Assembly (NCBI GenBank): GCA_019638575.1
Contig: JAHBTN010000004.1
Location: forward strand, 1-64,000
Direction: 5' to 3'
Length of the DNA: 64,000 bases
Source of the DNA: Ferruginibacter sp.
GTDB lineage: Bacteria > Bacteroidota > Bacteroidia > Chitinophagales > Chitinophagaceae
The notes below the pieces were generated by a model, which was given only the letters and a program-made list of their open reading frames with translations, made no database searches and was not told the origin of the DNA. Made by a program: the position numbers and the translations under genes. Positions 1-64,000 of this stretch are shown piece after piece (within the stretch, counting starts at the first letter, position 1; each line of letters begins with the position of its first letter).

Positions 1-11
1 GAGGCCGTTTG

Positions 12-602
12 TTATGAACCCAGGTGCGAAAAATTACTGCCAAATATTTTTACTGCAATGGCCAGCAATATTACACCGAAAAATTTTCTGATTACCACCA
101 TACCATTGGGGCCTAATACACGTTCAATCCATTTTAAAGATTTAAGCACCAAAAATATTACAATACAGTTGATGAGGATGCCGATAAAGATGTTTACATC
201 AGCATAGTTGGCTTTTAAACTCATCACCGTAGTTAATGTTCCCGAACCGGCAATCAGCGGAAAGGCAATGGGCACCACACTGCCGCTTTTTGGGTTTCCA
301 TCGGCTTTAAAAAATTCGTGGCCCAATACCATTTCTAGCCCGATGATGAAAATTACAATACTACCTGCAACAGCAAATGATTGCACATCTAAACCAAGTA
401 TGTTTAAAAACTGCTGGCCAATCAGTAAAAACAAAATCATTAATGCACCCGATGCAAGTGTTGCCTGCAACGAACGTATTTCGCCACCCATCTTTTGCCT
501 CATTGATGCCAGCACAGGCACATTGCCCACCATATCTATCACGGCAAACAATGTGAATGTTACTGTAAGAATTTCTTTAAACGAAAGGTTACCAAATGAC
601 AT
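12..602 (-). CDS. MarC family integral membrane protein
   Basis: Predicted inner-membrane protein of the MarC family (196 aa), a group with no firmly established substrate; the old link to multiple antibiotic resistance is not supported for the family. The protein has about six hydrophobic segments. The early segment carrying FAVIDMVGNVPV, the GLEMVLG stretch and the later PIAFPLIAGSGT loop match MarC proteins. An upstream in-frame TTG would add seven residues, but the ATG at 602 fits the family N-terminus better. It is the last gene of a minus-strand run after the cobalamin receptor and the CWC protein, 49 bp behind the latter, so it may be co-transcribed under the same riboswitch. Confidence 0.85.
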   Translation of the reverse strand: MSFGNLSFKEILTVTFTLFAVIDMVGNVPVLASMRQKMGGEIRSLQATLASGALMILFLLIGQQFLNILGLDVQSFAVAGSIVIFIIGLEMVLGHEFFKADGNPKSGSVVPIAFPLIAGSGTLTTVMSLKANYADVNIFIGILINCIVIFLVLKSLKWIERVLGPNGMVVIRKFFGVILLAIAVKIFGSNFSHLGS

Positions 603-651
603 CGGCCCGGTTTTAGCCAGCAAAGATAATCAGCTTAGCATTAACAGGCCC

Positions 652-873
652 TTACTTATTAAAAATGTGTTTCTCTTTAAAAATGCCAAACTCTTTCCGC
701 AGGCTTTGTAAACAGTTTATACAAAGGCAGTCTTCGTATTTAGATTGAATGTACACCGATTCTTCTACCGTTAATTGTATTGCGCTGCATTGGCACTGGC
801 CGATGTTGCCTGTTTTACATTCAAATATAAAACCGCATCTTGGGCAATTTTTTTGTTCGTGTTTGCTTTGCAT
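652..873 (-). CDS. Small cysteine-rich CWC-type protein
   Basis: A 73-residue protein with clustered cysteines: CPRCG near the N-terminus, CKTGNIGQCQC in the middle and CLCINCL near the end. This spacing fits the cysteine-rich CWC family (function unknown), which probably binds a metal such as zinc. No signal peptide is seen, so it is likely cytoplasmic. The ATG at 873 was chosen over a TTG seven codons upstream. It starts 21 bp after the stop of the BtuB-like receptor, so the two are probably one transcription unit. A role in cobalamin or metal handling is only an inference from that position. Confidence 0.72.
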   Translation of the reverse strand: MQSKHEQKNCPRCGFIFECKTGNIGQCQCSAIQLTVEESVYIQSKYEDCLCINCLQSLRKEFGIFKEKHIFNK

Positions 874-894
874 GGCGCTTAGGTTTTGCCACAA

Positions 895-2853
895 TTAAAA
901 ATGGAAGTTAACACCTGCCATAACATTAAACCGGCGACTGTTGTATCCTTTTACTTCTGCATATTTTTCGTCGGTTATGTTTTTAAAATCGGCATAAACT
1001 TTTATGTTTTTTGTAATGCTGTAGGTAGAATACAAGTTCCAAACATAATATGCCGGCATTGCATCAGGCGCCGATAAATAAACCGCTTCGTAGCGTTTGC
1101 CAATGCTTTGCAGGGCAATGTTCATGTTCCAGTTTTTAGTTAGGCTGATGCCAACATTTAAGTTAACAGTTTGCCTTGGCCTGCGGTACAGGTTAAAGAA
1201 AGAAGTATCTTTTGCACCTGTCTTTGTCTCAATCTTTCCATCAAGGTTTACATAGTTGGCATGAAGAACCACTTTGCCAAAATCAACACTGGCCTCAAAT
1301 TCAAACCCTTTATCTTTTTGCTTATCGGCATTGATGTATGACCCATAAGGAGGGGCAAATGTGTTTATAAAAACTATATTATCAGTGATACCCCTGCTGA
1401 AATAAACAGCCCGCAGGTTTACTTTGTCTTTATTATATTGTATGCCGCCTTCAAAGCTTAAAGATTTTTCAGGCTTCAGTTCCACCCCTGTATTATTATA
1501 CTCGGAATACACCTGGTACAATGATGGTGTTTTAAAACCAGAACTGATATTTCCGAAAATTTTTATTGAATTTTTTATCACATACGACGGGTTAAATGAA
1601 AATGTAAACACATTGCCATATTTATTGAAGCTGTTGTACCTGCCGCCAAGCTCGGCATTAAAACCATTTACATCTTTTAATACCACCGATGCATAAGCGC
1701 CAAACTGGTTTACCTTAACGCTATCTGCATCTAAAGTAGGCGAAGTATATGGGCCAAACGCACTCAGCGAAAAATAACTTTGATTGCTCGACTGCCTGCG
1801 AAAGTCGGCGCCTGCAAGCACATCTATATGTTTTGTAACAGCCACATTACTGTATAGCTCTGCAAAATGCGATGTGCCGGTATAATTGCCCAAGCTGTAA
1901 TATGCAAAACTTCCACGGCTTGCCGAGTCATCAAGGTAGCGCCTGTTTATTTTATTGTAACTGTAATTTAGATGCAACACCGTTTTGCCAATTGTATAAT
2001 CAGCCCCGGCATTAATGATTGTGTTTTTATTTTTAATGGTAAAATCGGCATCATCGGTAAATGGACCGTTATCTGTATCAGTTTTATAATTGCTGATATG
2101 CGTATTGGCTTTTAGCGATAAGCTGCTGTTTATTTTTTGAATAACAGCCGCACTGAAAACATTTTCATCAATACCGTCTTTATCAAAACCATTTGTACCG
2201 GAAATATCTTCTGCCGATGAAAACCCTTTACTGTAAAGCTTTGTAAAGCCAACATTATAGTTTGTATTTTTTATGGTACCGTTTAAAGCAACGGCGCCTT
2301 TATATGTATTATAACTTCCGGCAGCAAGGTTAACCGAGGTGTTTATTTTTTTAGCGCCGCCTTTTTTGGTGATGATATTTATAACACCTGCAATAGCATC
2401 GCTGCCGTATAAAGTTGACTGGCTACCTTTTAAAATCTCAATTCTTTCTACCTGGTCGGCGCTGATAAGGTTTAAATCATAAGCACCGCTAATGCCCGAT
2501 GCATCGTAAAGCGGAACACCATCAAGTAAAATCAAAGTCTTGCCTGCAGCAGCGCCACGCATGTACACATCCTGGTTGGTGCCGGGATTATTGCTGCTGC
2601 CGTTTATGATGATACCGGCCTGTGTGTTTAAAACTTCCGGTACCGATTTACCGCTGTTGCGCTCTAACATTTTTTGAACAATAACAGTTAGCACTTTCCC
2701 GGTAAGCGATTGTTTGATGGGAAATTTTGTAGCGGTTACCACCACTTCATCTAAATTTTTTGTACTGTCGGCCTCTTTTTTTTGAACCTGTTCCTGTGCA
2801 ATTGCCTGGCTGCTGAATAAAACTGCAGCCGCAATAAAAATTCTCTTTTTCAT
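895..2853 (-). CDS. btuB: TonB-dependent cobalamin receptor, BtuB-like
   Basis: Outer-membrane TonB-dependent transporter of 652 aa. It has a signal peptide ending near residue 19 (SSQAIAQ), a TonB-box-like LDEVVVTATK at about residue 33, a plug domain to about residue 165 with the LLDGVPLYD and RIEILKGSQSTLYG motifs, and a 22-strand-type barrel ending in Phe (VNFHF). The best argument for the substrate is the upstream cobalamin riboswitch: the gene is under B12 control, so the protein most likely imports cobalamin or a related corrinoid. Length and lack of an N-terminal carboxypeptidase-like domain also fit BtuB rather than SusC. The CWC gene follows after 21 bp. Confidence 0.88.
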   Translation of the reverse strand: MKKRIFIAAAVLFSSQAIAQEQVQKKEADSTKNLDEVVVTATKFPIKQSLTGKVLTVIVQKMLERNSGKSVPEVLNTQAGIIINGSSNNPGTNQDVYMRGAAAGKTLILLDGVPLYDASGISGAYDLNLISADQVERIEILKGSQSTLYGSDAIAGVINIITKKGGAKKINTSVNLAAGSYNTYKGAVALNGTIKNTNYNVGFTKLYSKGFSSAEDISGTNGFDKDGIDENVFSAAVIQKINSSLSLKANTHISNYKTDTDNGPFTDDADFTIKNKNTIINAGADYTIGKTVLHLNYSYNKINRRYLDDSASRGSFAYYSLGNYTGTSHFAELYSNVAVTKHIDVLAGADFRRQSSNQSYFSLSAFGPYTSPTLDADSVKVNQFGAYASVVLKDVNGFNAELGGRYNSFNKYGNVFTFSFNPSYVIKNSIKIFGNISSGFKTPSLYQVYSEYNNTGVELKPEKSLSFEGGIQYNKDKVNLRAVYFSRGITDNIVFINTFAPPYGSYINADKQKDKGFEFEASVDFGKVVLHANYVNLDGKIETKTGAKDTSFFNLYRRPRQTVNLNVGISLTKNWNMNIALQSIGKRYEAVYLSAPDAMPAYYVWNLYSTYSITKNIKVYADFKNITDEKYAEVKGYNSRRFNVMAGVNFHF

Positions 2854-2965
2854 TGTAAAAAAGTTTTTTTGTTGTGACTGCTTCCTGGAAAAATGTAGAG
2901 ATATAAAAGCTGTTTAGCTGTTACATTTCCTGCCTTTCACCCGAAAGCTTTAAATGATGTTGATG

Positions 2966-3128
2966 AACCTGGCAGGTCTTCTGGCTTGCTCCCTGTTTAC
3001 CGCCTTCCCGTTGTTTTTAAAAACAGTGGCTTGATGAACAAACAGTGTACAGAGCTTACAGCTACGGGGATAGCTCCCGATTTTAACGGGATTCCCTTTT
3101 AATTCCGACTATGACATCGAAAACCAAA
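2966..3128 (-). promoter_or_regulatory. Cobalamin (B12) riboswitch
   Basis: Read on the minus strand, the region has the conserved parts of the cobalamin aptamer in order: AAAAGGGAATCCCG, then GGGAGCTATCCCCG followed by a GTAGCTGTAAGC stretch, the B12 box GCCACTG (complement of 3024-3030), GGGAAGGC (complement of 3002-3009), and GCCAGAAGACCTGCC at the 3' end. It lies in the 5' leader of the BtuB-like receptor, about 110 bases before its ATG. Known behaviour of the class is to shut off expression when adenosylcobalamin or a similar corrinoid is abundant. Edges are approximate. Confidence 0.95.
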
Positions 3129-3135
3129 TCCGCTG

Positions 3136-3168
3136 CAAATGTAAAGCACACAGGATAGATTTTTCAAA
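3136..3168 (-). promoter_or_regulatory. Bacteroidota-type promoter of the riboswitch-btuB operon
   Basis: On the minus strand a perfect -7 box TACATTTG (3136-3143) is preceded by TTTG (3165-3168) with a 21-base spacer. This matches the Bacteroidota housekeeping promoter (TTTG, about 19-21 bases, TAnnTTTG). Transcription would begin near 3129, exactly where the riboswitch aptamer starts, which supports both calls. Confidence 0.6.
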
Positions 3169-3292
3169 AACTTTTTCAATTTTTTGTGGAGAAACGTTGA
3201 AATGCCTTGTGGTGACAGGTTTTATTGAAATGCCTTATCCAAATATTTTATTACTGCAAGGCGGGCATATAAATTATCATTATCTTCAAACG

Positions 3293-4639
3293 ATGATTTC
3301 AAAAACCGCCAGGATAAACCTTTTTTCACTCACCATGATCATCATTGGGTTTGTGATTGGTATGGGCATTTTCAGAACTGCTGCTACAAGTGCTAAAGAT
3401 GCAATATCACCGGCCGTTTATTTCAGCGCCTGGGCAATTGGCGGGTTGGTGGCTTTGTGCGGCGCCTTAACATATGCAGAAATAGGCAGCCGCTATCCCG
3501 TAACCGGCGGCTATTACAGGGTTTTTGCAAAAGCATATCATCCTAGCATTGCTTTTGCCATGAACTGCCTGATACTGGTTAGCAATGCAGCAAGCCTTAG
3601 TGGTGTGGCATTAATAGGCAGTGGTTATTTATTAAAATTATTTCCCGGCAACTGGACCGATATTGATAAAGCACTATTAAGTTCTGCAGCTATATTGGTT
3701 TTTTACCTGGTTAATTTAAAAGGATTAAAAACAAGTTCAACCGCTCAAAATATTTTAATGCTGATAAAAATAGCGATGGTTGTAATCCTGGTATCTGCTT
3801 TGTTTTTTCCCGATAAATACGCAACCGGCGATGCAGTTAATGTAGCTGTTGCACCTGGTGCATCTTTCACCTGGATTGATTGGGTTAAGAGCCTGGGCAT
3901 AAGTTTAATTGCCGTATCATTCACCTATGGCGGTTACCAGCAAACCATCAACCTGGGCAATGATGTACAAAACCCATCAAAGAATATCCCACGTGGAATT
4001 TTTATAGGCATACTTATCATCATAGGATTATACATGCTGGTAAACCTTAGTTATTTTAAGGTGGTTGGTTTTAACCAAATGAAAGGCGAAAGAGAAATTG
4101 CATATGTTGTTATCGACCGCATATTTGGCAAAGAAGGGGCTGCAGCCTTTTCTGCATTGCTTTTTTTAGGCGTACTTGCTTATGTTAACGGTTCATTATT
4201 GAGTAACCCGAGGGTGATGTTTGCCATGGGCGAAGACGGAAGTTTGCCAAGGATATTTGCAAAACACAATGAACGGTCGAACGTAGTAGGGTTTTCACTT
4301 ACAGTTTTTACTGCATTGTGCATCATCATACTTTATTTTTCGCAGGAGTTTGAAAAGCTATTAACCTTCACCATCTTTCTTGATAGCTTTGGCATGATCT
4401 TAAGCGCTGCCACCATTTTCTGGTTTCGTAAAAAAACTAAAGAGCTTGATGGCACCGGCATTTATAAAATGAAATTGTACCCATTAATGCCGATAGTTTT
4501 CATTGTAGCATATTTGTTTGTAGCCTGCAGCATTATCATTGCCGACCCAACAGCAGCCTTAACCGGCGCCGCTGTATTAGCTGCTTTTATTGCTTTGTAT
4601 TTTATTTTTCAAAAAAAGAATACTAAGACAGATGTATAA
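3293..4639 (+). CDS. APC-superfamily amino acid permease
   Basis: Inner-membrane secondary transporter of 448 aa with about twelve hydrophobic segments. The first segment carries the family pattern IGFVIGMGIFRT (the GxG(I/V)F helix break that binds the amino acid backbone), followed by ALTYAEIGSRYPVTGGYY, typical of the APC/LAT group. The substrate cannot be named. The reading frame stays open to an ATG at 3197, but that extra 32-residue N-terminus is not hydrophobic or family-like and would overlap the divergent btuB promoter region; the ATG at 3293 gives a normal APC start. It converges with the MG2/plug gene. Confidence 0.85.
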   Translation: MISKTARINLFSLTMIIIGFVIGMGIFRTAATSAKDAISPAVYFSAWAIGGLVALCGALTYAEIGSRYPVTGGYYRVFAKAYHPSIAFAMNCLILVSNAASLSGVALIGSGYLLKLFPGNWTDIDKALLSSAAILVFYLVNLKGLKTSSTAQNILMLIKIAMVVILVSALFFPDKYATGDAVNVAVAPGASFTWIDWVKSLGISLIAVSFTYGGYQQTINLGNDVQNPSKNIPRGIFIGILIIIGLYMLVNLSYFKVVGFNQMKGEREIAYVVIDRIFGKEGAAAFSALLFLGVLAYVNGSLLSNPRVMFAMGEDGSLPRIFAKHNERSNVVGFSLTVFTALCIIILYFSQEFEKLLTFTIFLDSFGMILSAATIFWFRKKTKELDGTGIYKMKLYPLMPIVFIVAYLFVACSIIIADPTAALTGAAVLAAFIALYFIFQKKNTKTDV

Positions 4640-4676
4640 GGTTTTGTAAAACCATTTTAAAAACCACTTACCTTAT
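4636..4676. terminator. Possible bidirectional terminator between convergent genes
   Basis: An inverted repeat ATAAGG (4636-4641) / CCTTAT (4671-4676) encloses a second small one, GGTTTT/AAAACC (4640-4653). The stem is AT-rich and overlaps the last codons of the convergent genes on both sides, so this is only a weak candidate. Confidence 0.25.
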
Positions 4677-7111
4677 TCTATTATTTTTTCAATGTGTATT
4701 AGTTTGCCATCTTCGTTCATGCCTTCCAGTACTATCTTTAACCGGTTGCTGATATCATTGTTGTAAAAGCTAATGGTAGTTTTATTATTTTCTTTATTGG
4801 TGATGATATAAGGTTTCCAAAGTAATGTAGTTCGTAAATCGGCACGGGCATTATTGGCATCTGCAGCGCTATAATCGGGCGAATAAAATTCTTTTATAGG
4901 CGAATAACCTGTTACAGGTATTTTTGATAAACTGCCGGGCTTTAGTCTTGCAGCCGTTTCATAATCTTTACCTTTTTTTAAATAGATGGCTAATGTTGGA
5001 ATTTTTTGCTGTTCAGCCGCTACCCTGCCATAAGAATGTTCAAAGTATTTTACATAGGCTATCTCTTCAATTGGTATTGTTCTTAAAAATTCATTATCCT
5101 GCTCGTTTTCATCTACATAAATTAAAGGCTCTACAAAGCCTCCTGCAAAGGCATCGGGGTTTGGAACCAGTATAGTTTTTCCCATATTTGAAAACTGTAC
5201 TTTTATTCCCGGTATCCTGCCTGATAAATAATTAAATATATCCTGTGCGTTTACAGCAGTTGCATCGTTCAGCAGGTCGAAACTATTTGAAGTAGCACCG
5301 CCTCTAAAACTTCCTGTTGCATATTTTTCATCCATCTTCAGCATGGGATCGTTTTTCCAGTTTTTTCTACTGTTGGTTTTTACAATCACTTCACTCATCA
5401 GCTTACCTTGGTTTTCAAAGCCGGGATTTTTGTTTTTTATTTCGGTGATGAAGCTTTGTGTGTATGTATTGGCGGCTGCAGTTTCTTCTTTTATGGCAGG
5501 CATGCCTGGCAAATTCTTTTGCGGCAGCGCTATAGCCGAGAGGCCGTTAAAATCCTTGGCCATACCAATGTACATATCATTCTTTGTATCGCTTGGTTTG
5601 TAATAAACAAATGCCGTATCATAAAATATTAACCCGGCCTGTGTAAACAAACCTTCTTTATTGGTGGTGGGCATGTACCATTGTTTGGCGCTGTCTTGTG
5701 TTTGCAGCATAAGGCTTACCGGTTTGTTTGCAACAGGTTGTTGGTTTTGGTTGGTTGCTTTGCCGTAAATATTAAGGTAGCTGTCTCTTGCAAAATTGAT
5801 AACGGGCATTTGGTTGGCTATTATCTTATCCCAATTGTAACGGCGCCATCCATTGGTTTGCATCACCAGGTCAAGATATTCAGCGGCATGGGTGGCTGTA
5901 TCGCTAAAATACCAGGCTGCATTATACACATAACCTTTTAAATCGCCCTGTAGTAACAGGTCGGTATAAATATTACGGCCGGTTTGTTGCTGCTCAAGGC
6001 TTGCATCGTACACTGCCAGCGATAAATTGCTGCCGAGTGTATCGGGTACCGTTATTTCAATTTTATTTCTGCCACGTTTTTTGGTACTGCTTTCGGTTAC
6101 GCTTAGGTTGGTTGTAAAACTGTAATTTTTATTGTTGATGAATAACACTCTTTCGGCAAGGGGTTGGTTATTTTTATCAAACACTGTTAACTGTAAAATG
6201 CCCGAAGGGAATGTTTTGGTATCGAATTTTTGAGTAACCTGCGGCTGGTTATTGGTTTGTATGCTGGCTTTGTAAACTGGCCGTTGGTTAATGGTGGCCA
6301 ATACGGTTAGCGTTTGCAGGTTATCGGTGTTTTGGGGTTTGTTTATTAAATAATACAGTTGCCCGTTCAGTTGCTCGGCATGCAGCAGTATGCCTTGTTG
6401 CTGCGCCTGTGGCAATGCTGTTCTGCGGTAATCGCCTTTATTATCTTTCCACTCGGCCACATAAGTTTCGCCTGCCTGCGGGGTAAATTTTAACAGGCCC
6501 ATGCCATTGTGTACGCTTGCTATGCTGTCAACCAATTCGTTCTTGCTGTTTTTTATTAGGGCTTTTATATCATAAGGCAAGCCGTTGCTTTGTGTGGCCT
6601 TAAATGCTATATAATTATACTGGCTTTGCAGCATGTTGCCGCCTTCGGCAAAAAACCTGAGGCTTACTTCGGGTTTTTCGTTGGTAGCTATTGCTTCTTT
6701 ACTGTTGATTACATTGATTGTTTTGTAATAGATAAAGGCTGTATCAAAGTTCAGCATCCAGGTTGTGTAAGCCCGTATGCCGTAAGTGTTTTGGGCGCTG
6801 TCGGGCAGGGTAAAATAACTGTCGGCGCTCGATGCAAGTATGGGCATGGTCTTGTGCTGCAACACCTTACCATCCTTATCTAACAGGTCGGCATACAGGT
6901 TGGTACTGATGCTTGTGGGCAAATCATCGGCCAGTATATAGGCTTTAAACCAAACTGTTTCGCCGGTAAAATAGGTTTCTTTGTCGGTTTGTATATGTAT
7001 TTTTTCCTGCGGAAAATTATCGGCGTACAGGTTTAAGGTTGTTTCTACCTGCTGCGCTTGTACGGTTAATAATAAAAATAAAGAAAACAGGGTGCAGTTA
7101 AAATGTTTCAT
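4673..7111 (-). CDS. MG2-domain surface protein with TonB plug-like domain
   Basis: An exported protein of 812 aa. It has a signal peptide (LFSLFLLLTVQAQ) and then an alpha-2-macroglobulin MG2-like domain opening with IHIQTDKETYFTGETVWFKA (about residues 35-130). More beta-sandwich-like sequence follows, and a TonB-receptor plug-like stretch near residues 610-700 (DIFNYLSGRIPGIKV, EPLIYVDENEQ). No barrel follows the plug-like part. Such proteins are common in Bacteroidota and are thought to work at the outer membrane, but their role is unknown. The ATG at 7111 is preferred to an in-frame start 11 codons upstream because it gives a clean signal peptide. It is transcribed away from the TolC gene. 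Confidence 0.72.
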   Translation of the reverse strand: MKHFNCTLFSLFLLLTVQAQQVETTLNLYADNFPQEKIHIQTDKETYFTGETVWFKAYILADDLPTSISTNLYADLLDKDGKVLQHKTMPILASSADSYFTLPDSAQNTYGIRAYTTWMLNFDTAFIYYKTINVINSKEAIATNEKPEVSLRFFAEGGNMLQSQYNYIAFKATQSNGLPYDIKALIKNSKNELVDSIASVHNGMGLLKFTPQAGETYVAEWKDNKGDYRRTALPQAQQQGILLHAEQLNGQLYYLINKPQNTDNLQTLTVLATINQRPVYKASIQTNNQPQVTQKFDTKTFPSGILQLTVFDKNNQPLAERVLFINNKNYSFTTNLSVTESSTKKRGRNKIEITVPDTLGSNLSLAVYDASLEQQQTGRNIYTDLLLQGDLKGYVYNAAWYFSDTATHAAEYLDLVMQTNGWRRYNWDKIIANQMPVINFARDSYLNIYGKATNQNQQPVANKPVSLMLQTQDSAKQWYMPTTNKEGLFTQAGLIFYDTAFVYYKPSDTKNDMYIGMAKDFNGLSAIALPQKNLPGMPAIKEETAAANTYTQSFITEIKNKNPGFENQGKLMSEVIVKTNSRKNWKNDPMLKMDEKYATGSFRGGATSNSFDLLNDATAVNAQDIFNYLSGRIPGIKVQFSNMGKTILVPNPDAFAGGFVEPLIYVDENEQDNEFLRTIPIEEIAYVKYFEHSYGRVAAEQQKIPTLAIYLKKGKDYETAARLKPGSLSKIPVTGYSPIKEFYSPDYSAADANNARADLRTTLLWKPYIITNKENNKTTISFYNNDISNRLKIVLEGMNEDGKLIHIEKIIE

Positions 7112-7246
7112 CAAACGAGTTAATTTAAATAGCTGAAATACCAACTATTAACGAATGTACTTTAAAGCAACTTATCAATTGTAATTAAACTTAAAGCGTT
7201 AACATTATTTTATGCTTATCACTATAATAAAATAGTATAAAAAAAA

Positions 7247-7275
7247 TTGGCATCGGGTTATGTTTTATAATTTTA
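7247..7275 (+). promoter_or_regulatory. Candidate promoter for tolC-hlyD
   Basis: ATTG ending at 7249 and TAATTTTA at 7268-7275 (one mismatch to TAnnTTTG) are separated by 18 bases, about 55 bases before the TolC ATG. A perfect TATTTTTG at 7318-7325 is nearer but would start transcription at the ATG itself. Confidence 0.3.
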
Positions 7276-7329
7276 CCGTTTATAAAATAGCCTCGTTTTC
7301 ATTTAAAAGGGAAATCATATTTTTGTTAC

Positions 7330-8760
7330 ATGCGATATAAATTATTTATTGTTTTTGTTTTATTAATTAATTGCGGTATTGCCAAAGCACAGGAAAAATG
7401 GGATTTGCTCAGGTGTGTTACGTATGCTATGGACAATAATATTTCGGTTAGGCAAACCGACCTGCAAAGCAAGAATGCTGCATTACTATTAAAGCAAAGT
7501 AAACTTGGGCAACTACCCAGTTTAAATTTTAGTGGAGGCCCCGGTTACAGCAGTGGCCGCAACCAGGATCCCACCAACTTTAGCCTGATAACACAAAGCT
7601 ACCTATCGGCCAATATGCAATTGCAAAGCAGCGCCGAAATTTTTAACTGGTTTAGTAAACGCAATACCATTGCGGCCAATGAATGGGAACTTGAAGCAGC
7701 CAAGGCAAGCACCGATAAATTAAAAAATGATATTGCACTATCAGTTGCTAATTCTTTTTTACAAATATTACTGGCAAAAGAACAGGAAAAGATAGCGGCT
7801 GTACAACTGCAGCAATCGCAAGCACAATTAAGCAATACCCGTAAACTGGTAGATGCAGGATCGTTGCCCGAACTAAATGCCGCCGAACTGGAAGCACAGG
7901 TGGCAAGAGACAGTTCTACTTTAATATCTGCAAAAGGAAATGTTTTTCAAAACATACTAAATCTTAAATCTTTAATGGCGCTGGATGCAGATACTTATTT
8001 TGAAATTGAAGCGCCGCCGGTAGATAAGATACCTGTAGAAAAAATTGCCGACCTGCAACCTGAAGCGGTTTATAATTTAGCTATTGTAAATATGCCACAA
8101 CAGCGGGTTAATGATTTTAAATTAAAGGCAGCACAAAAAAGTGCCGCAGCTGCAAAAGGCAGCATGTATCCAACACTTTCAATTTTTGGAAGTTTGGGCA
8201 GTGGCTATAATAACCGTACAATGGAAATAACGGGTTCAACACAAATAAATGCGCCAATGGGTAAGGTTAATGTTAATGGAACCGAATACAATGTATTTCC
8301 ACTTCAACCATACAATAGTTATACTTACGATAAACAGGCTTTCTTTTCGCAAATAAATCAAAATTTCCGTCAGTCGGTTGGGTTAAATTTAAGCATACCT
8401 ATTTTTAACGGGTACAATGCCCGAACCAACTACGAAAGAAGCAAGATTAATATCAGGAACCTTCAATTGCAAAAAGAACTGGATGATAAAACATTGAAAT
8501 TGGATATTTACCGGGCTTATGATGCCGCTATTGTGGCTTTGGAAAAATATAATGCTGGTAAAAAAAGTGTAGAAGCGGCCCAACGTACTTATGATTTTGC
8601 AAAAAAACGTTATGATGTGGGGATGCTTTCAACATTTGAGCTGATAACAAACCAAAACAACCTGTTTAGCGCTAAACTGCAAAATGTGCTAAACCATTTT
8701 GATTATGTTTTTAAAATGAAAGTGCTGGAGTATTATAAGGGACAAGGGTTGAAATTTTAA
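7330..8760 (+). CDS. TolC-family outer-membrane efflux protein
   Basis: Outer-membrane channel of 476 aa, the normal length of TolC-like proteins. It has a signal peptide (FIVFVLLINCGIAKAQ). Two OEP repeats rich in Ala/Gln/Leu heptads follow (around 90-220 and 320-470), as expected for the alpha-helical tunnel, with beta segments such as SLGSGYNN and VGLNLSIPIFNG between them. It would form the outer part of a tripartite pump or a type I secretion system. A HlyD-type adaptor gene starts 131 bp downstream on the same strand. No inner-membrane pump gene is in this operon. Confidence 0.9.
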   Translation: MRYKLFIVFVLLINCGIAKAQEKWDLLRCVTYAMDNNISVRQTDLQSKNAALLLKQSKLGQLPSLNFSGGPGYSSGRNQDPTNFSLITQSYLSANMQLQSSAEIFNWFSKRNTIAANEWELEAAKASTDKLKNDIALSVANSFLQILLAKEQEKIAAVQLQQSQAQLSNTRKLVDAGSLPELNAAELEAQVARDSSTLISAKGNVFQNILNLKSLMALDADTYFEIEAPPVDKIPVEKIADLQPEAVYNLAIVNMPQQRVNDFKLKAAQKSAAAAKGSMYPTLSIFGSLGSGYNNRTMEITGSTQINAPMGKVNVNGTEYNVFPLQPYNSYTYDKQAFFSQINQNFRQSVGLNLSIPIFNGYNARTNYERSKINIRNLQLQKELDDKTLKLDIYRAYDAAIVALEKYNAGKKSVEAAQRTYDFAKKRYDVGMLSTFELITNQNNLFSAKLQNVLNHFDYVFKMKVLEYYKGQGLKF

Positions 8761-8891
8761 ATAACTTGTAAAATTATACGGAATTATAAAAAAGAATTGT
8801 GTAAAGCAGAGTAAAGATATTATGTACAAGAGTGCGACGCCAATGAAGCTGAACAGTGAGATTGGGCCGGGCTCAAAAAAAAATAAGACAA

Positions 8892-10247
8892 ATGAGTAAG
8901 TCGTTAAAATGGATTTTGATTAGTTTGGGAATTTTAATTGTACTGTTAGTAGTACTTTCAAAAACCGGTGCCTTTGGCAAAGATGAAGGTTTGAAAGTAA
9001 CAGCCGAAAAAGTGCAACGCCGTACTATAACAGAAGTAGTGAATGCCAGCGGAAAAATTTACCCGGAGGTAGAAGTAAAGATAAGCCCCGATATTAGTGG
9101 CGAAATAACTGAGTTGAATGTACAGGAAGGTGATACAGTAAAAAAAGGACAGATACTGGCACGTATATATGCCGACATTTATAATATTCAACGCAACCAG
9201 GCAGCCAGCGGTGTAGAGCAAAGCCAGGCGCAGGTAGCTAACTCACAAGCAGCTATTGATGCATTAAAAGCGCAGATGGAACAGGCGCAGCGTACTTATG
9301 ATATGCAGAAAAAACTTTTTGATGAAAAAGTGATAAGCCAGAATGAATTTAATGTAGCCGATGCAAATTTAAAAAGTGCAAAAGCTAATTACAATGCAGC
9401 CTTGCAGGGAATACGTAGTGGACAAGCAAGTGTAAAAAGCGCCAGGGAAAATCTTGCAAAAGCAAATACCGACCTGAGCCGTACAGAAATTACTGCACCT
9501 ATGGATGGCGTGGTAAGTTTATTAAGTGTAAAAAAAGGTGAGAAAGTGGCGGGCAACAGTTTTAATGTAGGTACCGAAATGCTGCGTATTGCCGATATGA
9601 GCAAAATTGAAATAAGGGTAGATGTGGGTGAGAATGATATACCCAAAGTGAAACTTGGTGATAGTGCATTGATTGAAGTGGATGCTTACAGCAACCGAAA
9701 ATTTAAAGGGTTTGTAACACAAATAGCCAGCAGCAATAATGGCGCTTCCACTGCAAGTGCATTGGCTACTACCTCTACCGATGTTACACAATACAAAGTG
9801 TATATCAGGCTACTGCCTTCCAGCTATATGGATTTACTTGGCAAAGGCAGTTTCCCCTTCAGGCCGGGTATGAGTGCCAGTGCCGATATACAAACAAAAA
9901 CTCATCAAAATGTTTTGAGTGTACCCATCAATGCTATTACTACCCGTGATAAAAATGACAGCACCAAAACAACTTCTGTAACAAAAAAAGACGAATCATC
10001 AACCAAACCTGCCGTATCGCTTGATGATGACCTGGAAGTGGTAGCATTTGTAATAGATAAAGATGGAAAAGTAAAAAAGGTGAAAGTGAAAACCGATATA
10101 CAGGACATTAACCATATTGAAGTTACCGAAGGCTTAAAGGAAGGTGAAATGGTGGTTACCGGCCCTTATGATGTGGTTAGTAAAACTTTAAAAACCGGTA
10201 AGGAAGTGAAGGTGGTAGATAAAAAAGATTTATTTGATAATAAGTAG
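8892..10247 (+). CDS. HlyD/MacA-type periplasmic adaptor protein
   Basis: Membrane-fusion protein of 451 aa. One N-terminal transmembrane anchor (residues 5-25) is followed by a biotinyl-lipoyl half-motif (ISGEITELNVQEGDTVKKGQ), a long coiled-coil hairpin rich in Gln and Ala (about 95-200), and the second lipoyl half (TEITAPMDGVVSLLSVKKGE). A beta-barrel domain comes next, and a C-terminal domain with a charged insertion rich in Lys, Asp and Ser near 360-390. The ATG at 8892 was chosen over one 12 codons upstream because it places the charged MSKSLK directly before the membrane segment. It should link TolC to an ABC (MacB-like) or RND pump encoded elsewhere. Confidence 0.88.
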   Translation: MSKSLKWILISLGILIVLLVVLSKTGAFGKDEGLKVTAEKVQRRTITEVVNASGKIYPEVEVKISPDISGEITELNVQEGDTVKKGQILARIYADIYNIQRNQAASGVEQSQAQVANSQAAIDALKAQMEQAQRTYDMQKKLFDEKVISQNEFNVADANLKSAKANYNAALQGIRSGQASVKSARENLAKANTDLSRTEITAPMDGVVSLLSVKKGEKVAGNSFNVGTEMLRIADMSKIEIRVDVGENDIPKVKLGDSALIEVDAYSNRKFKGFVTQIASSNNGASTASALATTSTDVTQYKVYIRLLPSSYMDLLGKGSFPFRPGMSASADIQTKTHQNVLSVPINAITTRDKNDSTKTTSVTKKDESSTKPAVSLDDDLEVVAFVIDKDGKVKKVKVKTDIQDINHIEVTEGLKEGEMVVTGPYDVVSKTLKTGKEVKVVDKKDLFDNK

Positions 10248-10267
10248 CAGCACGGTTTAGCGTAATT

Positions 10268-10292
10268 ACAATAAAATTTTCTATTGTTTTTA
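10268..10292. terminator. Weak hairpin between convergent genes
   Basis: ACAATA (10268-10273) and TATTGT (10282-10287) form a six-base-pair AT-rich stem with an eight-base loop, followed by a run of T on the plus strand. It sits in the 49-bp gap between the HlyD gene and the convergent nucleotidyltransferase gene. The stem is weak. Confidence 0.3.
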
Positions 10293-10296
10293 CATT

Positions 10297-11013
10297 TTAT
10301 GTAAACAATTGTTCTGCAACTGCAACACTTTCGGGTTTGCCAACATCTACAAGTTTATCGCCGCTGTGGTCAAATCCATAAATGGGATGCTGTGCAGCAA
10401 GGCTTAGATAAGTATCAACAAGCGAAAATTTCCCCCGCTGTGGAATGAGTTCAAATATTTGCGGATTAAATACAACCACGCAACTGTAAGCCATTTCTTT
10501 TAAATTATTTTTTGGTACAGCAATTTTTTCCTGGCCGGTTGTATTGTTCCTCCATCCACATAACCTATCATTTTCATCAAATAAAAAATTGCGGGATGTT
10601 TTCCTGTTTGTGATACCAAAAGAAATTAATGCCTGTTTGTTTTTATGAAATGCAAGCAGGTTATTGATATTTAGGTTGGTTAAAAAGTCGGCATTAAGGG
10701 TTATAAAAGGTTCATCATTTTGCAGCAGGTTTTTTGCTTTTAATAAGCCGCCGCCTGTTTCAAGCACTTCATCTGTTTCATCACTGATGCTGATATGGCT
10801 GCCCCAGCCGTTGTTTTTTTTTACAGCATCTATCACCTGGTCAGAAAAATGATGCACATTTACTACCACCTCTGTAATATTATATTGTTGCAGGTATTCA
10901 ACATTCCTTTGTAAAAGCGATTTACCATTTACCAATGCCAAAGCTTTAGGATGCTTATCCGTCCATGGTTTAAACCTTGTTCCCAGCCCTGCTGCAAAAA
11001 TCATTGCTTTCAT
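10297..11013 (-). CDS. Sugar-1-phosphate nucleotidyltransferase, MurU-like
   Basis: A 238-aa nucleotidyltransferase with the N-terminal signature AAGLGTRFKPWTDKHPKAL and a metal-binding type LNADFLTN motif. Its short length without a left-handed helix domain resembles MurU (N-acetylmuramate-1-phosphate uridylyltransferase) and small mannose-1-phosphate guanylyltransferases. The ATG overlaps the TGA of the upstream kinase gene (ATGA), so the two are translationally coupled. In known systems an AmgK sugar kinase and MurU act in sequence to recycle MurNAc to UDP-MurNAc; the gene pair here suggests the same route, but the substrate is inferred. Confidence 0.75.
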   Translation of the reverse strand: MKAMIFAAGLGTRFKPWTDKHPKALALVNGKSLLQRNVEYLQQYNITEVVVNVHHFSDQVIDAVKKNNGWGSHISISDETDEVLETGGGLLKAKNLLQNDEPFITLNADFLTNLNINNLLAFHKNKQALISFGITNRKTSRNFLFDENDRLCGWRNNTTGQEKIAVPKNNLKEMAYSCVVVFNPQIFELIPQRGKFSLVDTYLSLAAQHPIYGFDHSGDKLVDVGKPESVAVAEQLFT

Positions 11014-12452
11014 TGTACCCAGTTTTGCTTATTGGTATGCGTTAATACAATCTTAACCTTAAACTTATTTCTTAAATGCCGGGCCAGGGCTTCGGCAGCG
11101 TACACACTCCGGTGTTGCCCACCGGTACAGCCAAAATTTATCATAAGGCTTTTAAAACCCCGTTTAATATAATCGCTAACAGAAATATCCACTACATTAT
11201 ATACACCATTTAAAAATTGAAGCATTTCTGTTTGCTGTTCAATAAAATCTTTTACCGGTTTATCAAGGCCGCTTTGTGTTTTGTACATATCAATTCTGCC
11301 GGGGTTTAAAATACCACGCATGTCAAACACATATCCACCACCGTTATCAGTAATATCCTGGGGTATTCCTTTTTTATAAGAGAAGCTGTTGATGGTAACC
11401 ACTAATGGTGTTTCGGCAGTAGCCTGCACAGGTGTAAACTCCTGTATCACTTCTTCGCTGGTACAAATGTCAAGCACTTTTTTAAATTCGGGCAATGCAA
11501 TACCCAATGACTGATTTTTTACAAACCATTGCAGGTTGTGCAAAGCAAGCGGTATGCTTGTTAAAAAATGTGCTTTACGTTCAAACAAACCACGAAAACC
11601 ATAAGCGCCCAACACTTGCAGTAAACGTATCAGCACATAACCATTGTACTGGCTGCGGAATGTTTCTTTATTAATTGATTTGCCTAAGGTTTGTTCAAAG
11701 CCTGTCATATAATCTTCCAACAGCTTGCTTTTCCATTCATCGTTAAGGTTTGCCCTTGCCTGCCATAGTAATGAAGCTACATCGTATTGCGGCGCTCCCT
11801 GCATGCCGCCCTGGTAATCTATAAAGTGCGTACTGCCGTTTTTACCAATCAGTATGTTGCGGCTTTGAAAATCACGAAACATGAAAAACTTATACTCGGT
11901 ATGAGAAAGATAATTACTCAATGCTTCAAAGTCATCAATAAGTTTTTGTTTATTGTATGGCCTGCGCAATGCATCCAAAAAATAATATTTATAGTACAGC
12001 AAATCGGCCATAATAGCCTGCTTGCCAAAAACCGTATTGGTAAGGCACTGGCTATAATCAAGCCCTTCGTGGCCTTTTACCTGCAATTGTGCAAGCTGGT
12101 ACAAACTTTCTTTATAAAGATTATACACTCCACCTGTAAATCCATCCTTTTCCAGGTAGTCTAAAAGTGAGTCTTTTCCAAAATCTTCCAGTATGTAAAT
12201 ATCTTTTTCGGTATTAATGCAGAAAATTTCCGGTACGGCCAGCCCCTTTTGCCTGAAGTGTTTTGAAAAATAAATAAAGGTTTCGTTTTCTTTAAGATTG
12301 GCGCCATAAGCAGCAATAAATGTTTTATCGGCGGTATGCAAACGATAATAATGCCGTTCGCTGCCGGCCTGTGGCAGCATATCTATAGCTGTTATGGGTG
12401 TTTTTGAAAATGTAGAAAAGAGTTCTTTAATCCTGTCAACAGTTGAAAGCAT
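11010..12452 (-). CDS. AmgK-like sugar kinase fused to a RapZ C-terminal domain
   Basis: A 480-aa two-domain protein. Residues 1-320 form an aminoglycoside-phosphotransferase-type kinase: catalytic loop RDFQSRN (D194, N199) and metal-binding IDYQGG (D212), as in the cell-wall-sugar kinase AmgK. Residues about 350-478 match the RapZ C-terminal domain, with VFDMRGILNPGR and the hallmark GCTGGQHRSV (441-450). The Walker-A N-terminal domain of true RapZ is absent. In E. coli the RapZ C-terminal domain senses glucosamine-6-phosphate and binds the small RNAs GlmY/GlmZ. The coupled MurU-like gene supports a role in peptidoglycan amino-sugar recycling; what the RapZ part does here is unknown. Confidence 0.82.
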   Translation of the reverse strand: MLSTVDRIKELFSTFSKTPITAIDMLPQAGSERHYYRLHTADKTFIAAYGANLKENETFIYFSKHFRQKGLAVPEIFCINTEKDIYILEDFGKDSLLDYLEKDGFTGGVYNLYKESLYQLAQLQVKGHEGLDYSQCLTNTVFGKQAIMADLLYYKYYFLDALRRPYNKQKLIDDFEALSNYLSHTEYKFFMFRDFQSRNILIGKNGSTHFIDYQGGMQGAPQYDVASLLWQARANLNDEWKSKLLEDYMTGFEQTLGKSINKETFRSQYNGYVLIRLLQVLGAYGFRGLFERKAHFLTSIPLALHNLQWFVKNQSLGIALPEFKKVLDICTSEEVIQEFTPVQATAETPLVVTINSFSYKKGIPQDITDNGGGYVFDMRGILNPGRIDMYKTQSGLDKPVKDFIEQQTEMLQFLNGVYNVVDISVSDYIKRGFKSLMINFGCTGGQHRSVYAAEALARHLRNKFKVKIVLTHTNKQNWVQ

Positions 12453-12635
12453 TGTATTATTTTATCCGGGTAAAAATAGTTTAAAATAAAACAGTTCCCA
12501 AACCATAACATTGTACAACAAGTTGAATTACCTATTTGAAAAATTATTTTTTACTGTGTTGTTGAAGTGAATTAATAAGTTTAGATGGCACAATAGCTTT
12601 TTACTTAAAAGTAAAATTGATAAACATTGATAATT

Positions 12636-13745
12636 TTAAAACAATTTCCCCTGCCTGCCCGGCACACTAAACTTGCTTCTATCCAAATGCCATTCTTCGG
12701 CATTCATCTTATACAGTTTGCCGTATTTTTTATATTGTTGTGCCACCATTTCAGCAATGCTGCCTTCGCCCCTCATGCGTACGCCCCACCGGCTGTCGTT
12801 AACTTTTCCATCGTGGCTTTGCTCTATCAAATGCCAAACCTTTTCTGCATGGTTAGGAAAATTTTTAAACAGCCAGTCGTGAAATAAAAATTTAATAGCG
12901 CCATTTAAACGGATGAAGGTATAAGCAGTAAACGTAGCTCCATTATCAGCAGCCGCTTTCATGATGCGTTGCATCTCATGCTCATTCAAACCCGGTATCA
13001 TTGGCCCCATCATAATGCCCATACGTACACCGGCGCTGCTTAGTTCGTTAATAACTTTCAATTTTTGTTTTGCAGTTACAGTCCTTGGCTCCATCATCCT
13101 CCTCAGGTCTTCATTAAAAGATGTAATGGAAACCATGGCCGACACTATTTGTTTTTGGGCCATCTCCTGCAACAGGTCTTTATCTTTTAGTATCCATGCA
13201 TTTTTAGTAAGTATGCCTACCGGTTGGTTAAATTCATTGCACACTTCAAGCAGTTGCCTGGTAAGCCGGTATTTTTGTTCGGCAGGCTGGTAACAATCTG
13301 TATTACCACTTAGCATAATAGGTGTGGCATCCCATTTGGGGTGCAGTAAAAATTTACGCAGCAATTGCGGTGCATTTTTCTTTACCAGTATTTTTTGTTC
13401 AAAATCCAGGCCGGCGCTGTAACCCCAGTATTCATGCACATTACGGGCATAGCAATAAATGCAGCCATGTTCGCAACCGGCGTAAGGGTTCATACTATAG
13501 CTCATGCCTACATCTTTACTTTCAACTTTGTTTACAATGGTTTTTGATTGTTGCTCGATATATTGCGTGGCAAGGTTTTTTTCTTCCCAGTCGTCAATGG
13601 CTTCTACATGCTCTTTGCTAATTTCACTTTTTAAAAACCTGTTTTTAGTGTTAAACTGAGCGCCACGGCCCTGCAGGTATTGAACTTGTTGGGTATGCTC
13701 CGTTGGTTTAACTTTATGGTGGTCTTGTTGTAATTTATCGTTCAT
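12636..13745 (-). CDS. PA0069/Rv2578c-family radical SAM protein
   Basis: Radical S-adenosylmethionine protein of 369 aa. The iron-sulphur cluster motif CEHGCIYC (C91, C95, C98) has the CxxxCxxC spacing and is embedded in MNPYAGCEHGCIYCYARNVH. That context is characteristic of the PA0069/Rv2578c group, related to spore photoproduct lyase. The reaction is not known. Divergent to it, with only five bases between the two ATGs, is an SRAP gene, so each gene's promoter must lie inside the other gene. The neighbourhood of SRAP and umuDC points to DNA damage, which fits the lyase relationship but does not prove it. Confidence 0.85.
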   Translation of the reverse strand: MNDKLQQDHHKVKPTEHTQQVQYLQGRGAQFNTKNRFLKSEISKEHVEAIDDWEEKNLATQYIEQQSKTIVNKVESKDVGMSYSMNPYAGCEHGCIYCYARNVHEYWGYSAGLDFEQKILVKKNAPQLLRKFLLHPKWDATPIMLSGNTDCYQPAEQKYRLTRQLLEVCNEFNQPVGILTKNAWILKDKDLLQEMAQKQIVSAMVSITSFNEDLRRMMEPRTVTAKQKLKVINELSSAGVRMGIMMGPMIPGLNEHEMQRIMKAAADNGATFTAYTFIRLNGAIKFLFHDWLFKNFPNHAEKVWHLIEQSHDGKVNDSRWGVRMRGEGSIAEMVAQQYKKYGKLYKMNAEEWHLDRSKFSVPGRQGKLF

Positions 13746-13750
13746 TATTT

Positions 13751-14470
13751 ATGTGTTTTCATTATTCATTAACTATCGAAAGAACTGAAATAGAAATTCA
13801 GTTGGGTGTTCATTTTGATGATGAATGGCAGCCTGTGCATCATGCCAATGGATTTACATTTTTACAAATGCCCGTTATAACACAAACAAATCCTGGCGCT
13901 GTGCAACTTTTTAATTGGGGCCTTATACCACATTGGGTAAAAACAAAAGCCGATGCAGATAAATTAAGAGCCCAAACTTTAAATGCACGTTCCGAAACGG
14001 TTTTTGAAAAACCTTCTTTCCGATCATCCATTACAAACCAACGCTGCCTTGTTATTGCCGATGGTTTTTTTGAATGGATGGACTTTCAAAAAAAGAAATA
14101 CCCACATTATATTTATTTAAAAAACGAGCGACTGTTTTGTTTTGCAGGAATTTTTTCATCCTGGACAGACAAAGAAACCGGCGAACACATCAATACGTTT
14201 TCTATCCTTACCACTAAAGCCAACCCTACCATGGCAAGGATACATAACAGTAAAGAAAGAATGCCCGTCATCATACCTGCATCATTGTATAAAAAATGGT
14301 TATCGGCAAAGCTTAGCAAAGAAGAGATAAGCTCGTTTTTAAATCCTTACCCCGATGCTGAAATTGCAGCCCACACTATCAGCAACCTTGTTACTTCACG
14401 CAACCTTAATTCAAATGTGGAAGAAGTAAAAATGCCTTTCCATTATCCCGAACTGGCCTTATTGAAATAG
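13751..14470 (+). CDS. SRAP-family protein (YedK/HMCES-like)
   Basis: SOS-response-associated peptidase family protein of 239 aa. In known members Cys2, exposed after removal of Met1, forms a stable thiazolidine crosslink with abasic sites in single-stranded DNA. All key residues are present: C2 (MCFHY), N78 (LNARSET), E108 (ADGFFEW) and H165 (RIHNSKERMPVI), matching YedK C2/N75/E105/H160. It should therefore be active as an abasic-site shield. It is divergent to the radical SAM gene, and its 3' end overlaps the convergent ligase-like gene by 12 bp. Confidence 0.93.
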   Translation: MCFHYSLTIERTEIEIQLGVHFDDEWQPVHHANGFTFLQMPVITQTNPGAVQLFNWGLIPHWVKTKADADKLRAQTLNARSETVFEKPSFRSSITNQRCLVIADGFFEWMDFQKKKYPHYIYLKNERLFCFAGIFSSWTDKETGEHINTFSILTTKANPTMARIHNSKERMPVIIPASLYKKWLSAKLSKEEISSFLNPYPDAEIAAHTISNLVTSRNLNSNVEEVKMPFHYPELALLK

Positions 14471-15067
14471 ATTTCCCTGCTCGGCATTTACGGGTAAATA
14501 TTCAAATTCAAAACGCCTTACTATCTCGTATCTTTTTTCGTTTTTACCTTTTCGCAGCAACAGGAATGCATCGGCCAAAAAGCGGCCGGTGAAGCTTTTT
14601 TTAAGGTATTGTTTCATGGCTTCAAGATATTTTTCCTTTGGTATCCGGCCAGCCAGCGCTATCTGCGGATCAAGCAAAAAATGCGGATCTTCTCCCGATG
14701 CTTTCATAAGCATCCTTGCCTGCTTTAGGTTTTTTATCAGTTGCAACACACGGGGCTGGTTGGCAATACAGATAAAAATGGCATGCATGGGGTAACTGCC
14801 AAAGTCCCTCAATTCAACAATAAAAGGTTTTTCGGCCATGGCTACCTGCTGCAGCCGGTTAATAATCTTTTCTTCCATCGCCTTTGTGGCTGCAAACCTT
14901 ACCAGTGTAATATTGGGCCGCCCCGTATGCGGTTGCAGAATATGGTATGTTTCCTGCAATTCCTTCCTGGCTTTTTCAATCTTATGCCGCAGTTCCTCAT
15001 GCGGGTTCAGTATCAATAAATACTCATACAACCTGTAGCCCGGCATTTGTGTTAATGTTGTTTCCAT
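14459..15067 (-). CDS. 2'-5' RNA ligase-like (2H phosphoesterase fold) protein, degenerate motifs
   Basis: A 202-aa protein resembling the 2'-5' RNA ligase / LigT superfamily, whose active site is two HxT/S motifs. Here the first motif reads NIT (N52, in GRPNITLVRF), so Asn replaces the catalytic His. The second reads HAI (H95, in YPMHAIFI). The fold-defining pattern and spacing remain, but phosphodiesterase activity is doubtful; it may bind nucleotide without cleaving. It is transcribed divergently from umuD across an 85-bp gap holding two tandem dyads, so both may share control. It could also belong to a related, uncharacterised branch of the superfamily. Confidence 0.6.
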   Translation of the reverse strand: METTLTQMPGYRLYEYLLILNPHEELRHKIEKARKELQETYHILQPHTGRPNITLVRFAATKAMEEKIINRLQQVAMAEKPFIVELRDFGSYPMHAIFICIANQPRVLQLIKNLKQARMLMKASGEDPHFLLDPQIALAGRIPKEKYLEAMKQYLKKSFTGRFLADAFLLLRKGKNEKRYEIVRRFEFEYLPVNAEQGNLFQ

Positions 15068-15097
15068 AACAAATAATTTTTGGGTAAAATTTCAAAC

Positions 15098-15135
15098 ACT
15101 AATTATTTTAGTATAAATTTACTAAATAATTTGGT
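15098..15135. promoter_or_regulatory. Two tandem ACTAA-N5-TTAGT dyads, candidate damage-response operator
   Basis: Dyad 1 (15098-15112) is ACTAATTATTTTAGT, with perfect 5-bp arms. Dyad 2 (15121-15135) is ACTAAATAATTTGGT, with one arm mismatch. Their centres are 23 bp apart, about two helical turns. They fill the 85-bp gap between the divergent ligase-like gene and umuD and overlap AT-rich -7-like sequences (TAAATTTA at 15114-15121). They look like a repressor operator, but no LexA gene is in the window. Confidence 0.45.
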
Positions 15136-15152
15136 ATTTAAAATTATTTTTT

Positions 15153-15584
15153 ATGGAAGTAGAAAAGTTTTTTGGCAGCAGCTACAGCGGTAGCAAAGCC
15201 TTTACACAGCAGGATGTAAGCAGCGCCAATGCCACAGGTTTTACCGCCGCTGCAGACGATTATATGGAACGGGGCATTGACCTGAATGAGCAACTCATCC
15301 GCAATAAGCCTGCAACTTTTTTTATGAAGGTAAATGGCAACAGCATGATTAACGCTGGTATTTACCATGGCGATATTGTAATTGTAGACAGGAGCCTTAC
15401 CCCGCAAAACGGTAAAATTGTAATTGCTGTTATTGATGGCGAAATGCTGATACGACGGTACGAAAAAACAATTAACCGCCTGCGGCTGGTGCCCGAAACA
15501 GCCAGGCTATCGCCAATTGAAGTAAGCGAATTTTGCGATTTCAAGATATGGGGCGTGGTAATTTATATCATAAGAAATGTATGA
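15153..15584 (+). CDS. umuD: UmuD-like S24-family protein with Arg at the catalytic Lys position
   Basis: A 143-aa protein aligning along its whole length with UmuD, the accessory subunit of DNA polymerase V. The cleavage site corresponds to T28-G29 (ATGFTAAADDY, against CGF in E. coli). The nucleophile Ser64 is present in VNGNSM, followed by GIYHGDIVIVDR. The general-base Lys (E. coli K97 in FTVKKL) is replaced by Arg101 in EMLIRRY; the codon is CGA. RecA-stimulated self-cleavage may therefore be lost or altered, unless Arg serves in this lineage. The gene overlaps umuC by four bases (ATGA) and lies behind two tandem dyads. Confidence 0.85.
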   Translation: MEVEKFFGSSYSGSKAFTQQDVSSANATGFTAAADDYMERGIDLNEQLIRNKPATFFMKVNGNSMINAGIYHGDIVIVDRSLTPQNGKIVIAVIDGEMLIRRYEKTINRLRLVPETARLSPIEVSEFCDFKIWGVVIYIIRNV

Positions 15585-16855
15585 AAGCCATTATAGATTG
15601 TAACAGTTTTTATGCCGCCTGCGAACGAGTATTTAAACCATCGCTAAACGGCAAGCCTGTTGTTGTGCTCAGCAATAACGATGGCTGCATTGTATCCCGT
15701 ACAGATGAGGCAAAAGCGCTTGGCATAAAAATGGCCGGCCCTTATTATGAAGCAAAAGAAATTTTGGAGCAACACAAAGTTGCGGTGTTCTCCAGCAATT
15801 ATCATTTATATGGAGATATGAGCTGGCGGGTGATGGAAACCCTGCGTACGTTGTGCCAGCATGTAGAAGTATATTCTGTTGATGAAGCCTTTGCCGACCT
15901 GGAAGGCATCAGGGAATCGGCTATGTGGAATTACGGGTTACACATTAGCAAAACAGTAGAACAATGGACGGGTGTACCGGTTTCGGTGGGCATTGCCCCA
16001 ACCAAAACACTGGCCAAAGTGGCCAACCATATTGCCAAAAAAAACAAGGTAGCTACGCAGGGCACGGTAGCCTTATTAACAGCCGGCCAAATACGTGAAG
16101 CCCTTGAAAGTACGCCGGTGCAAACAGTTTGGGGCGTAGGTGCCCGCAGTGCAGAAAAACTGCACTGGCTTGGTATTGATACCGCCTGGAAACTTCGTAA
16201 CATGAGCGAAGAATGGGCCCATAAAAACCTGGGCGGCGTGGTTGGCATACGATTGATAAAAGAACTGCAAGGCCATGCCTGCATTGAAATGAAAGACCCG
16301 TTAAAGAAAAAGAAAATGATTGCCACCACCCGTATGTTTGGCAAACCGGTTTTTGAATTAGCCCAGCTAAAAGAAGCCATTGCCAGCTATACCAGCCGGG
16401 CTGCTGAAAAATTACGCAGGCAATCGGGCGCTGCAGGCCTTGTTCATGTATTTGTGGTTACTAACGATTATCCCGGTAACGAGTATAGCTATCGCCCTGC
16501 AACCAAAGGGTTATACAGCATACTGCCTATTGCAACTTCATTAACCAACGAACTGATAGCGCATGCAAGCATACTGATAGAGAAATTATACAACAACGGA
16601 TCAAGATACCTGAAAGCAGGCGTGATGCTGGGCAATATTGTACCCGATACATCGGTACAGTATAATCTGTTTACCGCCCCGGCAAATGATAATGCAAGAA
16701 CCCTTATGCATGTGATTGACAATGTAAACTTCGGCATGCGTGACGAAATGGTGAAGTTTGCTGCTGCAGGTACAAAAAAAAATTGGAGAATGCGGCAGGA
16801 GTACAGGAGTATGCGCCATACCACCAGGTGGGAAGAATTGTATGAAATCAGCTAA
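15581..16855 (+). CDS. umuC: UmuC-type Y-family DNA polymerase
   Basis: Error-prone translesion polymerase of 424 aa, the usual UmuC length. Catalytic palm motifs are IDCNSFYAACERVF at the N-terminus and VYSVDEAFADL (the SxDE acidic pair). IAPTKTLAKVANHIAKK is the conserved DNA-contacting segment, and WGVGARSAEKL gives a helix-hairpin-helix-like turn. A C-terminal little-finger domain and UmuC-specific tail follow. The ATG at 15581 overlaps the UmuD stop; an open frame reaches 15533, but that start would lie well inside umuD. The next gene, crtD, begins only 18 bp after the stop on the same strand. Confidence 0.93.
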   Translation: MKAIIDCNSFYAACERVFKPSLNGKPVVVLSNNDGCIVSRTDEAKALGIKMAGPYYEAKEILEQHKVAVFSSNYHLYGDMSWRVMETLRTLCQHVEVYSVDEAFADLEGIRESAMWNYGLHISKTVEQWTGVPVSVGIAPTKTLAKVANHIAKKNKVATQGTVALLTAGQIREALESTPVQTVWGVGARSAEKLHWLGIDTAWKLRNMSEEWAHKNLGGVVGIRLIKELQGHACIEMKDPLKKKKMIATTRMFGKPVFELAQLKEAIASYTSRAAEKLRRQSGAAGLVHVFVVTNDYPGNEYSYRPATKGLYSILPIATSLTNELIAHASILIEKLYNNGSRYLKAGVMLGNIVPDTSVQYNLFTAPANDNARTLMHVIDNVNFGMRDEMVKFAAAGTKKNWRMRQEYRSMRHTTRWEELYEIS

Positions 16856-16873
16856 TTTTACGCAAGTAAGATT

Positions 16874-18349
16874 ATGATTACAGAAAATAATAAAACCTGT
16901 GCAGTGATAGGGGCAGGCGTATCAGGCTTAGGTGCTGCCATACGCATGCGTAATAAAGGTTACAAAGTAACCGTGTTTGAAGCCAACTCTTTTCCGGGTG
17001 GCAAATGTTCGTCGGAAAGTAAGGATGGTTACCGCTTTGATATGGGGCCATCGGTTTTTACCATGCCGCAATATGTAGATGAGTTGTTCATCCTATCGGG
17101 CAAAAACCCCCGTGATCATTTTAATTATATCCCATTAGACCCCGTTTATAAATATTTTTTTGAAGACGGCACCTGCCTGGATGCTTATCACGGAAAAGAA
17201 AAATTTGCAGAACAGCTTGCTGCAAAAACCAACGACAAGAAAGAAGATATCATAAAATATCTCAACAAAACAGAAACCATTTATAACCTTACCGAAGAAG
17301 TATTTTTAAAAAACTCGTTACACAGGCTTAAAAACTTTTTTACATGGCCCGTACTAAAAGGTATTTTAAATTTTGGAAAGATAGGCGCTTTTGATACCAT
17401 GAACGGCGCCAACCAAAAAGCATTTAAAGATACAAGGCTGGTAAAGGTATTTAACCGGTACGCTACATATAACGGCTCCAGCCCCTACTTATCGCCGGCT
17501 ACTTTAAATGTAATTGCACATGTAGAAATTGTAAAGGGTGCATTTTATCCTGTTGGAGGTATGTACAGCATTACATCTTCATTAGCGCAACTTGCAAAAG
17601 ATATTGGGGTAGAATTTAAATATTCAACCCCCGTAAAAGAAATTATTATTGAAAATAAAAAAGCTACCAGCATTAAAACGAATGATGGCATACAGGATTT
17701 TGATATCATCATCAGCAATATGGATGTATATAACAGTTATAAAAAACTGATGCCAACAGCCAAAAGGCCGGCCAAAACTTTAGACCAGCCAAAATCCAGT
17801 TCGGGAATTATATTTTACTGGGGTATTAAAAAAGAGTTTACACAACTTGGGTTGCACAATATTTTTTTTGCAGATGATTACGAAGCAGAGTTCAACTGCA
17901 TCTTTGCAAAAAAATCTATTTACCACGATCCAACTATTTACGTAAACATCACCAGCAAACATACTCCCGGTGATGCACCTCCCGGTTGCGAAAACTGGTT
18001 TTCGTTCATCAATGTACCAAATAACCAGGGCCAAAACTGGGATGCATTTATTGCCGAAGCTCGTGAGAATATGATTAAAAAAATAAACCGCATTTTAAAA
18101 ACAGATATAAGGCCGCTGATTGAAAGTGAAATGGTATTTGACCCCCGGGTAATTGAAAGCCGCACTTCCAGCGCTTTTGGCGCCATCTATGGCAACAGCT
18201 CCAACAATAAGTTTGCAGCTTTTTTACGTCATGCAAATTTTTCGAAAGACATTAAAAATTTATATTTCTGCGGAGGCAGTGTACACCCGGGGCCCAGTAT
18301 TCCGCTTTGTTTGTTATCGGCAAAAATTATAACCGGCTTAATTAAATAA
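16874..18349 (+). CDS. crtD: CrtD-like carotenoid 3,4-desaturase (phytoene desaturase family)
   Basis: FAD-dependent carotenoid oxidoreductase of 491 aa. The N-terminal dinucleotide fold reads VIGAGVSGLGAAIRMRNKG and the C-terminal FAD part YFCGGSVHPGPSIPLCLLSA. The middle of the protein (IIFYWGIKKEF, GLHNIFFADDY, DAPPGCENWF) resembles CrtD, 1-hydroxycarotenoid 3,4-desaturase, more than phytoene desaturase. A separate CrtI lies in the operon at 28 kb. With the CruF-like hydratase of that operon it would make the 1-hydroxy-3,4-didehydro end of saproxanthin- or myxol-type carotenoids. It starts 18 bp after umuC and is followed after 79 bp by the ABC-ACP operon. A CrtI-type or other hydrocarbon oxidase is the alternative. 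Confidence 0.75.
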   Translation: MITENNKTCAVIGAGVSGLGAAIRMRNKGYKVTVFEANSFPGGKCSSESKDGYRFDMGPSVFTMPQYVDELFILSGKNPRDHFNYIPLDPVYKYFFEDGTCLDAYHGKEKFAEQLAAKTNDKKEDIIKYLNKTETIYNLTEEVFLKNSLHRLKNFFTWPVLKGILNFGKIGAFDTMNGANQKAFKDTRLVKVFNRYATYNGSSPYLSPATLNVIAHVEIVKGAFYPVGGMYSITSSLAQLAKDIGVEFKYSTPVKEIIIENKKATSIKTNDGIQDFDIIISNMDVYNSYKKLMPTAKRPAKTLDQPKSSSGIIFYWGIKKEFTQLGLHNIFFADDYEAEFNCIFAKKSIYHDPTIYVNITSKHTPGDAPPGCENWFSFINVPNNQGQNWDAFIAEARENMIKKINRILKTDIRPLIESEMVFDPRVIESRTSSAFGAIYGNSSNNKFAAFLRHANFSKDIKNLYFCGGSVHPGPSIPLCLLSAKIITGLIK

Positions 18350-18367
18350 AAGGCGGCTTATTTAGTT

Positions 18368-18375
18368 TAAATTTG
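18368..18375 (+). promoter_or_regulatory. Candidate internal promoter (-7 box) for the ABC-ACP operon
   Basis: TAAATTTG matches the Bacteroidota -7 consensus TAnnTTTG exactly and lies 53 bases before the ATG of the ABC ATPase. No TTTG is found at the expected distance upstream, so support is partial. Confidence 0.3.
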
Positions 18376-18428
18376 CCCCACATATTTTTTCAAAAAATAA
18401 ATTCAGTTAAAACAGGCTTACCCCATAC

Positions 18429-19181
18429 ATGAGTAATTCGGCCATAATAGAAATAGAAAATTTAACCAAGACATTTAAACATGCCGAAGAACCTGCTGTA
18501 AACGGTATTTCATTTTCAATAAACCGAAACGAAATTTTTGGATTGCTGGGGCCAAATGGCGCAGGCAAAACAACTACCATCTCCATCCTGTGTGGCTTGT
18601 TTGCACCAAGCGGCGGCAAAATTGTTATTGATGGCAAAAACCTGTACGAAGAATTACCTTTAATAAAAAAAATCATAGGCATTGTACCGCAGGATATAGC
18701 CCTTTATCCCACATTATCGGCACGTGAAAACTTAGCTTTTTATGGCAGCATGTATGGATTACACGGAAAAAATTTAAAAAACAGGATTGAGTTATGGCTT
18801 GAAAAACTTGGATTGAAAGATACAGGTAAAAGACAGGTTTCAACTTATTCTGGCGGCATGAAAAGAAGGGTAAACCTGATTGCCGGCATTTTACACCAAC
18901 CCAAAATTTTATTTTTAGACGAACCCACAGTTGGTGTAGATGTACAGAGCCGTAATGTAATTATTGAACATTTAAAAGAGATAAATGCAGCAGGCACTAC
19001 CATCATTTATACATCGCATCACATGGAAGAGGCGGAAAATTTTTGTACAAGGGTTTCTATCATCGACCATGGAAAATTGTTGACTGTTGGTACCCCGTCG
19101 GAGTTAATCAACAACAGTACCGGCGCCACAAACCTGGAAGGTTTATTTTTAAATTTAACCAAACGAAAACTGAGAGACTGA
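18429..19181 (+). CDS. ABC-2 type exporter, ATP-binding subunit
   Basis: ATPase of 250 aa with Walker A GPNGAGKTT (41-49), Q-loop VPQDIALYPTL, signature YSGGMKRR and Walker B ILFLDEPTVGVD, followed by the switch His in TSHHMEE. The MKRR signature and the phrase LFLDEPTVGVD are typical of ABC-2/DrrA-like exporters of drugs, lipids or natural products. It energises the permease encoded next, whose ATG shares one base with this stop codon (TGATG). The two form a probable efflux system for whatever the following ACP, acyltransferase and ligase genes make. Confidence 0.93.
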   Translation: MSNSAIIEIENLTKTFKHAEEPAVNGISFSINRNEIFGLLGPNGAGKTTTISILCGLFAPSGGKIVIDGKNLYEELPLIKKIIGIVPQDIALYPTLSARENLAFYGSMYGLHGKNLKNRIELWLEKLGLKDTGKRQVSTYSGGMKRRVNLIAGILHQPKILFLDEPTVGVDVQSRNVIIEHLKEINAAGTTIIYTSHHMEEAENFCTRVSIIDHGKLLTVGTPSELINNSTGATNLEGLFLNLTKRKLRD

Positions 19182-20464
19182 TGCTGAACAAATTACTTGC
19201 TACGGTTAAAAAAGAAGCGCTGCTGTTATTAAGAGATAAAGTAGGCCTTGCTGTTTTATTTGTAATGCCGGTGGCATTGATACTGGTGATGACGCTGATC
19301 CAGGATTCGGCTTTTAAATCTATCAATGAAAAAGGCATACCTATTGTTTTTGTAAATGATGATAACGATTCGCTGGGATATAACATTAAACAGGGGTTGA
19401 TGGAAAATGATTTATGTTACCTTGTTGATAGCATAGATGGAAAGCCCGCCACTGCTGAACTGGCAAAGAAAGCAGTTAGTGAAGGAAATTTTTTGCTTGG
19501 CATTGTAATTCCCAAAGGCGCCACTGCAGCCATCAGAAAAAATGTATCGGCGCTGGTAGATGAAACTATGAATGGCAGCGACAGCCTTCAACAACAACAA
19601 GACTCTGTTGAGATAACCATTTTAATTGACCCTGTTGCAAAAAAATCTTTTTTAAATGCTGTTACCAGCAACCTGCGAGAATTTATATCGGAAGTAAAAA
19701 CAAAAATTATGTTCCAGTCTTTTTCTGAACAAATTGCCGATGTAATCCCCGACAGGCAAAATGCACCTACTAATTCATATCAAAAATCACAGATTATACA
19801 TTATAAAGAAATCTTTGCTTCAGCAGCATCTGAAAAAATTATCCCAAATGCTGTACAACATAATGTACCTGCATGGACAATATTCGCCATGTTCTTTATT
19901 GCCATCCCTTTATCAAACAGCATTCTCAAAGAAAAAACCGAAGGCAGTGTATTTAGGTTACACACTATGCCTACGCCTTACCTGTTATTGATAAACGGAA
20001 AAATAATTGTGTATGTGATAGTTTGCCTGTTGCAATTTTTACTGATGCTTGCAGTAGGTAAATTCCTGTTGCCACAATTAGGTTTGCCGGCATTGGTTTT
20101 AGGAAACAGCGTGGCAGGTATTTTTCTTTTAACACTGGCTACCGGCTTTGCGGCAACCGGTTTTGGCGTAGCTGTTGGTACATTGGCCACTACCGATCAC
20201 CAGGCGGCAATTATGGGTTCACTATCCATACTTTTATTATCGGCGCTGGGTGGCATTTGGGTACCAAGCTATGTAATGCCCCAAGTGATGCGTACTATCA
20301 GTTCTTACTCGCCATTAAACTGGTCGCTGGAAGGTTTTTATAAATTATTTTTAAGAGGAGGAACTGTTAATGGTATTTTACCAGATGTATGTAAATTAAT
20401 GGCCTTCTTTTTTGCAATGATGGCAATAGCTCATATAGCAAACCTTAAAAAAAGAAATGTGTAG
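19181..20464 (+). CDS. ABC-2 type exporter, permease subunit
   Basis: Membrane subunit of 427 aa with ABC-2 (DrrB/YhhJ-like) topology. One N-terminal transmembrane segment (VGLAVLFVMPVALILVM) is followed by a periplasmic domain of about 200 residues. A cluster of five segments closes the protein, beginning at TIFAMFFIAIPLSNS and including the conserved re-entrant ALGGIWVPSYVMP. The long extracytoplasmic domain is typical of permeases that work with lipids or polyketide-like products. The true start is the ATG at 19181, since an open frame reaching 19043 lies inside the ATPase gene. The ACP gene follows 3 bp later. Confidence 0.88.
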   Translation: MLNKLLATVKKEALLLLRDKVGLAVLFVMPVALILVMTLIQDSAFKSINEKGIPIVFVNDDNDSLGYNIKQGLMENDLCYLVDSIDGKPATAELAKKAVSEGNFLLGIVIPKGATAAIRKNVSALVDETMNGSDSLQQQQDSVEITILIDPVAKKSFLNAVTSNLREFISEVKTKIMFQSFSEQIADVIPDRQNAPTNSYQKSQIIHYKEIFASAASEKIIPNAVQHNVPAWTIFAMFFIAIPLSNSILKEKTEGSVFRLHTMPTPYLLLINGKIIVYVIVCLLQFLLMLAVGKFLLPQLGLPALVLGNSVAGIFLLTLATGFAATGFGVAVGTLATTDHQAAIMGSLSILLLSALGGIWVPSYVMPQVMRTISSYSPLNWSLEGFYKLFLRGGTVNGILPDVCKLMAFFFAMMAIAHIANLKKRNV

Positions 20465-20467
20465 CAC

Positions 20468-20722
20468 ATGGATACAAACAGCATAATAGAAGAAATAAAA
20501 AAATACATCGAAAAAAATATTTTGGCTGAGGCTGTTTCGATAGATGCCGACACCGAATTGAAAAAAGCCGGCATTGATTCTTTTTCAACGGTAGAGATAA
20601 TCCTTTTCATTGAACGCAAGTTTGGCGTTGCCATACCTGATGAACAATTATTACCCGAAAATTTTAAAACCCTGCGTTCATTAGCTTTAACGGTTACAAG
20701 GCTAATGAACCATACAGCTTAA
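20468..20722 (+). CDS. Acyl carrier protein
   Basis: An 84-residue stand-alone carrier protein. The phosphopantetheine attachment site is Ser38 in AGIDSFSTVEI, with the usual acidic surroundings, and helix III reads FGVAIPDEQL. It would carry an acyl or aminoacyl group as a thioester after modification by a phosphopantetheinyl transferase, which is not in this window. It is unlikely to be the fatty-acid ACP, as no fab gene is near and the gene sits tightly between an ABC permease (3 bp) and a condensation-like acyltransferase (11 bp). The AMP-ligase three genes on is the likely loading enzyme. Confidence 0.9.
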   Translation: MDTNSIIEEIKKYIEKNILAEAVSIDADTELKKAGIDSFSTVEIILFIERKFGVAIPDEQLLPENFKTLRSLALTVTRLMNHTA

Positions 20723-20733
20723 AGGCGCTTTAC

Positions 20734-22050
20734 ATGGCAACATTTAATAAAGCCGATTTACCTGAAAAAATAATTTTAAGCGGTGCCGACTGCTTTCATC
20801 TTGTATTGGATAAACATGCTAAAAAGCATGGAGCAGGTGGTAATGTAATGCGAAAGGTCTTTTATTTTAACGATAAGCTTGATTTTAAAAAAGTGGATGC
20901 CATCTTAAAAAGTTCTCCCGTAATTTACTGGCTTTGTAATATCAAACTTAATTATGGTACAATTATAAATACCGCCTACTGGAAGTTTACCAATGCCGGT
21001 AATGAAATAATATTGCAAGAACATAATATGGCCCGGGAAAATGAAATCCCCGAATCAATTTTAAATAGAAACATTACAATTGATGCAAAAAGATTTATTG
21101 AAGCCGACCTGGTATATTACCCTTCGGGCAGCTGTGCTTTTGTGTTATCTTGGAACCATATACTGTTAGATGCCAAAGGAACCACTTTGCTTTTTGAACA
21201 TTTAAACCAGCTTACTGCCAAAGCACAGCAGGATACCGGCCTTTACTTTCCTGCAAAAGAAAAAAAACAAAATATTTTTCAGCATATAAAAAACATGTAC
21301 AAGATTAAAAGTTTTGTACAAGAATCTGCAAGGCCACCCGTAAGTTCAGTTGCCTCAACTAAAGTAAAACCCGGCGACGGCAAGACTTGCACAAAAATAA
21401 TTTCTTTTGATGCCTGTGAAACAAAGAAGATACAAGACAATGCAATTAAGGCAGGCTCCCGGTTTGGGCCTACATTGTTTTTTATAGCATGTTGTGCCCA
21501 TGCGGTTCATTCTATAAACAAACAAAGAAATAAAACCGGCGACCTGTGGTTGCCTGTGCCATACGATGGAAGACTAAAAGGCGCTACCGGCCCAATGATA
21601 TCGAACTGTGTTTCTTTTTTATTTTACCGTATTCTGAAAACTGAATTTGAAAGTGTACCGCAAACAGTAAAAAGTTTGAGCATGCAAATGACCCGGCAAA
21701 TAAAAGATGGTATTCCACAGAAATATAAAATGTTCCTGAACATGATGCGGCACTTGCCCTTATGGCTCTATTATTTTTTAATCAGCAATACCAACAAAGG
21801 CGTTTTTGCAAGTTTTTTATACACTTCAACAGGCGATAATTTCAGCAACATGGAAACACTGTTTGGTAAACCTGTAAAAAATATCACTATGGTTCCGGCA
21901 CTCACCTACCCGCCGGGCCTTACATTTGTTTTTTTGCATCATCTTGAAACATTACATATCAACATTGCCTATTCGCAGGAAATTATCAATAATAATGAGT
22001 TAGCTTTAATTGAAGAAAACATAAAAGCAACCTTACTTGCCAATTATTGA
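20734..22050 (+). CDS. Condensation-domain-like acyltransferase (CoA-dependent acyltransferase fold)
   Basis: A 438-aa protein that I place in the condensation/WS-DGAT-like acyltransferase superfamily. The active-site pattern HHxxxDG appears as NHILLDAKG (H142, D146, G149). A second region, VPYDGRLKGATGPMISNCVS, resembles the conserved tunnel motif of these enzymes. It stands alone, not in an NRPS module. The likely role is transfer of the ACP-bound acyl group to an alcohol or amine, forming an ester or amide. The acceptor is unknown. The stop overlaps the next gene's ATG (ATGA). Similarity is by motif and layout only, so the family call is moderate. Confidence 0.65.
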   Translation: MATFNKADLPEKIILSGADCFHLVLDKHAKKHGAGGNVMRKVFYFNDKLDFKKVDAILKSSPVIYWLCNIKLNYGTIINTAYWKFTNAGNEIILQEHNMARENEIPESILNRNITIDAKRFIEADLVYYPSGSCAFVLSWNHILLDAKGTTLLFEHLNQLTAKAQQDTGLYFPAKEKKQNIFQHIKNMYKIKSFVQESARPPVSSVASTKVKPGDGKTCTKIISFDACETKKIQDNAIKAGSRFGPTLFFIACCAHAVHSINKQRNKTGDLWLPVPYDGRLKGATGPMISNCVSFLFYRILKTEFESVPQTVKSLSMQMTRQIKDGIPQKYKMFLNMMRHLPLWLYYFLISNTNKGVFASFLYTSTGDNFSNMETLFGKPVKNITMVPALTYPPGLTFVFLHHLETLHINIAYSQEIINNNELALIEENIKATLLANY

Positions 22051-23294
22051 TGAAAGCCAATGTACATACTGATATTGTTGTTGCAGGTGGTGGCGCTGCC
22101 GGTATTGCTGCCGCTATAGCCGCTGCCAGGCAAGGTTTACAGGTTTTACTTATTGAACGTAATGCCTACACTGGTGGTAAAGCCACGGCTGCCGAAGTAG
22201 GCACCGTATGCGGTTTATACAAATACAATAAAAAAAACAATGCCCAATATTTGGTGAAAGGTTTTGCAAAAGAATTTGCAACGCATCTTCAAAAAAAATC
22301 CGGCACCAAAGCTTTGTTCAATGCAGATGGTTTGCATTACCTGCCATACAACATTGAAGATTTTAAATCAGTTTCGCTTGATTATTTACATGAAAACAAA
22401 GTGACTGCATATTTTGATACGGAAATAAAATCGGTGCAAATCCATCAACATAAAATAAATGCAGTTACTGTATTAAAAAAAGGCCAACCTGTAAACATCC
22501 ATTTACAATCCATCATTGATTGTACGGGTGCAAGTATTATCAGCCAGGCGGCTCATTTACCAATCATTGAAAGTGATCAATACCAGGCTGCAGCACAGGT
22601 TTTTAGTATGACAGGAATTGAAGAAACCAACGAAGCAAGGCTTGGATTAATTATAACAAAAGCTGTAAGTGCTGCCATTACAAATAAAATATTACCTGCG
22701 TTTTACGACCGGGTTTATATTGTTCCCGGTTCTTTAAAAAATAACGAGGCAAGTTTTAAAGTGGGTATTCCAATAGCGGTTACTAATACTCCCGGCAATT
22801 TGCAGGAGTTAAAAAAAGCCGCTCACAGTTTTGTTAGCAATCTTGCTGCTTTTTTAATTGCAAATGTTGATGCTTTTAAAAACGCATCAATAAAAAATAT
22901 TGCCAGCGAAGTGGGCATTAGAACGGGGCAAAGAAATGTTGGCAAATACATACTAACCGAAGACGATGTATTAGCCTGCAGAAAATTTGATGATGGCATA
23001 GCCCTTGCTGCCTGGCCCATTGAAGAATGGAGACAAGACAGAAGAGTTAACATGCGTTATCTTCCACAGGATGAATATTACCATGTACCGGCAGCCTGTT
23101 TACAATCGGCAGGCATAGGTAATTTATTTTTTGCCGGAAGAAACATTTCGGCTACCGATGCTGCCATTGCAAGTGCAAGGGTGATGGGTATTTGCCTGCA
23201 AACAGGTTATGCCGCCGGCTGCCTGGCTGCTGCTGTTGTAAAAAACATTTCAATAGCAGATGCTGTTGTGCAAATTCAAACCAGTCAATTATAA
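22050..23294 (+). CDS. FAD-dependent oxidoreductase
   Basis: Soluble flavoprotein of 414 aa with a GxGxxG dinucleotide fold (VVAGGGAAGIAAAIAAARQG) and LLIERNAYTGGKATAAEVG. This is the pattern of the FAD_oxidored family, found in assorted biosynthetic oxidases and dehydrogenases. The C-terminal FAD contact is LFFAGRNISATDAAIASARV. The substrate is unknown; in this operon it could oxidise or desaturate an ACP-bound or released acyl product. The ATG at 22050 overlaps the upstream stop; a TTG one codon earlier is also possible. There is no tryptophan-halogenase WxWxIP motif. Confidence 0.78.
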   Translation: MKANVHTDIVVAGGGAAGIAAAIAAARQGLQVLLIERNAYTGGKATAAEVGTVCGLYKYNKKNNAQYLVKGFAKEFATHLQKKSGTKALFNADGLHYLPYNIEDFKSVSLDYLHENKVTAYFDTEIKSVQIHQHKINAVTVLKKGQPVNIHLQSIIDCTGASIISQAAHLPIIESDQYQAAAQVFSMTGIEETNEARLGLIITKAVSAAITNKILPAFYDRVYIVPGSLKNNEASFKVGIPIAVTNTPGNLQELKKAAHSFVSNLAAFLIANVDAFKNASIKNIASEVGIRTGQRNVGKYILTEDDVLACRKFDDGIALAAWPIEEWRQDRRVNMRYLPQDEYYHVPAACLQSAGIGNLFFAGRNISATDAAIASARVMGICLQTGYAAGCLAAAVVKNISIADAVVQIQTSQL

Positions 23295-23304
23295 TTATTT
23301 TTGC

Positions 23305-24750
23305 ATGATGAATGAATTGCCTGTTTATGAAATACTGAAAGAAGCTGCCGATAAATGGCCCGGCAATGCAGCGGTGTATGATGAACAGGGAGTGATAACG
23401 TTTGCTGAACTATATAGCGAAGCCGAAAAGCTGAAACAGGAGTTAATACGTCTTGGTATTAAACAGGGGATGGGTATGGGTGTGATGGCAGGTAATGGAA
23501 GGCTGTTCATCATTGGTATTTTTGCAGCAGTTGGTACAGGCGCTACCGTTATGCCTATGTCGCCACAACTGAAAAGAGCCGAAATAAATGATATTTTACA
23601 GGAGGCAAAACTGCATGCTATTATTGACGACCGTTCTACCATTCAACCATTAAACAGTATTGAAACGGTTATTCCCCTGCAACATGGCTCTTTCCGTTTT
23701 GCATTTACAGAAGTTGATATTGCAACACCATTTGCTCCTTTTGTTGTGCAGCCGGCATTTATAAGGTTTACTTCCGGCACAACCGGAAAATCAAAAGGTG
23801 TTATTGTCTCTCATCAAACCGTACTGGACAGGATCAACGCCGCAAACAAAGGATTACAACTTGGGCCATCCGACACCGTTATTTGGGTATTGCCCATGGC
23901 CTATCATTTCATCGTTTCAATCATATTGTATGTAAAATTTGGTGCAGCTATTTCTGTTGCTAAAGATTTTTTAGCAAAAAATATTATTGATACCACTAAC
24001 AAACACAAAGGTACATTACTGTATGCATCGCCTGTGCAAATAAGGTTATTGGCAAATGATAACAGCGCCCAACAAATGCCTTCATTAAAAAAAGTAATCT
24101 CTACATCGGCAGGCATTGCATTGGATGTTTGCAAAGCATTTAAAGAAAGGTTTAGCATTGATGTAAGCCAGGCTTACGGCATTATTGAAATTGGATTACC
24201 CATCTTAAATTATACAAAATCGGCCGAGCACCCCGAAGCAGTTGGTTATGCACAACCGGGATATACTGTTGATATTTTAGATGAAAACCATAACCCGTTG
24301 CCCAAAGGAAGCACAGGAATTTTGGGCATAAAAGGACCCGGTATGTTTGACGCCTACTTAGTGCCGGCTACTTTGCAAAAAGATGTTTTGCAAAACGGGT
24401 ATTTTTTAACCGCCGATTATGCATCAAAAGCAGAAGATGGATTGATAACGATTGAAGGACGTTCAAAATCGGTGATAAACATTTCGGGGCTGAAAGTTTT
24501 TCCTGAAGAAGTGGAAGCTGTTTTGGAAATGATACCCCAAATAAAACAGGCACGTATCAGCAGCAGCCCACATCAACTGTTAGGGCAGATAATTGTTGGC
24601 GAAATAGTATTACACAAAGGCGCCAGTATTGATGTAGAAGACGTAATGCAATATTGCAAAAAAAGGCTTTCGGCATTTAAAGCGCCACAGCGGTTAACAA
24701 TTGTAGATGCTTTACCTATGACCAAAACCGGTAAACTGCAAAGGCATTAA
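23305..24750 (+). CDS. AMP-forming acyl/aryl ligase (adenylating enzyme)
   Basis: Adenylate-forming ligase of 481 aa, complete. It carries the P-loop FTSGTTGKSKG, the A5-like YGIIEIG, the hinge region GRSKSVINISGLKVFPEE and the C-terminal catalytic Lys in MTKTGKLQRH. Such enzymes activate a carboxylic acid with ATP and transfer it to CoA or a carrier protein. With a free ACP in the same operon, loading of that ACP is the natural guess; the acid (fatty, aryl or amino) cannot be read by eye. Either of two adjacent ATGs (23305, 23308) may start it. It ends 6 bp from the convergent lycopene cyclase gene. Confidence 0.88.
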   Translation: MMNELPVYEILKEAADKWPGNAAVYDEQGVITFAELYSEAEKLKQELIRLGIKQGMGMGVMAGNGRLFIIGIFAAVGTGATVMPMSPQLKRAEINDILQEAKLHAIIDDRSTIQPLNSIETVIPLQHGSFRFAFTEVDIATPFAPFVVQPAFIRFTSGTTGKSKGVIVSHQTVLDRINAANKGLQLGPSDTVIWVLPMAYHFIVSIILYVKFGAAISVAKDFLAKNIIDTTNKHKGTLLYASPVQIRLLANDNSAQQMPSLKKVISTSAGIALDVCKAFKERFSIDVSQAYGIIEIGLPILNYTKSAEHPEAVGYAQPGYTVDILDENHNPLPKGSTGILGIKGPGMFDAYLVPATLQKDVLQNGYFLTADYASKAEDGLITIEGRSKSVINISGLKVFPEEVEAVLEMIPQIKQARISSSPHQLLGQIIVGEIVLHKGASIDVEDVMQYCKKRLSAFKAPQRLTIVDALPMTKTGKLQRH

Positions 24751-24756
24751 TTGCTT

Positions 24757-25443
24757 TTAATACATTGTTTTCAATTTTTCGTACAACACAATATTCATCA
24801 ATACCAGCAGCATGCCATAAAATGTATCTTCAAATGGTATGCTATAAATTCTCCATCCAAGGTTTTCGGCATCGTTATATATTACCACGGGAATAGCAGT
24901 AAGAAAACCATTTACAATTAAAAACGGAATTAAACAGATGGCATAAGAAACAAGAAAAGAAACAGCATCAAAACTTTTAAAAAATTTCCGCAATGAATAT
25001 ATAAGAAGAATAAAAATGCCTGTAAAAATAAATGTGTACCCGGTATAATATTTTTCATGGTAAAATAAACCGCTAACCAATAACAGTACACCCATCGCAA
25101 TTAAAATACGGTCGGCATTTTTTTTATTTATAAGGGTAGGAAAATAACTTCTTATACATGCATAAATAAAAACGCAGCAATAAGGTACAATAAAAAAAAA
25201 CAGGATTTCTTCAATAGGCAGGCCAATAAAATTTAATCCTGTTACATAGGTTTCATTAAATCTCCATACACCCAATTTTGTAAAATATGCATCCCACACG
25301 ATGTACAATATTGCCGGAACAATCGTAGCCGGCAAAACATATTTCCATTGTTTATAAAAAGCCACTTTTTTATCAAAGCTTAGGGCCAGCGGGCCTGCCA
25401 GCGAAGCTGCCAGGATAAGAAAATATGTGTAGTGGAAATTCAA
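24757..25443 (-). CDS. crtY: Lycopene cyclase, fused CrtYc/CrtYd type
   Basis: Integral membrane lycopene cyclase of 228 aa with about seven hydrophobic segments and two homologous halves. Each half carries the family motif: GLPIEEILFFFIVP in the first and SIPFEDTFYGMLL in the second, corresponding to the CrtYc and CrtYd subunits of actinobacteria. It makes beta-ionone rings. The start must be the TTG at 25443, because an in-frame stop lies directly before it and no ATG occurs in the first half. It is the last gene of the minus-strand carotenoid operon and converges with the AMP-ligase gene with only 6 bp between. Confidence 0.88.
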   Translation of the reverse strand: MNFHYTYFLILAASLAGPLALSFDKKVAFYKQWKYVLPATIVPAILYIVWDAYFTKLGVWRFNETYVTGLNFIGLPIEEILFFFIVPYCCVFIYACIRSYFPTLINKKNADRILIAMGVLLLVSGLFYHEKYYTGYTFIFTGIFILLIYSLRKFFKSFDAVSFLVSYAICLIPFLIVNGFLTAIPVVIYNDAENLGWRIYSIPFEDTFYGMLLVLMNIVLYEKLKTMY

Positions 25444-25494
25444 TCAGGAAAAAATATTTTGTGGTAAAGCCTGTTAATCGTTTGCAGCAGTATT

Positions 25495-26001
25495 TCAGAC
25501 TGTAGTTGTTTTTGCTGCTTTTATATCTTTAGCATTTCTTTTTTTATCGGCACGTACTTTGTCCCAATATTTTTTATGTACCCATAGCATACCAAAACTT
25601 TCGCCATCATGCCTGTCTAAATGTTTATGATGCATTTTATGTGCCCAACGCAAGGCTCGCACATAGGTATTGTTGCTTCGGGTAAACCATTTAAAGCGTT
25701 GATGGATGATTACTTCGTGCACCAGGAAATAAGCAATACCGTATAAGGTAAAACCAGAACCAATACAAATCATCCAGTATTGTTTATAGATAACTCCAAA
25801 CATGATGAGCAACCAGCTTGGTATAGCAAATATCAAAAAGTATGCATCGTTTTTTTCAAAAAAACCGGGGCTTTTTTGATGATGGTCTTTGTGAAGGTAC
25901 CAGCCAAAGCCATGCATTACATAGCGGTGCAGGCACCAGGTAAACCCTTCCATCAAAATGAAAGTAGCCAATGTGATTGCTATGTAAATAATCCAGTTCA
26001 T
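25495..26001 (-). CDS. crtZ: Beta-carotene 3-hydroxylase
   Basis: Di-iron membrane hydroxylase of 168 aa of the fatty-acid-hydroxylase superfamily. All histidine clusters are present: HRYVMH, HKDHH, HEVIIHQRF and HKMHHKHLDRHDGESFG. These ligate the iron pair that hydroxylates C-3 of a beta-ionone ring. The length and the final cluster are typical of bacterial CrtZ. It starts 6 bp after the stop of the CruF-like gene and is followed by the cyclase gene after 51 bp. In this pathway it would add the 3-hydroxyl of saproxanthin, myxol or zeaxanthin. Confidence 0.93.
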   Translation of the reverse strand: MNWIIYIAITLATFILMEGFTWCLHRYVMHGFGWYLHKDHHQKSPGFFEKNDAYFLIFAIPSWLLIMFGVIYKQYWMICIGSGFTLYGIAYFLVHEVIIHQRFKWFTRSNNTYVRALRWAHKMHHKHLDRHDGESFGMLWVHKKYWDKVRADKKRNAKDIKAAKTTTV

Positions 26002-26007
26002 GAAAAC

Positions 26008-26700
26008 TTATTTCAAAAATGTTCGTAACAATAAAAAGAACATCATTTGTATCAACAGCAAATTTACTGCGAATTTGTTTTGCTTGCTGAATTTTGCAAA
26101 ATGAAAAACAGCCAGCAGTAAAACACTTACTACAAACCAACACATATAATTAAATACCGGTATACTGCCATCGCCGTTCCAAACCCAGTAACCCAGTTTT
26201 ACCGCAACAGGTTCCATCAGCCAGTCGAAAAACACTGCCAGCGTGGCGCCATCTATAATCACCGATAATGCTTTCATGGCTGCAGGCGTATTCCCAGTAT
26301 CGGCAGCTACACGGTTAATCATCTTCATCAGCAAAGTATGTACACTAATACCGCAGCAATAAATAATTATAAACCAGTTAATACCAATCAGCAAGGGTAC
26401 ATCTTTAAACTTAAACCCCAATACATTACCATACGTATAATCGCCAAAAAGTACGCCGGTATGTATTCCTATTATTTCAACAGCCATCCCTACCAGGAAA
26501 CAAGCTATAAAAAAAAACAGGAAATGCAGGTTCTTTTCAGCTTGTGTCCATACAAGTAATGCAAATGATAATAACAGGTTGAAGGGAGTGGCTTCAAGAA
26601 AAAAGGATTTATCAAAATATAATAAACCCACCAGGCCGATAGTATGAAACAATACGGCGATGGCTGTAGCTACCTGGAATTTTGAAACCCTGCTTAACAC
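26008..26700 (-). CDS. cruF: CruF-like carotenoid 1,2-hydratase (carotenoid biosynthesis membrane protein)
   Basis: Integral membrane protein of about 230 aa, with seven or so hydrophobic segments, of the Caroten_synth family that includes CruF. Diagnostic stretches are VEIIGIHTGVLFGDYTYG, VPLLIGINWF and FFDWLMEPVAVKLGYWVW. CruF adds water across the 1,2 double bond of the open psi-end of a carotenoid. The start is uncertain: no ATG exists; GTG at 26700, 25 bp after the idi stop, gives a sensible N-terminus, while TTG at 26772 would overlap idi by 47 bp. With CrtD it would build the hydroxylated acyclic end of a monocyclic carotenoid. Confidence 0.8.
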   Translation of the reverse strand: MLSRVSKFQVATAIAVLFHTIGLVGLLYFDKSFFLEATPFNLLLSFALLVWTQAEKNLHFLFFFIACFLVGMAVEIIGIHTGVLFGDYTYGNVLGFKFKDVPLLIGINWFIIIYCCGISVHTLLMKMINRVAADTGNTPAAMKALSVIIDGATLAVFFDWLMEPVAVKLGYWVWNGDGSIPVFNYMCWFVVSVLLLAVFHFAKFSKQNKFAVNLLLIQMMFFLLLRTFLK

Positions 26701-26725
26701 AAAAATTGTTTTCTTGGTTGATGAA

Positions 26726-27244
26726 TTACTTAGAGGTGGATTGAAGATACGTTTCCATTTTTGGAAAAGCAATTTTAAACCACTCAGTATATTTTTGAGG
26801 ATGCGATTGAATAGAATCTCTTATCTCTGTTATTGTTTTAAAACAGTAGTCGCTCACTTCTTCGGTATTGGGTGATATTGCTCCATTGTAATTGCCAATA
26901 AAAACATGATCAAACTCATATTCGGTTAATCCATTATCAAACTGTGCTTTGTAAATAAAGTCAAATGCCTTTTTCAACGAAACACAAAAGCCCATTTCTT
27001 CCTGCAGTCGGTTTTCTGCTGCAACAAGTGTTTCCTGCCCCGGAGCAGGATGACTGCAACAGGCATTGGTCCATAACCCCGGGCTATGGTATTTTTTATC
27101 GGCTCTTTTATGCAACAGCATTTCGCCCTTACTGTTAAATATAAAAATGCTGAAAGCCCTGTGAAGCAGGGCTTTTTGATGAACTTCCATTTTTTCCATG
27201 GTACCCGTTTGCACATCTTGCTCATCTACCAATATAACATCCAT
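26726..27244 (-). CDS. idi: Isopentenyl-diphosphate isomerase, type 1
   Basis: Nudix-fold isomerase of 172 aa. Motifs are LLHKRADKKYHSPGLWTNACCSHP (first part, with the catalytic Cys in NACCSHP), RLQEEMGF (the Nudix-derived helix) and YEFDHVFIG with the second catalytic acidic region. It interconverts IPP and DMAPP, supplying the starter for geranylgeranyl diphosphate. It lies inside the carotenoid operon, 13 bp after crtB, and may share bases with the cruF start. No GGPP synthase gene is in the window, so that step is encoded elsewhere. Confidence 0.93.
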   Translation of the reverse strand: MDVILVDEQDVQTGTMEKMEVHQKALLHRAFSIFIFNSKGEMLLHKRADKKYHSPGLWTNACCSHPAPGQETLVAAENRLQEEMGFCVSLKKAFDFIYKAQFDNGLTEYEFDHVFIGNYNGAISPNTEEVSDYCFKTITEIRDSIQSHPQKYTEWFKIAFPKMETYLQSTSK

Positions 27245-27257
27245 AATTGCGATACGG

Positions 27258-28094
27258 TTAATATAAATTTAATTGTCTTCTTAATCCGGCCTTGGCTACA
27301 ATATAAGCTTTGCCATAATTAGGTATGCGTATCCGCTGTTCTAAAATATGAGCAGGTGCAGTACGTTTTATTTTTTTAAACAGCGATAAATAATACTTGT
27401 ATGCTACATACACGCCAAACCTTGCTTTTGTTGGCAGGTTTAAAATTCCTTCATAAGCATTTTCAAAATCTGCGGCAATATCCATTTCAATTTGCTTTTT
27501 CATAGATGGGGTGAAGTTTGTAAAATCCACTTCAGGAAAATAAGAACGGTTCAATAACTCATAATCGGCTTTTACATCTCTTAAAAAATTAACTTTTTGA
27601 AAAGCTGCTCCCAGCGCCTGTGCCGATGGTTTTAAATCGGCATACAGGTTTTTATCGCCTTCGCAAAAAACATACAGGCACATAAGGCCCACCACTTCGG
27701 CACTGCCATAAATATATTCCTTATAGCCATTGCTGTTGTATTGTGTTTTGCTTAAATCCATTTCCATGCTGTTGAAAAAAGATTCTACCAGGTCGAGCGA
27801 AATATTATAATTCCTTACCGTTATCTGGAAACTGTGTAAGATGGGGTTAAGGCTAATGCCCCTGTCGATGGCAGCATAAGTATCTTTCTTAAATTCTAAA
27901 AGCAGTTCTTCTTTCCGGTATTGGTGAAAAGTATCAACTATTTCATCGGCAAAACGTACAAACCCATATATATTATAAATGGGGGTACGCAAATCGGGAT
28001 GAAGCAATTTGATAGCGCTGCTGAACGATGTACTGTATTTTTCAGTAACCGCTTTGCTGCATTGCTGGCTTACATCGTGAAAAAGTTTTATCAT
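27258..28094 (-). CDS. crtB: Phytoene synthase
   Basis: Trans-isoprenyl diphosphate synthase of 278 aa, head-to-head type. The two aspartate-rich metal-binding motifs are FADEIVDT near residue 50 and NFLRDVKADYE near 170. Pattern YSTSFSSAIKLL at the N-terminus is also typical of phytoene/squalene synthases. It joins two geranylgeranyl diphosphates into phytoene, the first committed carotenoid step. Squalene synthase is the alternative, but the crtI gene 78 bp upstream and idi 13 bp downstream settle the role. Confidence 0.93.
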   Translation of the reverse strand: MIKLFHDVSQQCSKAVTEKYSTSFSSAIKLLHPDLRTPIYNIYGFVRFADEIVDTFHQYRKEELLLEFKKDTYAAIDRGISLNPILHSFQITVRNYNISLDLVESFFNSMEMDLSKTQYNSNGYKEYIYGSAEVVGLMCLYVFCEGDKNLYADLKPSAQALGAAFQKVNFLRDVKADYELLNRSYFPEVDFTNFTPSMKKQIEMDIAADFENAYEGILNLPTKARFGVYVAYKYYLSLFKKIKRTAPAHILEQRIRIPNYGKAYIVAKAGLRRQLNLY

Positions 28095-28172
28095 TACCTG
28101 GTGTAATTTTCTTTTTAAATTAATACAAAGGTTTTACTAAAGGATATTAACTTAAAAACAGGTTTATTATTA

Positions 28173-29672
28173 TCAGTTTTGGTTATAATGTTTCAATGCT
28201 TCTTTAGCCACCACCTCTCCGCTTATAAGGCTTGGAGGTACCCCGGGCCCCGGCACCGTTAATTGCCCGGTGTAAAATAAGTTTTTTATTTTAATACTCC
28301 TGCAAGCGGGCTTTAAATTTGCCGTTTGCATCAAAGTATTTGCTAATCCGTAGGCATTGCCCTTAAACGAATTATAGTCATCTACGAAATTGCTTACCGA
28401 GTAGGTTTTTTTATAGATGATTGAATCTTTTACCGGTTGGCCTACAAATTTTTCATACCGTTTCAATATTTTTTCAAAATATTTTTCCCGCTGTTCTTCG
28501 GTATCGCCTTCAAGGCCGGCCGCAACCGGTATTAAAAAAAATAAGTTTTCATGCCCATCGGGCGCCACGGTTTTATCTGTTACTGATGGCGCACATACAT
28601 AAAATAGTGGGTTGGTTGGCCATTGTTTTGATGTATATATCTCATGCCCATGTTTTTCAAAATCGCTGTCAAAAAAAAGCGAATGGTGCAAAATGCCTGT
28701 TAGTTTTTTATTCAATCCCACATAGTACAACAAACAACTTGGTGCCATCACCCTTTTATTCCAATATTGGTTACTGTAAACCCTGCAATCTTCGGGCAAC
28801 AGTTTTGTTTCTATAAAATGATAATCGGCTGCACCTATCACCACATCGGCAGGGTATATATTGCTTGTTATTTGTTGTTGATTATTTGAAAGCGCAACAA
28901 CAGATTTTGCTTTCCTGCCATCAACTTTTATTTCCGAAACATTGCTGTTGAAAATAAATTTTACCCCTAATTCTTCGGCCAGCAAATACATGCCTTCTAC
29001 AATTTTATACATGCCCTCTTGCGGATACCAGGTGCCCAATTTTAAATCGGCATAGTTCATAAGGCTGTATAATGCCGGTGTGTTTTGCGGCAAAGCGCCT
29101 AAAAACAAAACCGGAAACTCAAGCAATTGCCGCAACTTTGGGTTTTTAAAATACTTACTGATGTGCTTGCGCATAGAAGTAAAAACATCCAGTTTAAAAA
29201 CACCTTTCACCAGGTCCCAATCTAAAAACTCGGCATACGAGCGGCCGGGTTTATGCACCAGCTTATTAATACCAACTTCATATTTATATGCTGCCTCCTG
29301 CATAAAACTATCCAGTTTTGCAGCGCTGCCGGGTTCAATATTTTCAAAAAACTTTTTAAGATCATCATAATCAGCCGGGATATCCATCAGCTCATCGTTC
29401 CAATAAATGCGGTAGGTTGGGTTTAAGCGTTGCAAATTGTAATAATCAGATACTTTTTTACCAAAGCAATTAAAAAAACGCTCAAATACATCAGGCATCC
29501 AGTACCAGCTTGGGCCCATATCAAAAGTAAAGCCAGCCTCTTTAAAATGCCTTGCCCTGCCGCCGGGTATTGATTGCTTTTCCAGTACTACTACATCCCA
29601 ACCTGCCTGTGCCATAAAGCATGCAGCCGATAAGCCTGCAAAACCACTTCCTATAATTACCGCTTTTTTCAA
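28173..29672 (-). CDS. crtI: Phytoene desaturase
   Basis: FAD-dependent desaturase of 499 aa, full CrtI length. N-terminal dinucleotide fold IIGSGFAGLSAACFMAQAG, the RARHFKEAGFTFDMGPSWYW segment and the C-terminal CrtI signature FYTGQLTVPGPGVPPSLISG are all present. It converts phytoene to lycopene in four desaturations. The start is the TTG at 29672; no ATG fits and the sequence directly after matches the usual CrtI N-terminus. It follows the ECF sigma gene by 63 bp and precedes crtB by 78 bp. It differs clearly from the CrtD-like protein at 16.9 kb. Confidence 0.93.
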   Translation of the reverse strand: MKKAVIIGSGFAGLSAACFMAQAGWDVVVLEKQSIPGGRARHFKEAGFTFDMGPSWYWMPDVFERFFNCFGKKVSDYYNLQRLNPTYRIYWNDELMDIPADYDDLKKFFENIEPGSAAKLDSFMQEAAYKYEVGINKLVHKPGRSYAEFLDWDLVKGVFKLDVFTSMRKHISKYFKNPKLRQLLEFPVLFLGALPQNTPALYSLMNYADLKLGTWYPQEGMYKIVEGMYLLAEELGVKFIFNSNVSEIKVDGRKAKSVVALSNNQQQITSNIYPADVVIGAADYHFIETKLLPEDCRVYSNQYWNKRVMAPSCLLYYVGLNKKLTGILHHSLFFDSDFEKHGHEIYTSKQWPTNPLFYVCAPSVTDKTVAPDGHENLFFLIPVAAGLEGDTEEQREKYFEKILKRYEKFVGQPVKDSIIYKKTYSVSNFVDDYNSFKGNAYGLANTLMQTANLKPACRSIKIKNLFYTGQLTVPGPGVPPSLISGEVVAKEALKHYNQN

Positions 29673-29735
29673 AGTGCTAAAATACGTTTTAGAATGTAAC
29701 GCACATCAGTGGCATTGGGTATTATTTTTAAAATG

Positions 29736-30236
29736 CTAAAAACGGGTTAACTGCTGTTTAAGCAATTTACGGGCAAAATGTATGCGGCTTTTGATGGTGC
29801 CAAGCGGCTCCATCAGGATAGCAGAAATTTCGTGGTACTTGTATCCTTCAAAATATAATTCAAATGGAATCTTAAAAATTTCGGGCAGGTGATAAACAGC
29901 TTCTTTAATTTCTTTTAATGAAAGATTGGTTTCGGCTGCATTAGCAATGGCAAATTGTTTGTTATCGAGCAAGAACTCATTGGCCGTATTACTAAAAACG
30001 GTTTTTTGTTTGGCTGCCCTGCGGTAATTATTAATGAAAATATTGCGCATGATGGTATACATCCATGCTTTAATATTGGTGCCATCATTAAACTTATCCT
30101 TATTTGCAAGCGCTTTGTATAAAGTTTCCTGCACCAGGTCTTTTGCCGCTTCCATATCTCTTGTTAAGGTGATGGCAAAAGGTTTCAGGTAATCGGAGTT
30201 TCTTATTATTGATTGGTTAAATTCGAGGGTTGACAT
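29736..30236 (-). CDS. ECF-type RNA polymerase sigma factor
   Basis: Extracytoplasmic-function sigma factor of 166 aa. Region 2 contains AKDLVQETLYKAL and AWMYTIMRNIFINNYRR (core and -10 binding). Region 4 has EIFKIPFELYFEGYKYHEIS and the helix-turn-helix GTIKSRIHFARKLL (-35 binding). It is the first gene of the carotenoid operon, just ahead of crtI, and probably drives it. No anti-sigma factor gene adjoins; control is more likely by the CarH-like regulator encoded upstream. The 150-bp region before it holds two hexamer pairs and a candidate -7 box. Confidence 0.92.
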   Translation of the reverse strand: MSTLEFNQSIIRNSDYLKPFAITLTRDMEAAKDLVQETLYKALANKDKFNDGTNIKAWMYTIMRNIFINNYRRAAKQKTVFSNTANEFLLDNKQFAIANAAETNLSLKEIKEAVYHLPEIFKIPFELYFEGYKYHEISAILMEPLGTIKSRIHFARKLLKQQLTRF

Positions 30237-30245
30237 TTCTATTCC

Positions 30246-30329
30246 GTTTAACTAACTATACGGTAAATTTAAACAAATGGTTTCTTTACAAAAAATCAAT
30301 TGTTTAATTTTTTTGTTAATAAATTAAAC
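30246..30329. promoter_or_regulatory. Two inverted GTTTAA/TTAAAC pairs in the sigma-factor promoter region
   Basis: GTTTAA at 30246-30251 pairs with TTAAAC at 30269-30274 (17-bp spacer), and GTTTAA at 30302-30307 with TTAAAC at 30324-30329 (16-bp spacer). A similar pair occurs before the CarH-like gene. On the minus strand TAAATTTA (30264-30271), one mismatch from TAnnTTTG, and TTTG (30289-30292) could be the sigma gene's promoter, so bound regulator would cover it. The area is AT-rich, so chance cannot be excluded. Confidence 0.4.
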
Positions 30330-30386
30330 GCACTATCATTCAATCGATTAAGTATTTGTGAGTTAGGTTTTTTAAGAGCATTAGGG

Positions 30387-31265
30387 TTACAATTCAGATA
30401 CAAAGTCCATTACTTCTGAAAATGATTTTTTAAATAAAATAGGAGCAGTAAGTTTTTTATGGTACGAAAGTGTTAATTGGCCAGAAATGACTATTGGTAT
30501 GGTTGTTATTTTTTTACTGATGGCGGTAATAAATTTATCAAGGTTGAACTTGGTACCACAGGTTGTTAAATGCGTATACAGGTAATCGGGCTTTTTTAAA
30601 GTTGCCACAAATTCAACATCATCATTTGAAATACAACATCCCAGGTAATAAGTTGATATGCCCTTGCTTTTTAATAGATAATTTACAAATAAAAGCCCCA
30701 GTTCATGATATTCTCCTTCCGGTAAAAATAGTAATACAGATTTTTGGCTATGCACACGGCTTTCTACATGCTGAATGCCTACAATTAATTTTTGCCTGAT
30801 GATATTTGATACCAGGTGCTCCTGTGCCGGGTTGATATGATTGGTTAACCAAAGTATTCCTATTTTATTTAAATAAGGAAAAATAATTTGCAATATGGTT
30901 TTTTCTATGCCTCTTGTAGCAATAAAACTATCCAGCAATTTTTCAAAATTCTCCATATCCAAATCAACCATGTATTGAATAAGTGAATTTACAATTCTCT
31001 CTTGCTGGGCTTCTTGCTGGCTAAGTAAAAGTATTTTCTCTTTCATCTCTGCATCCTTCATCTTATCTATATGAGAAATTTTAAAACCATATTTATTTAG
31101 CAACGCCACGTTAAGAATTGTTTTTAATTCTTCGTTGCTGTAGTAACGAATATTGGTACCTGTGCGGGCAGGTTTTAAAAAAGAATAGCGCTGCTCCCAT
31201 ATACGTATAGTATGTGCCTTTATGCCTGATAATTTTTCGAGGTCTTTAATGGTGAACGAGTGCAT
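30387..31265 (-). CDS. CarH/LitR-like MerR-family B12-binding photoregulator
   Basis: A 292-aa transcription factor with three parts. A MerR-type winged helix (about 1-70, IKAHTIRIWEQRY) is followed by a helical bundle (80-165) and a B12-binding Rossmann-type domain (175-292). The cobalamin site of CarH is intact: W139, E149 and H150 with the same W-x9-EH spacing, and the axial His187 in EGEYHELGLL. CarH-type proteins bind DNA as tetramers in the dark with adenosylcobalamin and fall apart in light, releasing carotenoid genes. The ATG at 31265 was chosen over a TTG nine codons upstream. It precedes the ECF-crt operon on the same strand, so light control of carotenoids is expected. Confidence 0.88.
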   Translation of the reverse strand: MHSFTIKDLEKLSGIKAHTIRIWEQRYSFLKPARTGTNIRYYSNEELKTILNVALLNKYGFKISHIDKMKDAEMKEKILLLSQQEAQQERIVNSLIQYMVDLDMENFEKLLDSFIATRGIEKTILQIIFPYLNKIGILWLTNHINPAQEHLVSNIIRQKLIVGIQHVESRVHSQKSVLLFLPEGEYHELGLLFVNYLLKSKGISTYYLGCCISNDDVEFVATLKKPDYLYTHLTTCGTKFNLDKFITAISKKITTIPIVISGQLTLSYHKKLTAPILFKKSFSEVMDFVSEL

Positions 31266-31284
31266 ATTGCCGGGTTTACTATTT

Positions 31285-31350
31285 TTAAACAACCGTTATG
31301 TAAGTTTGTTTAATAAGCCCAATATTAGGTTATCAAATGTAAAGGTTTAA
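31285..31350 (-). promoter_or_regulatory. CarH-like gene promoter region with hexamer pair
   Basis: On the minus strand TACATTTG (31334-31341) is an exact Bacteroidota -7 box about 70 bases before the ATG at 31265; no clear TTTG lies upstream. TTAAAC (31285-31290) and GTTTAA (31308-31313) are separated by 17 bp, the same spacing as in the sigma-gene region, with another GTTTAA at 31345-31350. Autoregulation is suggested. Confidence 0.38.
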
Positions 31351-31351
31351 C

Positions 31352-32008
31352 TTAAAAAGGCCGTACCGGAAGGTTTTTAAAAACCTTTTGTGCCATTTGG
31401 TTGCCCGGAAAAAGTATGGACCACCCGGTTAGGAAAATAATCATCAAATCAGTATAAACCGATGCATTTTTTTGATACCACAATTCCAATTGGCCTTTGT
31501 ACGGATAAATAGCAGCATACATGGCTTTGGGGTCGTTTGTTTGGGAAACAAGCTTTTCTTCATCCCTGAAAATAAGAGACCCTATACCTGTAATACCGGG
31601 TTTGCTATTGTAAATTACTTCCTGTACATGTTGGGGATATAATTTAAAACTCACTTCCATCAATGGCCTGGGCCCCACAATGCTCATATCGCCTTTAAAT
31701 ACATTGATGATTTGTGGCAGCTCGTTAATTTTTGAAATACGTAACAGCTTACCAAATTTTGTAACACGGGGGTCGTTTCGCAAAGTGATTTCGCCGGTGC
31801 CCATATTAGGGCTATTCTTAAGCATGGTGGCAAACTTCCAAATATTAAATAACTTGTTTTTGTATCCCATCCTTTTTTGAAAATAAAATATTTCGTGCTC
31901 GCCGGTTATTGATAAGATAATAATTGATATCAGCAGTATAGGAGACAGAAGTATTAAAGCAACGGTTGCTATCAGTAAATCAATAAATCTTTTAATAAAT
32001 CTGTACAT
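31352..32008 (-). CDS. Initiating phosphoglycosyl transferase (bacterial sugar transferase)
   Basis: Monotopic membrane phosphoglycosyl transferase of 218 aa, the small PglC-like form. A hydrophobic N-terminal helix (about 8-35) is followed by FQKRMGYKNKLFNIWKFATM and LPQIINVFKGDMSIVGPRP. It should put the first sugar phosphate on undecaprenyl phosphate and so begin repeat-unit assembly. The catalytic Asp-Glu pair of PglC reads Asn95-Glu96 here (KINELPQ; codon AAC). I believe this variant occurs in other Bacteroidota, so it may be a functional subgroup. It is the only initiating enzyme seen in the polysaccharide locus and lies at its left end. Confidence 0.9.
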   Translation of the reverse strand: MYRFIKRFIDLLIATVALILLSPILLISIIILSITGEHEIFYFQKRMGYKNKLFNIWKFATMLKNSPNMGTGEITLRNDPRVTKFGKLLRISKINELPQIINVFKGDMSIVGPRPLMEVSFKLYPQHVQEVIYNSKPGITGIGSLIFRDEEKLVSQTNDPKAMYAAIYPYKGQLELWYQKNASVYTDLMIIFLTGWSILFPGNQMAQKVFKNLPVRPF

Positions 32009-32086
32009 GATGAGTTATTAATAAGCAGCCATCTTTTTTTCCGGTTCATCTATATGGAAGGGCAATGTGCAGCCGATGATAAACGT

Positions 32087-33217
32087 TTAAAATACTTCTT
32101 TTATTTTTTTGCAAACAGCAGCCAGTTCTTCATTAGTAATATTTGTAGAACATGGAATACTTAAGCACCGCCGGTAAACATAATCGGACCGGTTGTTTTT
32201 GTTGTAAAAAATATTATTGGCAAACATACGCAATTGGTTCATAGGCACCCAAAAGGGACGGCTCTGCATCTTGTTATCGTTTAATATCTTTAAAACATCT
32301 TTTTGTTTTTCGGTCATAATAGTTGGCAACCAATTGTTGGGACTTACATCGTTGCTAACTTGCTGAAACTTTATATCGCCCACTCCTTCCAGTTCTTTTT
32401 TATAAAACTCCGTGATTTCTTTTTTGCGTTTTATAAAACCGGGCAGTTGCTCCATTTGTGCCACACCCATGGCAGCAGCTACATTTACCAGGCGGTAATT
32501 GTAACCTATTTCATCGTGTACATATTCAAAGGGGTCGCTTTTAGCCTGCGTAGTTAAATGCTTTGCTTTTTTTGCCAACGCCTCATCGTTGGTAACAATC
32601 ATTCCTCCACCGCCGGTGGTTATTATCTTATTACCATTGTAACTAAATGTACCCATCAAACCAAAACTGCCAGCATGTTTTCCTTTATAGTAAGAGCCCA
32701 GGGCTTCGGTACTGTCTTCAATAACCGTAACATTATTTTTATTTGCCAGTGCCATCAGCCTGTTCATATCACAAATATTACCCAGCACATGTACCGGCAT
32801 TAAAACAGGTATTCGCCTGCCGTCTTTTTTATGATAGCAAACCCCGTTACGCTGTTCTGTTTCTTCTGCAAAAAATTGTTCCAGTAAATCCAAATCCATC
32901 TGCCAGTTGCCGGCATCGGTATCAATTAAAATGGGATCAGCACCGGTGTATTTAATAGAGTTGCAGGTAGCAATAAAAGTTATGTTTGGTGCAATCACAT
33001 AATCATTGGCATTAACCCCCATCAGGATAAGACATATGTGTAATGCTGTGGTACCACTGCTTGTGGCCACGGCATATTTAGTACCGGCAAACTCAGCACT
33101 CATTTTTTCAAACTGATCAACATAAGCGCCCACGCTGCTTACCCAGCCGGTATCTAAACAGTCTTTTACATATTTCCATTCGTTGCCGGCCATATTGGGG
33201 CCCGATAGCAGTAGCAT
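32087..33217 (-). CDS. DegT/DnrJ/EryC1-type sugar aminotransferase (LegC-like)
   Basis: PLP-dependent aminotransferase of 376 aa. The Schiff-base Lys is K197 in YNGNKIITTGGGG. ATSSGTTALHICL holds the phosphate-binding turn and VIEDSTEALGSYYKG the Asp that contacts the pyridine ring. It makes an amino-deoxy sugar nucleotide from a keto sugar. The N-terminal GPNMAGNEWKYVKDCLDTGWV resembles the LegC subgroup, which forms UDP-4-amino-4,6-dideoxy sugars. A NeuD/PglD-like acetyltransferase gene 2.3 kb upstream could acetylate its product. The exact sugar is not known. Confidence 0.85.
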   Translation of the reverse strand: MLLLSGPNMAGNEWKYVKDCLDTGWVSSVGAYVDQFEKMSAEFAGTKYAVATSSGTTALHICLILMGVNANDYVIAPNITFIATCNSIKYTGADPILIDTDAGNWQMDLDLLEQFFAEETEQRNGVCYHKKDGRRIPVLMPVHVLGNICDMNRLMALANKNNVTVIEDSTEALGSYYKGKHAGSFGLMGTFSYNGNKIITTGGGGMIVTNDEALAKKAKHLTTQAKSDPFEYVHDEIGYNYRLVNVAAAMGVAQMEQLPGFIKRKKEITEFYKKELEGVGDIKFQQVSNDVSPNNWLPTIMTEKQKDVLKILNDNKMQSRPFWVPMNQLRMFANNIFYNKNNRSDYVYRRCLSIPCSTNITNEELAAVCKKIKEVF

Positions 33218-33220
33218 AGA

Positions 33221-34387
33221 TTATTTTTTAAAATTCTTTTTTACCTGGTTTATTATATTCATTGAGGGTTTCTCTACAAGCCTGTATAGTATAATGCCAG
33301 CAATAATAGAAAACAAAATACTGGTAACATACCATTTACGGTTGTAAAAAACCAATTCATTGGTATACTTAAAAATAAGCGCATACATGAATATTAAAAC
33401 TGGCAAATGAACCAGGTATAATGAATAACTTATTTCGCCAAGTTTTATTATTGCTTTTATAAACCAATTTTTCTTAAACTCGTATTTAAGAAAAACAACT
33501 ATTAAACAAAAGGCAGATATGCCTGCTATAATGCCCGACCAAAAATGTTGTTTTGCCAGGGCTAAACCATCAAACAAAATAAATAATCCAAAAGTTACGG
33601 CTAATAAAATTGGTTTATAATTTCGGCCATCAAATTTAGATAATATTTGTTCTTTATAAATGTAAATAAACTGGCCTAAAGCAAAATAAAAATTGTACTC
33701 GAATAAATACCGCATAAAAATGTGGCCGGGATGGTACAGGTTTACTATAAATGCACCGCTAACCAACAGCAGCAATGAAACAAACAGGTAAACCTGCTTT
33801 TTCAAAAAAACAAATGGCACAATGAGGTAAAAAACCCCTTCGTACAACAGCGACCAATAAGCAAAATTAAACCCGATATATTCCCCGTTTTTTAAGAACA
33901 GCAATGCTTTTAAAAAATTTGAAAAATCGAGGTTTTGGTTTGCTGTTATCAGGCGGTTATTAAATTCCCTGTGCGTATCGGCATGGTAAAGCCCCGGCGC
34001 AAACTTTCTTATCCAAAGCAATACAGCCACCCCGATGATGATGGAAGCGATATAAGGTGTATAAATCCGGATAATTCTTACCACGTAAAATTGTTGCAGC
34101 CGCTGCACAAAACTTCCTTTTGCATTTTGCAGGCTCATGGCTATAAAAAAGCCCGATAGCACGAAGAAGATCATTACCATTTCGGAGCCGGCCGTGGTAA
34201 ACAAATCGATACCGAACTTTAAATAATCAACCACCAGCCATTGGCTGCGTGGGTATTTAGCAAGATACTCGGTACCGCCGCTCCAAAGTATAAATTTTGC
34301 ATGGTAAATAACTACATACATAGCAGCAACGCCTCTTATTGCATGTAACAATGGAAACTTAGCTTTATAATTTTCAATTTTTGTCAT
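33221..34387 (-). CDS. Acyltransferase-3 (OafA-like) membrane O-acyltransferase
   Basis: Integral membrane protein of 388 aa with about ten hydrophobic segments, of the acyltransferase-3 family. The hallmark near the start is LLHAIRGVAAMYVVIYHAKF, with the R and H that family members need, followed by MVMIFFVLSGFFIAMSL. Such enzymes move an acyl group, usually acetyl, from the cytoplasm onto a sugar of a surface glycan. The SGNH periplasmic domain found in some members is absent. The ATG at 34387 (MTKIENY) is preferred over one six codons upstream. It ends 3 bp before the aminotransferase start, so they are co-transcribed. Confidence 0.88.
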   Translation of the reverse strand: MTKIENYKAKFPLLHAIRGVAAMYVVIYHAKFILWSGGTEYLAKYPRSQWLVVDYLKFGIDLFTTAGSEMVMIFFVLSGFFIAMSLQNAKGSFVQRLQQFYVVRIIRIYTPYIASIIIGVAVLLWIRKFAPGLYHADTHREFNNRLITANQNLDFSNFLKALLFLKNGEYIGFNFAYWSLLYEGVFYLIVPFVFLKKQVYLFVSLLLLVSGAFIVNLYHPGHIFMRYLFEYNFYFALGQFIYIYKEQILSKFDGRNYKPILLAVTFGLFILFDGLALAKQHFWSGIIAGISAFCLIVVFLKYEFKKNWFIKAIIKLGEISYSLYLVHLPVLIFMYALIFKYTNELVFYNRKWYVTSILFSIIAGIILYRLVEKPSMNIINQVKKNFKK

Positions 34388-34493
34388 GCAGTAAATGCTA
34401 TGCAATTATGCATAGCCATTGCTATTAAAACAGTGTACTGCCTAGTTTTATTTTATTTAAATAAGGCAAAGCTTCCTTTTATTTTAAAAGCAA

Positions 34494-35465
34494 TTATATA
34501 TTCCTGAATTTTTGAGCAAATGAGTCTGTAACGATACCTGTTTTTAACAGTGTATAAATTTCTTTAACGCCGTCGGGTACAGTTTTGGTTATGGTAAAAC
34601 CCAGTTCGTTTTTTATTTTATCGAAGTTAACACGGTAATCACGGGGGTCTTCGCTGCTTTCTACATATATTACATTTACATTGGGCACAACTTTGCAAAC
34701 TTCTTTTATAATCATCCCTTTTGTATAATTCTCTTCGGTGCTGCCTACATTAAATACATTGGCTTTCACTTTTTCTACCGGGCTTTCCAATACCAACACT
34801 ACAGAACGGGCCAGGTCATCAACATGGCAATAAGGCCTCCAAAACTGTTGCCCCCAAATTTCCTGCTCGCCATGTACGGCTGCATTACGGGTAAATTCAT
34901 TCACGGTTAAATCAAAACGTATCCTTGGCGAAAAGCCGTACACCGTACTAAACCTAAGCGCCGTGCTACACATCGGGCTGTCTTTTTTTTCTTGCAATAA
35001 ATATTTTTCAAACTTCACTTTTAGTTCGGCATATAAAGAAACAGGGTTTAGAGCAGATGTTTCAACTACATACGAATTGGGGTCGGGCATTTTTCCGTAA
35101 TTGCTGCATGTGCTTGCAAATACAAAACGCTTTACACCTGCTGCCTCGGCCTTATTGAACAAGTTAACCGATCCATCCCAATTGGTTTCATTAGCCTCAT
35201 CACTATATTTTTTACAGGCGGGGTCGCCAACAATGGCAGCAAGATGTGCAATGGCATCAATCCCTATTAAAGCTTTATCCACATCAGTGGCATTGCGTAC
35301 ATCGCCTTTCATGAATTCAAAATTGGGGTTCAGCATCACATCATACAATGCATCGCCGCCAAATTTTAATGAATCGAAAGCTCTTACATGATGACCCTTA
35401 TCCAGCAATTGCCTAACCAAAACAGAACCGATATACCCGGCGCCTCCTGTAACTAATACCTTCAT
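34494..35465 (-). CDS. NAD-dependent sugar epimerase/dehydratase (extended SDR)
   Basis: Extended short-chain dehydrogenase of 323 aa. It has the NAD-binding VTGGAGYIGSVLVRQLLDKG, the LAAIVGDP loop, the catalytic FASTCSNYG and the active YAELK (YxxxK), where Glu-Leu occupies the variable positions. These enzymes epimerise or dehydrate nucleotide sugars. The nearest named class cannot be fixed by eye; UDP-glucose 4-epimerase-like and dTDP-sugar enzymes look alike. It lies between an O-acyltransferase gene (106 bp) and a NeuD-like gene (78 bp) within the polysaccharide locus. Confidence 0.85.
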   Translation of the reverse strand: MKVLVTGGAGYIGSVLVRQLLDKGHHVRAFDSLKFGGDALYDVMLNPNFEFMKGDVRNATDVDKALIGIDAIAHLAAIVGDPACKKYSDEANETNWDGSVNLFNKAEAAGVKRFVFASTCSNYGKMPDPNSYVVETSALNPVSLYAELKVKFEKYLLQEKKDSPMCSTALRFSTVYGFSPRIRFDLTVNEFTRNAAVHGEQEIWGQQFWRPYCHVDDLARSVVLVLESPVEKVKANVFNVGSTEENYTKGMIIKEVCKVVPNVNVIYVESSEDPRDYRVNFDKIKNELGFTITKTVPDGVKEIYTLLKTGIVTDSFAQKFRNI

Positions 35466-35543
35466 AAAATTTTATTTAGCGCAGCAAAGATAAGGGGAGT
35501 TTGTGAGTTTGAAAGTGAAGCTTTTTGTAGGTTTTATAAAAAA

Positions 35544-36149
35544 TTATTTTGCAGGCACACCTTTTACCATCACATCATCCGCCACATTTTTAACCACTAC
35601 CGCACCGGCGCCAATAACTGCGTTTTTACCAATTTTAATTCCCTGCTTTACCACGGCATGGGCTCCAATAAATGCACCCTCGCCAACCTGCACATTGCCA
35701 CAAAGCACAGCGCCCGGGCCCACATGAGCAAAATCTCCTATCACACATTCATGTTCTATAATAGCGCCAGTATTGCATATTGCGCCAATTCCCACTGTAA
35801 CCAAAGGGTTGATGGTTACACTTGCTGCCACCATCACGCCTTGTTTTGCAAGTGTAGCTGTTGCATCTATCACAGCCGATGGATGAATGGCATTTGCCGG
35901 AAACAGGTTGTGTTTTTGTAATTGGTTATAAATTTTCCTTCGGATATTATTATCACCAATGGCAATAAAAAATTCATCTTTGTTGAATGCTTTAATGGCT
36001 TCTGCCGATGTTTCGTTGCCTATATACTGAAGATGAAAAGGATTATAGGTTTTTTCAGATACATCGCAATACCTGTTTACTTTTTTACCTGCAGCTTTTA
36101 AAATGCCGGCAACCACAAATGCATGACCACTATAACCAATTATTATCAT
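35544..36149 (-). CDS. NeuD/PglD-like sugar O- or N-acetyltransferase
   Basis: A 201-aa acetyltransferase with an N-terminal Rossmann-like sugar-nucleotide domain (IIGYSGHAFVVAGIL, about 1-75). A left-handed beta-helix of hexapeptide repeats follows (VMVAASVTINPLVTVG through IGAGAVVVKNV), then the C-terminal MVKGVPAK. This matches PglD and NeuD, which use acetyl-CoA to acetylate UDP-4-amino-sugars or sialic acids. The LegC-like aminotransferase gene of this cluster would supply a 4-amino substrate. The gene is 12 bp after the following GT4 gene in transcription order. Confidence 0.85.
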   Translation of the reverse strand: MIIIGYSGHAFVVAGILKAAGKKVNRYCDVSEKTYNPFHLQYIGNETSAEAIKAFNKDEFFIAIGDNNIRRKIYNQLQKHNLFPANAIHPSAVIDATATLAKQGVMVAASVTINPLVTVGIGAICNTGAIIEHECVIGDFAHVGPGAVLCGNVQVGEGAFIGAHAVVKQGIKIGKNAVIGAGAVVVKNVADDVMVKGVPAK

Positions 36150-36161
36150 TTTTCTTTTTTT

Positions 36162-37331
36162 CTAATTTACCAAATTTTTATACGCTTCCAGGATTTTTTG
36201 CCATATTACTTCCTGTGTATAGTTTTCTTTCACCTCTGTTTGCAGTTGTTTTGCCATTCGCTGCATTTGTATAGGCTGCTCTAACGCATATTTTATTTGC
36301 TGTAATAATTGTTGTTCATTACCGCAATCAAATATTAAGCCTGTTTTATTATCTGTTACTATATCAACATTACCGGCAATGCGGCTGCATATTACCGGTA
36401 ATTGCATGGCACCTGCCTGTAATAATACATTTGGAAAACCTTCACGGTGAGATGGGAAAATAAAAATATTTGATAAGTACATATAATACTCAACATAGTT
36501 GGTCCAGTTGATGTGAATGATGGAAGGGTTGAAACGGATTTCCTGTAAGGTAGATTTTGGTAATGGGTCAAGTTCGTTTTCAAACTCGCCGGTAAGAATC
36601 AGAATCAGGTCAGCATTATCTTTTTGCAGTTGAGTAAAAACATTTACCAGTTCAGTAATCCCTTTATCAACAACCAGCCTGCCTATACAAAGCAGGTATT
36701 TGTTTTCGGTTGAATAATTTATTTCTGCTTTAATGCTTTCCAATATTTTTTCATCAAAATTTTTTTGGTTGAACCTGTTTATGTTAACACCATTTGTTGA
36801 TCCTTTCCCAATTATAGACAACTTAGCCGGGTTACAAAGTTTGTGTTCTGTAATAAACCGTTTCATTGATTCACTGTTTGGCCAAACATTTGTTGCCATT
36901 GCGTAGGTAATTTTTTCTATAAACTTAAGTAGCATGTATTTACTGCCTTTTTCAACCATTAATGGCAAGCCGGCAACTGTGTGTATCCTGCATTCAACGC
37001 CACATATCCTGGCAGCAACCATCCCCAGCAGGCCGGCTTTAGGCGTATGTGTGTGAACAATACCCGGTTTTTCTTTTTTAAATATTTTAATCAACTGCCA
37101 CAGGCATTTTACATCTTGCCAGGGTGTTATTTTCCTGGTCATGGGCACAATAATATGCCTGCATTTTTCTTTTTCAATTACATCGCCAAGTTCTTTTCCA
37201 TCTGCACTTATCATCAATACATCTAAACCATGGCCGGCCATAAAATTCATTTGCCCCGGTAGCAGGTAGCGCAATGCCATAGGAACCGTTGTAATGCGTA
37301 TCAATTTTTTATTTGAAAGGGAATGGTTCAA
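36162..37331 (-). CDS. Family-4 glycosyltransferase
   Basis: GT-B fold glycosyltransferase of 389 aa. The N-terminal domain opens with LIRITTVPMALRYLLPGQM and contains GIVHTHTPKAGLLGM. The C-terminal GT4 donor-binding part has LCIGRLVVDKGI and HREGFPNVLLQAGAMQLPVI, where Gln stands at the second position of the E-x7-E motif, a common variant in this branch. The only start that keeps the conserved N-terminus is the TTG at 37331; the first ATG would remove 17 residues. It transfers an unknown sugar to the growing lipid-linked unit and is divergent to the first polymerase-like gene. Confidence 0.86.
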   Translation of the reverse strand: MNHSLSNKKLIRITTVPMALRYLLPGQMNFMAGHGLDVLMISADGKELGDVIEKEKCRHIIVPMTRKITPWQDVKCLWQLIKIFKKEKPGIVHTHTPKAGLLGMVAARICGVECRIHTVAGLPLMVEKGSKYMLLKFIEKITYAMATNVWPNSESMKRFITEHKLCNPAKLSIIGKGSTNGVNINRFNQKNFDEKILESIKAEINYSTENKYLLCIGRLVVDKGITELVNVFTQLQKDNADLILILTGEFENELDPLPKSTLQEIRFNPSIIHINWTNYVEYYMYLSNIFIFPSHREGFPNVLLQAGAMQLPVICSRIAGNVDIVTDNKTGLIFDCGNEQQLLQQIKYALEQPIQMQRMAKQLQTEVKENYTQEVIWQKILEAYKNLVN

Positions 37332-37414
37332 AAAAAGATGTTTGGGTTGGGTTTAAATTTTATCTTGCTAAAAATAACATCATAGTATTAAAAGACAAGT
37401 TAGGATTTTTACAA

Positions 37415-37422
37415 TAAATTTG
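37415..37422 (+). promoter_or_regulatory. Candidate -7 box for the first polymerase-like gene
   Basis: TAAATTTG matches TAnnTTTG exactly and lies about 59 bases before the ATG at 37481, in the 149-bp gap between divergent genes. No good TTTG is found 19-21 bases upstream. Confidence 0.35.
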
Positions 37423-37480
37423 ATGGATAGATAAGCTACTGTTTTTTATACCTCACCTGTAAAATAAGCTATTACTGTAA

Positions 37481-38806
37481 ATGGGTTTTTTAGATTTCAT
37501 ATTATTTCCTGTATATGTAGCTTTATTTTATTTTATATTTAAATCACGAAGGAAAAAATACGATGACCCGGTTTTACAGTTTTATCATAAACAGGGATTT
37601 TGGATAAAAGTGTTGGCCGTTATACCATTTACATTATTCAATACTGTAATCTCACTTGGAGATTCTTTTGTATTGTATTATACAGAAGGCGCAAACATTT
37701 ATCATTTAATATTAGGGAATAGCGATCATTTAAAATGGTTATATCTTCCGGGGTCGGAATTTGATCAAACTTTGCTTAGAAATAGCATGAATCTTGGTTA
37801 TTTTAGAGCCGAGAACAATTACATGGTTACTCGTATTGTAGCAATTTTATCATTTGTAAGTTTTGCAAGGTATTCAATTATAAATCTTTTTTTCTCATTA
37901 ATAGCATATACGGGAATCTGGCGTTTATATCGTTTTTTTTATGAACAGTACCCACATTTACACAAACAGCTTGCCATTGCCATATTGTATTTACCTACTT
38001 TTGTTTTTTGGAGTTCGGGTATTTTAAAAGACCCACTATGCATAAGTGCATTAGGCTGGATTACTTATGCATTTTATGAGGCATTTGTTAAGAAAAAAAA
38101 TTTATTAAGAAACGCAGTAATACTTTTTGTATTTGGGTATTTGCTAGCAATTCTAAAAATTTATATACTGATATCGTATGTTCCTTTTTTAATTCTCTAT
38201 CTTATTTTAAGAAATGTGAACATGGTTAAAAGCAGGTTACTCAAATGGGTATTAGGCCCTACACTTATTTTTGGAAGTGTATTAGCCGGGCAACGGGTAA
38301 TGATTAATTTTGAAAATGAACTTGGAGGTTATACGGCCGATCAAATAACTACACAAGTTGACAAAACCAGAAGTAGCTATCGTGATGACACAAAAGTAGG
38401 TGGAGGTGAATCAACTTTTTCATTGGGTGTTGAATTTGACGGCACATTAATTAGTTTAATAAAAATGGCACCCGCGGCAATTATTGCTACTTTTTATCGG
38501 CCATTTATTTGGGAGTCTAGAAAAATATCAACATTACTTTCATCTCTTGAAAGTATGTTTATAATGTTCTTCACTTTATATGTATTGTTTAAAGTGGGGC
38601 TATTCAAAACATTAAAAGCAATAAAGAACGATCCGGTTATTTTATACAGTGTTCTTTTCTCCCTTTTATTTGGGCTTTTTGTAGGAGCTACCACACCTAA
38701 TTTTGGTTCATTAGTTCGTTATAAAATTCCCTGTATGCCATTTTACGTAATTTCTCTTTATTTAATACTTGATTACTATCATAAACAAAAAACAGCCTCG
38801 TGGTAA
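37481..38806 (+). CDS. Polytopic membrane protein, polymerase-like (paralogue A)
   Basis: Integral membrane protein of 441 aa with about ten hydrophobic segments and a larger polar loop near residues 280-325. I do not recognise a named family. It is clearly paralogous to the protein at 49.0-50.4 kb: both share FWSSG/FWGSG-(I/L)-(L/M)KD near the middle, YRPFIWESRKI, LESMF and a C-terminal VRYKI followed by PFY. Topology and position beside glycosyltransferases and a flippase suggest a Wzy-type polymerase or O-antigen-ligase-like role. It is one of few plus-strand genes here and probably has its own promoter. Confidence 0.75.
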   Translation: MGFLDFILFPVYVALFYFIFKSRRKKYDDPVLQFYHKQGFWIKVLAVIPFTLFNTVISLGDSFVLYYTEGANIYHLILGNSDHLKWLYLPGSEFDQTLLRNSMNLGYFRAENNYMVTRIVAILSFVSFARYSIINLFFSLIAYTGIWRLYRFFYEQYPHLHKQLAIAILYLPTFVFWSSGILKDPLCISALGWITYAFYEAFVKKKNLLRNAVILFVFGYLLAILKIYILISYVPFLILYLILRNVNMVKSRLLKWVLGPTLIFGSVLAGQRVMINFENELGGYTADQITTQVDKTRSSYRDDTKVGGGESTFSLGVEFDGTLISLIKMAPAAIIATFYRPFIWESRKISTLLSSLESMFIMFFTLYVLFKVGLFKTLKAIKNDPVILYSVLFSLLFGLFVGATTPNFGSLVRYKIPCMPFYVISLYLILDYYHKQKTASW

Positions 38807-38846
38807 GCGACGCTGTGTGATTTCAAAGGGGGTTAACAATAAACCA

Positions 38847-39848
38847 TTATGCATTTGCAGGCCTCTCTGCCGAACGGGTTGTTGAGAAAGGCGCTAAAAT
38901 ATTTTGCCAGGTATTTTTAATATAACTGTTTACTGAGTCTGTAATTGAAATAGATTCTCCGGTTTTTAATTTTGCTAATATTGATGGAGGAGTAGCTTCA
39001 AAATTGCTGTTAAAAGCATCGGCCACCGGCCAAATAATGAAACTTAGTTTTTTAAACTTGTCGGTTTTTTGAAATAGCAACACAACACCCATGAAAGCTA
39101 CAAGAAAACAACTGTAATGTAATATTGCAACCATTTTATTGTTAAACTTAACCTGGTGAATATGAAACCTGTTTCGGATATAATAATACATTTTCCAGCC
39201 CGAAGCATAATCCCAGTCTTTTTTTATAGAAAATGCAGTAGAAGGATGATAATGTATGCTGTTAGCCACTGTACAAACAGGTATTTCGTTGCTCCTCACA
39301 ATGCGGTAATAATATTCTGTTTCATCGCCCCATAAAAAATATTTTGGCTTTGGCACACCCACCCGTTCAATAATACGGCGGTGCAGTAAGGTGCCATTAA
39401 ATGGATGGCCTATACCATGTATGATATTGCAATCAACCTCATCAAGCGATTTGTATTGTTGTGTTTTCCATACAAAAGATTTTTTATCTTCTTTATCAAT
39501 AACAGCACAATTAAGCAGGCGCAGGCAGCCATCATCTGCTGCCAGTAAATTTTCCAATGCATCCTCTTTGGGGTATCCGTCATCATCCATACACCATATC
39601 CAGGCATATTTATTTTCATAAGCCCAGTTTATGCCGGTGCTAAAACCTCCACTTGAACCGGTATTATTTTGATTGATAAAAAATAAGCCATCTTGTTTTG
39701 CAAGCCATTCATCAGTACCATCGGTACTGCCATTATTTACTACCAGAATGGCATCTAACGGGCGACTTTGATTACGTAAAGCAGTTATACATTCTGAAAG
39801 CAGTGCCTTACGGTTGTATGTAACAACCACAGCAATTACCTTTTCCAT
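38847..39848 (-). CDS. Family-2 glycosyltransferase, galactofuranosyltransferase-like
   Basis: GT-A fold transferase of 333 aa. It begins VIAVVVTYNRKALLSEC with the VVNNGSTDGTDEW nucleotide-binding motif. NNTGSSGGFSTGINWAY follows, then WCMDDDGYP, the metal-binding Asp cluster. The N-x-G-x-GGF plus MDDD combination is seen in galactofuranosyltransferases such as GlfT1 and in some rhamnosyltransferases. The gene for UDP-galactopyranose mutase lies 91 bp upstream in transcription order, which supports galactofuranose as the donor sugar. Its C-terminus has a hydrophobic stretch (LHYSCFLVAFMGVVLLF). Confidence 0.82.
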   Translation of the reverse strand: MEKVIAVVVTYNRKALLSECITALRNQSRPLDAILVVNNGSTDGTDEWLAKQDGLFFINQNNTGSSGGFSTGINWAYENKYAWIWCMDDDGYPKEDALENLLAADDGCLRLLNCAVIDKEDKKSFVWKTQQYKSLDEVDCNIIHGIGHPFNGTLLHRRIIERVGVPKPKYFLWGDETEYYYRIVRSNEIPVCTVANSIHYHPSTAFSIKKDWDYASGWKMYYYIRNRFHIHQVKFNNKMVAILHYSCFLVAFMGVVLLFQKTDKFKKLSFIIWPVADAFNSNFEATPPSILAKLKTGESISITDSVNSYIKNTWQNILAPFSTTRSAERPANA

Positions 39849-39939
39849 AGGAATGGTGTTTGGTTTTTAAAAGAATATACTGGACCAAACTATAACGCCG
39901 TGTTTATTAACTTATTGTATTAGGGGTAAATTATTTTGG

Positions 39940-41097
39940 CTACTCCTCGGTATTGGAAAATACCGGGGGTTTGTTACCGGCCTTTATTGCATGTAAAAAA
40001 GCATTTGAAAAATTAAGTGCTTCGCCAATTACATGGTGCATATCCATATACCGGTAAGTGGCCAAACGGCCTAAGAAAGAAACGCCTTGCAGGGCTTGGG
40101 CATCATTGCGGTATTGCATTAAAAGAACTTTATCTTTCTCGAGCCTTTTAGGATAATAAGGTATATCTGATGGTTCTGTTTCTTTACTAAACTCTTTAAA
40201 ATAAATAGTTTTATCATGCTGTTCCCAGTTTGTAAAATGTTTATGTTCGGTAATTCGGGTAAAGGGAACATCAACATCGCAATAATTCATTTGGGCAGTT
40301 CCCTGGAAATCGCCGTTAGCATAAAATTTTTCGAAAGTAACAGTGCGATACCCAAGCCGGCCATGTTTATAATTAAACCAGGCATCTAAAGGGCCCGTAT
40401 AAAAAACATGGTCGTAACCGCTTATATTCATACCAGGATTAAATTTCTTATTGAGTGTAACATGGATGTTTTTGTGCTCAAGCATTTTTTGAATAACGGA
40501 AGAATAACCATCAACAGGTATTCCGGTAAAAATATTGTTGTGATAATTATCATCGTAATTAAATCGTACAGGTATGCGTTTTAAAATTGATGCAGGCAAC
40601 TCGGTGGGTTCGCAACCCCATTGCTTTTTTGTATAACCATAAAAAAATGCATGATACAACTCTTTACCAATAAAATGCAGCGCCTGCTCTTCAAAATTTT
40701 GTGGCTGGGTGATGGAGCCATTTGCCAGCGTTTTTAAAAAATCTTTTGCCTGTGCTGGTGTAAAAGATTTACCAAATAATTGGTTTATGGTATGTAGGTT
40801 TACTGGCAACGAATATATTTTGCCATTGCTCATAGCTTTTACCCTATGTACGTATGGCCTGAATTCTCCAAAGCTGTTTACAAAATCCCAAATTTCTTTT
40901 TTATCGGTATTAAAAATATGTGGCCCGTATTCATGCACCATAATACCGGTTTGTTCATCCCGTTTTGTATGGCAATTGCCTCCAATATGGTTGCGTTCGT
41001 CCCAAATATCAATAATACAATCACAATTTTTTGTCAATTGATTTGCCAATACTGAACCGGAAAACCCTGCGCCTATTATTAAATATTTCTTACTCAT
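39940..41097 (-). CDS. glf: UDP-galactopyranose mutase
   Basis: Flavoenzyme of 385 aa that converts UDP-galactopyranose to UDP-galactofuranose. FAD-binding fold IIGAGFSGSVLANQL, then HIGGNCHTKRD, VHEYGPHIFNTDKKE and YGYTKKQWG, all conserved in the family. The C-terminal FLGRLATYRYMDMHHVIGEA contains the Arg and Tyr that hold the UDP-sugar. The length is normal. It indicates galactofuranose in the glycan, likely added by the neighbouring family-2 transferase. Confidence 0.95.
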   Translation of the reverse strand: MSKKYLIIGAGFSGSVLANQLTKNCDCIIDIWDERNHIGGNCHTKRDEQTGIMVHEYGPHIFNTDKKEIWDFVNSFGEFRPYVHRVKAMSNGKIYSLPVNLHTINQLFGKSFTPAQAKDFLKTLANGSITQPQNFEEQALHFIGKELYHAFFYGYTKKQWGCEPTELPASILKRIPVRFNYDDNYHNNIFTGIPVDGYSSVIQKMLEHKNIHVTLNKKFNPGMNISGYDHVFYTGPLDAWFNYKHGRLGYRTVTFEKFYANGDFQGTAQMNYCDVDVPFTRITEHKHFTNWEQHDKTIYFKEFSKETEPSDIPYYPKRLEKDKVLLMQYRNDAQALQGVSFLGRLATYRYMDMHHVIGEALNFSNAFLHAIKAGNKPPVFSNTEE

Positions 41098-41117
41098 GAT
41101 GATTTGTAAATCATTTA

Positions 41118-42359
41118 TTATTGCAATATACGTTTGTAAATACGGATATATTTTTCAATAGCGGTTTCCAATGAATAAAATTCTTTAGCTGCCTGTCTGA
41201 TTTTGGCAGAATTAGTTATATCCCCAGACTGTATTTCTTCAACAGCTTTTGAGTAATCCTGGTCAGTAAACCCTTTTAGTACTACACCAGATTGGAATTT
41301 TTCTACAATCATTTCCACATCACCTACGCCGCTATTGGTAATTAAAGGAATACCCATTGCCATAATTTCGCCATGTTTTGTTGGCGATGATGATTGTTTT
41401 GAGTAACAGGGCTTGATAAAAAAAACCGAATACCAGCTTACCGATAACAATAAAGGCACTTGCAACCTGTTTGCTTTTTTAATTATAACTTTTGCGGCAG
41501 GTATTTCATATTTTTCTGCCAGCAACTTAATTTCATTGTGCCGGTGCGGCGAGATAAACAATAATTTTACTGAAGGTATTTTACAAATAAGTATTTTACA
41601 AAACTGCATCATCTCATCAGTAAGATACCATCCGCCAATAGAACCAAGATAACTAATTACCAGGTCGTTTTCTTTTATATCTAATTCAGCTTTTAATTTT
41701 GATTTTTCAATTTCATTTATAGTTGCCGGGTTAAATAGTTTCATATCTACACTACAGGGTATCACTTCCATCGGTATAGATGAATTGTATTCCTTCCATT
41801 CCTTTATAATATTTTCGGCTGCGTATGTAAGGCAAACAATACCATCGTTTAGGCGTACAGCTTCTGTTTCTTTCTTCTTAAAATAGTCGTAAATAGTGCG
41901 GTAAAGCAGCATCCTAGTGTTCCACATGCCGCCATCTACACGGCTATCAGCATAAAACTCACGTATATCGTTTAAAAATTTTACTCCCATTTTCTTTTTC
42001 ATCCACAAGCCTACCAAAGCCGGTATGCCCGGCCTTGTATGCACCATATCTATTTTATTATCTCGATGTATTTTTTGTGCTGCTTTTTTTAATTTAAAAA
42101 CATCAAGCATGGTGGAGGCCACGGGAGGTTTTTTGGTGTAGCTAAGCGGTATCCATTGTATATTATCTGCATCAAGCAATTGCTGAATGGCTTGCCTGTT
42201 TGATTCAAACACTTCTTTTTTTTCGCAGCTTAATAAAAAGATTGAATACCCGGCTTTGCTTAACCCTTTCAAATAGGGAATAACCTGGCTTTGCCCAAGT
42301 GGATCAGTCATGCCATCGTAAGAGATGAATAATATGTTTTTTTGTTTGGGGCCGGGCAT
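41118..42359 (-). CDS. Family-4 glycosyltransferase
   Basis: GT-B glycosyltransferase of 413 aa. The acceptor domain opens ILFISYDGMTDPLGQSQVIPYLKGL, a pattern common in Bacteroidota surface-glycan transferases, and has MVHTRPGIPALVG. The donor domain includes ISYLGSIGGWYLTDEMM and the C-terminal HGEIMAMGIPLITNSG. The classical E-x7-E is altered: the segment before the Glu is rich in Ser and Lys. Specificity is unknown. It ends 20 bp before glf and begins 4 bp after the amidotransferase gene, as part of one operon. Confidence 0.85.
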   Translation of the reverse strand: MPGPKQKNILFISYDGMTDPLGQSQVIPYLKGLSKAGYSIFLLSCEKKEVFESNRQAIQQLLDADNIQWIPLSYTKKPPVASTMLDVFKLKKAAQKIHRDNKIDMVHTRPGIPALVGLWMKKKMGVKFLNDIREFYADSRVDGGMWNTRMLLYRTIYDYFKKKETEAVRLNDGIVCLTYAAENIIKEWKEYNSSIPMEVIPCSVDMKLFNPATINEIEKSKLKAELDIKENDLVISYLGSIGGWYLTDEMMQFCKILICKIPSVKLLFISPHRHNEIKLLAEKYEIPAAKVIIKKANRLQVPLLLSVSWYSVFFIKPCYSKQSSSPTKHGEIMAMGIPLITNSGVGDVEMIVEKFQSGVVLKGFTDQDYSKAVEEIQSGDITNSAKIRQAAKEFYSLETAIEKYIRIYKRILQ

Positions 42360-42363
42360 TCTG

Positions 42364-44274
42364 TTAGTTATTATTTATCCACTTATCGTACCACATTTGA
42401 AACATTAGTATAAACCATATTTTTTCTGCTCGCTCAGATTTTCCATTATAAAAAGAATTTTTTATACGCTGTACTTCGTCGTTATTAAAAATATTTTGCT
42501 TTTTTATAAATTCTTCGCTAAAATAATTGTCAACAAATGGTTTTAAATCTTTTTCCAGCCATTTTGCTATTGGAATACCAAAACCCATTTTAGGCCTGTC
42601 CATCATTTGTTGTGGAATATATTGATGAACTATTTCCTTGATGATAAATTTTTTATTCCCTTGATTGTATTTGTATTCCAACGGTAATTGAGCTGCCCAT
42701 TCAATAATACGATGATCTAAAAAGGGCTCTCTTCCTTCTAAACTTACGCTCATGCCAGCCCTGTCAACTTTTTGTAAAATATCATCTACCAAATAAGTTT
42801 GATAATCAATAGCCATCATATAGGAGAGGATGGAATATTGTTCATCTTTTAATTCGTTACTGTCGAATGCAGTAGGAATTTCGGAAACATTGCTTTTAAA
42901 AAGTTTTAAAATATTTTTTTCGTTTATTTGCCTCGACATGGATTTAAAGAACTGCTTTTCAGAAGGGTCTTTTAACAAACCCTTTAATTTTTCATAGCGG
43001 CTGTGAAACAGGTATTTCTTATTCATTAATGGTATAGAATCTGCCGGAATTACATTCATTAGTGCTACAATTCCATTACGGATAAACCCTGGTATATTTT
43101 GTATTTTTTTTCCATACTTAAGCATGTAATCATATCGGTTATAGCCGGCAAAAATTTCATCGCCGGCATCGGCCGATAAGGCAACTGTAACTTTTTCCCT
43201 GGCAATGCGGCTGACCAGTGTGGTTGGAATAGCGCTACTGTCGGCAAAGGGTTCATCGTAAAAGAATGGAAGCGTGGGTATAATTTCCAGCGCTTCTTTT
43301 TGTGTGCAATAATATTCCGTGTGGTCGGTTCCCAGGTGTGCAGCAATCTCTTTTGCAAAAGGTGCTTCATTAAGCCCGGCATCAGGTACGCCAATAGTGA
43401 ATGTTTTTATTTTTTCGGTGTTATTTTTTTGAAGGATAGCTGTTACGCAAGAACTGTCGTATCCGCCACTTAAAAAAACTCCTACTGGCACGTCACTTAC
43501 CATACGATATTGAAAAGCACTGGTAAGCAATTTTTCCGTTTCTGTTATTGCATCGGGTAAGCTTATATCTAACTTTGGTTTATTATATGCATCATACACA
43601 TTCCAGTATTGTGTTGTTTGCAGTTGTTGGTTTTGTAGGTTGATAAATAAAAAATGACCAGGCTTTAATTTATACGTATTGGTAAATATGCAATGAGGAG
43701 AAGGTACATATCCATATTGTAAAAAAGCTGCTACGGCATCGGTATTAATCTCTTTTTTAAAGTTTGGATGATGCATCAATGCTTTCAGCTCGGAAGCGAA
43801 AAGAAATAACCCATCTTTAAAATAATAGAAAAAGGGTTTAACCCCGGCTCTGTCTCTACAGGCAAATAATTGTTTTTTATCTTCATCATAAATTACAAAA
43901 GCAAACATACCTATGAATTTTTGCAATGCTGCACTACCCCACTCATTGTATGCATGTAAAATAACTTCAGTATCACTATGGCTGTTGAACTGGTGGCCTT
44001 TCCGTTCCAGTTCATTTTTTATTTCTTCGTAATTGTATATTTCTCCATTGTATGTAATGTGCAGTTTTTGAAATGCTTTAGGTTGTGCCCCCCCTTCAGA
44101 CAAATCAATAATACTTAAGCGACGATGCCCCAAACCAATGCTTGCAGTATCTGTTTTAAATTCTGCATAACCTTCTCCATCAGGCCCACGATGAAGCATA
44201 GCCCGATTCATTTGCTGTAAAATTTCTTTGCTTGTTTTTTTATTAAAATCAGCAAATCCCGAGATACCGCACAT
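42364..44274 (-). CDS. asnB: Asparagine-synthase-type amidotransferase (copy 1)
   Basis: Class II glutamine amidotransferase of 636 aa. Cys2 (MCGISGF) is the glutaminase nucleophile, with HRGPDGEGY and LGHRRLSIIDLS nearby. The synthetase domain carries the PP-loop FLSGGYDSSCVT and ALSADAGDEIFAGYNRY. Members inside polysaccharide clusters probably amidate sugar carboxylates, as proposed for WbpS of Pseudomonas O-antigen loci, rather than make asparagine; this is inference. A second copy lies at 56.6 kb. It is followed after 4 bp by a glycosyltransferase gene. Confidence 0.9.
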   Translation of the reverse strand: MCGISGFADFNKKTSKEILQQMNRAMLHRGPDGEGYAEFKTDTASIGLGHRRLSIIDLSEGGAQPKAFQKLHITYNGEIYNYEEIKNELERKGHQFNSHSDTEVILHAYNEWGSAALQKFIGMFAFVIYDEDKKQLFACRDRAGVKPFFYYFKDGLFLFASELKALMHHPNFKKEINTDAVAAFLQYGYVPSPHCIFTNTYKLKPGHFLFINLQNQQLQTTQYWNVYDAYNKPKLDISLPDAITETEKLLTSAFQYRMVSDVPVGVFLSGGYDSSCVTAILQKNNTEKIKTFTIGVPDAGLNEAPFAKEIAAHLGTDHTEYYCTQKEALEIIPTLPFFYDEPFADSSAIPTTLVSRIAREKVTVALSADAGDEIFAGYNRYDYMLKYGKKIQNIPGFIRNGIVALMNVIPADSIPLMNKKYLFHSRYEKLKGLLKDPSEKQFFKSMSRQINEKNILKLFKSNVSEIPTAFDSNELKDEQYSILSYMMAIDYQTYLVDDILQKVDRAGMSVSLEGREPFLDHRIIEWAAQLPLEYKYNQGNKKFIIKEIVHQYIPQQMMDRPKMGFGIPIAKWLEKDLKPFVDNYFSEEFIKKQNIFNNDEVQRIKNSFYNGKSERAEKIWFILMFQMWYDKWINNN

Positions 44275-44329
44275 AGATTTAGTTAAGATTTTGAAACTAT
44301 AAAATTAAGCAATACATATAAATCATGGT

Positions 44330-45409
44330 TTATAATTTAGGGTTGTACTTTTGATAAACCTGCTTAAGTTGAACAATATAATTTTTCTGCGAAGCTATTT
44401 CAAGTACACGTTCGTAAGCCGCTTGTACATGTTGATACAAGGCAAGCTGCCCGGTATATATCTTTTTTAATACTGATGATAAAGATTCGCCTGATTTACC
44501 TGCTGAAGTTTCAATAAAAAATCCAGCGTTGCCAATTATTTCTTTAAATACCGGTATAGAAGATACAATAACAGGTAAGCGTGCAGCCATAGCTTCCAGT
44601 GGTGCTATACCAAAGCCTTCAGTTATGGAGCATGCAATAAAAACGTCATAACCCAACATTAGTTTTTCTACATTATCTGCTCTGCCTTTAAATGTTACAT
44701 TAACTAACGATTGTGCCTCTTTGTATTTTTTTAAATTTATTTCTTCGCTGCCAGTGCCATAAATATCAAGCGTAATAGGATATTGTATTAACAATGCAAA
44801 CTGAGATAAAATGTACCCGTAATTTTTTGCTCGCTTTAAATTACCTACTGCTATACAGCGTAAAGACGAACCAGCCGTATATGTTAGCTGCCTGTTTATT
44901 TTAAAAAACTCTTCTCCTACAAAATTGTATAATACATCCCTGGTTCCGCTGTTGGGTATATAACTTGTATAATCATCAATAACAAGTTTGGAAACCCCGA
45001 TTAGGTGATGCCGGGATCTGGCGGTGAATCGCTCAATCCATTTTATGAACGGTTTATTTGTAAAGTATGCCTTACTATATTCAGAATGAATTGTATAAAA
45101 AAAGGGTATTCGCCTGGGGCAGGCTATTTTTGATATTATACCCGGAAACAGGAGATTGGCATGTATAACATCGGGATTATGTTTTCTTATCAACCTTCGT
45201 ATAAAATAAATAATAAGAGGAATATGTAGTTTATTTTTTATGGGGAATGTATAATATTGAAATAGTTTTTTAAGCTCAGTACTAAACTCATAATCTTTAG
45301 AAAGACATATTACTATATGCTCATCGTGCGGTAACATTTGAATTGTGTTTATTAACAATGTTTCAGCGCCGCCTCTTGCAAGCCCATCAATAACATGCAT
45401 TATTTTCAT
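44330..45409 (-). CDS. Family-4 glycosyltransferase
   Basis: GT-B glycosyltransferase of 359 aa with the opening IMHVIDGLARGGAETLLI, in which GGAE contacts the acceptor side, and VIHANLLFPGI. The donor domain has CIAVGNLKRAKNYGYIL and the intact E-x7-E motif in TEGFGIAPLEAMAARLPVIV. The donor and acceptor sugars are unknown. It lies 5 bp after the pyruvyl transferase gene in transcription order and 55 bp before asnB copy 1. Confidence 0.9.
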   Translation of the reverse strand: MKIMHVIDGLARGGAETLLINTIQMLPHDEHIVICLSKDYEFSTELKKLFQYYTFPIKNKLHIPLIIYFIRRLIRKHNPDVIHANLLFPGIISKIACPRRIPFFYTIHSEYSKAYFTNKPFIKWIERFTARSRHHLIGVSKLVIDDYTSYIPNSGTRDVLYNFVGEEFFKINRQLTYTAGSSLRCIAVGNLKRAKNYGYILSQFALLIQYPITLDIYGTGSEEINLKKYKEAQSLVNVTFKGRADNVEKLMLGYDVFIACSITEGFGIAPLEAMAARLPVIVSSIPVFKEIIGNAGFFIETSAGKSGESLSSVLKKIYTGQLALYQHVQAAYERVLEIASQKNYIVQLKQVYQKYNPKL

Positions 45410-45414
45410 AAAAG

Positions 45415-46527
45415 CTATTTAGTAACAGTAAGGCCTTGATTTAAAAATTGATTGTTGAACATATTATAAACTGTTTCGCTTAAAACTTCTGGGGTTTTCG
45501 GGTTGTCAATATATTCTTCACAAAACGATTTTAATTTTTGTGAAATAATATAAGTTTCTGCACTGCATCCTTTTTTAAGCCCCAGTATTAGCGCATGCAT
45601 TCTTGCAGAGCAAACAACGTCTGCATTTTCTAACAACTTGTTTAAATCATCCAGCGATTTTATATCGGCCACTTGTGTATTTAGTTGTTTGGTTTGCAGA
45701 TATTGTTGAAATAGCAGAGTTTCTAAAGCATCTGATTCGGTTGTATAAAATAAAATAATGTTCATTTTCTTTGCAATAAGCCTTTCAACAATAGAAAGCC
45801 AATTTTTGTAATAAGTATCTTTATTTTTTTCTGCTGTATTAAATTTTCGAATATACTCATTATAACTATATATACCTACCAATGCTGTATTGGTGTTCTT
45901 ATTTGCAATAAATTCTTCTTCCTGAAAAAATGCCACATCAGGCATTAAAATACTTTGTTTGTTAAAATTAGAGGATAAACTTTTTTGCGAAAACCTGTCT
46001 CTTACCCATATAGAGTCTGTTTTATTTAATGCTTTTTTATATAAATATTTCTCAACTAAATGAAACTTACCGGCAACACCTACACCCGCCAGGTATAGCA
46101 TTATGGTTGGATCTTTTTTCACTGCTATGGTCCACAGATATAATGAAATAGAAAAAAAGCTTATTGCGTTATTTTTAGAAGAGTTTATTAACTGGCCGCC
46201 ACCTATTATCACTGCATGGTAACTACGGTTTTGAAGATATGCCCTGATTTGTTTTTTAATTTTAAAGAAATACCTGAAATAAATAAAAAAGCTAAAAATT
46301 GAATGTTTCGTTTTTTTATAAATAGAAAAACGGGAATTTCTAACCTTGCCAACCTCTTTGTTTTTATATTGATAAACAGGAAGGTTTTTCAATGCCGGGT
46401 TGGTAAAATAACAAAAGTCAGTTTCATAGCCTAACTTCCGTAACAATGATTCCATACTTTTTTTAATAGCCTGGTCTCCTAAATTACTGCTATACCCTTC
46501 ATTTATTATCAATATTTTTTTTACCAA
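45415..46527 (-). CDS. Polysaccharide pyruvyl transferase family protein
   Basis: A 370-aa protein of the polysaccharide pyruvyl transferase family, GT-B-like. It transfers pyruvate from phosphoenolpyruvate to a sugar to give an acidic ketal, or in some relatives other groups. Supporting parts are INEGYSSNLGDQAI at the N-terminus, VIIGGGQLINSSKNNA, WVRDRFSQKSL and VVCSARMHALILGLKKG near the C-terminus. The start is a TTG at 46527, as no ATG occurs before residue 24 and the N-terminus after TTG fits the family. The gene is very AT-rich, like the flippase gene before it. Confidence 0.87.
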   Translation of the reverse strand: MVKKILIINEGYSSNLGDQAIKKSMESLLRKLGYETDFCYFTNPALKNLPVYQYKNKEVGKVRNSRFSIYKKTKHSIFSFFIYFRYFFKIKKQIRAYLQNRSYHAVIIGGGQLINSSKNNAISFFSISLYLWTIAVKKDPTIMLYLAGVGVAGKFHLVEKYLYKKALNKTDSIWVRDRFSQKSLSSNFNKQSILMPDVAFFQEEEFIANKNTNTALVGIYSYNEYIRKFNTAEKNKDTYYKNWLSIVERLIAKKMNIILFYTTESDALETLLFQQYLQTKQLNTQVADIKSLDDLNKLLENADVVCSARMHALILGLKKGCSAETYIISQKLKSFCEEYIDNPKTPEVLSETVYNMFNNQFLNQGLTVTK

Positions 46528-46569
46528 GGCGTATTTATTGTTTTATTAATATGCAAAATAATTTTAAAA

Positions 46570-48048
46570 CTATTTTTGTTTACCGTACTTTACAAATTTG
46601 TACACTGTACTTTGCTTTGCTATTTCCCAAAATTCGAATAAGGCAATAGTTTTACTGTAGTATGATATTAAAAAATAGAGTACAATAAATACTATTGTAT
46701 TGAAAATAATTTTTATCATATTATAGCTTACAAATTTATCCCCAATTATATAGTTTAAACTCCAACACAGCATCATAATCAATATACTTTTGAAAATTAT
46801 AGGTATAATATCTTTTAACTGTTCTTTCATAGAATAGTTTATTAAACGACCGCTATAAAAAGTATTCATATAAAATAGAAAAAATCCATAAAATACTTTA
46901 AACCACAAAAGTGGAAAAATGCCGTAATAGGCAGCAATAATAGTTCCTGTAATCCCAACAGTTTTTTTTACAAGCTCTATTTTCAATAAAAGATCTGTCC
47001 TGTTTTTTACTTTTAGGATATTAATATTATACACCTGTAGTGGATACATAATGGCATAAATACATAGTACCTGAAAATAGGGTACAGCCGGAAGCCACTT
47101 ATCGGTGAGTACTATTTTAAATAACGGATCTGCACACATTATTAGTAACATCATTAATGGTGCTATCCAAAAAACAATCTGCTGCATTACTTTTCTATAT
47201 ACCATTTTTAATTTATTATCGTCTTGTTGTATTTGTGAAAATGCCGGATAGGTAACCTTATCCATTGCACCACTTATTAACTGAACCGGAAAAATGCTAA
47301 GTGTATTTGCCTGGTTATATAACCCCAGTATAAATGGTGTAAATAATTTTCCAATGATGATATCATAAATATTATTGTAAATGGTATTGATGATACCAAT
47401 GATGGAAAGCTTATAACCAAAGTTGAAATGTTTTTGTAACAATTTTTTATCAATAACAAAAACAGGTTTCCAGTCGGTAAATATCCAATGTTGTGCCATG
47501 AAAATTGTAGTACGAATCAGGTTCATATAAACCAGGCTCCAGGCTCCATAGCCGTTATTGGCAAACCAAATTCCGGCAACCGCCCCAATAATAGTTGCCG
47601 GTAACTGCATATATAGTTGCAGTTTAAAATTCATTTCTTTGGTAAGTTTTGTGTTTTGTACACTTACCAGGGCTTGTAAAATAAAAATGATGCCATAAAC
47701 TTTTACTATAGCTGTAAGTGGCGGCTGCTTAAAAAAATGTGCGATTAATGGCGCTGTTATAAATAATAACAGGTAAAGAAAAACACTGAATATTATATTC
47801 AGGTAAAAAACTGTTGAGTAGTCTTTATTGGTAATATTGATAGTGCGAATAAGCGAAGATGCCATACCGCCATCAAGTAATACCATACCTATAGAAATAA
47901 AAACCTGCAGCATGGCAATAATACCAAAATCGGCAGGAACAAGCACACGGGCCAGTATTATTAGTACAATGAAATTGATAGCCTGCACACTTATCTGGTG
48001 GCCTATTACCCAAAAAAAACCTGTAGTTGTTTTTTTTTGTAAACTCAT
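46570..48048 (-). CDS. Polysaccharide flippase, WzxC-like (copy 1)
   Basis: Membrane protein of 492 aa with about fourteen hydrophobic segments, of the MOP flippase superfamily. The N-terminus (TTTGFFWVIGHQISVQAINF, LARVLVPADFGIIAM) matches the WzxC/lipopolysaccharide exporter branch. It flips lipid-linked repeat units across the inner membrane. It is unlike the second flippase at 58.5-60.0 kb. The coding sequence is AT-rich, with many AAA, ATT and TTT codons compared with the genes left of 31 kb, as often seen in transferred glycan genes. Confidence 0.9.
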   Translation of the reverse strand: MSLQKKTTTGFFWVIGHQISVQAINFIVLIILARVLVPADFGIIAMLQVFISIGMVLLDGGMASSLIRTINITNKDYSTVFYLNIIFSVFLYLLLFITAPLIAHFFKQPPLTAIVKVYGIIFILQALVSVQNTKLTKEMNFKLQLYMQLPATIIGAVAGIWFANNGYGAWSLVYMNLIRTTIFMAQHWIFTDWKPVFVIDKKLLQKHFNFGYKLSIIGIINTIYNNIYDIIIGKLFTPFILGLYNQANTLSIFPVQLISGAMDKVTYPAFSQIQQDDNKLKMVYRKVMQQIVFWIAPLMMLLIMCADPLFKIVLTDKWLPAVPYFQVLCIYAIMYPLQVYNINILKVKNRTDLLLKIELVKKTVGITGTIIAAYYGIFPLLWFKVFYGFFLFYMNTFYSGRLINYSMKEQLKDIIPIIFKSILIMMLCWSLNYIIGDKFVSYNMIKIIFNTIVFIVLYFLISYYSKTIALFEFWEIAKQSTVYKFVKYGKQK

Positions 48049-48099
48049 GATTTGTTCAGGTTAACCAAACGAAAAAGTTTTTATTAAATCAATTTCTTA

Positions 48100-48615
48100 T
48101 TAAGCTACAATATCTTTTACCAAGCATGGTACACAATTATCGTAATGAACAGGTCCTCTCAAAACATTTTTCACCCCGTATTTTTGAAACCATTTTGTTA
48201 GAGTGTTAATTTTTTGTGTTTGATCATATTGCGAGCTAAACATATCGAAAGTATCCAGTATACTCCGTACCCTTATTTCTTTTTTTGACAAGCCATGTGG
48301 AATAGTGTCTTTTATATCATTAAAGGGCATAAAGTGATTTATAAACTTGCCAATACCTATCTTATTAAAAAATGTGATAACGGCAAAAAAACGGTTATAG
48401 CTTAATTGCATGTTCTTTTGCTCACGGTCAATTTGTGTTGCTGCAAATTTGTTCCACTGGTAACCGAAGTTTTGTGTGTAGTTATTGTCTTCCACATGGC
48501 GGTAAGCCTCGTTTTTAAAAGGAAAAACTATTTCACCGTTTTGAGTTAAGCCGTCAGGTAGTTGCAGAAGTGGGGTTTTAATAAATGAGTTTTGTAAGGT
48601 TATTTGGGGGTTCAT
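48100..48615 (-). pseudogene. Methyltransferase remnant with the SAM-binding core deleted
   Basis: An open frame of 171 aa whose ends resemble a class I SAM-dependent methyltransferase of the glycan type. The N-terminal part has FGYQWNKFAATQID, comparable to FGEEWSKFAVHND in the intact methyltransferase at 52.3 kb. The C-terminal part has SILDTFDMFSSQYDQTQ and WFQKYGVKNV, typical of the end of such proteins. The whole middle, including the DIGCGSGR-type SAM loop, is missing; the join seems to be near residues 60-70. The frame is intact, so the deletion was in frame or a short product is still made. It cannot be an active methyltransferase. Confidence 0.6.
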
Positions 48616-49022
48616 TGGCGCTTGTAGATTTGTGCTTTACTTACAGTTATAATTGTTTTGCAGCTGTATCCTATAATTTTTATGTTTCCGGTTTTAAACG
48701 GAAATTAATGAACGATATTGCATTTTTTAACTTTGCTGCAGCGATGAAAGCTTCATTGCTCCAAATCATCGCCCCTGCATTGATATTGATGCCGGGCATT
48801 ATTTTACGGACGTAAAAATAGCAATTAATATTTTTGTGATGGCTAATATGGGATGCAATATAGGTACTGCAGGTATTTTTAAATAAAAAAAAATACAACC
48901 GTATACCCAACCTGCAATCATGCAATTATGATAACGTAAGCAGTTTAATCTTTATCTTGCATTAACCTGGCATTACAGGTAAAGCCCGGTCTTTTTAAAA
49001 CCAAATAATATCAACCCTGCCT
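48616..49022. other. Intergenic stretch, no convincing gene
   Basis: This 407-bp gap separates the methyltransferase remnant from the second polymerase-like gene. Short open frames on both strands (76 aa plus strand from 48585, 81 aa minus strand from 48925) show no recognisable motif. A plus-strand promoter-like pair, TTTG at 48603-48606 and TAGATTTG at 48625-48632 with an 18-bp spacer, lies at its left edge, 390 bp from the next plus-strand gene. It may be decayed coding DNA. Confidence 0.4.
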
Positions 49023-50366
49023 ATGCAGAATATTACTTTTATTGATTATTGTTTACTGCCGGTTTACCTGTTCATATTTTATATTATTGTACGCAAGCGC
49101 TCTGTAAGTTACAGCAACCCTGATTTACGCAAGTTTATAGTAACAGCATTCTTATTGCGTATGCTTGGTTCTATTGGTTACTCAATGATGGTGCAATATT
49201 ATTATGGTTATGGTGATGCATTTACCTTTTATTATGGAAGTAATTTTTTCAGGGACCAGTTGATGCAAAACTCAGGTGATATCAAATATCTTTTCAGTAA
49301 TGCCAAAGAATTTATGGCCTGGTTTAATGCCGAAGTGGGAGATATCAACTATACCGGTTATTTTGGCGTAAGCTCTAATTTATTTGTAATGAAAGTGGCC
49401 ACATTGGTTTCTTATCTTTCGTTCAATAGCTTCCTAATCATCTCCCTGTTTTTTGGATTTTTTTCATTTGCCGGCCAATGGAAAATGTTTACCGTTTTTA
49501 ATGAAATTAACAATCAAAGACATCAGCGGTTAATGGCATGGGCAGTTTTATATACTCCATCCATTTGGTTTTGGGGCAGCGGGTTAATGAAAGATTCTAT
49601 TTGCCTGGGCAGTATGGGATTTATCATTTATTTCCTATATAAAATTTTTATAAAAAACCAACGAAAACTGAGGGATATTATATTACTCATGTTCCTTGTT
49701 TTTGTAGTAAGCCAGGTAAAAAGCTACATCACCATTATATTGGGTATTGCTTTAGCTACATTGGTATTGGCAAATTTTATCGCATCAATAAAAAATATCA
49801 TCATTCGGTCGTTTGTTTTAATTATCTTCCTTTTCACATTAGTAATAACTGCATATTTCACCAACTTTAATGCACAGGTACAGGGTTTTGCAGAAGAATA
49901 CATTTTACAGTTTGACAATTTGCATAAAAGTTATGAACAATTGCAAAATGCTGAAGAAAACAGCGAAGGTGGGCTTACCAGCATTAATACCAATATCACT
50001 TTACAGGGCTTGATAATGCAAAGCCCCTGGGCCATCTTCACCTGCCTGTACCGGCCCTTTATTTGGGAAAGCAGGAAAATCATTATCCTGCTTACTTCAC
50101 TTGAATCGATGTTCCTGTTTTTTTCAACCTTATTTGTCATAATAAGAACCGGGGTATTAAAGTCGCTCAAATATTTAATTGCCGATAAGTATATACTTTT
50201 TTCATTTATCCTGGTTACGCTTTTTGCTTTGCTGATAGGGCTTACCACATTTAATTTTGGCACCATGGTAAGGTATAAGATTATCTTGCTGCCTTTTTAT
50301 TATTTTATATTGGTAAGATTATATAGCTATGCCGTAGAAGATAAAAGCGAATTGGCCATTGGATGA
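49023..50366 (+). CDS. Polytopic membrane protein, polymerase-like (paralogue B)
   Basis: Integral membrane protein of 447 aa with about ten hydrophobic segments and one longer polar loop near 285-330. It is paralogous to the protein at 37.5-38.8 kb, sharing FWGSGLMKD, YRPFIWESRKI, SLESMFLFF and MVRYKI...LPFY. No named family was recognised. Topology with a big extracytoplasmic loop and the setting among flippase and transferase genes suggest a Wzy-like polymerase. It heads a plus-strand group with the deacetylase, formyltransferase and methyltransferase genes. Confidence 0.75.
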   Translation: MQNITFIDYCLLPVYLFIFYIIVRKRSVSYSNPDLRKFIVTAFLLRMLGSIGYSMMVQYYYGYGDAFTFYYGSNFFRDQLMQNSGDIKYLFSNAKEFMAWFNAEVGDINYTGYFGVSSNLFVMKVATLVSYLSFNSFLIISLFFGFFSFAGQWKMFTVFNEINNQRHQRLMAWAVLYTPSIWFWGSGLMKDSICLGSMGFIIYFLYKIFIKNQRKLRDIILLMFLVFVVSQVKSYITIILGIALATLVLANFIASIKNIIIRSFVLIIFLFTLVITAYFTNFNAQVQGFAEEYILQFDNLHKSYEQLQNAEENSEGGLTSINTNITLQGLIMQSPWAIFTCLYRPFIWESRKIIILLTSLESMFLFFSTLFVIIRTGVLKSLKYLIADKYILFSFILVTLFALLIGLTTFNFGTMVRYKIILLPFYYFILVRLYSYAVEDKSELAIG

Positions 50367-50513
50367 CAAGAGTAATATTTTTTGTAATAACCATAAATTA
50401 ATCAAAAAGGGTTACCAGTAATTTAAAATCATTTACTTTTAGCCGGTAGATTGAAAGAAACAACTGGGTTAACTGCAACTACTGATAATTTTATTGAGGC
50501 TTACATCATATAA

Positions 50514-51527
50514 ATGAAAAACGAAAGTGGAAATAAAGGATTATTTGTTATTTCATTAGACCTGGAATTGCTTTGGGGCATATGGGATGTAACTTCTAAA
50601 GATGCACCTTACAGTGAAAATATTAAAGGTGTAAAAGATGTGATACCTGCGCTTTTAAAAATTTTTGATGCCTACCAGGTTAAGGCCACATTTGCAACTG
50701 TTGGTTTTTTATTTGCAAAAAATAAAGAAGAACTGTTAGCATCGTTGCCTGCCCATAAACCCACTTACAGCAATACTGGTTATAATGTATATGAAAATGA
50801 AATTAACAGTATTGGTAACGATGAACATGATGATCCTTTGCATTTTGGATACCCGTTATTACAACAAGTAATTAACAGCCCCCACGAAATAGGCACCCAC
50901 ACACACAGCCATTATTATTGCCTGGAAGATGGACAGGATGCCATTAGTTTTGAAGCCGACCTGCAGGCGGCCAATAAAATTGCCAAAGAAAAAAATATAC
51001 AATTAGAGAGTTTTGTTTTTCCACGCAACCAGGTTAACAACGAATACCTACCCATCCTTTTATCAAATGGCATAAAAACATACCGGGGCAACCCCACAAG
51101 CTGGATTTATAAACCTCGCCATTTTGCTGCCGAAGTTTTTTTTATACGGCTGTGCAGGCTCATTGATGCCTACCTGCCTTTATCGGGCATGAATGGGCAT
51201 ACTATAATTGATGAACCCGGTAAGCCTGTAAACATTGCTGCCAGCAGGTTTATGAAACCCTGGTTTAAACCATTAAGCTGGTTAGAGCCTTTGCGTATTT
51301 ACCGCATCAAACAGGAAATGACCTATGCAGCAAAAAATAATAAACTGTACCATTTATGGTGGCACCCTCATAATTTTGGAAAAAATCTTGAAAAAAATAT
51401 GAGTAACCTAAATTCACTATTGATGCATTATCAATATTTGAACAGAAAATATAATTTCACTTCTTGCAGTATGATTGAAGCAGCAGCATTTACAGCAACC
51501 GGTAACACATGCAATCCAAAAAAATAA
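50514..51527 (+). CDS. Polysaccharide deacetylase family protein (NodB-like)
   Basis: A 337-aa NodB-homology protein. The first motif is SLDLELLWG (D16, E18), and the metal site is EIGTHTHSHYYCLE (H129, H133). FVFPRNQVNNEYLP is a later catalytic stretch. These proteins remove acetyl groups from amino sugars or act on related amides. No signal peptide is visible, so it probably acts in the cytoplasm on a precursor. Its 3' end overlaps the formyltransferase gene by 19 bp, so the two are coupled and may act in sequence on the same amino sugar. Confidence 0.87.
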   Translation: MKNESGNKGLFVISLDLELLWGIWDVTSKDAPYSENIKGVKDVIPALLKIFDAYQVKATFATVGFLFAKNKEELLASLPAHKPTYSNTGYNVYENEINSIGNDEHDDPLHFGYPLLQQVINSPHEIGTHTHSHYYCLEDGQDAISFEADLQAANKIAKEKNIQLESFVFPRNQVNNEYLPILLSNGIKTYRGNPTSWIYKPRHFAAEVFFIRLCRLIDAYLPLSGMNGHTIIDEPGKPVNIAASRFMKPWFKPLSWLEPLRIYRIKQEMTYAAKNNKLYHLWWHPHNFGKNLEKNMSNLNSLLMHYQYLNRKYNFTSCSMIEAAAFTATGNTCNPKK

Positions 51528-52267
51528 TTTTACTGGCATCCAACTGTCAAAGTTCCCGTTGGGTATATCAAGCTTTAAAACACCTGTTGCCCATCAGCCA
51601 TGTTATTATTGAACAACCTGTTTCAAAAATTCAATTATTTAAAAGAAGGATTAAAAAAAACGGGGTATGGCAGGTAACAGGGCAGGCCATGTTTTCAATA
51701 TTGGTTACCCCGTTATTAAGATGGAAAGCAAAAAACCAAAAAGACACACTAATAAAAAAATATCAACTGATTGATATCCCATTTAATGAAGATGAGTGCC
51801 ATTTTGTTTCATCGGTAAATGATGAACAGTGCAGGCAATTATTAAAACAATATCAGCCCGACATAGTAATTGTAAACGGAACCCGTATTATCATCAATGC
51901 CACTTTACAAAGTGTAGATGCATCTTTTATAAATATTCATGCAGGCATTACACCCCAATACAGGGGTGCACATGGCGGATATTGGGCTTTATATAATAAT
52001 GATGCCCCTAATTTTGGAACAACTATACACTTAATAGATACAGGTATTGATACAGGCGCTGTATTAAAACATGTTTTTGCACAGCCGGGCAATGATGATA
52101 ATTTTACCACTTATCCCATTATACAGGTGGCCGAAGGTATAAAAGCTTTGCCGCAAGTGATAAATGATTTTATTAATGGCAGGGCGCCTGTAACCAACCA
52201 TGTTGAAAAAGGGAAAATGTATTACCAGCCTACCATCTGGCAATATCTTACAAATAAAACAAGGTAG
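51509..52267 (+). CDS. Formyltransferase-fold enzyme, probable sugar N-formyltransferase
   Basis: A 252-aa enzyme with the formyltransferase catalytic triad: N142 and H144 in INIHAGITPQYRG, and D181 in IDTGIDTGA. The family moves a formyl group from N10-formyltetrahydrofolate to an amine. It is too short and differently placed for methionyl-tRNA formyltransferase and lacks the glycine-rich purine-formyltransferase start. Between a deacetylase and a methyltransferase in a glycan locus, N-formylation of an amino sugar is the likely job, as for VioF-type enzymes. Confidence 0.78.
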   Translation: MQSKKIILLASNCQSSRWVYQALKHLLPISHVIIEQPVSKIQLFKRRIKKNGVWQVTGQAMFSILVTPLLRWKAKNQKDTLIKKYQLIDIPFNEDECHFVSSVNDEQCRQLLKQYQPDIVIVNGTRIIINATLQSVDASFINIHAGITPQYRGAHGGYWALYNNDAPNFGTTIHLIDTGIDTGAVLKHVFAQPGNDDNFTTYPIIQVAEGIKALPQVINDFINGRAPVTNHVEKGKMYYQPTIWQYLTNKTR

Positions 52268-52291
52268 CAAAATGAAAAATAAAATTGTTGC

Positions 52292-53200
52292 ATGAAGATA
52301 GCGTATAACAAAACACCGATTGATACAATAAAAGGGCCCAATAACAGTATTGATGTTTTTACCAGTTTAGACAATAGTGAAAATATTGATAGCGATGTAG
52401 TAAAATCGTTTGGTGAAGAGTGGAGCAAGTTTGCCGTTCATAATGATGAAAGTGTAAGAGAATTACGTAAAGAATATTTTGATATTGTGAATGAAACCAT
52501 GGTAAACAAAAACACCTACATGATTGACATTGGTTGCGGTAGCGGAAGATGGACTGATTATTTCACCGATAAAGCCGGGTTTATTGAAGCTATTGACCCA
52601 AGCGATGCAGTTTTTGCGGCAGATAATATGCTGGGCAAAAAAGAAAATGTACGCATCACCAAAGCAAGCGTAGATACTATTCCCTGGCCCGATGAAACTT
52701 TTGATTTTGGTATGAGTATTGGTGTGCTGCATCATATTCCCAACACAAAACAGGCATTAATAGATTGCGTAAAAAAAATTAAAAAGGGCGGGTATTTTTT
52801 TGTGTACCTCTATTACCGGTTTGATAACAGGGGCATCATTTTTAAATCGGTTTTTTACTTATCCAATATTTTCAGGCTTGTTATTTCACGTATGCCGGGG
52901 GTATTAAAAAAAATTGTGTGCGATATTTTGGCTGCCGTTGTGTATTGGCCGCTATCCCGTTTTGCAGGGTTGCTGCATACATTAAATTTACATGGCCTGG
53001 CAAAAAAAATCCCGCTTGAGCCTTATTACAACAAACCGTTTTACAACCTGCGTAACGATTGCCTCGACCGCTTTGGTACCAAACTGGAACAAAGGTTTTT
53101 AAAATCAGAAATTGAAGAAATGATGAAAGCCGCAGGGCTTACCGATATTGTGTTTGGCGAAAAGAGCGCTTTCTGGCATGCAGTAGGTAGGAAGTTGTAA
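52292..53200 (+). CDS. SAM-dependent methyltransferase
   Basis: Class I methyltransferase of 302 aa. The SAM-binding loop is MIDIGCGSGRWTDYF, followed by the acidic IDPSDAV and the post-loop WPDETFDFGMSIGVLHHI. An N-terminal extension with FGEEWSKFAVHND is typical of sugar or glycan methyltransferases. The C-terminal part is helical with VYLYYRFDNRGIIF. It is the last gene of the plus-strand group, 24 bp after the formyltransferase gene. The target position and sugar are unknown. It converges with a glycosyltransferase gene 8 bp away. Confidence 0.9.
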   Translation: MKIAYNKTPIDTIKGPNNSIDVFTSLDNSENIDSDVVKSFGEEWSKFAVHNDESVRELRKEYFDIVNETMVNKNTYMIDIGCGSGRWTDYFTDKAGFIEAIDPSDAVFAADNMLGKKENVRITKASVDTIPWPDETFDFGMSIGVLHHIPNTKQALIDCVKKIKKGGYFFVYLYYRFDNRGIIFKSVFYLSNIFRLVISRMPGVLKKIVCDILAAVVYWPLSRFAGLLHTLNLHGLAKKIPLEPYYNKPFYNLRNDCLDRFGTKLEQRFLKSEIEEMMKAAGLTDIVFGEKSAFWHAVGRKL

Positions 53201-53208
53201 ACAGCCTT

Positions 53209-54348
53209 TTATTTTATTTGTAAGCTATGGTACCAGTTAGCCGTGTTTTCAATCATAATTTCACGGGTGAAGGATGAAGTATATTTTTCGTAGGCTGATG
53301 CTTCTATTTTTTTTCTTTCTTCGGGATGCTTGAGCAGGTAAATAATTTTTTGTGCCAATTGTGCACTATCGCCTTTACTGGCAAGCAAGGCTGTTTTTTC
53401 ATTTTCCATTATTTCGTTACCGGCAGGTGTATCAAAAGCCACCACGGCTTTTTGTAATGCAAATGCTTCAATGTACACCAGGCCAAAAGGTTCAAACAAT
53501 GATGGCAAAACCACAATATCCGAATGGCTGATATAAGAATAAGGATGCGGCATAAACCCCATGAACTGCACATGTTTTTGTAAACCCATTGCTGCTGCTT
53601 TTTTTTGCAAATTGGCTTTTTCACTTCCTTCGCCAAGAACCAATAATTTTATTTCGGGAAACTGTTTTACCACTTCCTGCAAAGCTTCCAATAAATAATA
53701 ATGGCCTTTCATTGTTTCAATTCTTCCCACAATAATAAGTTGTGGGTTTGCAAGGCGGCAGGTGTTTGTATATTTTTCTTTATCGAATGGCTCAATATTT
53801 ACACCATGGTGTATAACAGGGTATTTTTCTTTTGTAAAGCCCAGGTTAATAAACAAATCTGCAATGGCATGCGATACAGCTAAATTCTGGTTTATTTTTT
53901 TTAAGGTAAGTTTTGTAAAATAATAATACAGGTCTTTCTTGTTTATTTTTTTTCCGGGTTGATATTGCAGCATCACCGGTTCTTTGTATCCATGCTTTGA
54001 TGAGATAAGGTATAGGCCGGGGTAATAAAATGTTTTTAAAACTGTAGCAATAAGATCAGAATTAACCAGGTGCGAATGCACAATATGAATTTCATTTTTT
54101 TTGAGGTAGCTATCTATTTTTTTTGCTGTATTGAAGATGGACAGCCTGTTGGCCACGATTAAGGATGCAGTAACACCATTAACTTCAAGATCATTGCAAA
54201 ACTCTTTAAATACACCCGATGTTTTTTTTGGTGTAACCACTATAAGATGACAATGAATACCATACTGATGTAAGCCCGGCAACAGTTGTTTAATATATTT
54301 TTCTGCACCCGATACCGCTTCACTGTATATAAGATGTAAAATTTTCAA
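53209..54348 (-). CDS. Family-4 glycosyltransferase
   Basis: GT-B glycosyltransferase of 379 aa with the opening ILHLIYSEAVSGAEKYIKQL and IVHSHLVNSDLIAT. The donor domain holds IIVGRIETMKGHYYLLEAL and the E-x7-E motif in LFEPFGLVYIEAFALQKAVV. The start codon is TTG at 54348, which overlaps the previous gene's stop as TTGA; no ATG is available at the conserved N-terminus. It ends the long minus-strand run that begins at rfbB. Confidence 0.9.
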   Translation of the reverse strand: MKILHLIYSEAVSGAEKYIKQLLPGLHQYGIHCHLIVVTPKKTSGVFKEFCNDLEVNGVTASLIVANRLSIFNTAKKIDSYLKKNEIHIVHSHLVNSDLIATVLKTFYYPGLYLISSKHGYKEPVMLQYQPGKKINKKDLYYYFTKLTLKKINQNLAVSHAIADLFINLGFTKEKYPVIHHGVNIEPFDKEKYTNTCRLANPQLIIVGRIETMKGHYYLLEALQEVVKQFPEIKLLVLGEGSEKANLQKKAAAMGLQKHVQFMGFMPHPYSYISHSDIVVLPSLFEPFGLVYIEAFALQKAVVAFDTPAGNEIMENEKTALLASKGDSAQLAQKIIYLLKHPEERKKIEASAYEKYTSSFTREIMIENTANWYHSLQIK

Positions 54349-55439
54349 TCGTTGAATATAGCTTTATAGCTTTGCAGCATTTTTTTATTTGAATAATTTT
54401 CTGTTGCAAAATTAAAGGCATTGGTTGCTAATGTTTGCGCTAAAACCGGGTCGTTAATAAAAACCCATATCGCTTTACATAATTCCGATTCGTTTTTTGC
54501 CTGCACCAACAACCCGTTCTGTTTATCCTTTACCATATTGTTTACGCCCAAAACATCCGATGCAATAATGGGTACCCTGCAAGCCATTACCTGCATAATA
54601 GCAGTGCTCATGGTTTCGCCAAGGGTGGCATGTACATAAATATCCAACTTGTTGATGAAGGCAGGCAATTCTGCAACATCAAGCAAGCCTGCAAAAAAAA
54701 CATGCCCTGTTAAATTTAATGAAGAAACAAGTTGCTGCAATGCCGGCTTCGTTTCTCCTTCGCCGGCAATATGCAATTCCATTTTTTTTCCTGTTTTATT
54801 TTCCTGAATACATTTTGCAAAAGCATGTATCAGTGTTACATGGTCTTTTGATGCGGTTAAACGGCTAAGCATACCAATTCGTATGGTATCAGTATCCTGC
54901 TTTTGTGCTGGTGAAAAAAGATGCAGGTCTATCCCGTTGGGAATTACAGATGTTTTTTTATTGCTGAAAACAAAGAAAAGTTTTTTTCTTACAGCATCCC
55001 GGTATTCTTTACTTAAAAAAACAACATGGTCGGCCTTTAGCAGCGCTGCACATAATCCCAGCCATTCCTGTTTTGTCTTTAAATGGTTTGCTTGTGTTTC
55101 ACGCACAACAATCTTCATTTTTTTTGCTGATTGTTTTACGGCTTTCCTTGCAGGGAAGATATAAGCGCTGCTGTGTAAAAAAATTATATCGGGCGCTTGT
55201 TCAAGTATGATGCTTGTAATTTTTTTATAGGCATCAAGGTCGATGCCCGTTTTTTTCTTTACATAAAACCAGGGAAGGTTACAGGCCTCGGCTTTTTTTA
55301 CATATTCGTTCCTAACATCTTCAACACCAAAAAAAACTGCGGCAAATTCAACTTCATGTTTTTCATCTGCATCCACCATCGAAAAAAAAACATTGCCATG
55401 GCCGCCCAGTCCCGAATATAATACATGCAATACTTTCAT
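54345..55439 (-). CDS. Family-4 glycosyltransferase
   Basis: GT-B glycosyltransferase of 364 aa. It opens VLHVLYSGLGGHGNVFFSM, where GGHG replaces the more usual GGAE. The donor domain has IGMLSRLTASKDHVTLIHAF and HIAGEGETKPAL, and the C-terminal motif is LGETMSTAIMQVMACRVPII, in which Gln stands where the second Glu is expected. Specificity is unknown. It overlaps the next transferase gene by 4 bp and begins 48 bp after the preceding one. Confidence 0.88.
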   Translation of the reverse strand: MKVLHVLYSGLGGHGNVFFSMVDADEKHEVEFAAVFFGVEDVRNEYVKKAEACNLPWFYVKKKTGIDLDAYKKITSIILEQAPDIIFLHSSAYIFPARKAVKQSAKKMKIVVRETQANHLKTKQEWLGLCAALLKADHVVFLSKEYRDAVRKKLFFVFSNKKTSVIPNGIDLHLFSPAQKQDTDTIRIGMLSRLTASKDHVTLIHAFAKCIQENKTGKKMELHIAGEGETKPALQQLVSSLNLTGHVFFAGLLDVAELPAFINKLDIYVHATLGETMSTAIMQVMACRVPIIASDVLGVNNMVKDKQNGLLVQAKNESELCKAIWVFINDPVLAQTLATNAFNFATENYSNKKMLQSYKAIFND

Positions 55440-55487
55440 TAACCTTCTAAAATTTTTACAATATTAGTGTATTACATTCAACAAGGT

Positions 55488-56585
55488 TTACACTTGGCGG
55501 TATATTGATTCAAAATAAGCCTGCATTTTTGAAATATCATGTTCGGCAAGTACAAGGTTTCGTGCCAAGTTTGTTTTTTGTTCAAACTGCTGTGCATCCA
55601 GCTTAAAAACTTCTATCAATGCAGTGGCAAGGTCTTCTTTAGAAAATTTTTCGGGAATGTAATATGAAAATTCCGGCCGGGCAATCCACCTTGTTTGCCC
55701 CACATCGGTTACTACAGGTATATTGCCAGCAGCCATCGCTTCCAGCAAACTTCTCGATGGATAATTATTGTGCAGTTGCAGCGATAAAAAAACCTTGCTT
55801 TTGTTTACAATCACCCAGGGATCTTTTTGAAAACGGATGGTGATGGGTAGATGCTGATATTCGCTACTGTTTAAAATTTGTTTCAATTTTGTTTCTAAAG
55901 CGCCATGGCCAAGTATGTAAAAATGATATTCTTTATTACCCAACAGCATCAATTTTTGGTACACATAAGGTAAGGCTAATAAAATCTGCTCTACCTGTTT
56001 CACTTCATCAAACCTTCCTAAAAAAACTATCCAGTCTTTTTTTTGCTGCAAGGGCAGCGGTGTATAAACCGATACATCGCAAAAGCTATTGGATGTGCGG
56101 AAGATTTTTTTCCGTTTCCAGAAAAAAATCTTTTTGGTAGTTGCATAAACTTTTGGGTCAAGCACATCAATGGCATTGGCATATAAAGCACTTGCCAGTA
56201 TCAACGCCATATTTATCCAACCATCTACATTTAATCTTGTGCCGGTGATGGATAAGAGTTGTTTGGTGCCTTTTATTTTTATTACCGGCGATAAACCCAC
56301 GAAATGAATAATATCGCCCTTTGTGGCTTGTGCCTGTAAAATGCTTTTTACATTTTTACGGTATTGCCAAAAACTTTTTCCTGAGAGATTGGCGGTTATG
56401 ATATTTTTCTGATCAGTATTTACCTCGCCACTTTCGATAAGTTTTTGGTACAAGCTTTCATTCATGACAAGCTTTACAGTAATGCCGTTGTTAGCATTTT
56501 CTTGGAAACTTTTCCATAACCCGGTAAAGCGTTTTTCGGCGCCGCCAATATGAATGGTACTTAAAACAATAAACACATTGTTCAT
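55488..56585 (-). CDS. Glycosyltransferase, GT4-like
   Basis: A 365-aa GT-B type transferase. The N-terminus VFIVLSTIHIGGAEKRFTGL has the GGAE pattern, and the donor domain has WIVFLGRFDEVKQVEQILLAL, YILGHGALE and SRSLLEAMAAGNIPVVTDVG with one Glu of the E-x7-E pair retained. It is somewhat more divergent than the two transferases that follow. It starts 44 bp after asnB copy 2. The sugar is unknown. Confidence 0.84.
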   Translation of the reverse strand: MNNVFIVLSTIHIGGAEKRFTGLWKSFQENANNGITVKLVMNESLYQKLIESGEVNTDQKNIITANLSGKSFWQYRKNVKSILQAQATKGDIIHFVGLSPVIKIKGTKQLLSITGTRLNVDGWINMALILASALYANAIDVLDPKVYATTKKIFFWKRKKIFRTSNSFCDVSVYTPLPLQQKKDWIVFLGRFDEVKQVEQILLALPYVYQKLMLLGNKEYHFYILGHGALETKLKQILNSSEYQHLPITIRFQKDPWVIVNKSKVFLSLQLHNNYPSRSLLEAMAAGNIPVVTDVGQTRWIARPEFSYYIPEKFSKEDLATALIEVFKLDAQQFEQKTNLARNLVLAEHDISKMQAYFESIYRQV

Positions 56586-56629
56586 GCAATTTCCTTTTTA
56601 CAAAAAGCTGCATCATAGTGCAGGCTTGT

Positions 56630-58504
56630 TCAGGTAAACATTTCACCTGCCATCCAATAGCGCCAGCTATTATTTATGTTTTTAGTGCTTGGCTCTGCTT
56701 TTATTTCCTTATCCAGTTCGGCAGGGTTTATAATTTTATTTTTAACCAGTTTCTTTTTGGCTTCGTGTATTTTTTCTTTTAATTCCTTCCTTTCCATCCA
56801 ACTTTGTTGTGGTGGTTCATATCCAATTTTATCTTTTCGCCAGGCAATTTCGGTGGGTAGTTCATTTGTAAATGTTTCTCTCATTAACCATTTTGTCCAG
56901 CCATTATTTATTTTCATTTGTGGCGGCAGGGTAAATAAAAATTGCACCAGTTCATGATTTAAAAAAGGCAATCGCACTTCACGGCTGTGCGCCATACTGT
57001 TCCTGTCGGCATAGCGTAATAAATCCTGCAACGAAATATTAAAGAGGCTATGATACAATGCATGGTTGAGGCTTTGAAAGTTGGAGGGCAATATGATGCG
57101 TTCTTTTTTATAGTGCTGATAAAAGTCGGGATGCAGGCTTGCATTTTTTATTTGCTGGTACTGCCGGTAAAATTTTCGCAGGTTGTTTATATAAGGCCCG
57201 GCAATTGATTTGGCCATTGACTTTACACTTACCCCTTCCTGTTTATTTATAACATTGCCTGCATGCAGGTTTTTATATGCATTCATTTGTTGTGTATATG
57301 AATGCTTATAATTTTTTTTCAGGTCATCAAAATAGGGCTGATAATAAGTATGGTAACCGGCCAGTATTTCATCGGCGCCCTGCCCATCTAACAAAACCGT
57401 TACCGAATTATTTTTTGCCAGCTCCATCACACAATATTGCACATAAATACTTGCGCTGCCATAGGGCTCTTCCTGGTGCCAGCTAAGTTTATCAATATTT
57501 TTTATCAAACCATCATCGGTAGGTGTAACAAAATGCGGCTGCACATTTGTTTTTGCAATCACATAGTCAATATACTTTCTTTCGTCTTTTAAAAACCCGG
57601 GAAACACTGCCGAAAATGTTGCCTGTTTTTGTTGGCTGCCTTTCTTAAGTTCATCAATCACCGCCACCACAAGGCTGCTATCGAGACCGCCGCTAAGGCT
57701 GCTGCCCACGGGCACATCACTGCGCAGGCGCTTATTTACCGAATCGTAAAAAAGATCTTTTAATTTTTCTGAAGCCTGTTTTTGTGTTATTGCATGATCG
57801 GTATATTTCCAATCGATGTCATAATAACGGTGCATAGAAAAACTGCATGTACTGCAATCGAGTTTTAGGTAATGGCTATGCGGCAGGCGATGACAGTTTT
57901 TATAAAATGTTTCTCCCTGGTTGTTTATATTGTTCAGTTGGCCAATCTCCAGGTAATTAAAAAGCATGCGCTCGTTCACTTGTTTTTGTACACCTGCCGC
58001 CCAAAGGCATTTCATTTCGCTGCCAAATAAAAAGTGTTTCCCTTTTTCATAGTTATAAAAAAAAGGTTTTTCGCCAAAGCGGTCACGGGCTGCAAAAATT
58101 TCATTTGTTTTAGCATCATAAATAACAAAGGAAAACATACCATCGAGCAATTGCAGGCACGCCTCTTTATGTTGATGGTATAATGCAAGCAACACTTCGG
58201 TATCGCTGTGGGTTGTAAAAGTATAACCCTGCTTTACCAGTGTTTCTTTCAGTTCGATATAATTATAAATTTCGCCATTGAAAACCATGCTGTACCTGCC
58301 TGCATAATGCATTGGCTGATCGGCAGCATGGCTAAGATCAATGATGGAAAGCCGCCGATGGCCAAGCGCCACCTGCCCGTTATCGCTTATCCAGTGGCCT
58401 TCTCCATCGGGGCCACGGTGTGCAATAACATCGGTCATCTTCTTTACCCTTTCTAAAGAAACTTCATTTTTATCAAGGGCAATTATGCCTGCAATTCCAC
58501 ACAT
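56630..58504 (-). CDS. asnB: Asparagine-synthase-type amidotransferase (copy 2)
   Basis: Class II amidotransferase of 624 aa with Cys2 (MCGIAGII), HRGPDGEGHW and LGHRRLSIIDLS in the glutaminase half. The synthetase half has the PP-loop SLSGGLDSSLVVAV and LLDGQGADEILAGYHTYY. It differs from copy 1 at 42.4 kb throughout the C-terminal half (for example VAVIDEL after the PP-loop), so the two are not a recent duplication. Its neighbours are a flippase 12 bp before and glycosyltransferases after. WlbA/WlbB-like enzymes upstream would make a uronic-acid sugar whose carboxylate it could amidate; this is inference. Confidence 0.9.
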   Translation of the reverse strand: MCGIAGIIALDKNEVSLERVKKMTDVIAHRGPDGEGHWISDNGQVALGHRRLSIIDLSHAADQPMHYAGRYSMVFNGEIYNYIELKETLVKQGYTFTTHSDTEVLLALYHQHKEACLQLLDGMFSFVIYDAKTNEIFAARDRFGEKPFFYNYEKGKHFLFGSEMKCLWAAGVQKQVNERMLFNYLEIGQLNNINNQGETFYKNCHRLPHSHYLKLDCSTCSFSMHRYYDIDWKYTDHAITQKQASEKLKDLFYDSVNKRLRSDVPVGSSLSGGLDSSLVVAVIDELKKGSQQKQATFSAVFPGFLKDERKYIDYVIAKTNVQPHFVTPTDDGLIKNIDKLSWHQEEPYGSASIYVQYCVMELAKNNSVTVLLDGQGADEILAGYHTYYQPYFDDLKKNYKHSYTQQMNAYKNLHAGNVINKQEGVSVKSMAKSIAGPYINNLRKFYRQYQQIKNASLHPDFYQHYKKERIILPSNFQSLNHALYHSLFNISLQDLLRYADRNSMAHSREVRLPFLNHELVQFLFTLPPQMKINNGWTKWLMRETFTNELPTEIAWRKDKIGYEPPQQSWMERKELKEKIHEAKKKLVKNKIINPAELDKEIKAEPSTKNINNSWRYWMAGEMFT

Positions 58505-58516
58505 ACTTTATAATTT

Positions 58517-59968
58517 TTAAGCGCCCTGTTTCCGTTTTTTTAATTTTGATAATACCAGTTGCAATTTCGATTTATTGGCAACCAGGATAAATAGCAACAT
58601 TAGCAGTGCAACTGCAGTTTTTACAATCACCTGCATCAGCAATCCATCAAAGCTAATAAACCTTACACTAACGGCAATAGCTGCCATCAGTAACATTACC
58701 AATACCACTTCGGTATATTTATATGGTATGGGATATACTTTATTGCCTTTATAAAATATCCAGGCAGGCACAATTAACTGTGCAGCCAATGTTGCAATGG
58801 CCGAGCCTTCTTTTCCATAATGTGGAATGAGGATGATATCTAAAATAATTGTAACCACAGTGGCAATCATCATGGCAATACCAAATGATGAAGGTTTTTT
58901 TGCAATAGAAATTCCGATGCTGGCAATGGAAGTAAAGCCAATTACAACAAGATTGTAACCCAATATGCCGGCCACCCATGCTGCATCGTGGTATGCAGGC
59001 GCAGTAAGCACCAATAAAATTTCCGGAGCGAATATCATCAGTAATGCTGCTAAAAAACCCATCACATATCCAAACAACAAAAATACGGTGGCATACACTT
59101 GTTTGGCATTGTCTTCGTTCATAATTGAAAAGGCAAACGGTATCCACGCCTGTTGAAATGCACCTGTAAATAATGATATGCCCGATGCGATATAAGCGCC
59201 AATTCCAAAAATACCCACCTCGGCTTTGTTTTTAAAATACACAAGAAAATACGAGTCGGTACTGTTGAGCAGCCAGTAAGCAATAGCCGCCGGAATAAAA
59301 GGCAAGGCATATTTAAGCATGGGTAATAGCCTGCTTTTTAAAAAATATTTTATGTGTAACCATCCCTGCATTTGCTGCAATGCTACCAGGCTGAAAATGG
59401 TTGATGAAATGGTTAATGCTGCAAACACGCCGGTGATATGCCAGCGCAAAACCACCACAAACAAAACCGAAAGGCCGATGGTAACAATAGTTTGCGAAAT
59501 GGTGAAAACCACGGTGGCTACAGGTTTGCGCCTTACCCTGTACCAGTTGGTTATTACCTGCGGAAGTATATTGGTAACTAATGCTATTGCAGGAAGTATT
59601 AAATAGATAGGTTTTGCATCTTCTTTAAAAAATGCTTTAACCAAAACAGGACTTAATAAAATGATGATGATGGCTGCTGCCGCCGATAAGCTAAGCTGAA
59701 ACCAAACCCAGGTGCCAAAAGTTTTTTTCTGATCTTCTATATCATCAGTATCATAATACCACCTGTGCGATGCATTATCCATAGAGCAAAGCATGAGTAT
59801 ACCAATTAAATAAAAGGTAATGTTGATAAGATTAATGATACCATAATCTTCGGGAACAAATATCCGGGTGTAAATAGGGATTATCAATACACCAACCAGG
59901 CGGGCCACAACACCTGATATGCCGTAAATCATCGAATCGCTGCCTAACTGTTTTAGTTGTTTAAGCAT
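58517..59968 (-). CDS. Polysaccharide flippase, MOP superfamily (copy 2)
   Basis: Membrane protein of 483 aa with about fourteen hydrophobic segments. It begins MLKQLKQLGSDSMIYGISGVVARLVGV and IYTRIFVPEDYGIINLIN, typical of Wzx-type oligosaccharide flippases. It has a Lys/Arg-rich C-terminus (KLKKRKQGA). It belongs to a different branch from the WzxC-like flippase at 46.6-48.0 kb. It starts 118 bp after the WlbA-like gene and is followed by asnB copy 2 after 12 bp. Confidence 0.9.
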   Translation of the reverse strand: MLKQLKQLGSDSMIYGISGVVARLVGVLIIPIYTRIFVPEDYGIINLINITFYLIGILMLCSMDNASHRWYYDTDDIEDQKKTFGTWVWFQLSLSAAAAIIIILLSPVLVKAFFKEDAKPIYLILPAIALVTNILPQVITNWYRVRRKPVATVVFTISQTIVTIGLSVLFVVVLRWHITGVFAALTISSTIFSLVALQQMQGWLHIKYFLKSRLLPMLKYALPFIPAAIAYWLLNSTDSYFLVYFKNKAEVGIFGIGAYIASGISLFTGAFQQAWIPFAFSIMNEDNAKQVYATVFLLFGYVMGFLAALLMIFAPEILLVLTAPAYHDAAWVAGILGYNLVVIGFTSIASIGISIAKKPSSFGIAMMIATVVTIILDIILIPHYGKEGSAIATLAAQLIVPAWIFYKGNKVYPIPYKYTEVVLVMLLMAAIAVSVRFISFDGLLMQVIVKTAVALLMLLFILVANKSKLQLVLSKLKKRKQGA

Positions 59969-60086
59969 GTGCCTTGCTTTACTTAAAGGGTTGTATTGTT
60001 TTTAGTAATTGAAATATGTTTAAAATAAAATTTCCGGGATTGATTATAATTGCCATGCTTACCCTTTTACTTATGCAGGAGTTTTA

Positions 60087-60986
60087 TTATTTTAAATAAT
60101 TTCTGATGTTATGAACTGTTTCAATTGCTTTTTTTGTATCGCTTAACCTAAAGCCTTTACCATTTATAATATCCTGGTATGATTGTGTATGCAGCTCGGT
60201 AAACCCATCACTGAATTCGATAGACCGGTTGTTGATGGTAAGGGTACGGTAAGTACGTTTACCGGCAGCTTTAATATCGGCAGGCAATGTTTCTGCATCA
60301 ATACTTAGCATCCAGTTAACCGTTGCTTTTTCAAGTTCAAGTTTTCCGGAGGCAGTTACTTTTGTATGTTCAAACACTTTGTTTTCTTTTACATTGCCAA
60401 AAATCCATATCAGCATATCAAAAAAATGAACGCCTATATTGGTTGCTATACCACCGCTTTTTTGCAAATCTCCTTTCCAACTGGTATGGTACCAATGGCC
60501 ACGAGATGTGATATACTTTAAATCAACTTCATGTTTTGTACCTGCCGGCGCTTCGTCTATTTGCTTTTTTAATGCAATGATTGACGGGTGTAACCTTAAT
60601 TGTAAAATGGTGTACACATTACGGCCAGTCTCTTTTTCAATTTCTTCAAGCGCATCAATATTCCAGGGATTTAAAACAATTGGCTTTTCGCAAATAACAT
60701 CGGCACCAATGCGTAATCCAAACCGTATATGTGCATCATGAAGATAATTGGGGCTGCAAACACTTACATAATCAATTTTTATTCCATTGCGTTTTTGTTT
60801 TTCCAAGTGGCGATCAAATCGTTCAAATTCGGTAAAGAAATCGGTGTTGGGAAAATAGCTGTCGAGAATGCCCACCGAGTCGTGTTTGTCTAATGCAGCA
60901 ATCAGGTTGTTGCCTGTATCTTTTATCGCTTTCATGTGCCGTGGTGCAATATATCCGCCGGCGCCTATCAATGCAAAATTTTTCAT
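60087..60986 (-). CDS. Gfo/Idh/MocA oxidoreductase, WlbA/WbpB-like
   Basis: NAD-dependent sugar dehydrogenase of 299 aa. The Rossmann start is FALIGAGGYIAPRHMKAI, then VSVCSPNYLHDAHIRFGL and the family Lys in VICEKPIVLNPWN. VYTILQLRLHPSIIALK and GGIATNIGVHFFDML complete the pattern. It closely resembles WlbA/WbpB, which oxidise C-3 of UDP-N-acetyl-glucosaminuronate on the way to 2,3-diacetamido-uronic acids. The next gene upstream is a WlbB/WbpD-like acetyltransferase, another enzyme of the same route. Confidence 0.88.
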   Translation of the reverse strand: MKNFALIGAGGYIAPRHMKAIKDTGNNLIAALDKHDSVGILDSYFPNTDFFTEFERFDRHLEKQKRNGIKIDYVSVCSPNYLHDAHIRFGLRIGADVICEKPIVLNPWNIDALEEIEKETGRNVYTILQLRLHPSIIALKKQIDEAPAGTKHEVDLKYITSRGHWYHTSWKGDLQKSGGIATNIGVHFFDMLIWIFGNVKENKVFEHTKVTASGKLELEKATVNWMLSIDAETLPADIKAAGKRTYRTLTINNRSIEFSDGFTELHTQSYQDIINGKGFRLSDTKKAIETVHNIRNYLK

Positions 60987-61081
60987 GTTGAATTAGTTTT
61001 GGGTATCAATAATCCGGATGTTAAAATGTTCAGGCTTTTTTCAAATCAAACATCTGTTTCAACTTACTATCAACCCAATAT

Positions 61082-61654
61082 TTATTTTATTCTTGTAACA
61101 GTATTATTTTCTAACAAGTATTCCTGCCCGCTCTCTGCACAAATTGCTTTATTATTTTTATCAAAATTTAATTTATGCCCATACTCACTCATCCATCCTT
61201 TTTGTACGCCGGGGTTACCCACAATTAATGCATAAGCCGGTACATCTTTTATAACCACGGCGCCTGCACCAATAAACGCATATTCGTTAATGGTATTACC
61301 ACACACAATGGTTGCATTGGCACCAATACTTGCTCCTTTTTTTATAAGGGTTGTCTTGTACTCATGCTTACGGCTTACGGCACTGCGTGGGTTTATAACA
61401 TTGGTAAGTACCATGCTGGGGCCCAGGAAAACATCGTCTTCGCAAATAACGCCTTCGTAAATACTTACATTGTTTTGTACCCTTACATTATTGCCCAATA
61501 TAACTTTTGGAGATACCACCACGTTTTGCCCCAGGTTGCAATTATTACCAATTACCGCCCCGCTCATGATATGTGAAAAATGCCATATTTTGGTACCATC
61601 ACCTATCTGGCAATTTTCGTCAACAACAGCTGTTGGATGTACAAAAAAATTCAT
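61082..61654 (-). CDS. Hexapeptide N-acetyltransferase, WlbB/WbpD-like
   Basis: Left-handed beta-helix acetyltransferase of 190 aa. Repeats run from [20 protein letters not shown] through [20 protein letters not shown] to [20 protein letters not shown], ending with [18 protein letters not shown]. The segment [20 protein letters not shown] is characteristic of WlbB/WbpD, which acetylate the 3-amino group of UDP-2-acetamido-3-amino-uronic acid. Together with the WlbA-like gene it indicates a 2,3-diacetamido sugar. The aminotransferase between them in the pathway (WlbC/WbpE) is not adjacent. It starts 10 bp after the rfbA stop. Confidence 0.88.
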
Positions 61655-61664
61655 CTGCGTAATT

Positions 61665-62525
61665 TTATTCTGCTATCTTTTTTAAATATTCGCCATAGCC
61701 GCTTTTTGCCAGTTCATCTGCCAGTTTATTCAAATGCGCTTTATTTATAAAACCCATGCGGTAAGCTATCTCTTCGGGGCAGCCTATTTTTAATCCCTGC
61801 CTTTTTTCAATTACCCTTACATATTCAGAGGCATCATTCAGGCTTTCAAAAGTGCCCGTATCTAACCATGCAAAACCACGGTTCAATACAGCTACTTTTA
61901 GTTTTTTCTGTTGCAGGTAATAATCGTTTACTGCGGTTATTTCATATTCGCCCCGGGCGCTTGGTTGAATATTTTTTGCAATTTCAACTACGGCGTTATC
62001 ATAAAAATACAAACCCGGTACCGCATAATTGCTTTTTGGCTTTGCCGGTTTTTCTTCAATGCTAATGGCATTGTTGTTTTCATCAAATTCTACCACGCCG
62101 TATCGCTCGGGGTCGCTTACAGGATAAGCAAAAATAACGGCGCCATTGGGGTTCACGCTATTTGTTAGCAACTGCCTGAAACCACTTCCATAAAAAATAT
62201 TATCGCCCAATACCAGCGCCACACTATCGTTACCAATAAATTTTTCGCCAATAACAAATGCCTGTGCAAGGCCGTTGGGCACTTCTTGCTTAGCATAATC
62301 AAATGAACAACCCCACTGGCTTCCATCGCCCAATAACCTTTTAAACTGGTCCTGGTCTTCGGGGGTTGTAATAATCAGCACTTCTTTAATGCCCGCCAGC
62401 ATTAGTGTACTTAGCGGATAATAAATCATAGGCTTATCATAAATGGGCATCAATTGCTTACTGATACCCTTTGTAATTGGATACAACCTTGTGCCTGTGC
62501 CGCCTGCAAGTATGATTCCTTTCAT
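61665..62525 (-). CDS. rfbA: Glucose-1-phosphate thymidylyltransferase
   Basis: Nucleotidyltransferase of 286 aa, full RmlA length. It carries [20 protein letters not shown] (the nucleotide-binding start), [20 protein letters not shown] and [10 protein letters not shown] (metal-binding Asp). [20 protein letters not shown] and [12 protein letters not shown] complete the RmlA pattern. It makes dTDP-glucose from dTTP and glucose-1-phosphate. It begins 4 bp after rfbB. Neither rfbC nor rfbD is present, so the dTDP-4-keto-6-deoxy-glucose formed may go to a sugar other than L-rhamnose, or those genes lie elsewhere. Confidence 0.95.
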
Positions 62526-62529
62526 CTAT

Positions 62530-63582
62530 TTATCTTTTATGATATTGCTCTGTATAATAATGCTGGTACTCGCCACTGGTAACATGTGTAAGCCATTCGG
62601 TATTTGCCAGGTACCAGTCAATTGTTTTGCTTATACCTTCTTCAAATTGCAATGATGGCATCCAGCCCAATTCATTTTTTAGTTTAGATGCATCAATGGC
62701 ATAACGTAAATCGTGGCCCGCCCTGTCGGTAACATAGGTTATTAATTTTTCCGAACTGCCTTTTGCCCTGCCCAATTTATCATCCATTTGCCTGCACAAT
62801 TCTTTTACAAGATTAATGTTGGTCCACTCGTTATGCCCGCCAATATTATAGGTTTCGCCAATTTTACCATTATGAAAAATTACATCAATAGCACGAACAT
62901 GATCTTCTACAAACAGCCAGTCTCTTACATTTTCGCCTTTGCCGTAAATGGGCAGCGGTTTATTATTGATGATATTATGTATGCAAAGCGGTATCAGTTT
63001 TTCGGGAAAATGATAAGGTCCGTAATTGTTACTGCAGTTACTAATCTTAACCGGCATTTTATAAGTGTGATAAAATGCTCTTACAATATGATCGGATGAT
63101 GCTTTGGATGCAGAGTAAGGGCTGCGTGGGTCGTAAGCTGTATCTTCTGTAAAAAAACCTGTTTCGCCCAATGTGCCATACACTTCATCAGTAGAAATAT
63201 GATAGAAGATTTTGTTTTCATAATCGCCTGCCCATGCTTCTTTTGCAGCCTGTAACAACGATGCTGTACCTAGTACATTGGTATTGATAAATGCCAATGG
63301 GTCGGTGATAGACCTGTCTACATGGCTTTCGGCGGCACAATGCAATACTGCCGTAAATTTATGGGTAGAAAAAAGATTGCGTAATAAACCAAGGTCGGTG
63401 ATATCGCCTTTGATAAACCGGTAGTTGGGTTCGTTTTCAATATCTCGCAGGTTTTCGAGGTTGCCGGCATAAGTAAGTTTATCAAGATTAACTATTGTGT
63501 AGTTGGGATATTTGCGCACAAATAACCGTGTAAGATGTGATCCTATAAAGCCTGCCCCGCCGGTTAATAAAATTGTGTGCAT
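62530..63582 (-). CDS. rfbB: dTDP-glucose 4,6-dehydratase
   Basis: Extended SDR of 350 aa. NAD site LTGGAGFIGSHLTRLFVRKY, LHCAAESHVDRSI, the catalytic ISTDEVYGTLG with its Asp-Glu pair, and YSASKASSDH (YxxxK) are all as in RmlB. NYGPYHFPEKLIPL and RDWLFVEDH are further family signatures. It converts dTDP-glucose to dTDP-4-keto-6-deoxyglucose. It is the first gene of the long minus-strand polysaccharide operon, with a candidate -7 box just upstream. Confidence 0.96.
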   Translation of the reverse strand: MHTILLTGGAGFIGSHLTRLFVRKYPNYTIVNLDKLTYAGNLENLRDIENEPNYRFIKGDITDLGLLRNLFSTHKFTAVLHCAAESHVDRSITDPLAFINTNVLGTASLLQAAKEAWAGDYENKIFYHISTDEVYGTLGETGFFTEDTAYDPRSPYSASKASSDHIVRAFYHTYKMPVKISNCSNNYGPYHFPEKLIPLCIHNIINNKPLPIYGKGENVRDWLFVEDHVRAIDVIFHNGKIGETYNIGGHNEWTNINLVKELCRQMDDKLGRAKGSSEKLITYVTDRAGHDLRYAIDASKLKNELGWMPSLQFEEGISKTIDWYLANTEWLTHVTSGEYQHYYTEQYHKR

Positions 63583-63607
63583 GAAAATATATTGCTTTTT
63601 AGCGATG

Positions 63608-63615
63608 CAAAAATA
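63608..63615 (-). promoter_or_regulatory. Candidate -7 box before rfbB
   Basis: TATTTTTG on the minus strand fits TAnnTTTG exactly and lies 26 bases before the rfbB ATG. No TTTG is seen at the expected upstream distance. The rest of the 169-bp gap to the next gene shows nothing else. Confidence 0.3.
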
Positions 63616-63751
63616 GGCAATTAGTGCTTAGTTTGATATTATAAGCCCATTACTAAGTTAATGAAATACAACCCTATAAAATAAAAAGGATAAACAAACT
63701 TTTCAGTTAAACGCTAGTGTACTGATAAATTATTAATTGAAAATAATTTAT

Positions 63752-64000
63752 TTAATTGCTTATTTGCATTAAAGCCTTTGATACTTCTGTTACGGGCAGT
63801 TTGCATGATTTATTACGGCATACATATATAGTGGTTTGCCCGGCTATCAATTTATTTTTTAACAATGCCAACCGGCTTTGTTCGTTTGAGCCAAGATAGA
63901 TGGTACCGGGCAGGTAATGCTGGTCAAATTCTTTACGTTTGCTTATACAGTCATTGCCGGTTATGGCCACTTCGTAAAGCGGTTTGCTAAACAAAGCCTG
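63752..64000 (-). CDS. C-terminal end of a YyaL/DUF255 thioredoxin-domain protein (cut by the window edge)
   Basis: The frame is open from the right edge of the window to a stop at 63752, giving 82 residues of a longer protein. PLYEVAITGND, HYLPGTIYLG and especially TTIYVCRNKSCKLPVTEV match the C-terminus of the YyaL/SSP411 family (DUF255), large proteins with an N-terminal thioredoxin-like domain and an (alpha/alpha)6 barrel of unknown function. The N-terminal part lies beyond 64000. It is unrelated to the polysaccharide locus and marks its right boundary. Confidence 0.75.
   Translation of the reverse strand, partial: QALFSKPLYEVAITGNDCISKRKEFDQHYLPGTIYLGSNEQSRLALLKNKLIAGQTTIYVCRNKSCKLPVTEVSKALMQISN

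Follow-up and report, generated by a model that had tools for sequence, protein, structure and literature searches.

Closest described systems

The SgcC module of C-1027 combines an adenylating enzyme, a free carrier protein and FAD enzymes, with beta-tyrosine as the acid and the enediyne core as the acceptor. Ester formation by a free-standing C-type enzyme has a precedent in SgcC5, according to passages of two papers (PMC10212144; PMC4425429). For the flexirubin of Chitinophaga pinensis, the ligase-like protein FlxW is proposed to make the ester in the passages available (PMC3992019). The myxol and flexixanthin crt clusters of Bacteroidota contain crtI, crtB, a lycopene cyclase, cruF, crtD and crtZ, with crtD lying inside the cluster with cruF in Nonlabens, as described in passages of PMC10784355 and PMC11855829. 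The acylated bacterial carotenoids that we found in the open-licence literature are, in the passages concerned, sugar esters, namely the monocyclic carotenoid glucosides salinixanthin (PMC5822342) and myxobacton ester (PMC8156234), which carry the acyl group on the sugar.

The locus compared here lies in a 64,000-nucleotide stretch of DNA from Ferruginibacter sp., the window. Six tightly packed genes at 18429-24750, the block, encode an ABC ATPase, an ABC-2 permease, an ACP, a condensation-fold protein (ACT), a PF12831 flavoprotein and an AMP-ligase (LIG), and carotenoid genes flank them as follows.

16874..18349, forward strand: crtD, 1-hydroxycarotenoid 3,4-desaturase, ACT-associated subfamily (NF042421, 617.5 bits, cut-off 500)
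18429..19181, forward strand: ABC transporter ATPase, ABCa (PF00005, ABC_tran, 3.8e-35)
19181..20464, forward strand: ABC-2 permease, ABCp (PF12698, ABC2_membrane_3, 7.6e-31)
20468..20722, forward strand: free-standing acyl carrier protein, Ser38 (PF00550, PP-binding, 1e-9)
20734..22050, forward strand: ACT, a probable acyltransferase of the condensation fold, stand-alone (motif [N/H]HxxxDxxG)
22050..23294, forward strand: FAD-dependent oxidoreductase (PF12831, FAD_oxidored, 255.9 bits)
23305..24750, forward strand: LIG, AMP-forming acid ligase (PF00501, AMP-binding, 1.3e-54; PF13193, AMP-binding_C, 5.7e-13)
24757..25443, reverse strand: crtY, CarR-type lycopene cyclase, first gene of the convergent crt operon (PF18916, 4.8e-39)
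25495..26001, reverse strand: open reading frame that we take to be crtZ, carotene ring hydroxylase
26008..26772, reverse strand: cruF, carotenoid 1,2-hydratase (PF04240, 5e-26; CruF models below cut-off)
26726..27244, reverse strand: open reading frame, presumably idi, isopentenyl-diphosphate isomerase
27258..28094, reverse strand: open reading frame, presumably crtB, phytoene synthase
28173..29672, reverse strand: crtI, CrtID-type phytoene desaturase/3,4-desaturase (NF058655, 735.5 bits, cut-off 640)

By Pfam and fold, the block resembles the SgcC module in having a stand-alone adenylating enzyme, a free carrier protein, a flavoenzyme and a free condensation enzyme; unlike that module, it has a CoA-ligase-like ligase and an ABC pair, and its linked gene encodes a carotenoid desaturase. 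This likeness is one of gene content: SgcC5 forms esters in the passages cited above, whereas ester formation by ACT is putative. With the dar side of flexirubin clusters (DarB, DarH, ABC pair and ACP in genome G014) the block shares a related ABC ATPase and permease and, putatively, a pigment ester as product. However, DarH is BtrH-related (NF053550) and not of the condensation fold, and the flexirubin acceptor is a dialkylresorcinol; neither ACT nor the block LIG occurs in the dar-side flexirubin stretches that were read. In the flexirubin cluster, DarB is named by NCBIfam and a DarA-like frame is without a model match. The crt genes of the window are those of the myxol and flexixanthin clusters and predict a saproxanthin-like backbone (crtI, crtB, crtY, cruF, crtD, crtZ), but the passages on those clusters name no ACP, acyltransferase or ligase (PMC10784355; PMC11855829). 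In salinixanthin and myxobacton ester a sugar carries the acyl group, whereas the block has no glycosyltransferase.

Organization of the block

The sequence-only reading described six overlapping or closely spaced genes lacking a ketosynthase, NRPS module or thioesterase, with crtD just upstream and a crt operon converging 6 bp downstream, and the open reading frames, their spacing and the Pfam matches agree with it on each point. The permease ATG at 19181 and the flavoprotein ATG at 22050 each overlap the preceding frame, of the ATPase and of ACT respectively, by 1 nt, and the permease-ACP and ACP-ACT gaps are 3 and 11 bp. LIG ends 6 bp from the stop of crtY (24757). Its listed frame opens at 23260; the ATGs at 23305 and 23308, 10-13 bp past the flavoprotein, are likelier starts, since several homologues (L011, L015, L016, L017) have only the form of about 480 aa. 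The gene order recurs in relatives, and purifying selection acts on all seven genes, crtD and the six of the block (dN/dS 0.04-0.22 relative to L009 and 0.04-0.19 relative to L010), which together argue that the block is more than a chance assembly. A tRNA scan of the window gave no match, and a promoter and terminator scan gave no more sites than shuffled sequences did.

With no modules present, the block is not a classical NRPS. A plain flexirubin or aryl-polyene cluster is likewise ruled out, since the block has no ketosynthase, aromatic lyase or DarB; indeed, ketosynthases, aromatic lyase, dehydratase and DarA/DarB are all absent from 16874-24750.

The ACP serine at position 38, noted earlier from the sequence, lies within GIDSFS; the nearest NCBIfam models, PRK07081 and AmcB, both score below cut-off. 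The flavoprotein model (pLDDT 89.2) has its nearest folds, at TM about 0.5, in a geranylgeranyl-reductase-like protein, the halogenases CndH and Bmp2, and flavin monooxygenases. The nearest solved relatives of LIG are malonyl- and oxalyl-CoA synthetases, followed by chlorobenzoate, feruloyl and other ligases, and these structures point to no one substrate.

ACT is a condensation-fold protein

ACT has no Pfam match at E up to 0.1. Against PF00668 (Condensation) the window protein gives no match, and its homologue at L084 reaches 20.2 bits where the gathering cut-off is 30.6; a PDB sequence search returned one match, Bacitracin synthase 3, at E 0.034. ACT adopts the two-lobed fold of the NRPS condensation-fold superfamily, bearing out its earlier description as condensation-like, and carries the HHxxxDG motif, in which the second His is the catalytic one, as the variant [N/H]HxxxDxxG (NHILLDAKG in the window, as first read). 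Among ACTs of at least 360 aa, H142 and D146 are found in 38 of 38 and G149 in 37 of 38. ACT is probably a stand-alone condensation-fold acyltransferase.

The counts below omit a weak ACT match in G947 (E 6.6e-4, 42 columns) and likewise weak ones in G1369 and G1104, which fall in open frames of 5697, 2665 and 4184 aa and are probably NRPS C domains. Loci that came from two sources enter the counts a single time (L006/L010, L007/L014, L008/L019, L072/L015, L073/L017, L083/L018 and L003/L012).

ACT is linked to a distinct clade of CrtD

The sequence-only reading had proposed synteny in other genomes, with and without crtD, as the check on a carotenoid acceptor. Synteny is conserved: among the 13 close loci whose upstream DNA could be read, 12 have crtD directly upstream of the block. 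At L016 crtD stays with the block although the crt operon is not adjacent. Distant ACTs have a crtD in their vicinity in 15 of 25 class genomes, in most cases with the other crt operon genes missing from the neighbourhood; crtD is also near the distant ACTs of L084 and L086. The linkage is seen in eight families of one class, with differing gene order and orientation. Chance proximity of the block to crt is rejected on the strength of this recurrence.

The linked CrtDs are themselves distinctive. In 13 block-free genus-mates the crt operon itself holds a different crtD (43-49% identity), whereas block carriers have no in-operon crtD. At E<=1e-100, CrtD is found in 32 of 34 ACT-bearing genomes against 27 of 80 other genomes of the class. 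All 26 linked full-length CrtDs, along with nine unlinked ones from ACT-bearing genomes, fall in a single clade (support 0.99). Of the 44 CrtD-like proteins that come from ACT-free genomes, 43 lie elsewhere in the tree; the one inside the clade (L173, genome G1133) counts against the module of crtD and block proposed below. A second tree, built with IQ-TREE on a smaller set, likewise unites the linked CrtDs. Frames under 380 or 400 aa were left out of the trees, namely the linked but broken or cut L129, L132 and L133, and the short L151 and L152 (ACT-bearing genomes) and L159 (ACT-free). The window CrtD is the sole match above the NF042421 cut-off in its genome; some distant linked CrtDs fall slightly under it (496.8 in G848, 486.8 in G1244).

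These observations make the coupling of the block to CrtD well supported, and the synteny comparison favours the carotenoid idea. We further note that no characterised cluster of this kind was found in the open-licence literature, so that neither a known product nor a lack of synteny in relatives speaks against the earlier reading.

A putative route to carotenoid esters

We lean, at somewhat better than even, towards crtD and the six genes forming a functional module that decorates a CrtD-type monocyclic hydroxycarotenoid as an acyl ester and exports it. In such a module LIG would adenylate a carboxylic acid and charge the ACP with it at Ser38, the flavoprotein would oxidise (or halogenate) the carrier-bound acyl group or the pigment, and ACT would move the acyl group onto a carotenoid hydroxyl to give the ester. 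The ABC pair would then transport the esterified pigment in the direction of the outer membrane. The order of ligase, ACP, flavoenzyme, acyltransferase and export proposed in the sequence-only reading, with its hydroxycarotenoid acceptor, is supported as putative chemistry by the synteny comparison. Export is consistent with the kinship of the ABC pair to the pair beside DarH/DarB: across six flexirubin-type clusters, the ATPases are 41-61% and the permeases 31-38% identical to those of the block. CrtI, by contrast, is itself CrtID-type, so CrtD could have another role, which counts against the module.

In many distant relatives, related gene sets also neighbour crtD, which suggests an undescribed carotenoid decoration. 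If the module is real, its use of a carrier protein and a condensation-fold enzyme, coupled to one CrtD subfamily, would add a new type of carotenoid decoration and would give a role to a condensation-fold family unnamed in Pfam and NCBIfam. The block and crtD loci are clear targets for new pigments by LC-MS.

Alternative explanations

The module may instead serve an aryl-polyene or flexirubin pathway, with ACT, ACP, LIG and the flavoprotein tailoring a polyene of the flexirubin type, which the CrtD variant would desaturate or isomerise in place of a carotenoid; we consider this unlikely. An aryl-polyene dehydratase homologue is present in all five block-bearing genus genomes tested against one of 13 block-free ones, and an ApeI-like match (E<=1e-3) occurs in 27 of 28 ACT-bearing genomes, a figure that outside the genus covers ACT-bearing genomes only. 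Judged by crtB, the block carriers of the genus are for the most part closely related (G1047 is an exception), so part of this co-occurrence may reflect ancestry. A block-clade CrtD adjoins an aromatic lyase and a ketosynthase at L140, with similar settings at L139 and L173 by sequence likeness and layout; ACT adjoins aryl-polyene-type genes at L085 and L087, where crtD was not seen, which also counts against the module; and relatives of the ABC pair and of the halogenase-like neighbours occur within or next to flexirubin-type clusters. Against this stand the window CrtD, which passes the CrtD equivalog cut-off as the only such match in its genome, the lack of an in-operon crtD in block carriers, and the crt operon that accompanies the block in most close loci. 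It seems quite unlikely that what the block produces and exports is an unrelated lipid or small acyl compound and that its crt neighbourhood is incidental. Such a role would fit the 10 of 25 class-level ACT loci where crtD is not visible nearby (at four of these a contig end restricts the view, and one is without an intact ACT frame), and none of the six block proteins passes the score threshold for any known family of carotenoid enzymes. Likewise unfavourable to the module are L074 (G161), with ABC, ACP, ACT and FAD genes but neither crtD nor LIG adjacent, and the many distant ACT loci without FAD, LIG or ABC genes. An incidental neighbourhood sits poorly, however, with crtD linkage in eight families under varied order and orientation and with linked CrtDs that form one clade. 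ACT might also be no acyltransferase, its best fold match being the dehydratase AzeD; an AzeD-like dehydration or other conversion of the ACP-bound acyl group, with release by another enzyme, is in our view improbable.

The carotenoid module may yet draw on the aryl-polyene pathway. Beyond the window, some 157-183 kb downstream of the block on this contig, lies an aryl-polyene/flexirubin-type cluster, and a ketosynthase and aromatic lyase are present elsewhere in the genome; the parts of this genome that were read showed no DarA or DarB. A regex scan for DarA/KSIII-like frames, with patterns that were too strict, gave no match. The aryl-polyene/flexirubin-type cluster and the kinship of the exporter pair make an aryl or aryl-polyene acyl group possible. 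A long shot is a pigment-pigment hybrid, in which the cell's own aryl-polyene pathway would supply an aryl or aryl-polyene acid, and the block ACP would donate it to a CrtD-type carotenoid at its hydroxyl, this carotenoid replacing the dialkylresorcinol of flexirubin, with flexirubin-type ABC export and, in other families, modification by sulfotransferase and halogenase-like flavoproteins. A search for the sulfotransferase gave no match in the window genome and a match in 4 of the 14 genomes searched.

The block and its carotenoid neighborhood

The six genes described by the sequence-only reading lie at their positions, and their reading frames and tight packing were confirmed; the sole change concerns the start of the ligase gene. 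The start as listed, 23260, runs into the flavoprotein gene, and we prefer the ATG at 23305/23308, since this lies 10-13 bp beyond the flavoprotein and agrees with the ~480-aa form found in several homologues.

18429-24750: block, in the order ABC ATPase, ABC-2 permease, ACP, condensation-fold protein (ACT), PF12831 flavoprotein (FAD) and AMP-forming ligase (LIG)
23305/23308: preferred LIG start
28173-29672: crtI, above the cut-off of the model for bifunctional phytoene desaturase/3,4-desaturase

Pfam assigns names to five of the six block proteins; ACT matches nothing in Pfam (E up to 0.1) or in NCBIfam (E up to 0.01). The gene directly upstream encodes CrtD, a 1-hydroxycarotenoid 3,4-desaturase (617.5 bits against a curated cut-off of 500). 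The operon that converges on the block carries genes for a CarR-type cyclase, CrtZ, a CruF-like protein, Idi and CrtB, and for a CrtI of the CrtID type (735.5 bits, cut-off 640); crtZ, idi and crtB are names we presume. Since CrtI fits a bifunctional desaturase model, CrtD may be partly redundant or specialized. The seven genes, crtD included, are under purifying selection, with dN/dS of 0.04-0.22 against the close locus L009 and 0.04-0.19 against L010, the latter at dS of 1.0-2.0, near saturation.

CrtD is a persistent partner of the block

A contig search with five ACT sequences returned 12 loci, all from genomes titled as metagenome-assembled and bearing the name of Ferruginibacter, of Chitinophagaceae or of other Bacteroidota. 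ACT was found in 5 of 59 relatives (window genome counted); at family level 5 of 394 genomes carry it, at order level 10 of 396 (G947 among them probably by chance), and at phylum level 1 of 395, which is the window genome itself. The conserved synteny that the sequence-only reading proposed to look for does recur: most sufficiently long loci carry the order crtD-ABC ATPase-ABC permease-ACP-ACT-FAD-LIG by BLAST against the window proteins, and crtD lies directly upstream of the ATPase in twelve of thirteen non-redundant close loci with readable upstream DNA (the window, L009, L010, L011, L013, L015, L016, L017, L018, L036, L051 and L075). For L015, L016 and L072 the annotation gives an overlapping frame and no ACP, and the FAD frame of L018 is split. 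In L016 crtD adjoins the block though the crt operon does not, in L017 crtI and crtB immediately precede crtD, and in L020, whose contig begins within ACT, non-crt genes come after LIG. The one close locus of the thirteen without crtD upstream is L074, which also lacks an adjacent LIG.

We further note that the module of that genome (G161; L074:4646-10068) stands apart from its CrtD, which is encoded on a different contig (L147).

Linkage extends to more remote genomes. Of 345 class genomes, 28 matched a 15-row ACT profile. G1104 and G1369 were dropped as giant NRPS-like frames, which, with the window genome removed, leaves 25; loci from all of these were read, in two sets of 20 and 5. crtD lies near ACT in fifteen of the 25 (L119, L120, L122-L127, L129 in pieces, L132 and L133 contig-cut, L134, L136, L137 and L138). 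It was not seen within the stretches read of L128, L131, L135, L154, L155 (where no intact ACT frame was recognized) and L158, nor in L121, L130, L156 and L157, where the view is cut short by contig ends. Among the order-search loci, crtD lies beside the module in L084 and L086, was not seen in the stretch of L085 read, and L087 is cut.

CrtD was found at E<=1e-100, a level reached by no CrtI-like second match in the same search, in 32 of 34 genomes with ACT; in the other two (G1236 and G1282) a broken or contig-cut CrtD adjoins ACT. The comparison set gave 27 of 80 class genomes without an accepted ACT match, chosen by handle number and including G1104 with its NRPS-like match. The genomes in these counts are not independent. 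In an IQ-TREE phylogeny of 62 rows, 20 unlinked CrtDs, most adjoining cruF or other crt genes, group together (99/99), separate from every one of the 26 CrtDs encoded near ACT. A second tree also took in 28 CrtD-like proteins, drawn from 26 of the 27 CrtD-positive comparison genomes (L159 lacked a long frame, and two proteins each came from L184 and L185). One FastTree clade (support 0.99) contains all 26 linked CrtDs, nine unlinked CrtDs of genomes with ACT, which were sampled because their genomes had ACT, and a single one (L173) of the 44 CrtD-like proteins of genomes without ACT, a status that for 16 order-level genomes rests on a one-sequence search. Outside it fall the other 43 and four CrtDs from genomes with ACT; two of these genomes (G1303 and G1124) also possess an in-clade CrtD, and the other two (G981 and G928) are aryl-polyene-context cases.

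Thirteen same-genus genomes without an ACT match (L052-L064) carry crtD within the crt operon, mostly as crtI-crtB-idi-crtD-cruF-crtZ; L064 lacks idi, no cruF was recognized in L062, and L058 is cut after cruF. This operon crtD is 43-49% identical to that of the window. In the window, and in those carriers whose operon was read intact, the genes run from idi to cruF without a crtD; the block's own crtD thus stands in for the operon crtD. L061, L062 and L063 keep the window's outer neighbors (umuDC) at that end of the operon which carries the cyclase or hydroxylase gene, so that the block and its crtD lie on the margin of a conserved crt neighborhood. In these three, umuDC-type and crt genes adjoin, and in carriers the block lies between them (compare window 14459-18349); L062 also has what we take to be a DUF72-like gene alongside umuDC.

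A connection to aryl-polyene/flexirubin-type clusters

An aryl-polyene/flexirubin-type cluster lies outside the window in the same genome, at ~182-208 kb of the window's contig (C33; L186:17133-L188). Pfam confirms an aromatic lyase, ketosynthase, halogenase-like flavoprotein, AMP-binding protein, Amino_oxidase and acyltransferase; an ApeI-like dehydratase, DUF3261, LolA, AcpS and others are named by likeness only, the ApeI and DUF3261 models falling narrowly under cut-off for the L085 homologues. No DarA/DarB was seen in the window-genome stretches read. In G014, DarB (NF053539, 606.9 bits, cut-off 550), DarH (NF053550, 457.9 bits, cut-off 300), an ABC pair and an ACP lie next to a cluster of this type. 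ABC pairs akin to the block's are found within or next to clusters of this type in G014, G368, G1047, G004, G020 and G1095, with 41-61% identity for the ATPase and 31-38% for the permease, compared with 25-31% for other ABC ATPases in ACT loci; the ABC tree was built without other DrrA-type transporters as outgroup.

The window dehydratase as query (E<=1e-8) matched all five block-bearing genus genomes tested (seven are known) and, of the 13 without the block, one. Among genomes with ACT, 27 of 28 have an ApeI-like match at E<=1e-3, a figure covering such genomes alone. crtB identity to the window is 83-99% in genus carriers apart from G1047, where it is 76%, and 68-81% in block-free mates; most carriers, not all, thus look like close kin, and shared ancestry may explain part of this co-occurrence.

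In L140 a block-clade CrtD adjoins aromatic-lyase and ketosynthase genes, and L139 and L173 resemble it by sequence or layout. In this family (f93; L139:2742-8052, L140:9339-14910, L173) CrtD is 69-74% identical to the window's, the neighboring genes being named by Pfam for L140 and by likeness or layout for L139 and L173.

A putative acyltransfer to carotenoids

SgcC5, a free-standing condensation enzyme, forms ester and amide bonds, according to excerpts of PMC10212144 and PMC4425429; the block likewise holds free-standing ligase, carrier, flavoenzyme and condensation parts. Nonlabens CrtD converts 1'-hydroxy-gamma-carotene to 1'-hydroxytorulene (excerpt of PMC11855829). The set crtI-B-Y-cruF-crtD-crtZ, taking crtA-OH as absent, predicts a saproxanthin-like diol. 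The most economical joint reading is that a carotenoid hydroxyl, either the ring 3-OH or the psi-end 1'-OH, would be the acyl acceptor and the flexirubin-type ABC pair the exporter. The acylated bacterial carotenoids we met in print, in excerpts of PMC5822342 and PMC8156234, are sugar esters, and our searches of the open-licence literature, with subscription papers mostly outside this scope, yielded no account of such a carotenoid-linked module. The logic of the module is known; its partner is new and its acceptor probably so.

Variation among distant modules

The complete six-gene set occurs in L084, L119 and L120. L134, L136 and L138 have ACP-ACT-FAD-LIG without the ABC pair, and L086 has ACP-ACT-FAD, also without ABC, with LIG ~3.7 kb away. 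ACP-ACT accompanies a Trp_halogenase-like flavoprotein in L122, L124, L126 and L133, a name given by Pfam for L122 and by BLAST for the other three, and ACP-ACT alone with crtD is found in L125, L127 and L137. The remainder of the crt operon is absent from the stretches read of most distant crtD-bearing loci; crtZ is seen in L119, L120 and L138, and crtI ~10 kb off in L134.

Trp_halogenase-like flavoproteins by ACP-ACT are of two kinds (L122:10299-12032, L124, L126 and L133; L134:7464-8699 and L136), both related to proteins within or next to flexirubin-type clusters (L195 and L207; L188, L194 and L198). In L129:5699-8765, crtD and a halogenase-like gene by ACP-ACT both appear to be in pieces.

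A search of the window genome found no homologue of a Sulfotransfer_3-type gene that is a frequent neighbor of ACT elsewhere (L119, L122, L124-L127, L129, L133, L134, L138, L154, L157 and L086; Pfam for four, BLAST for the others); its recurrence hints at sulfated products in those other families.
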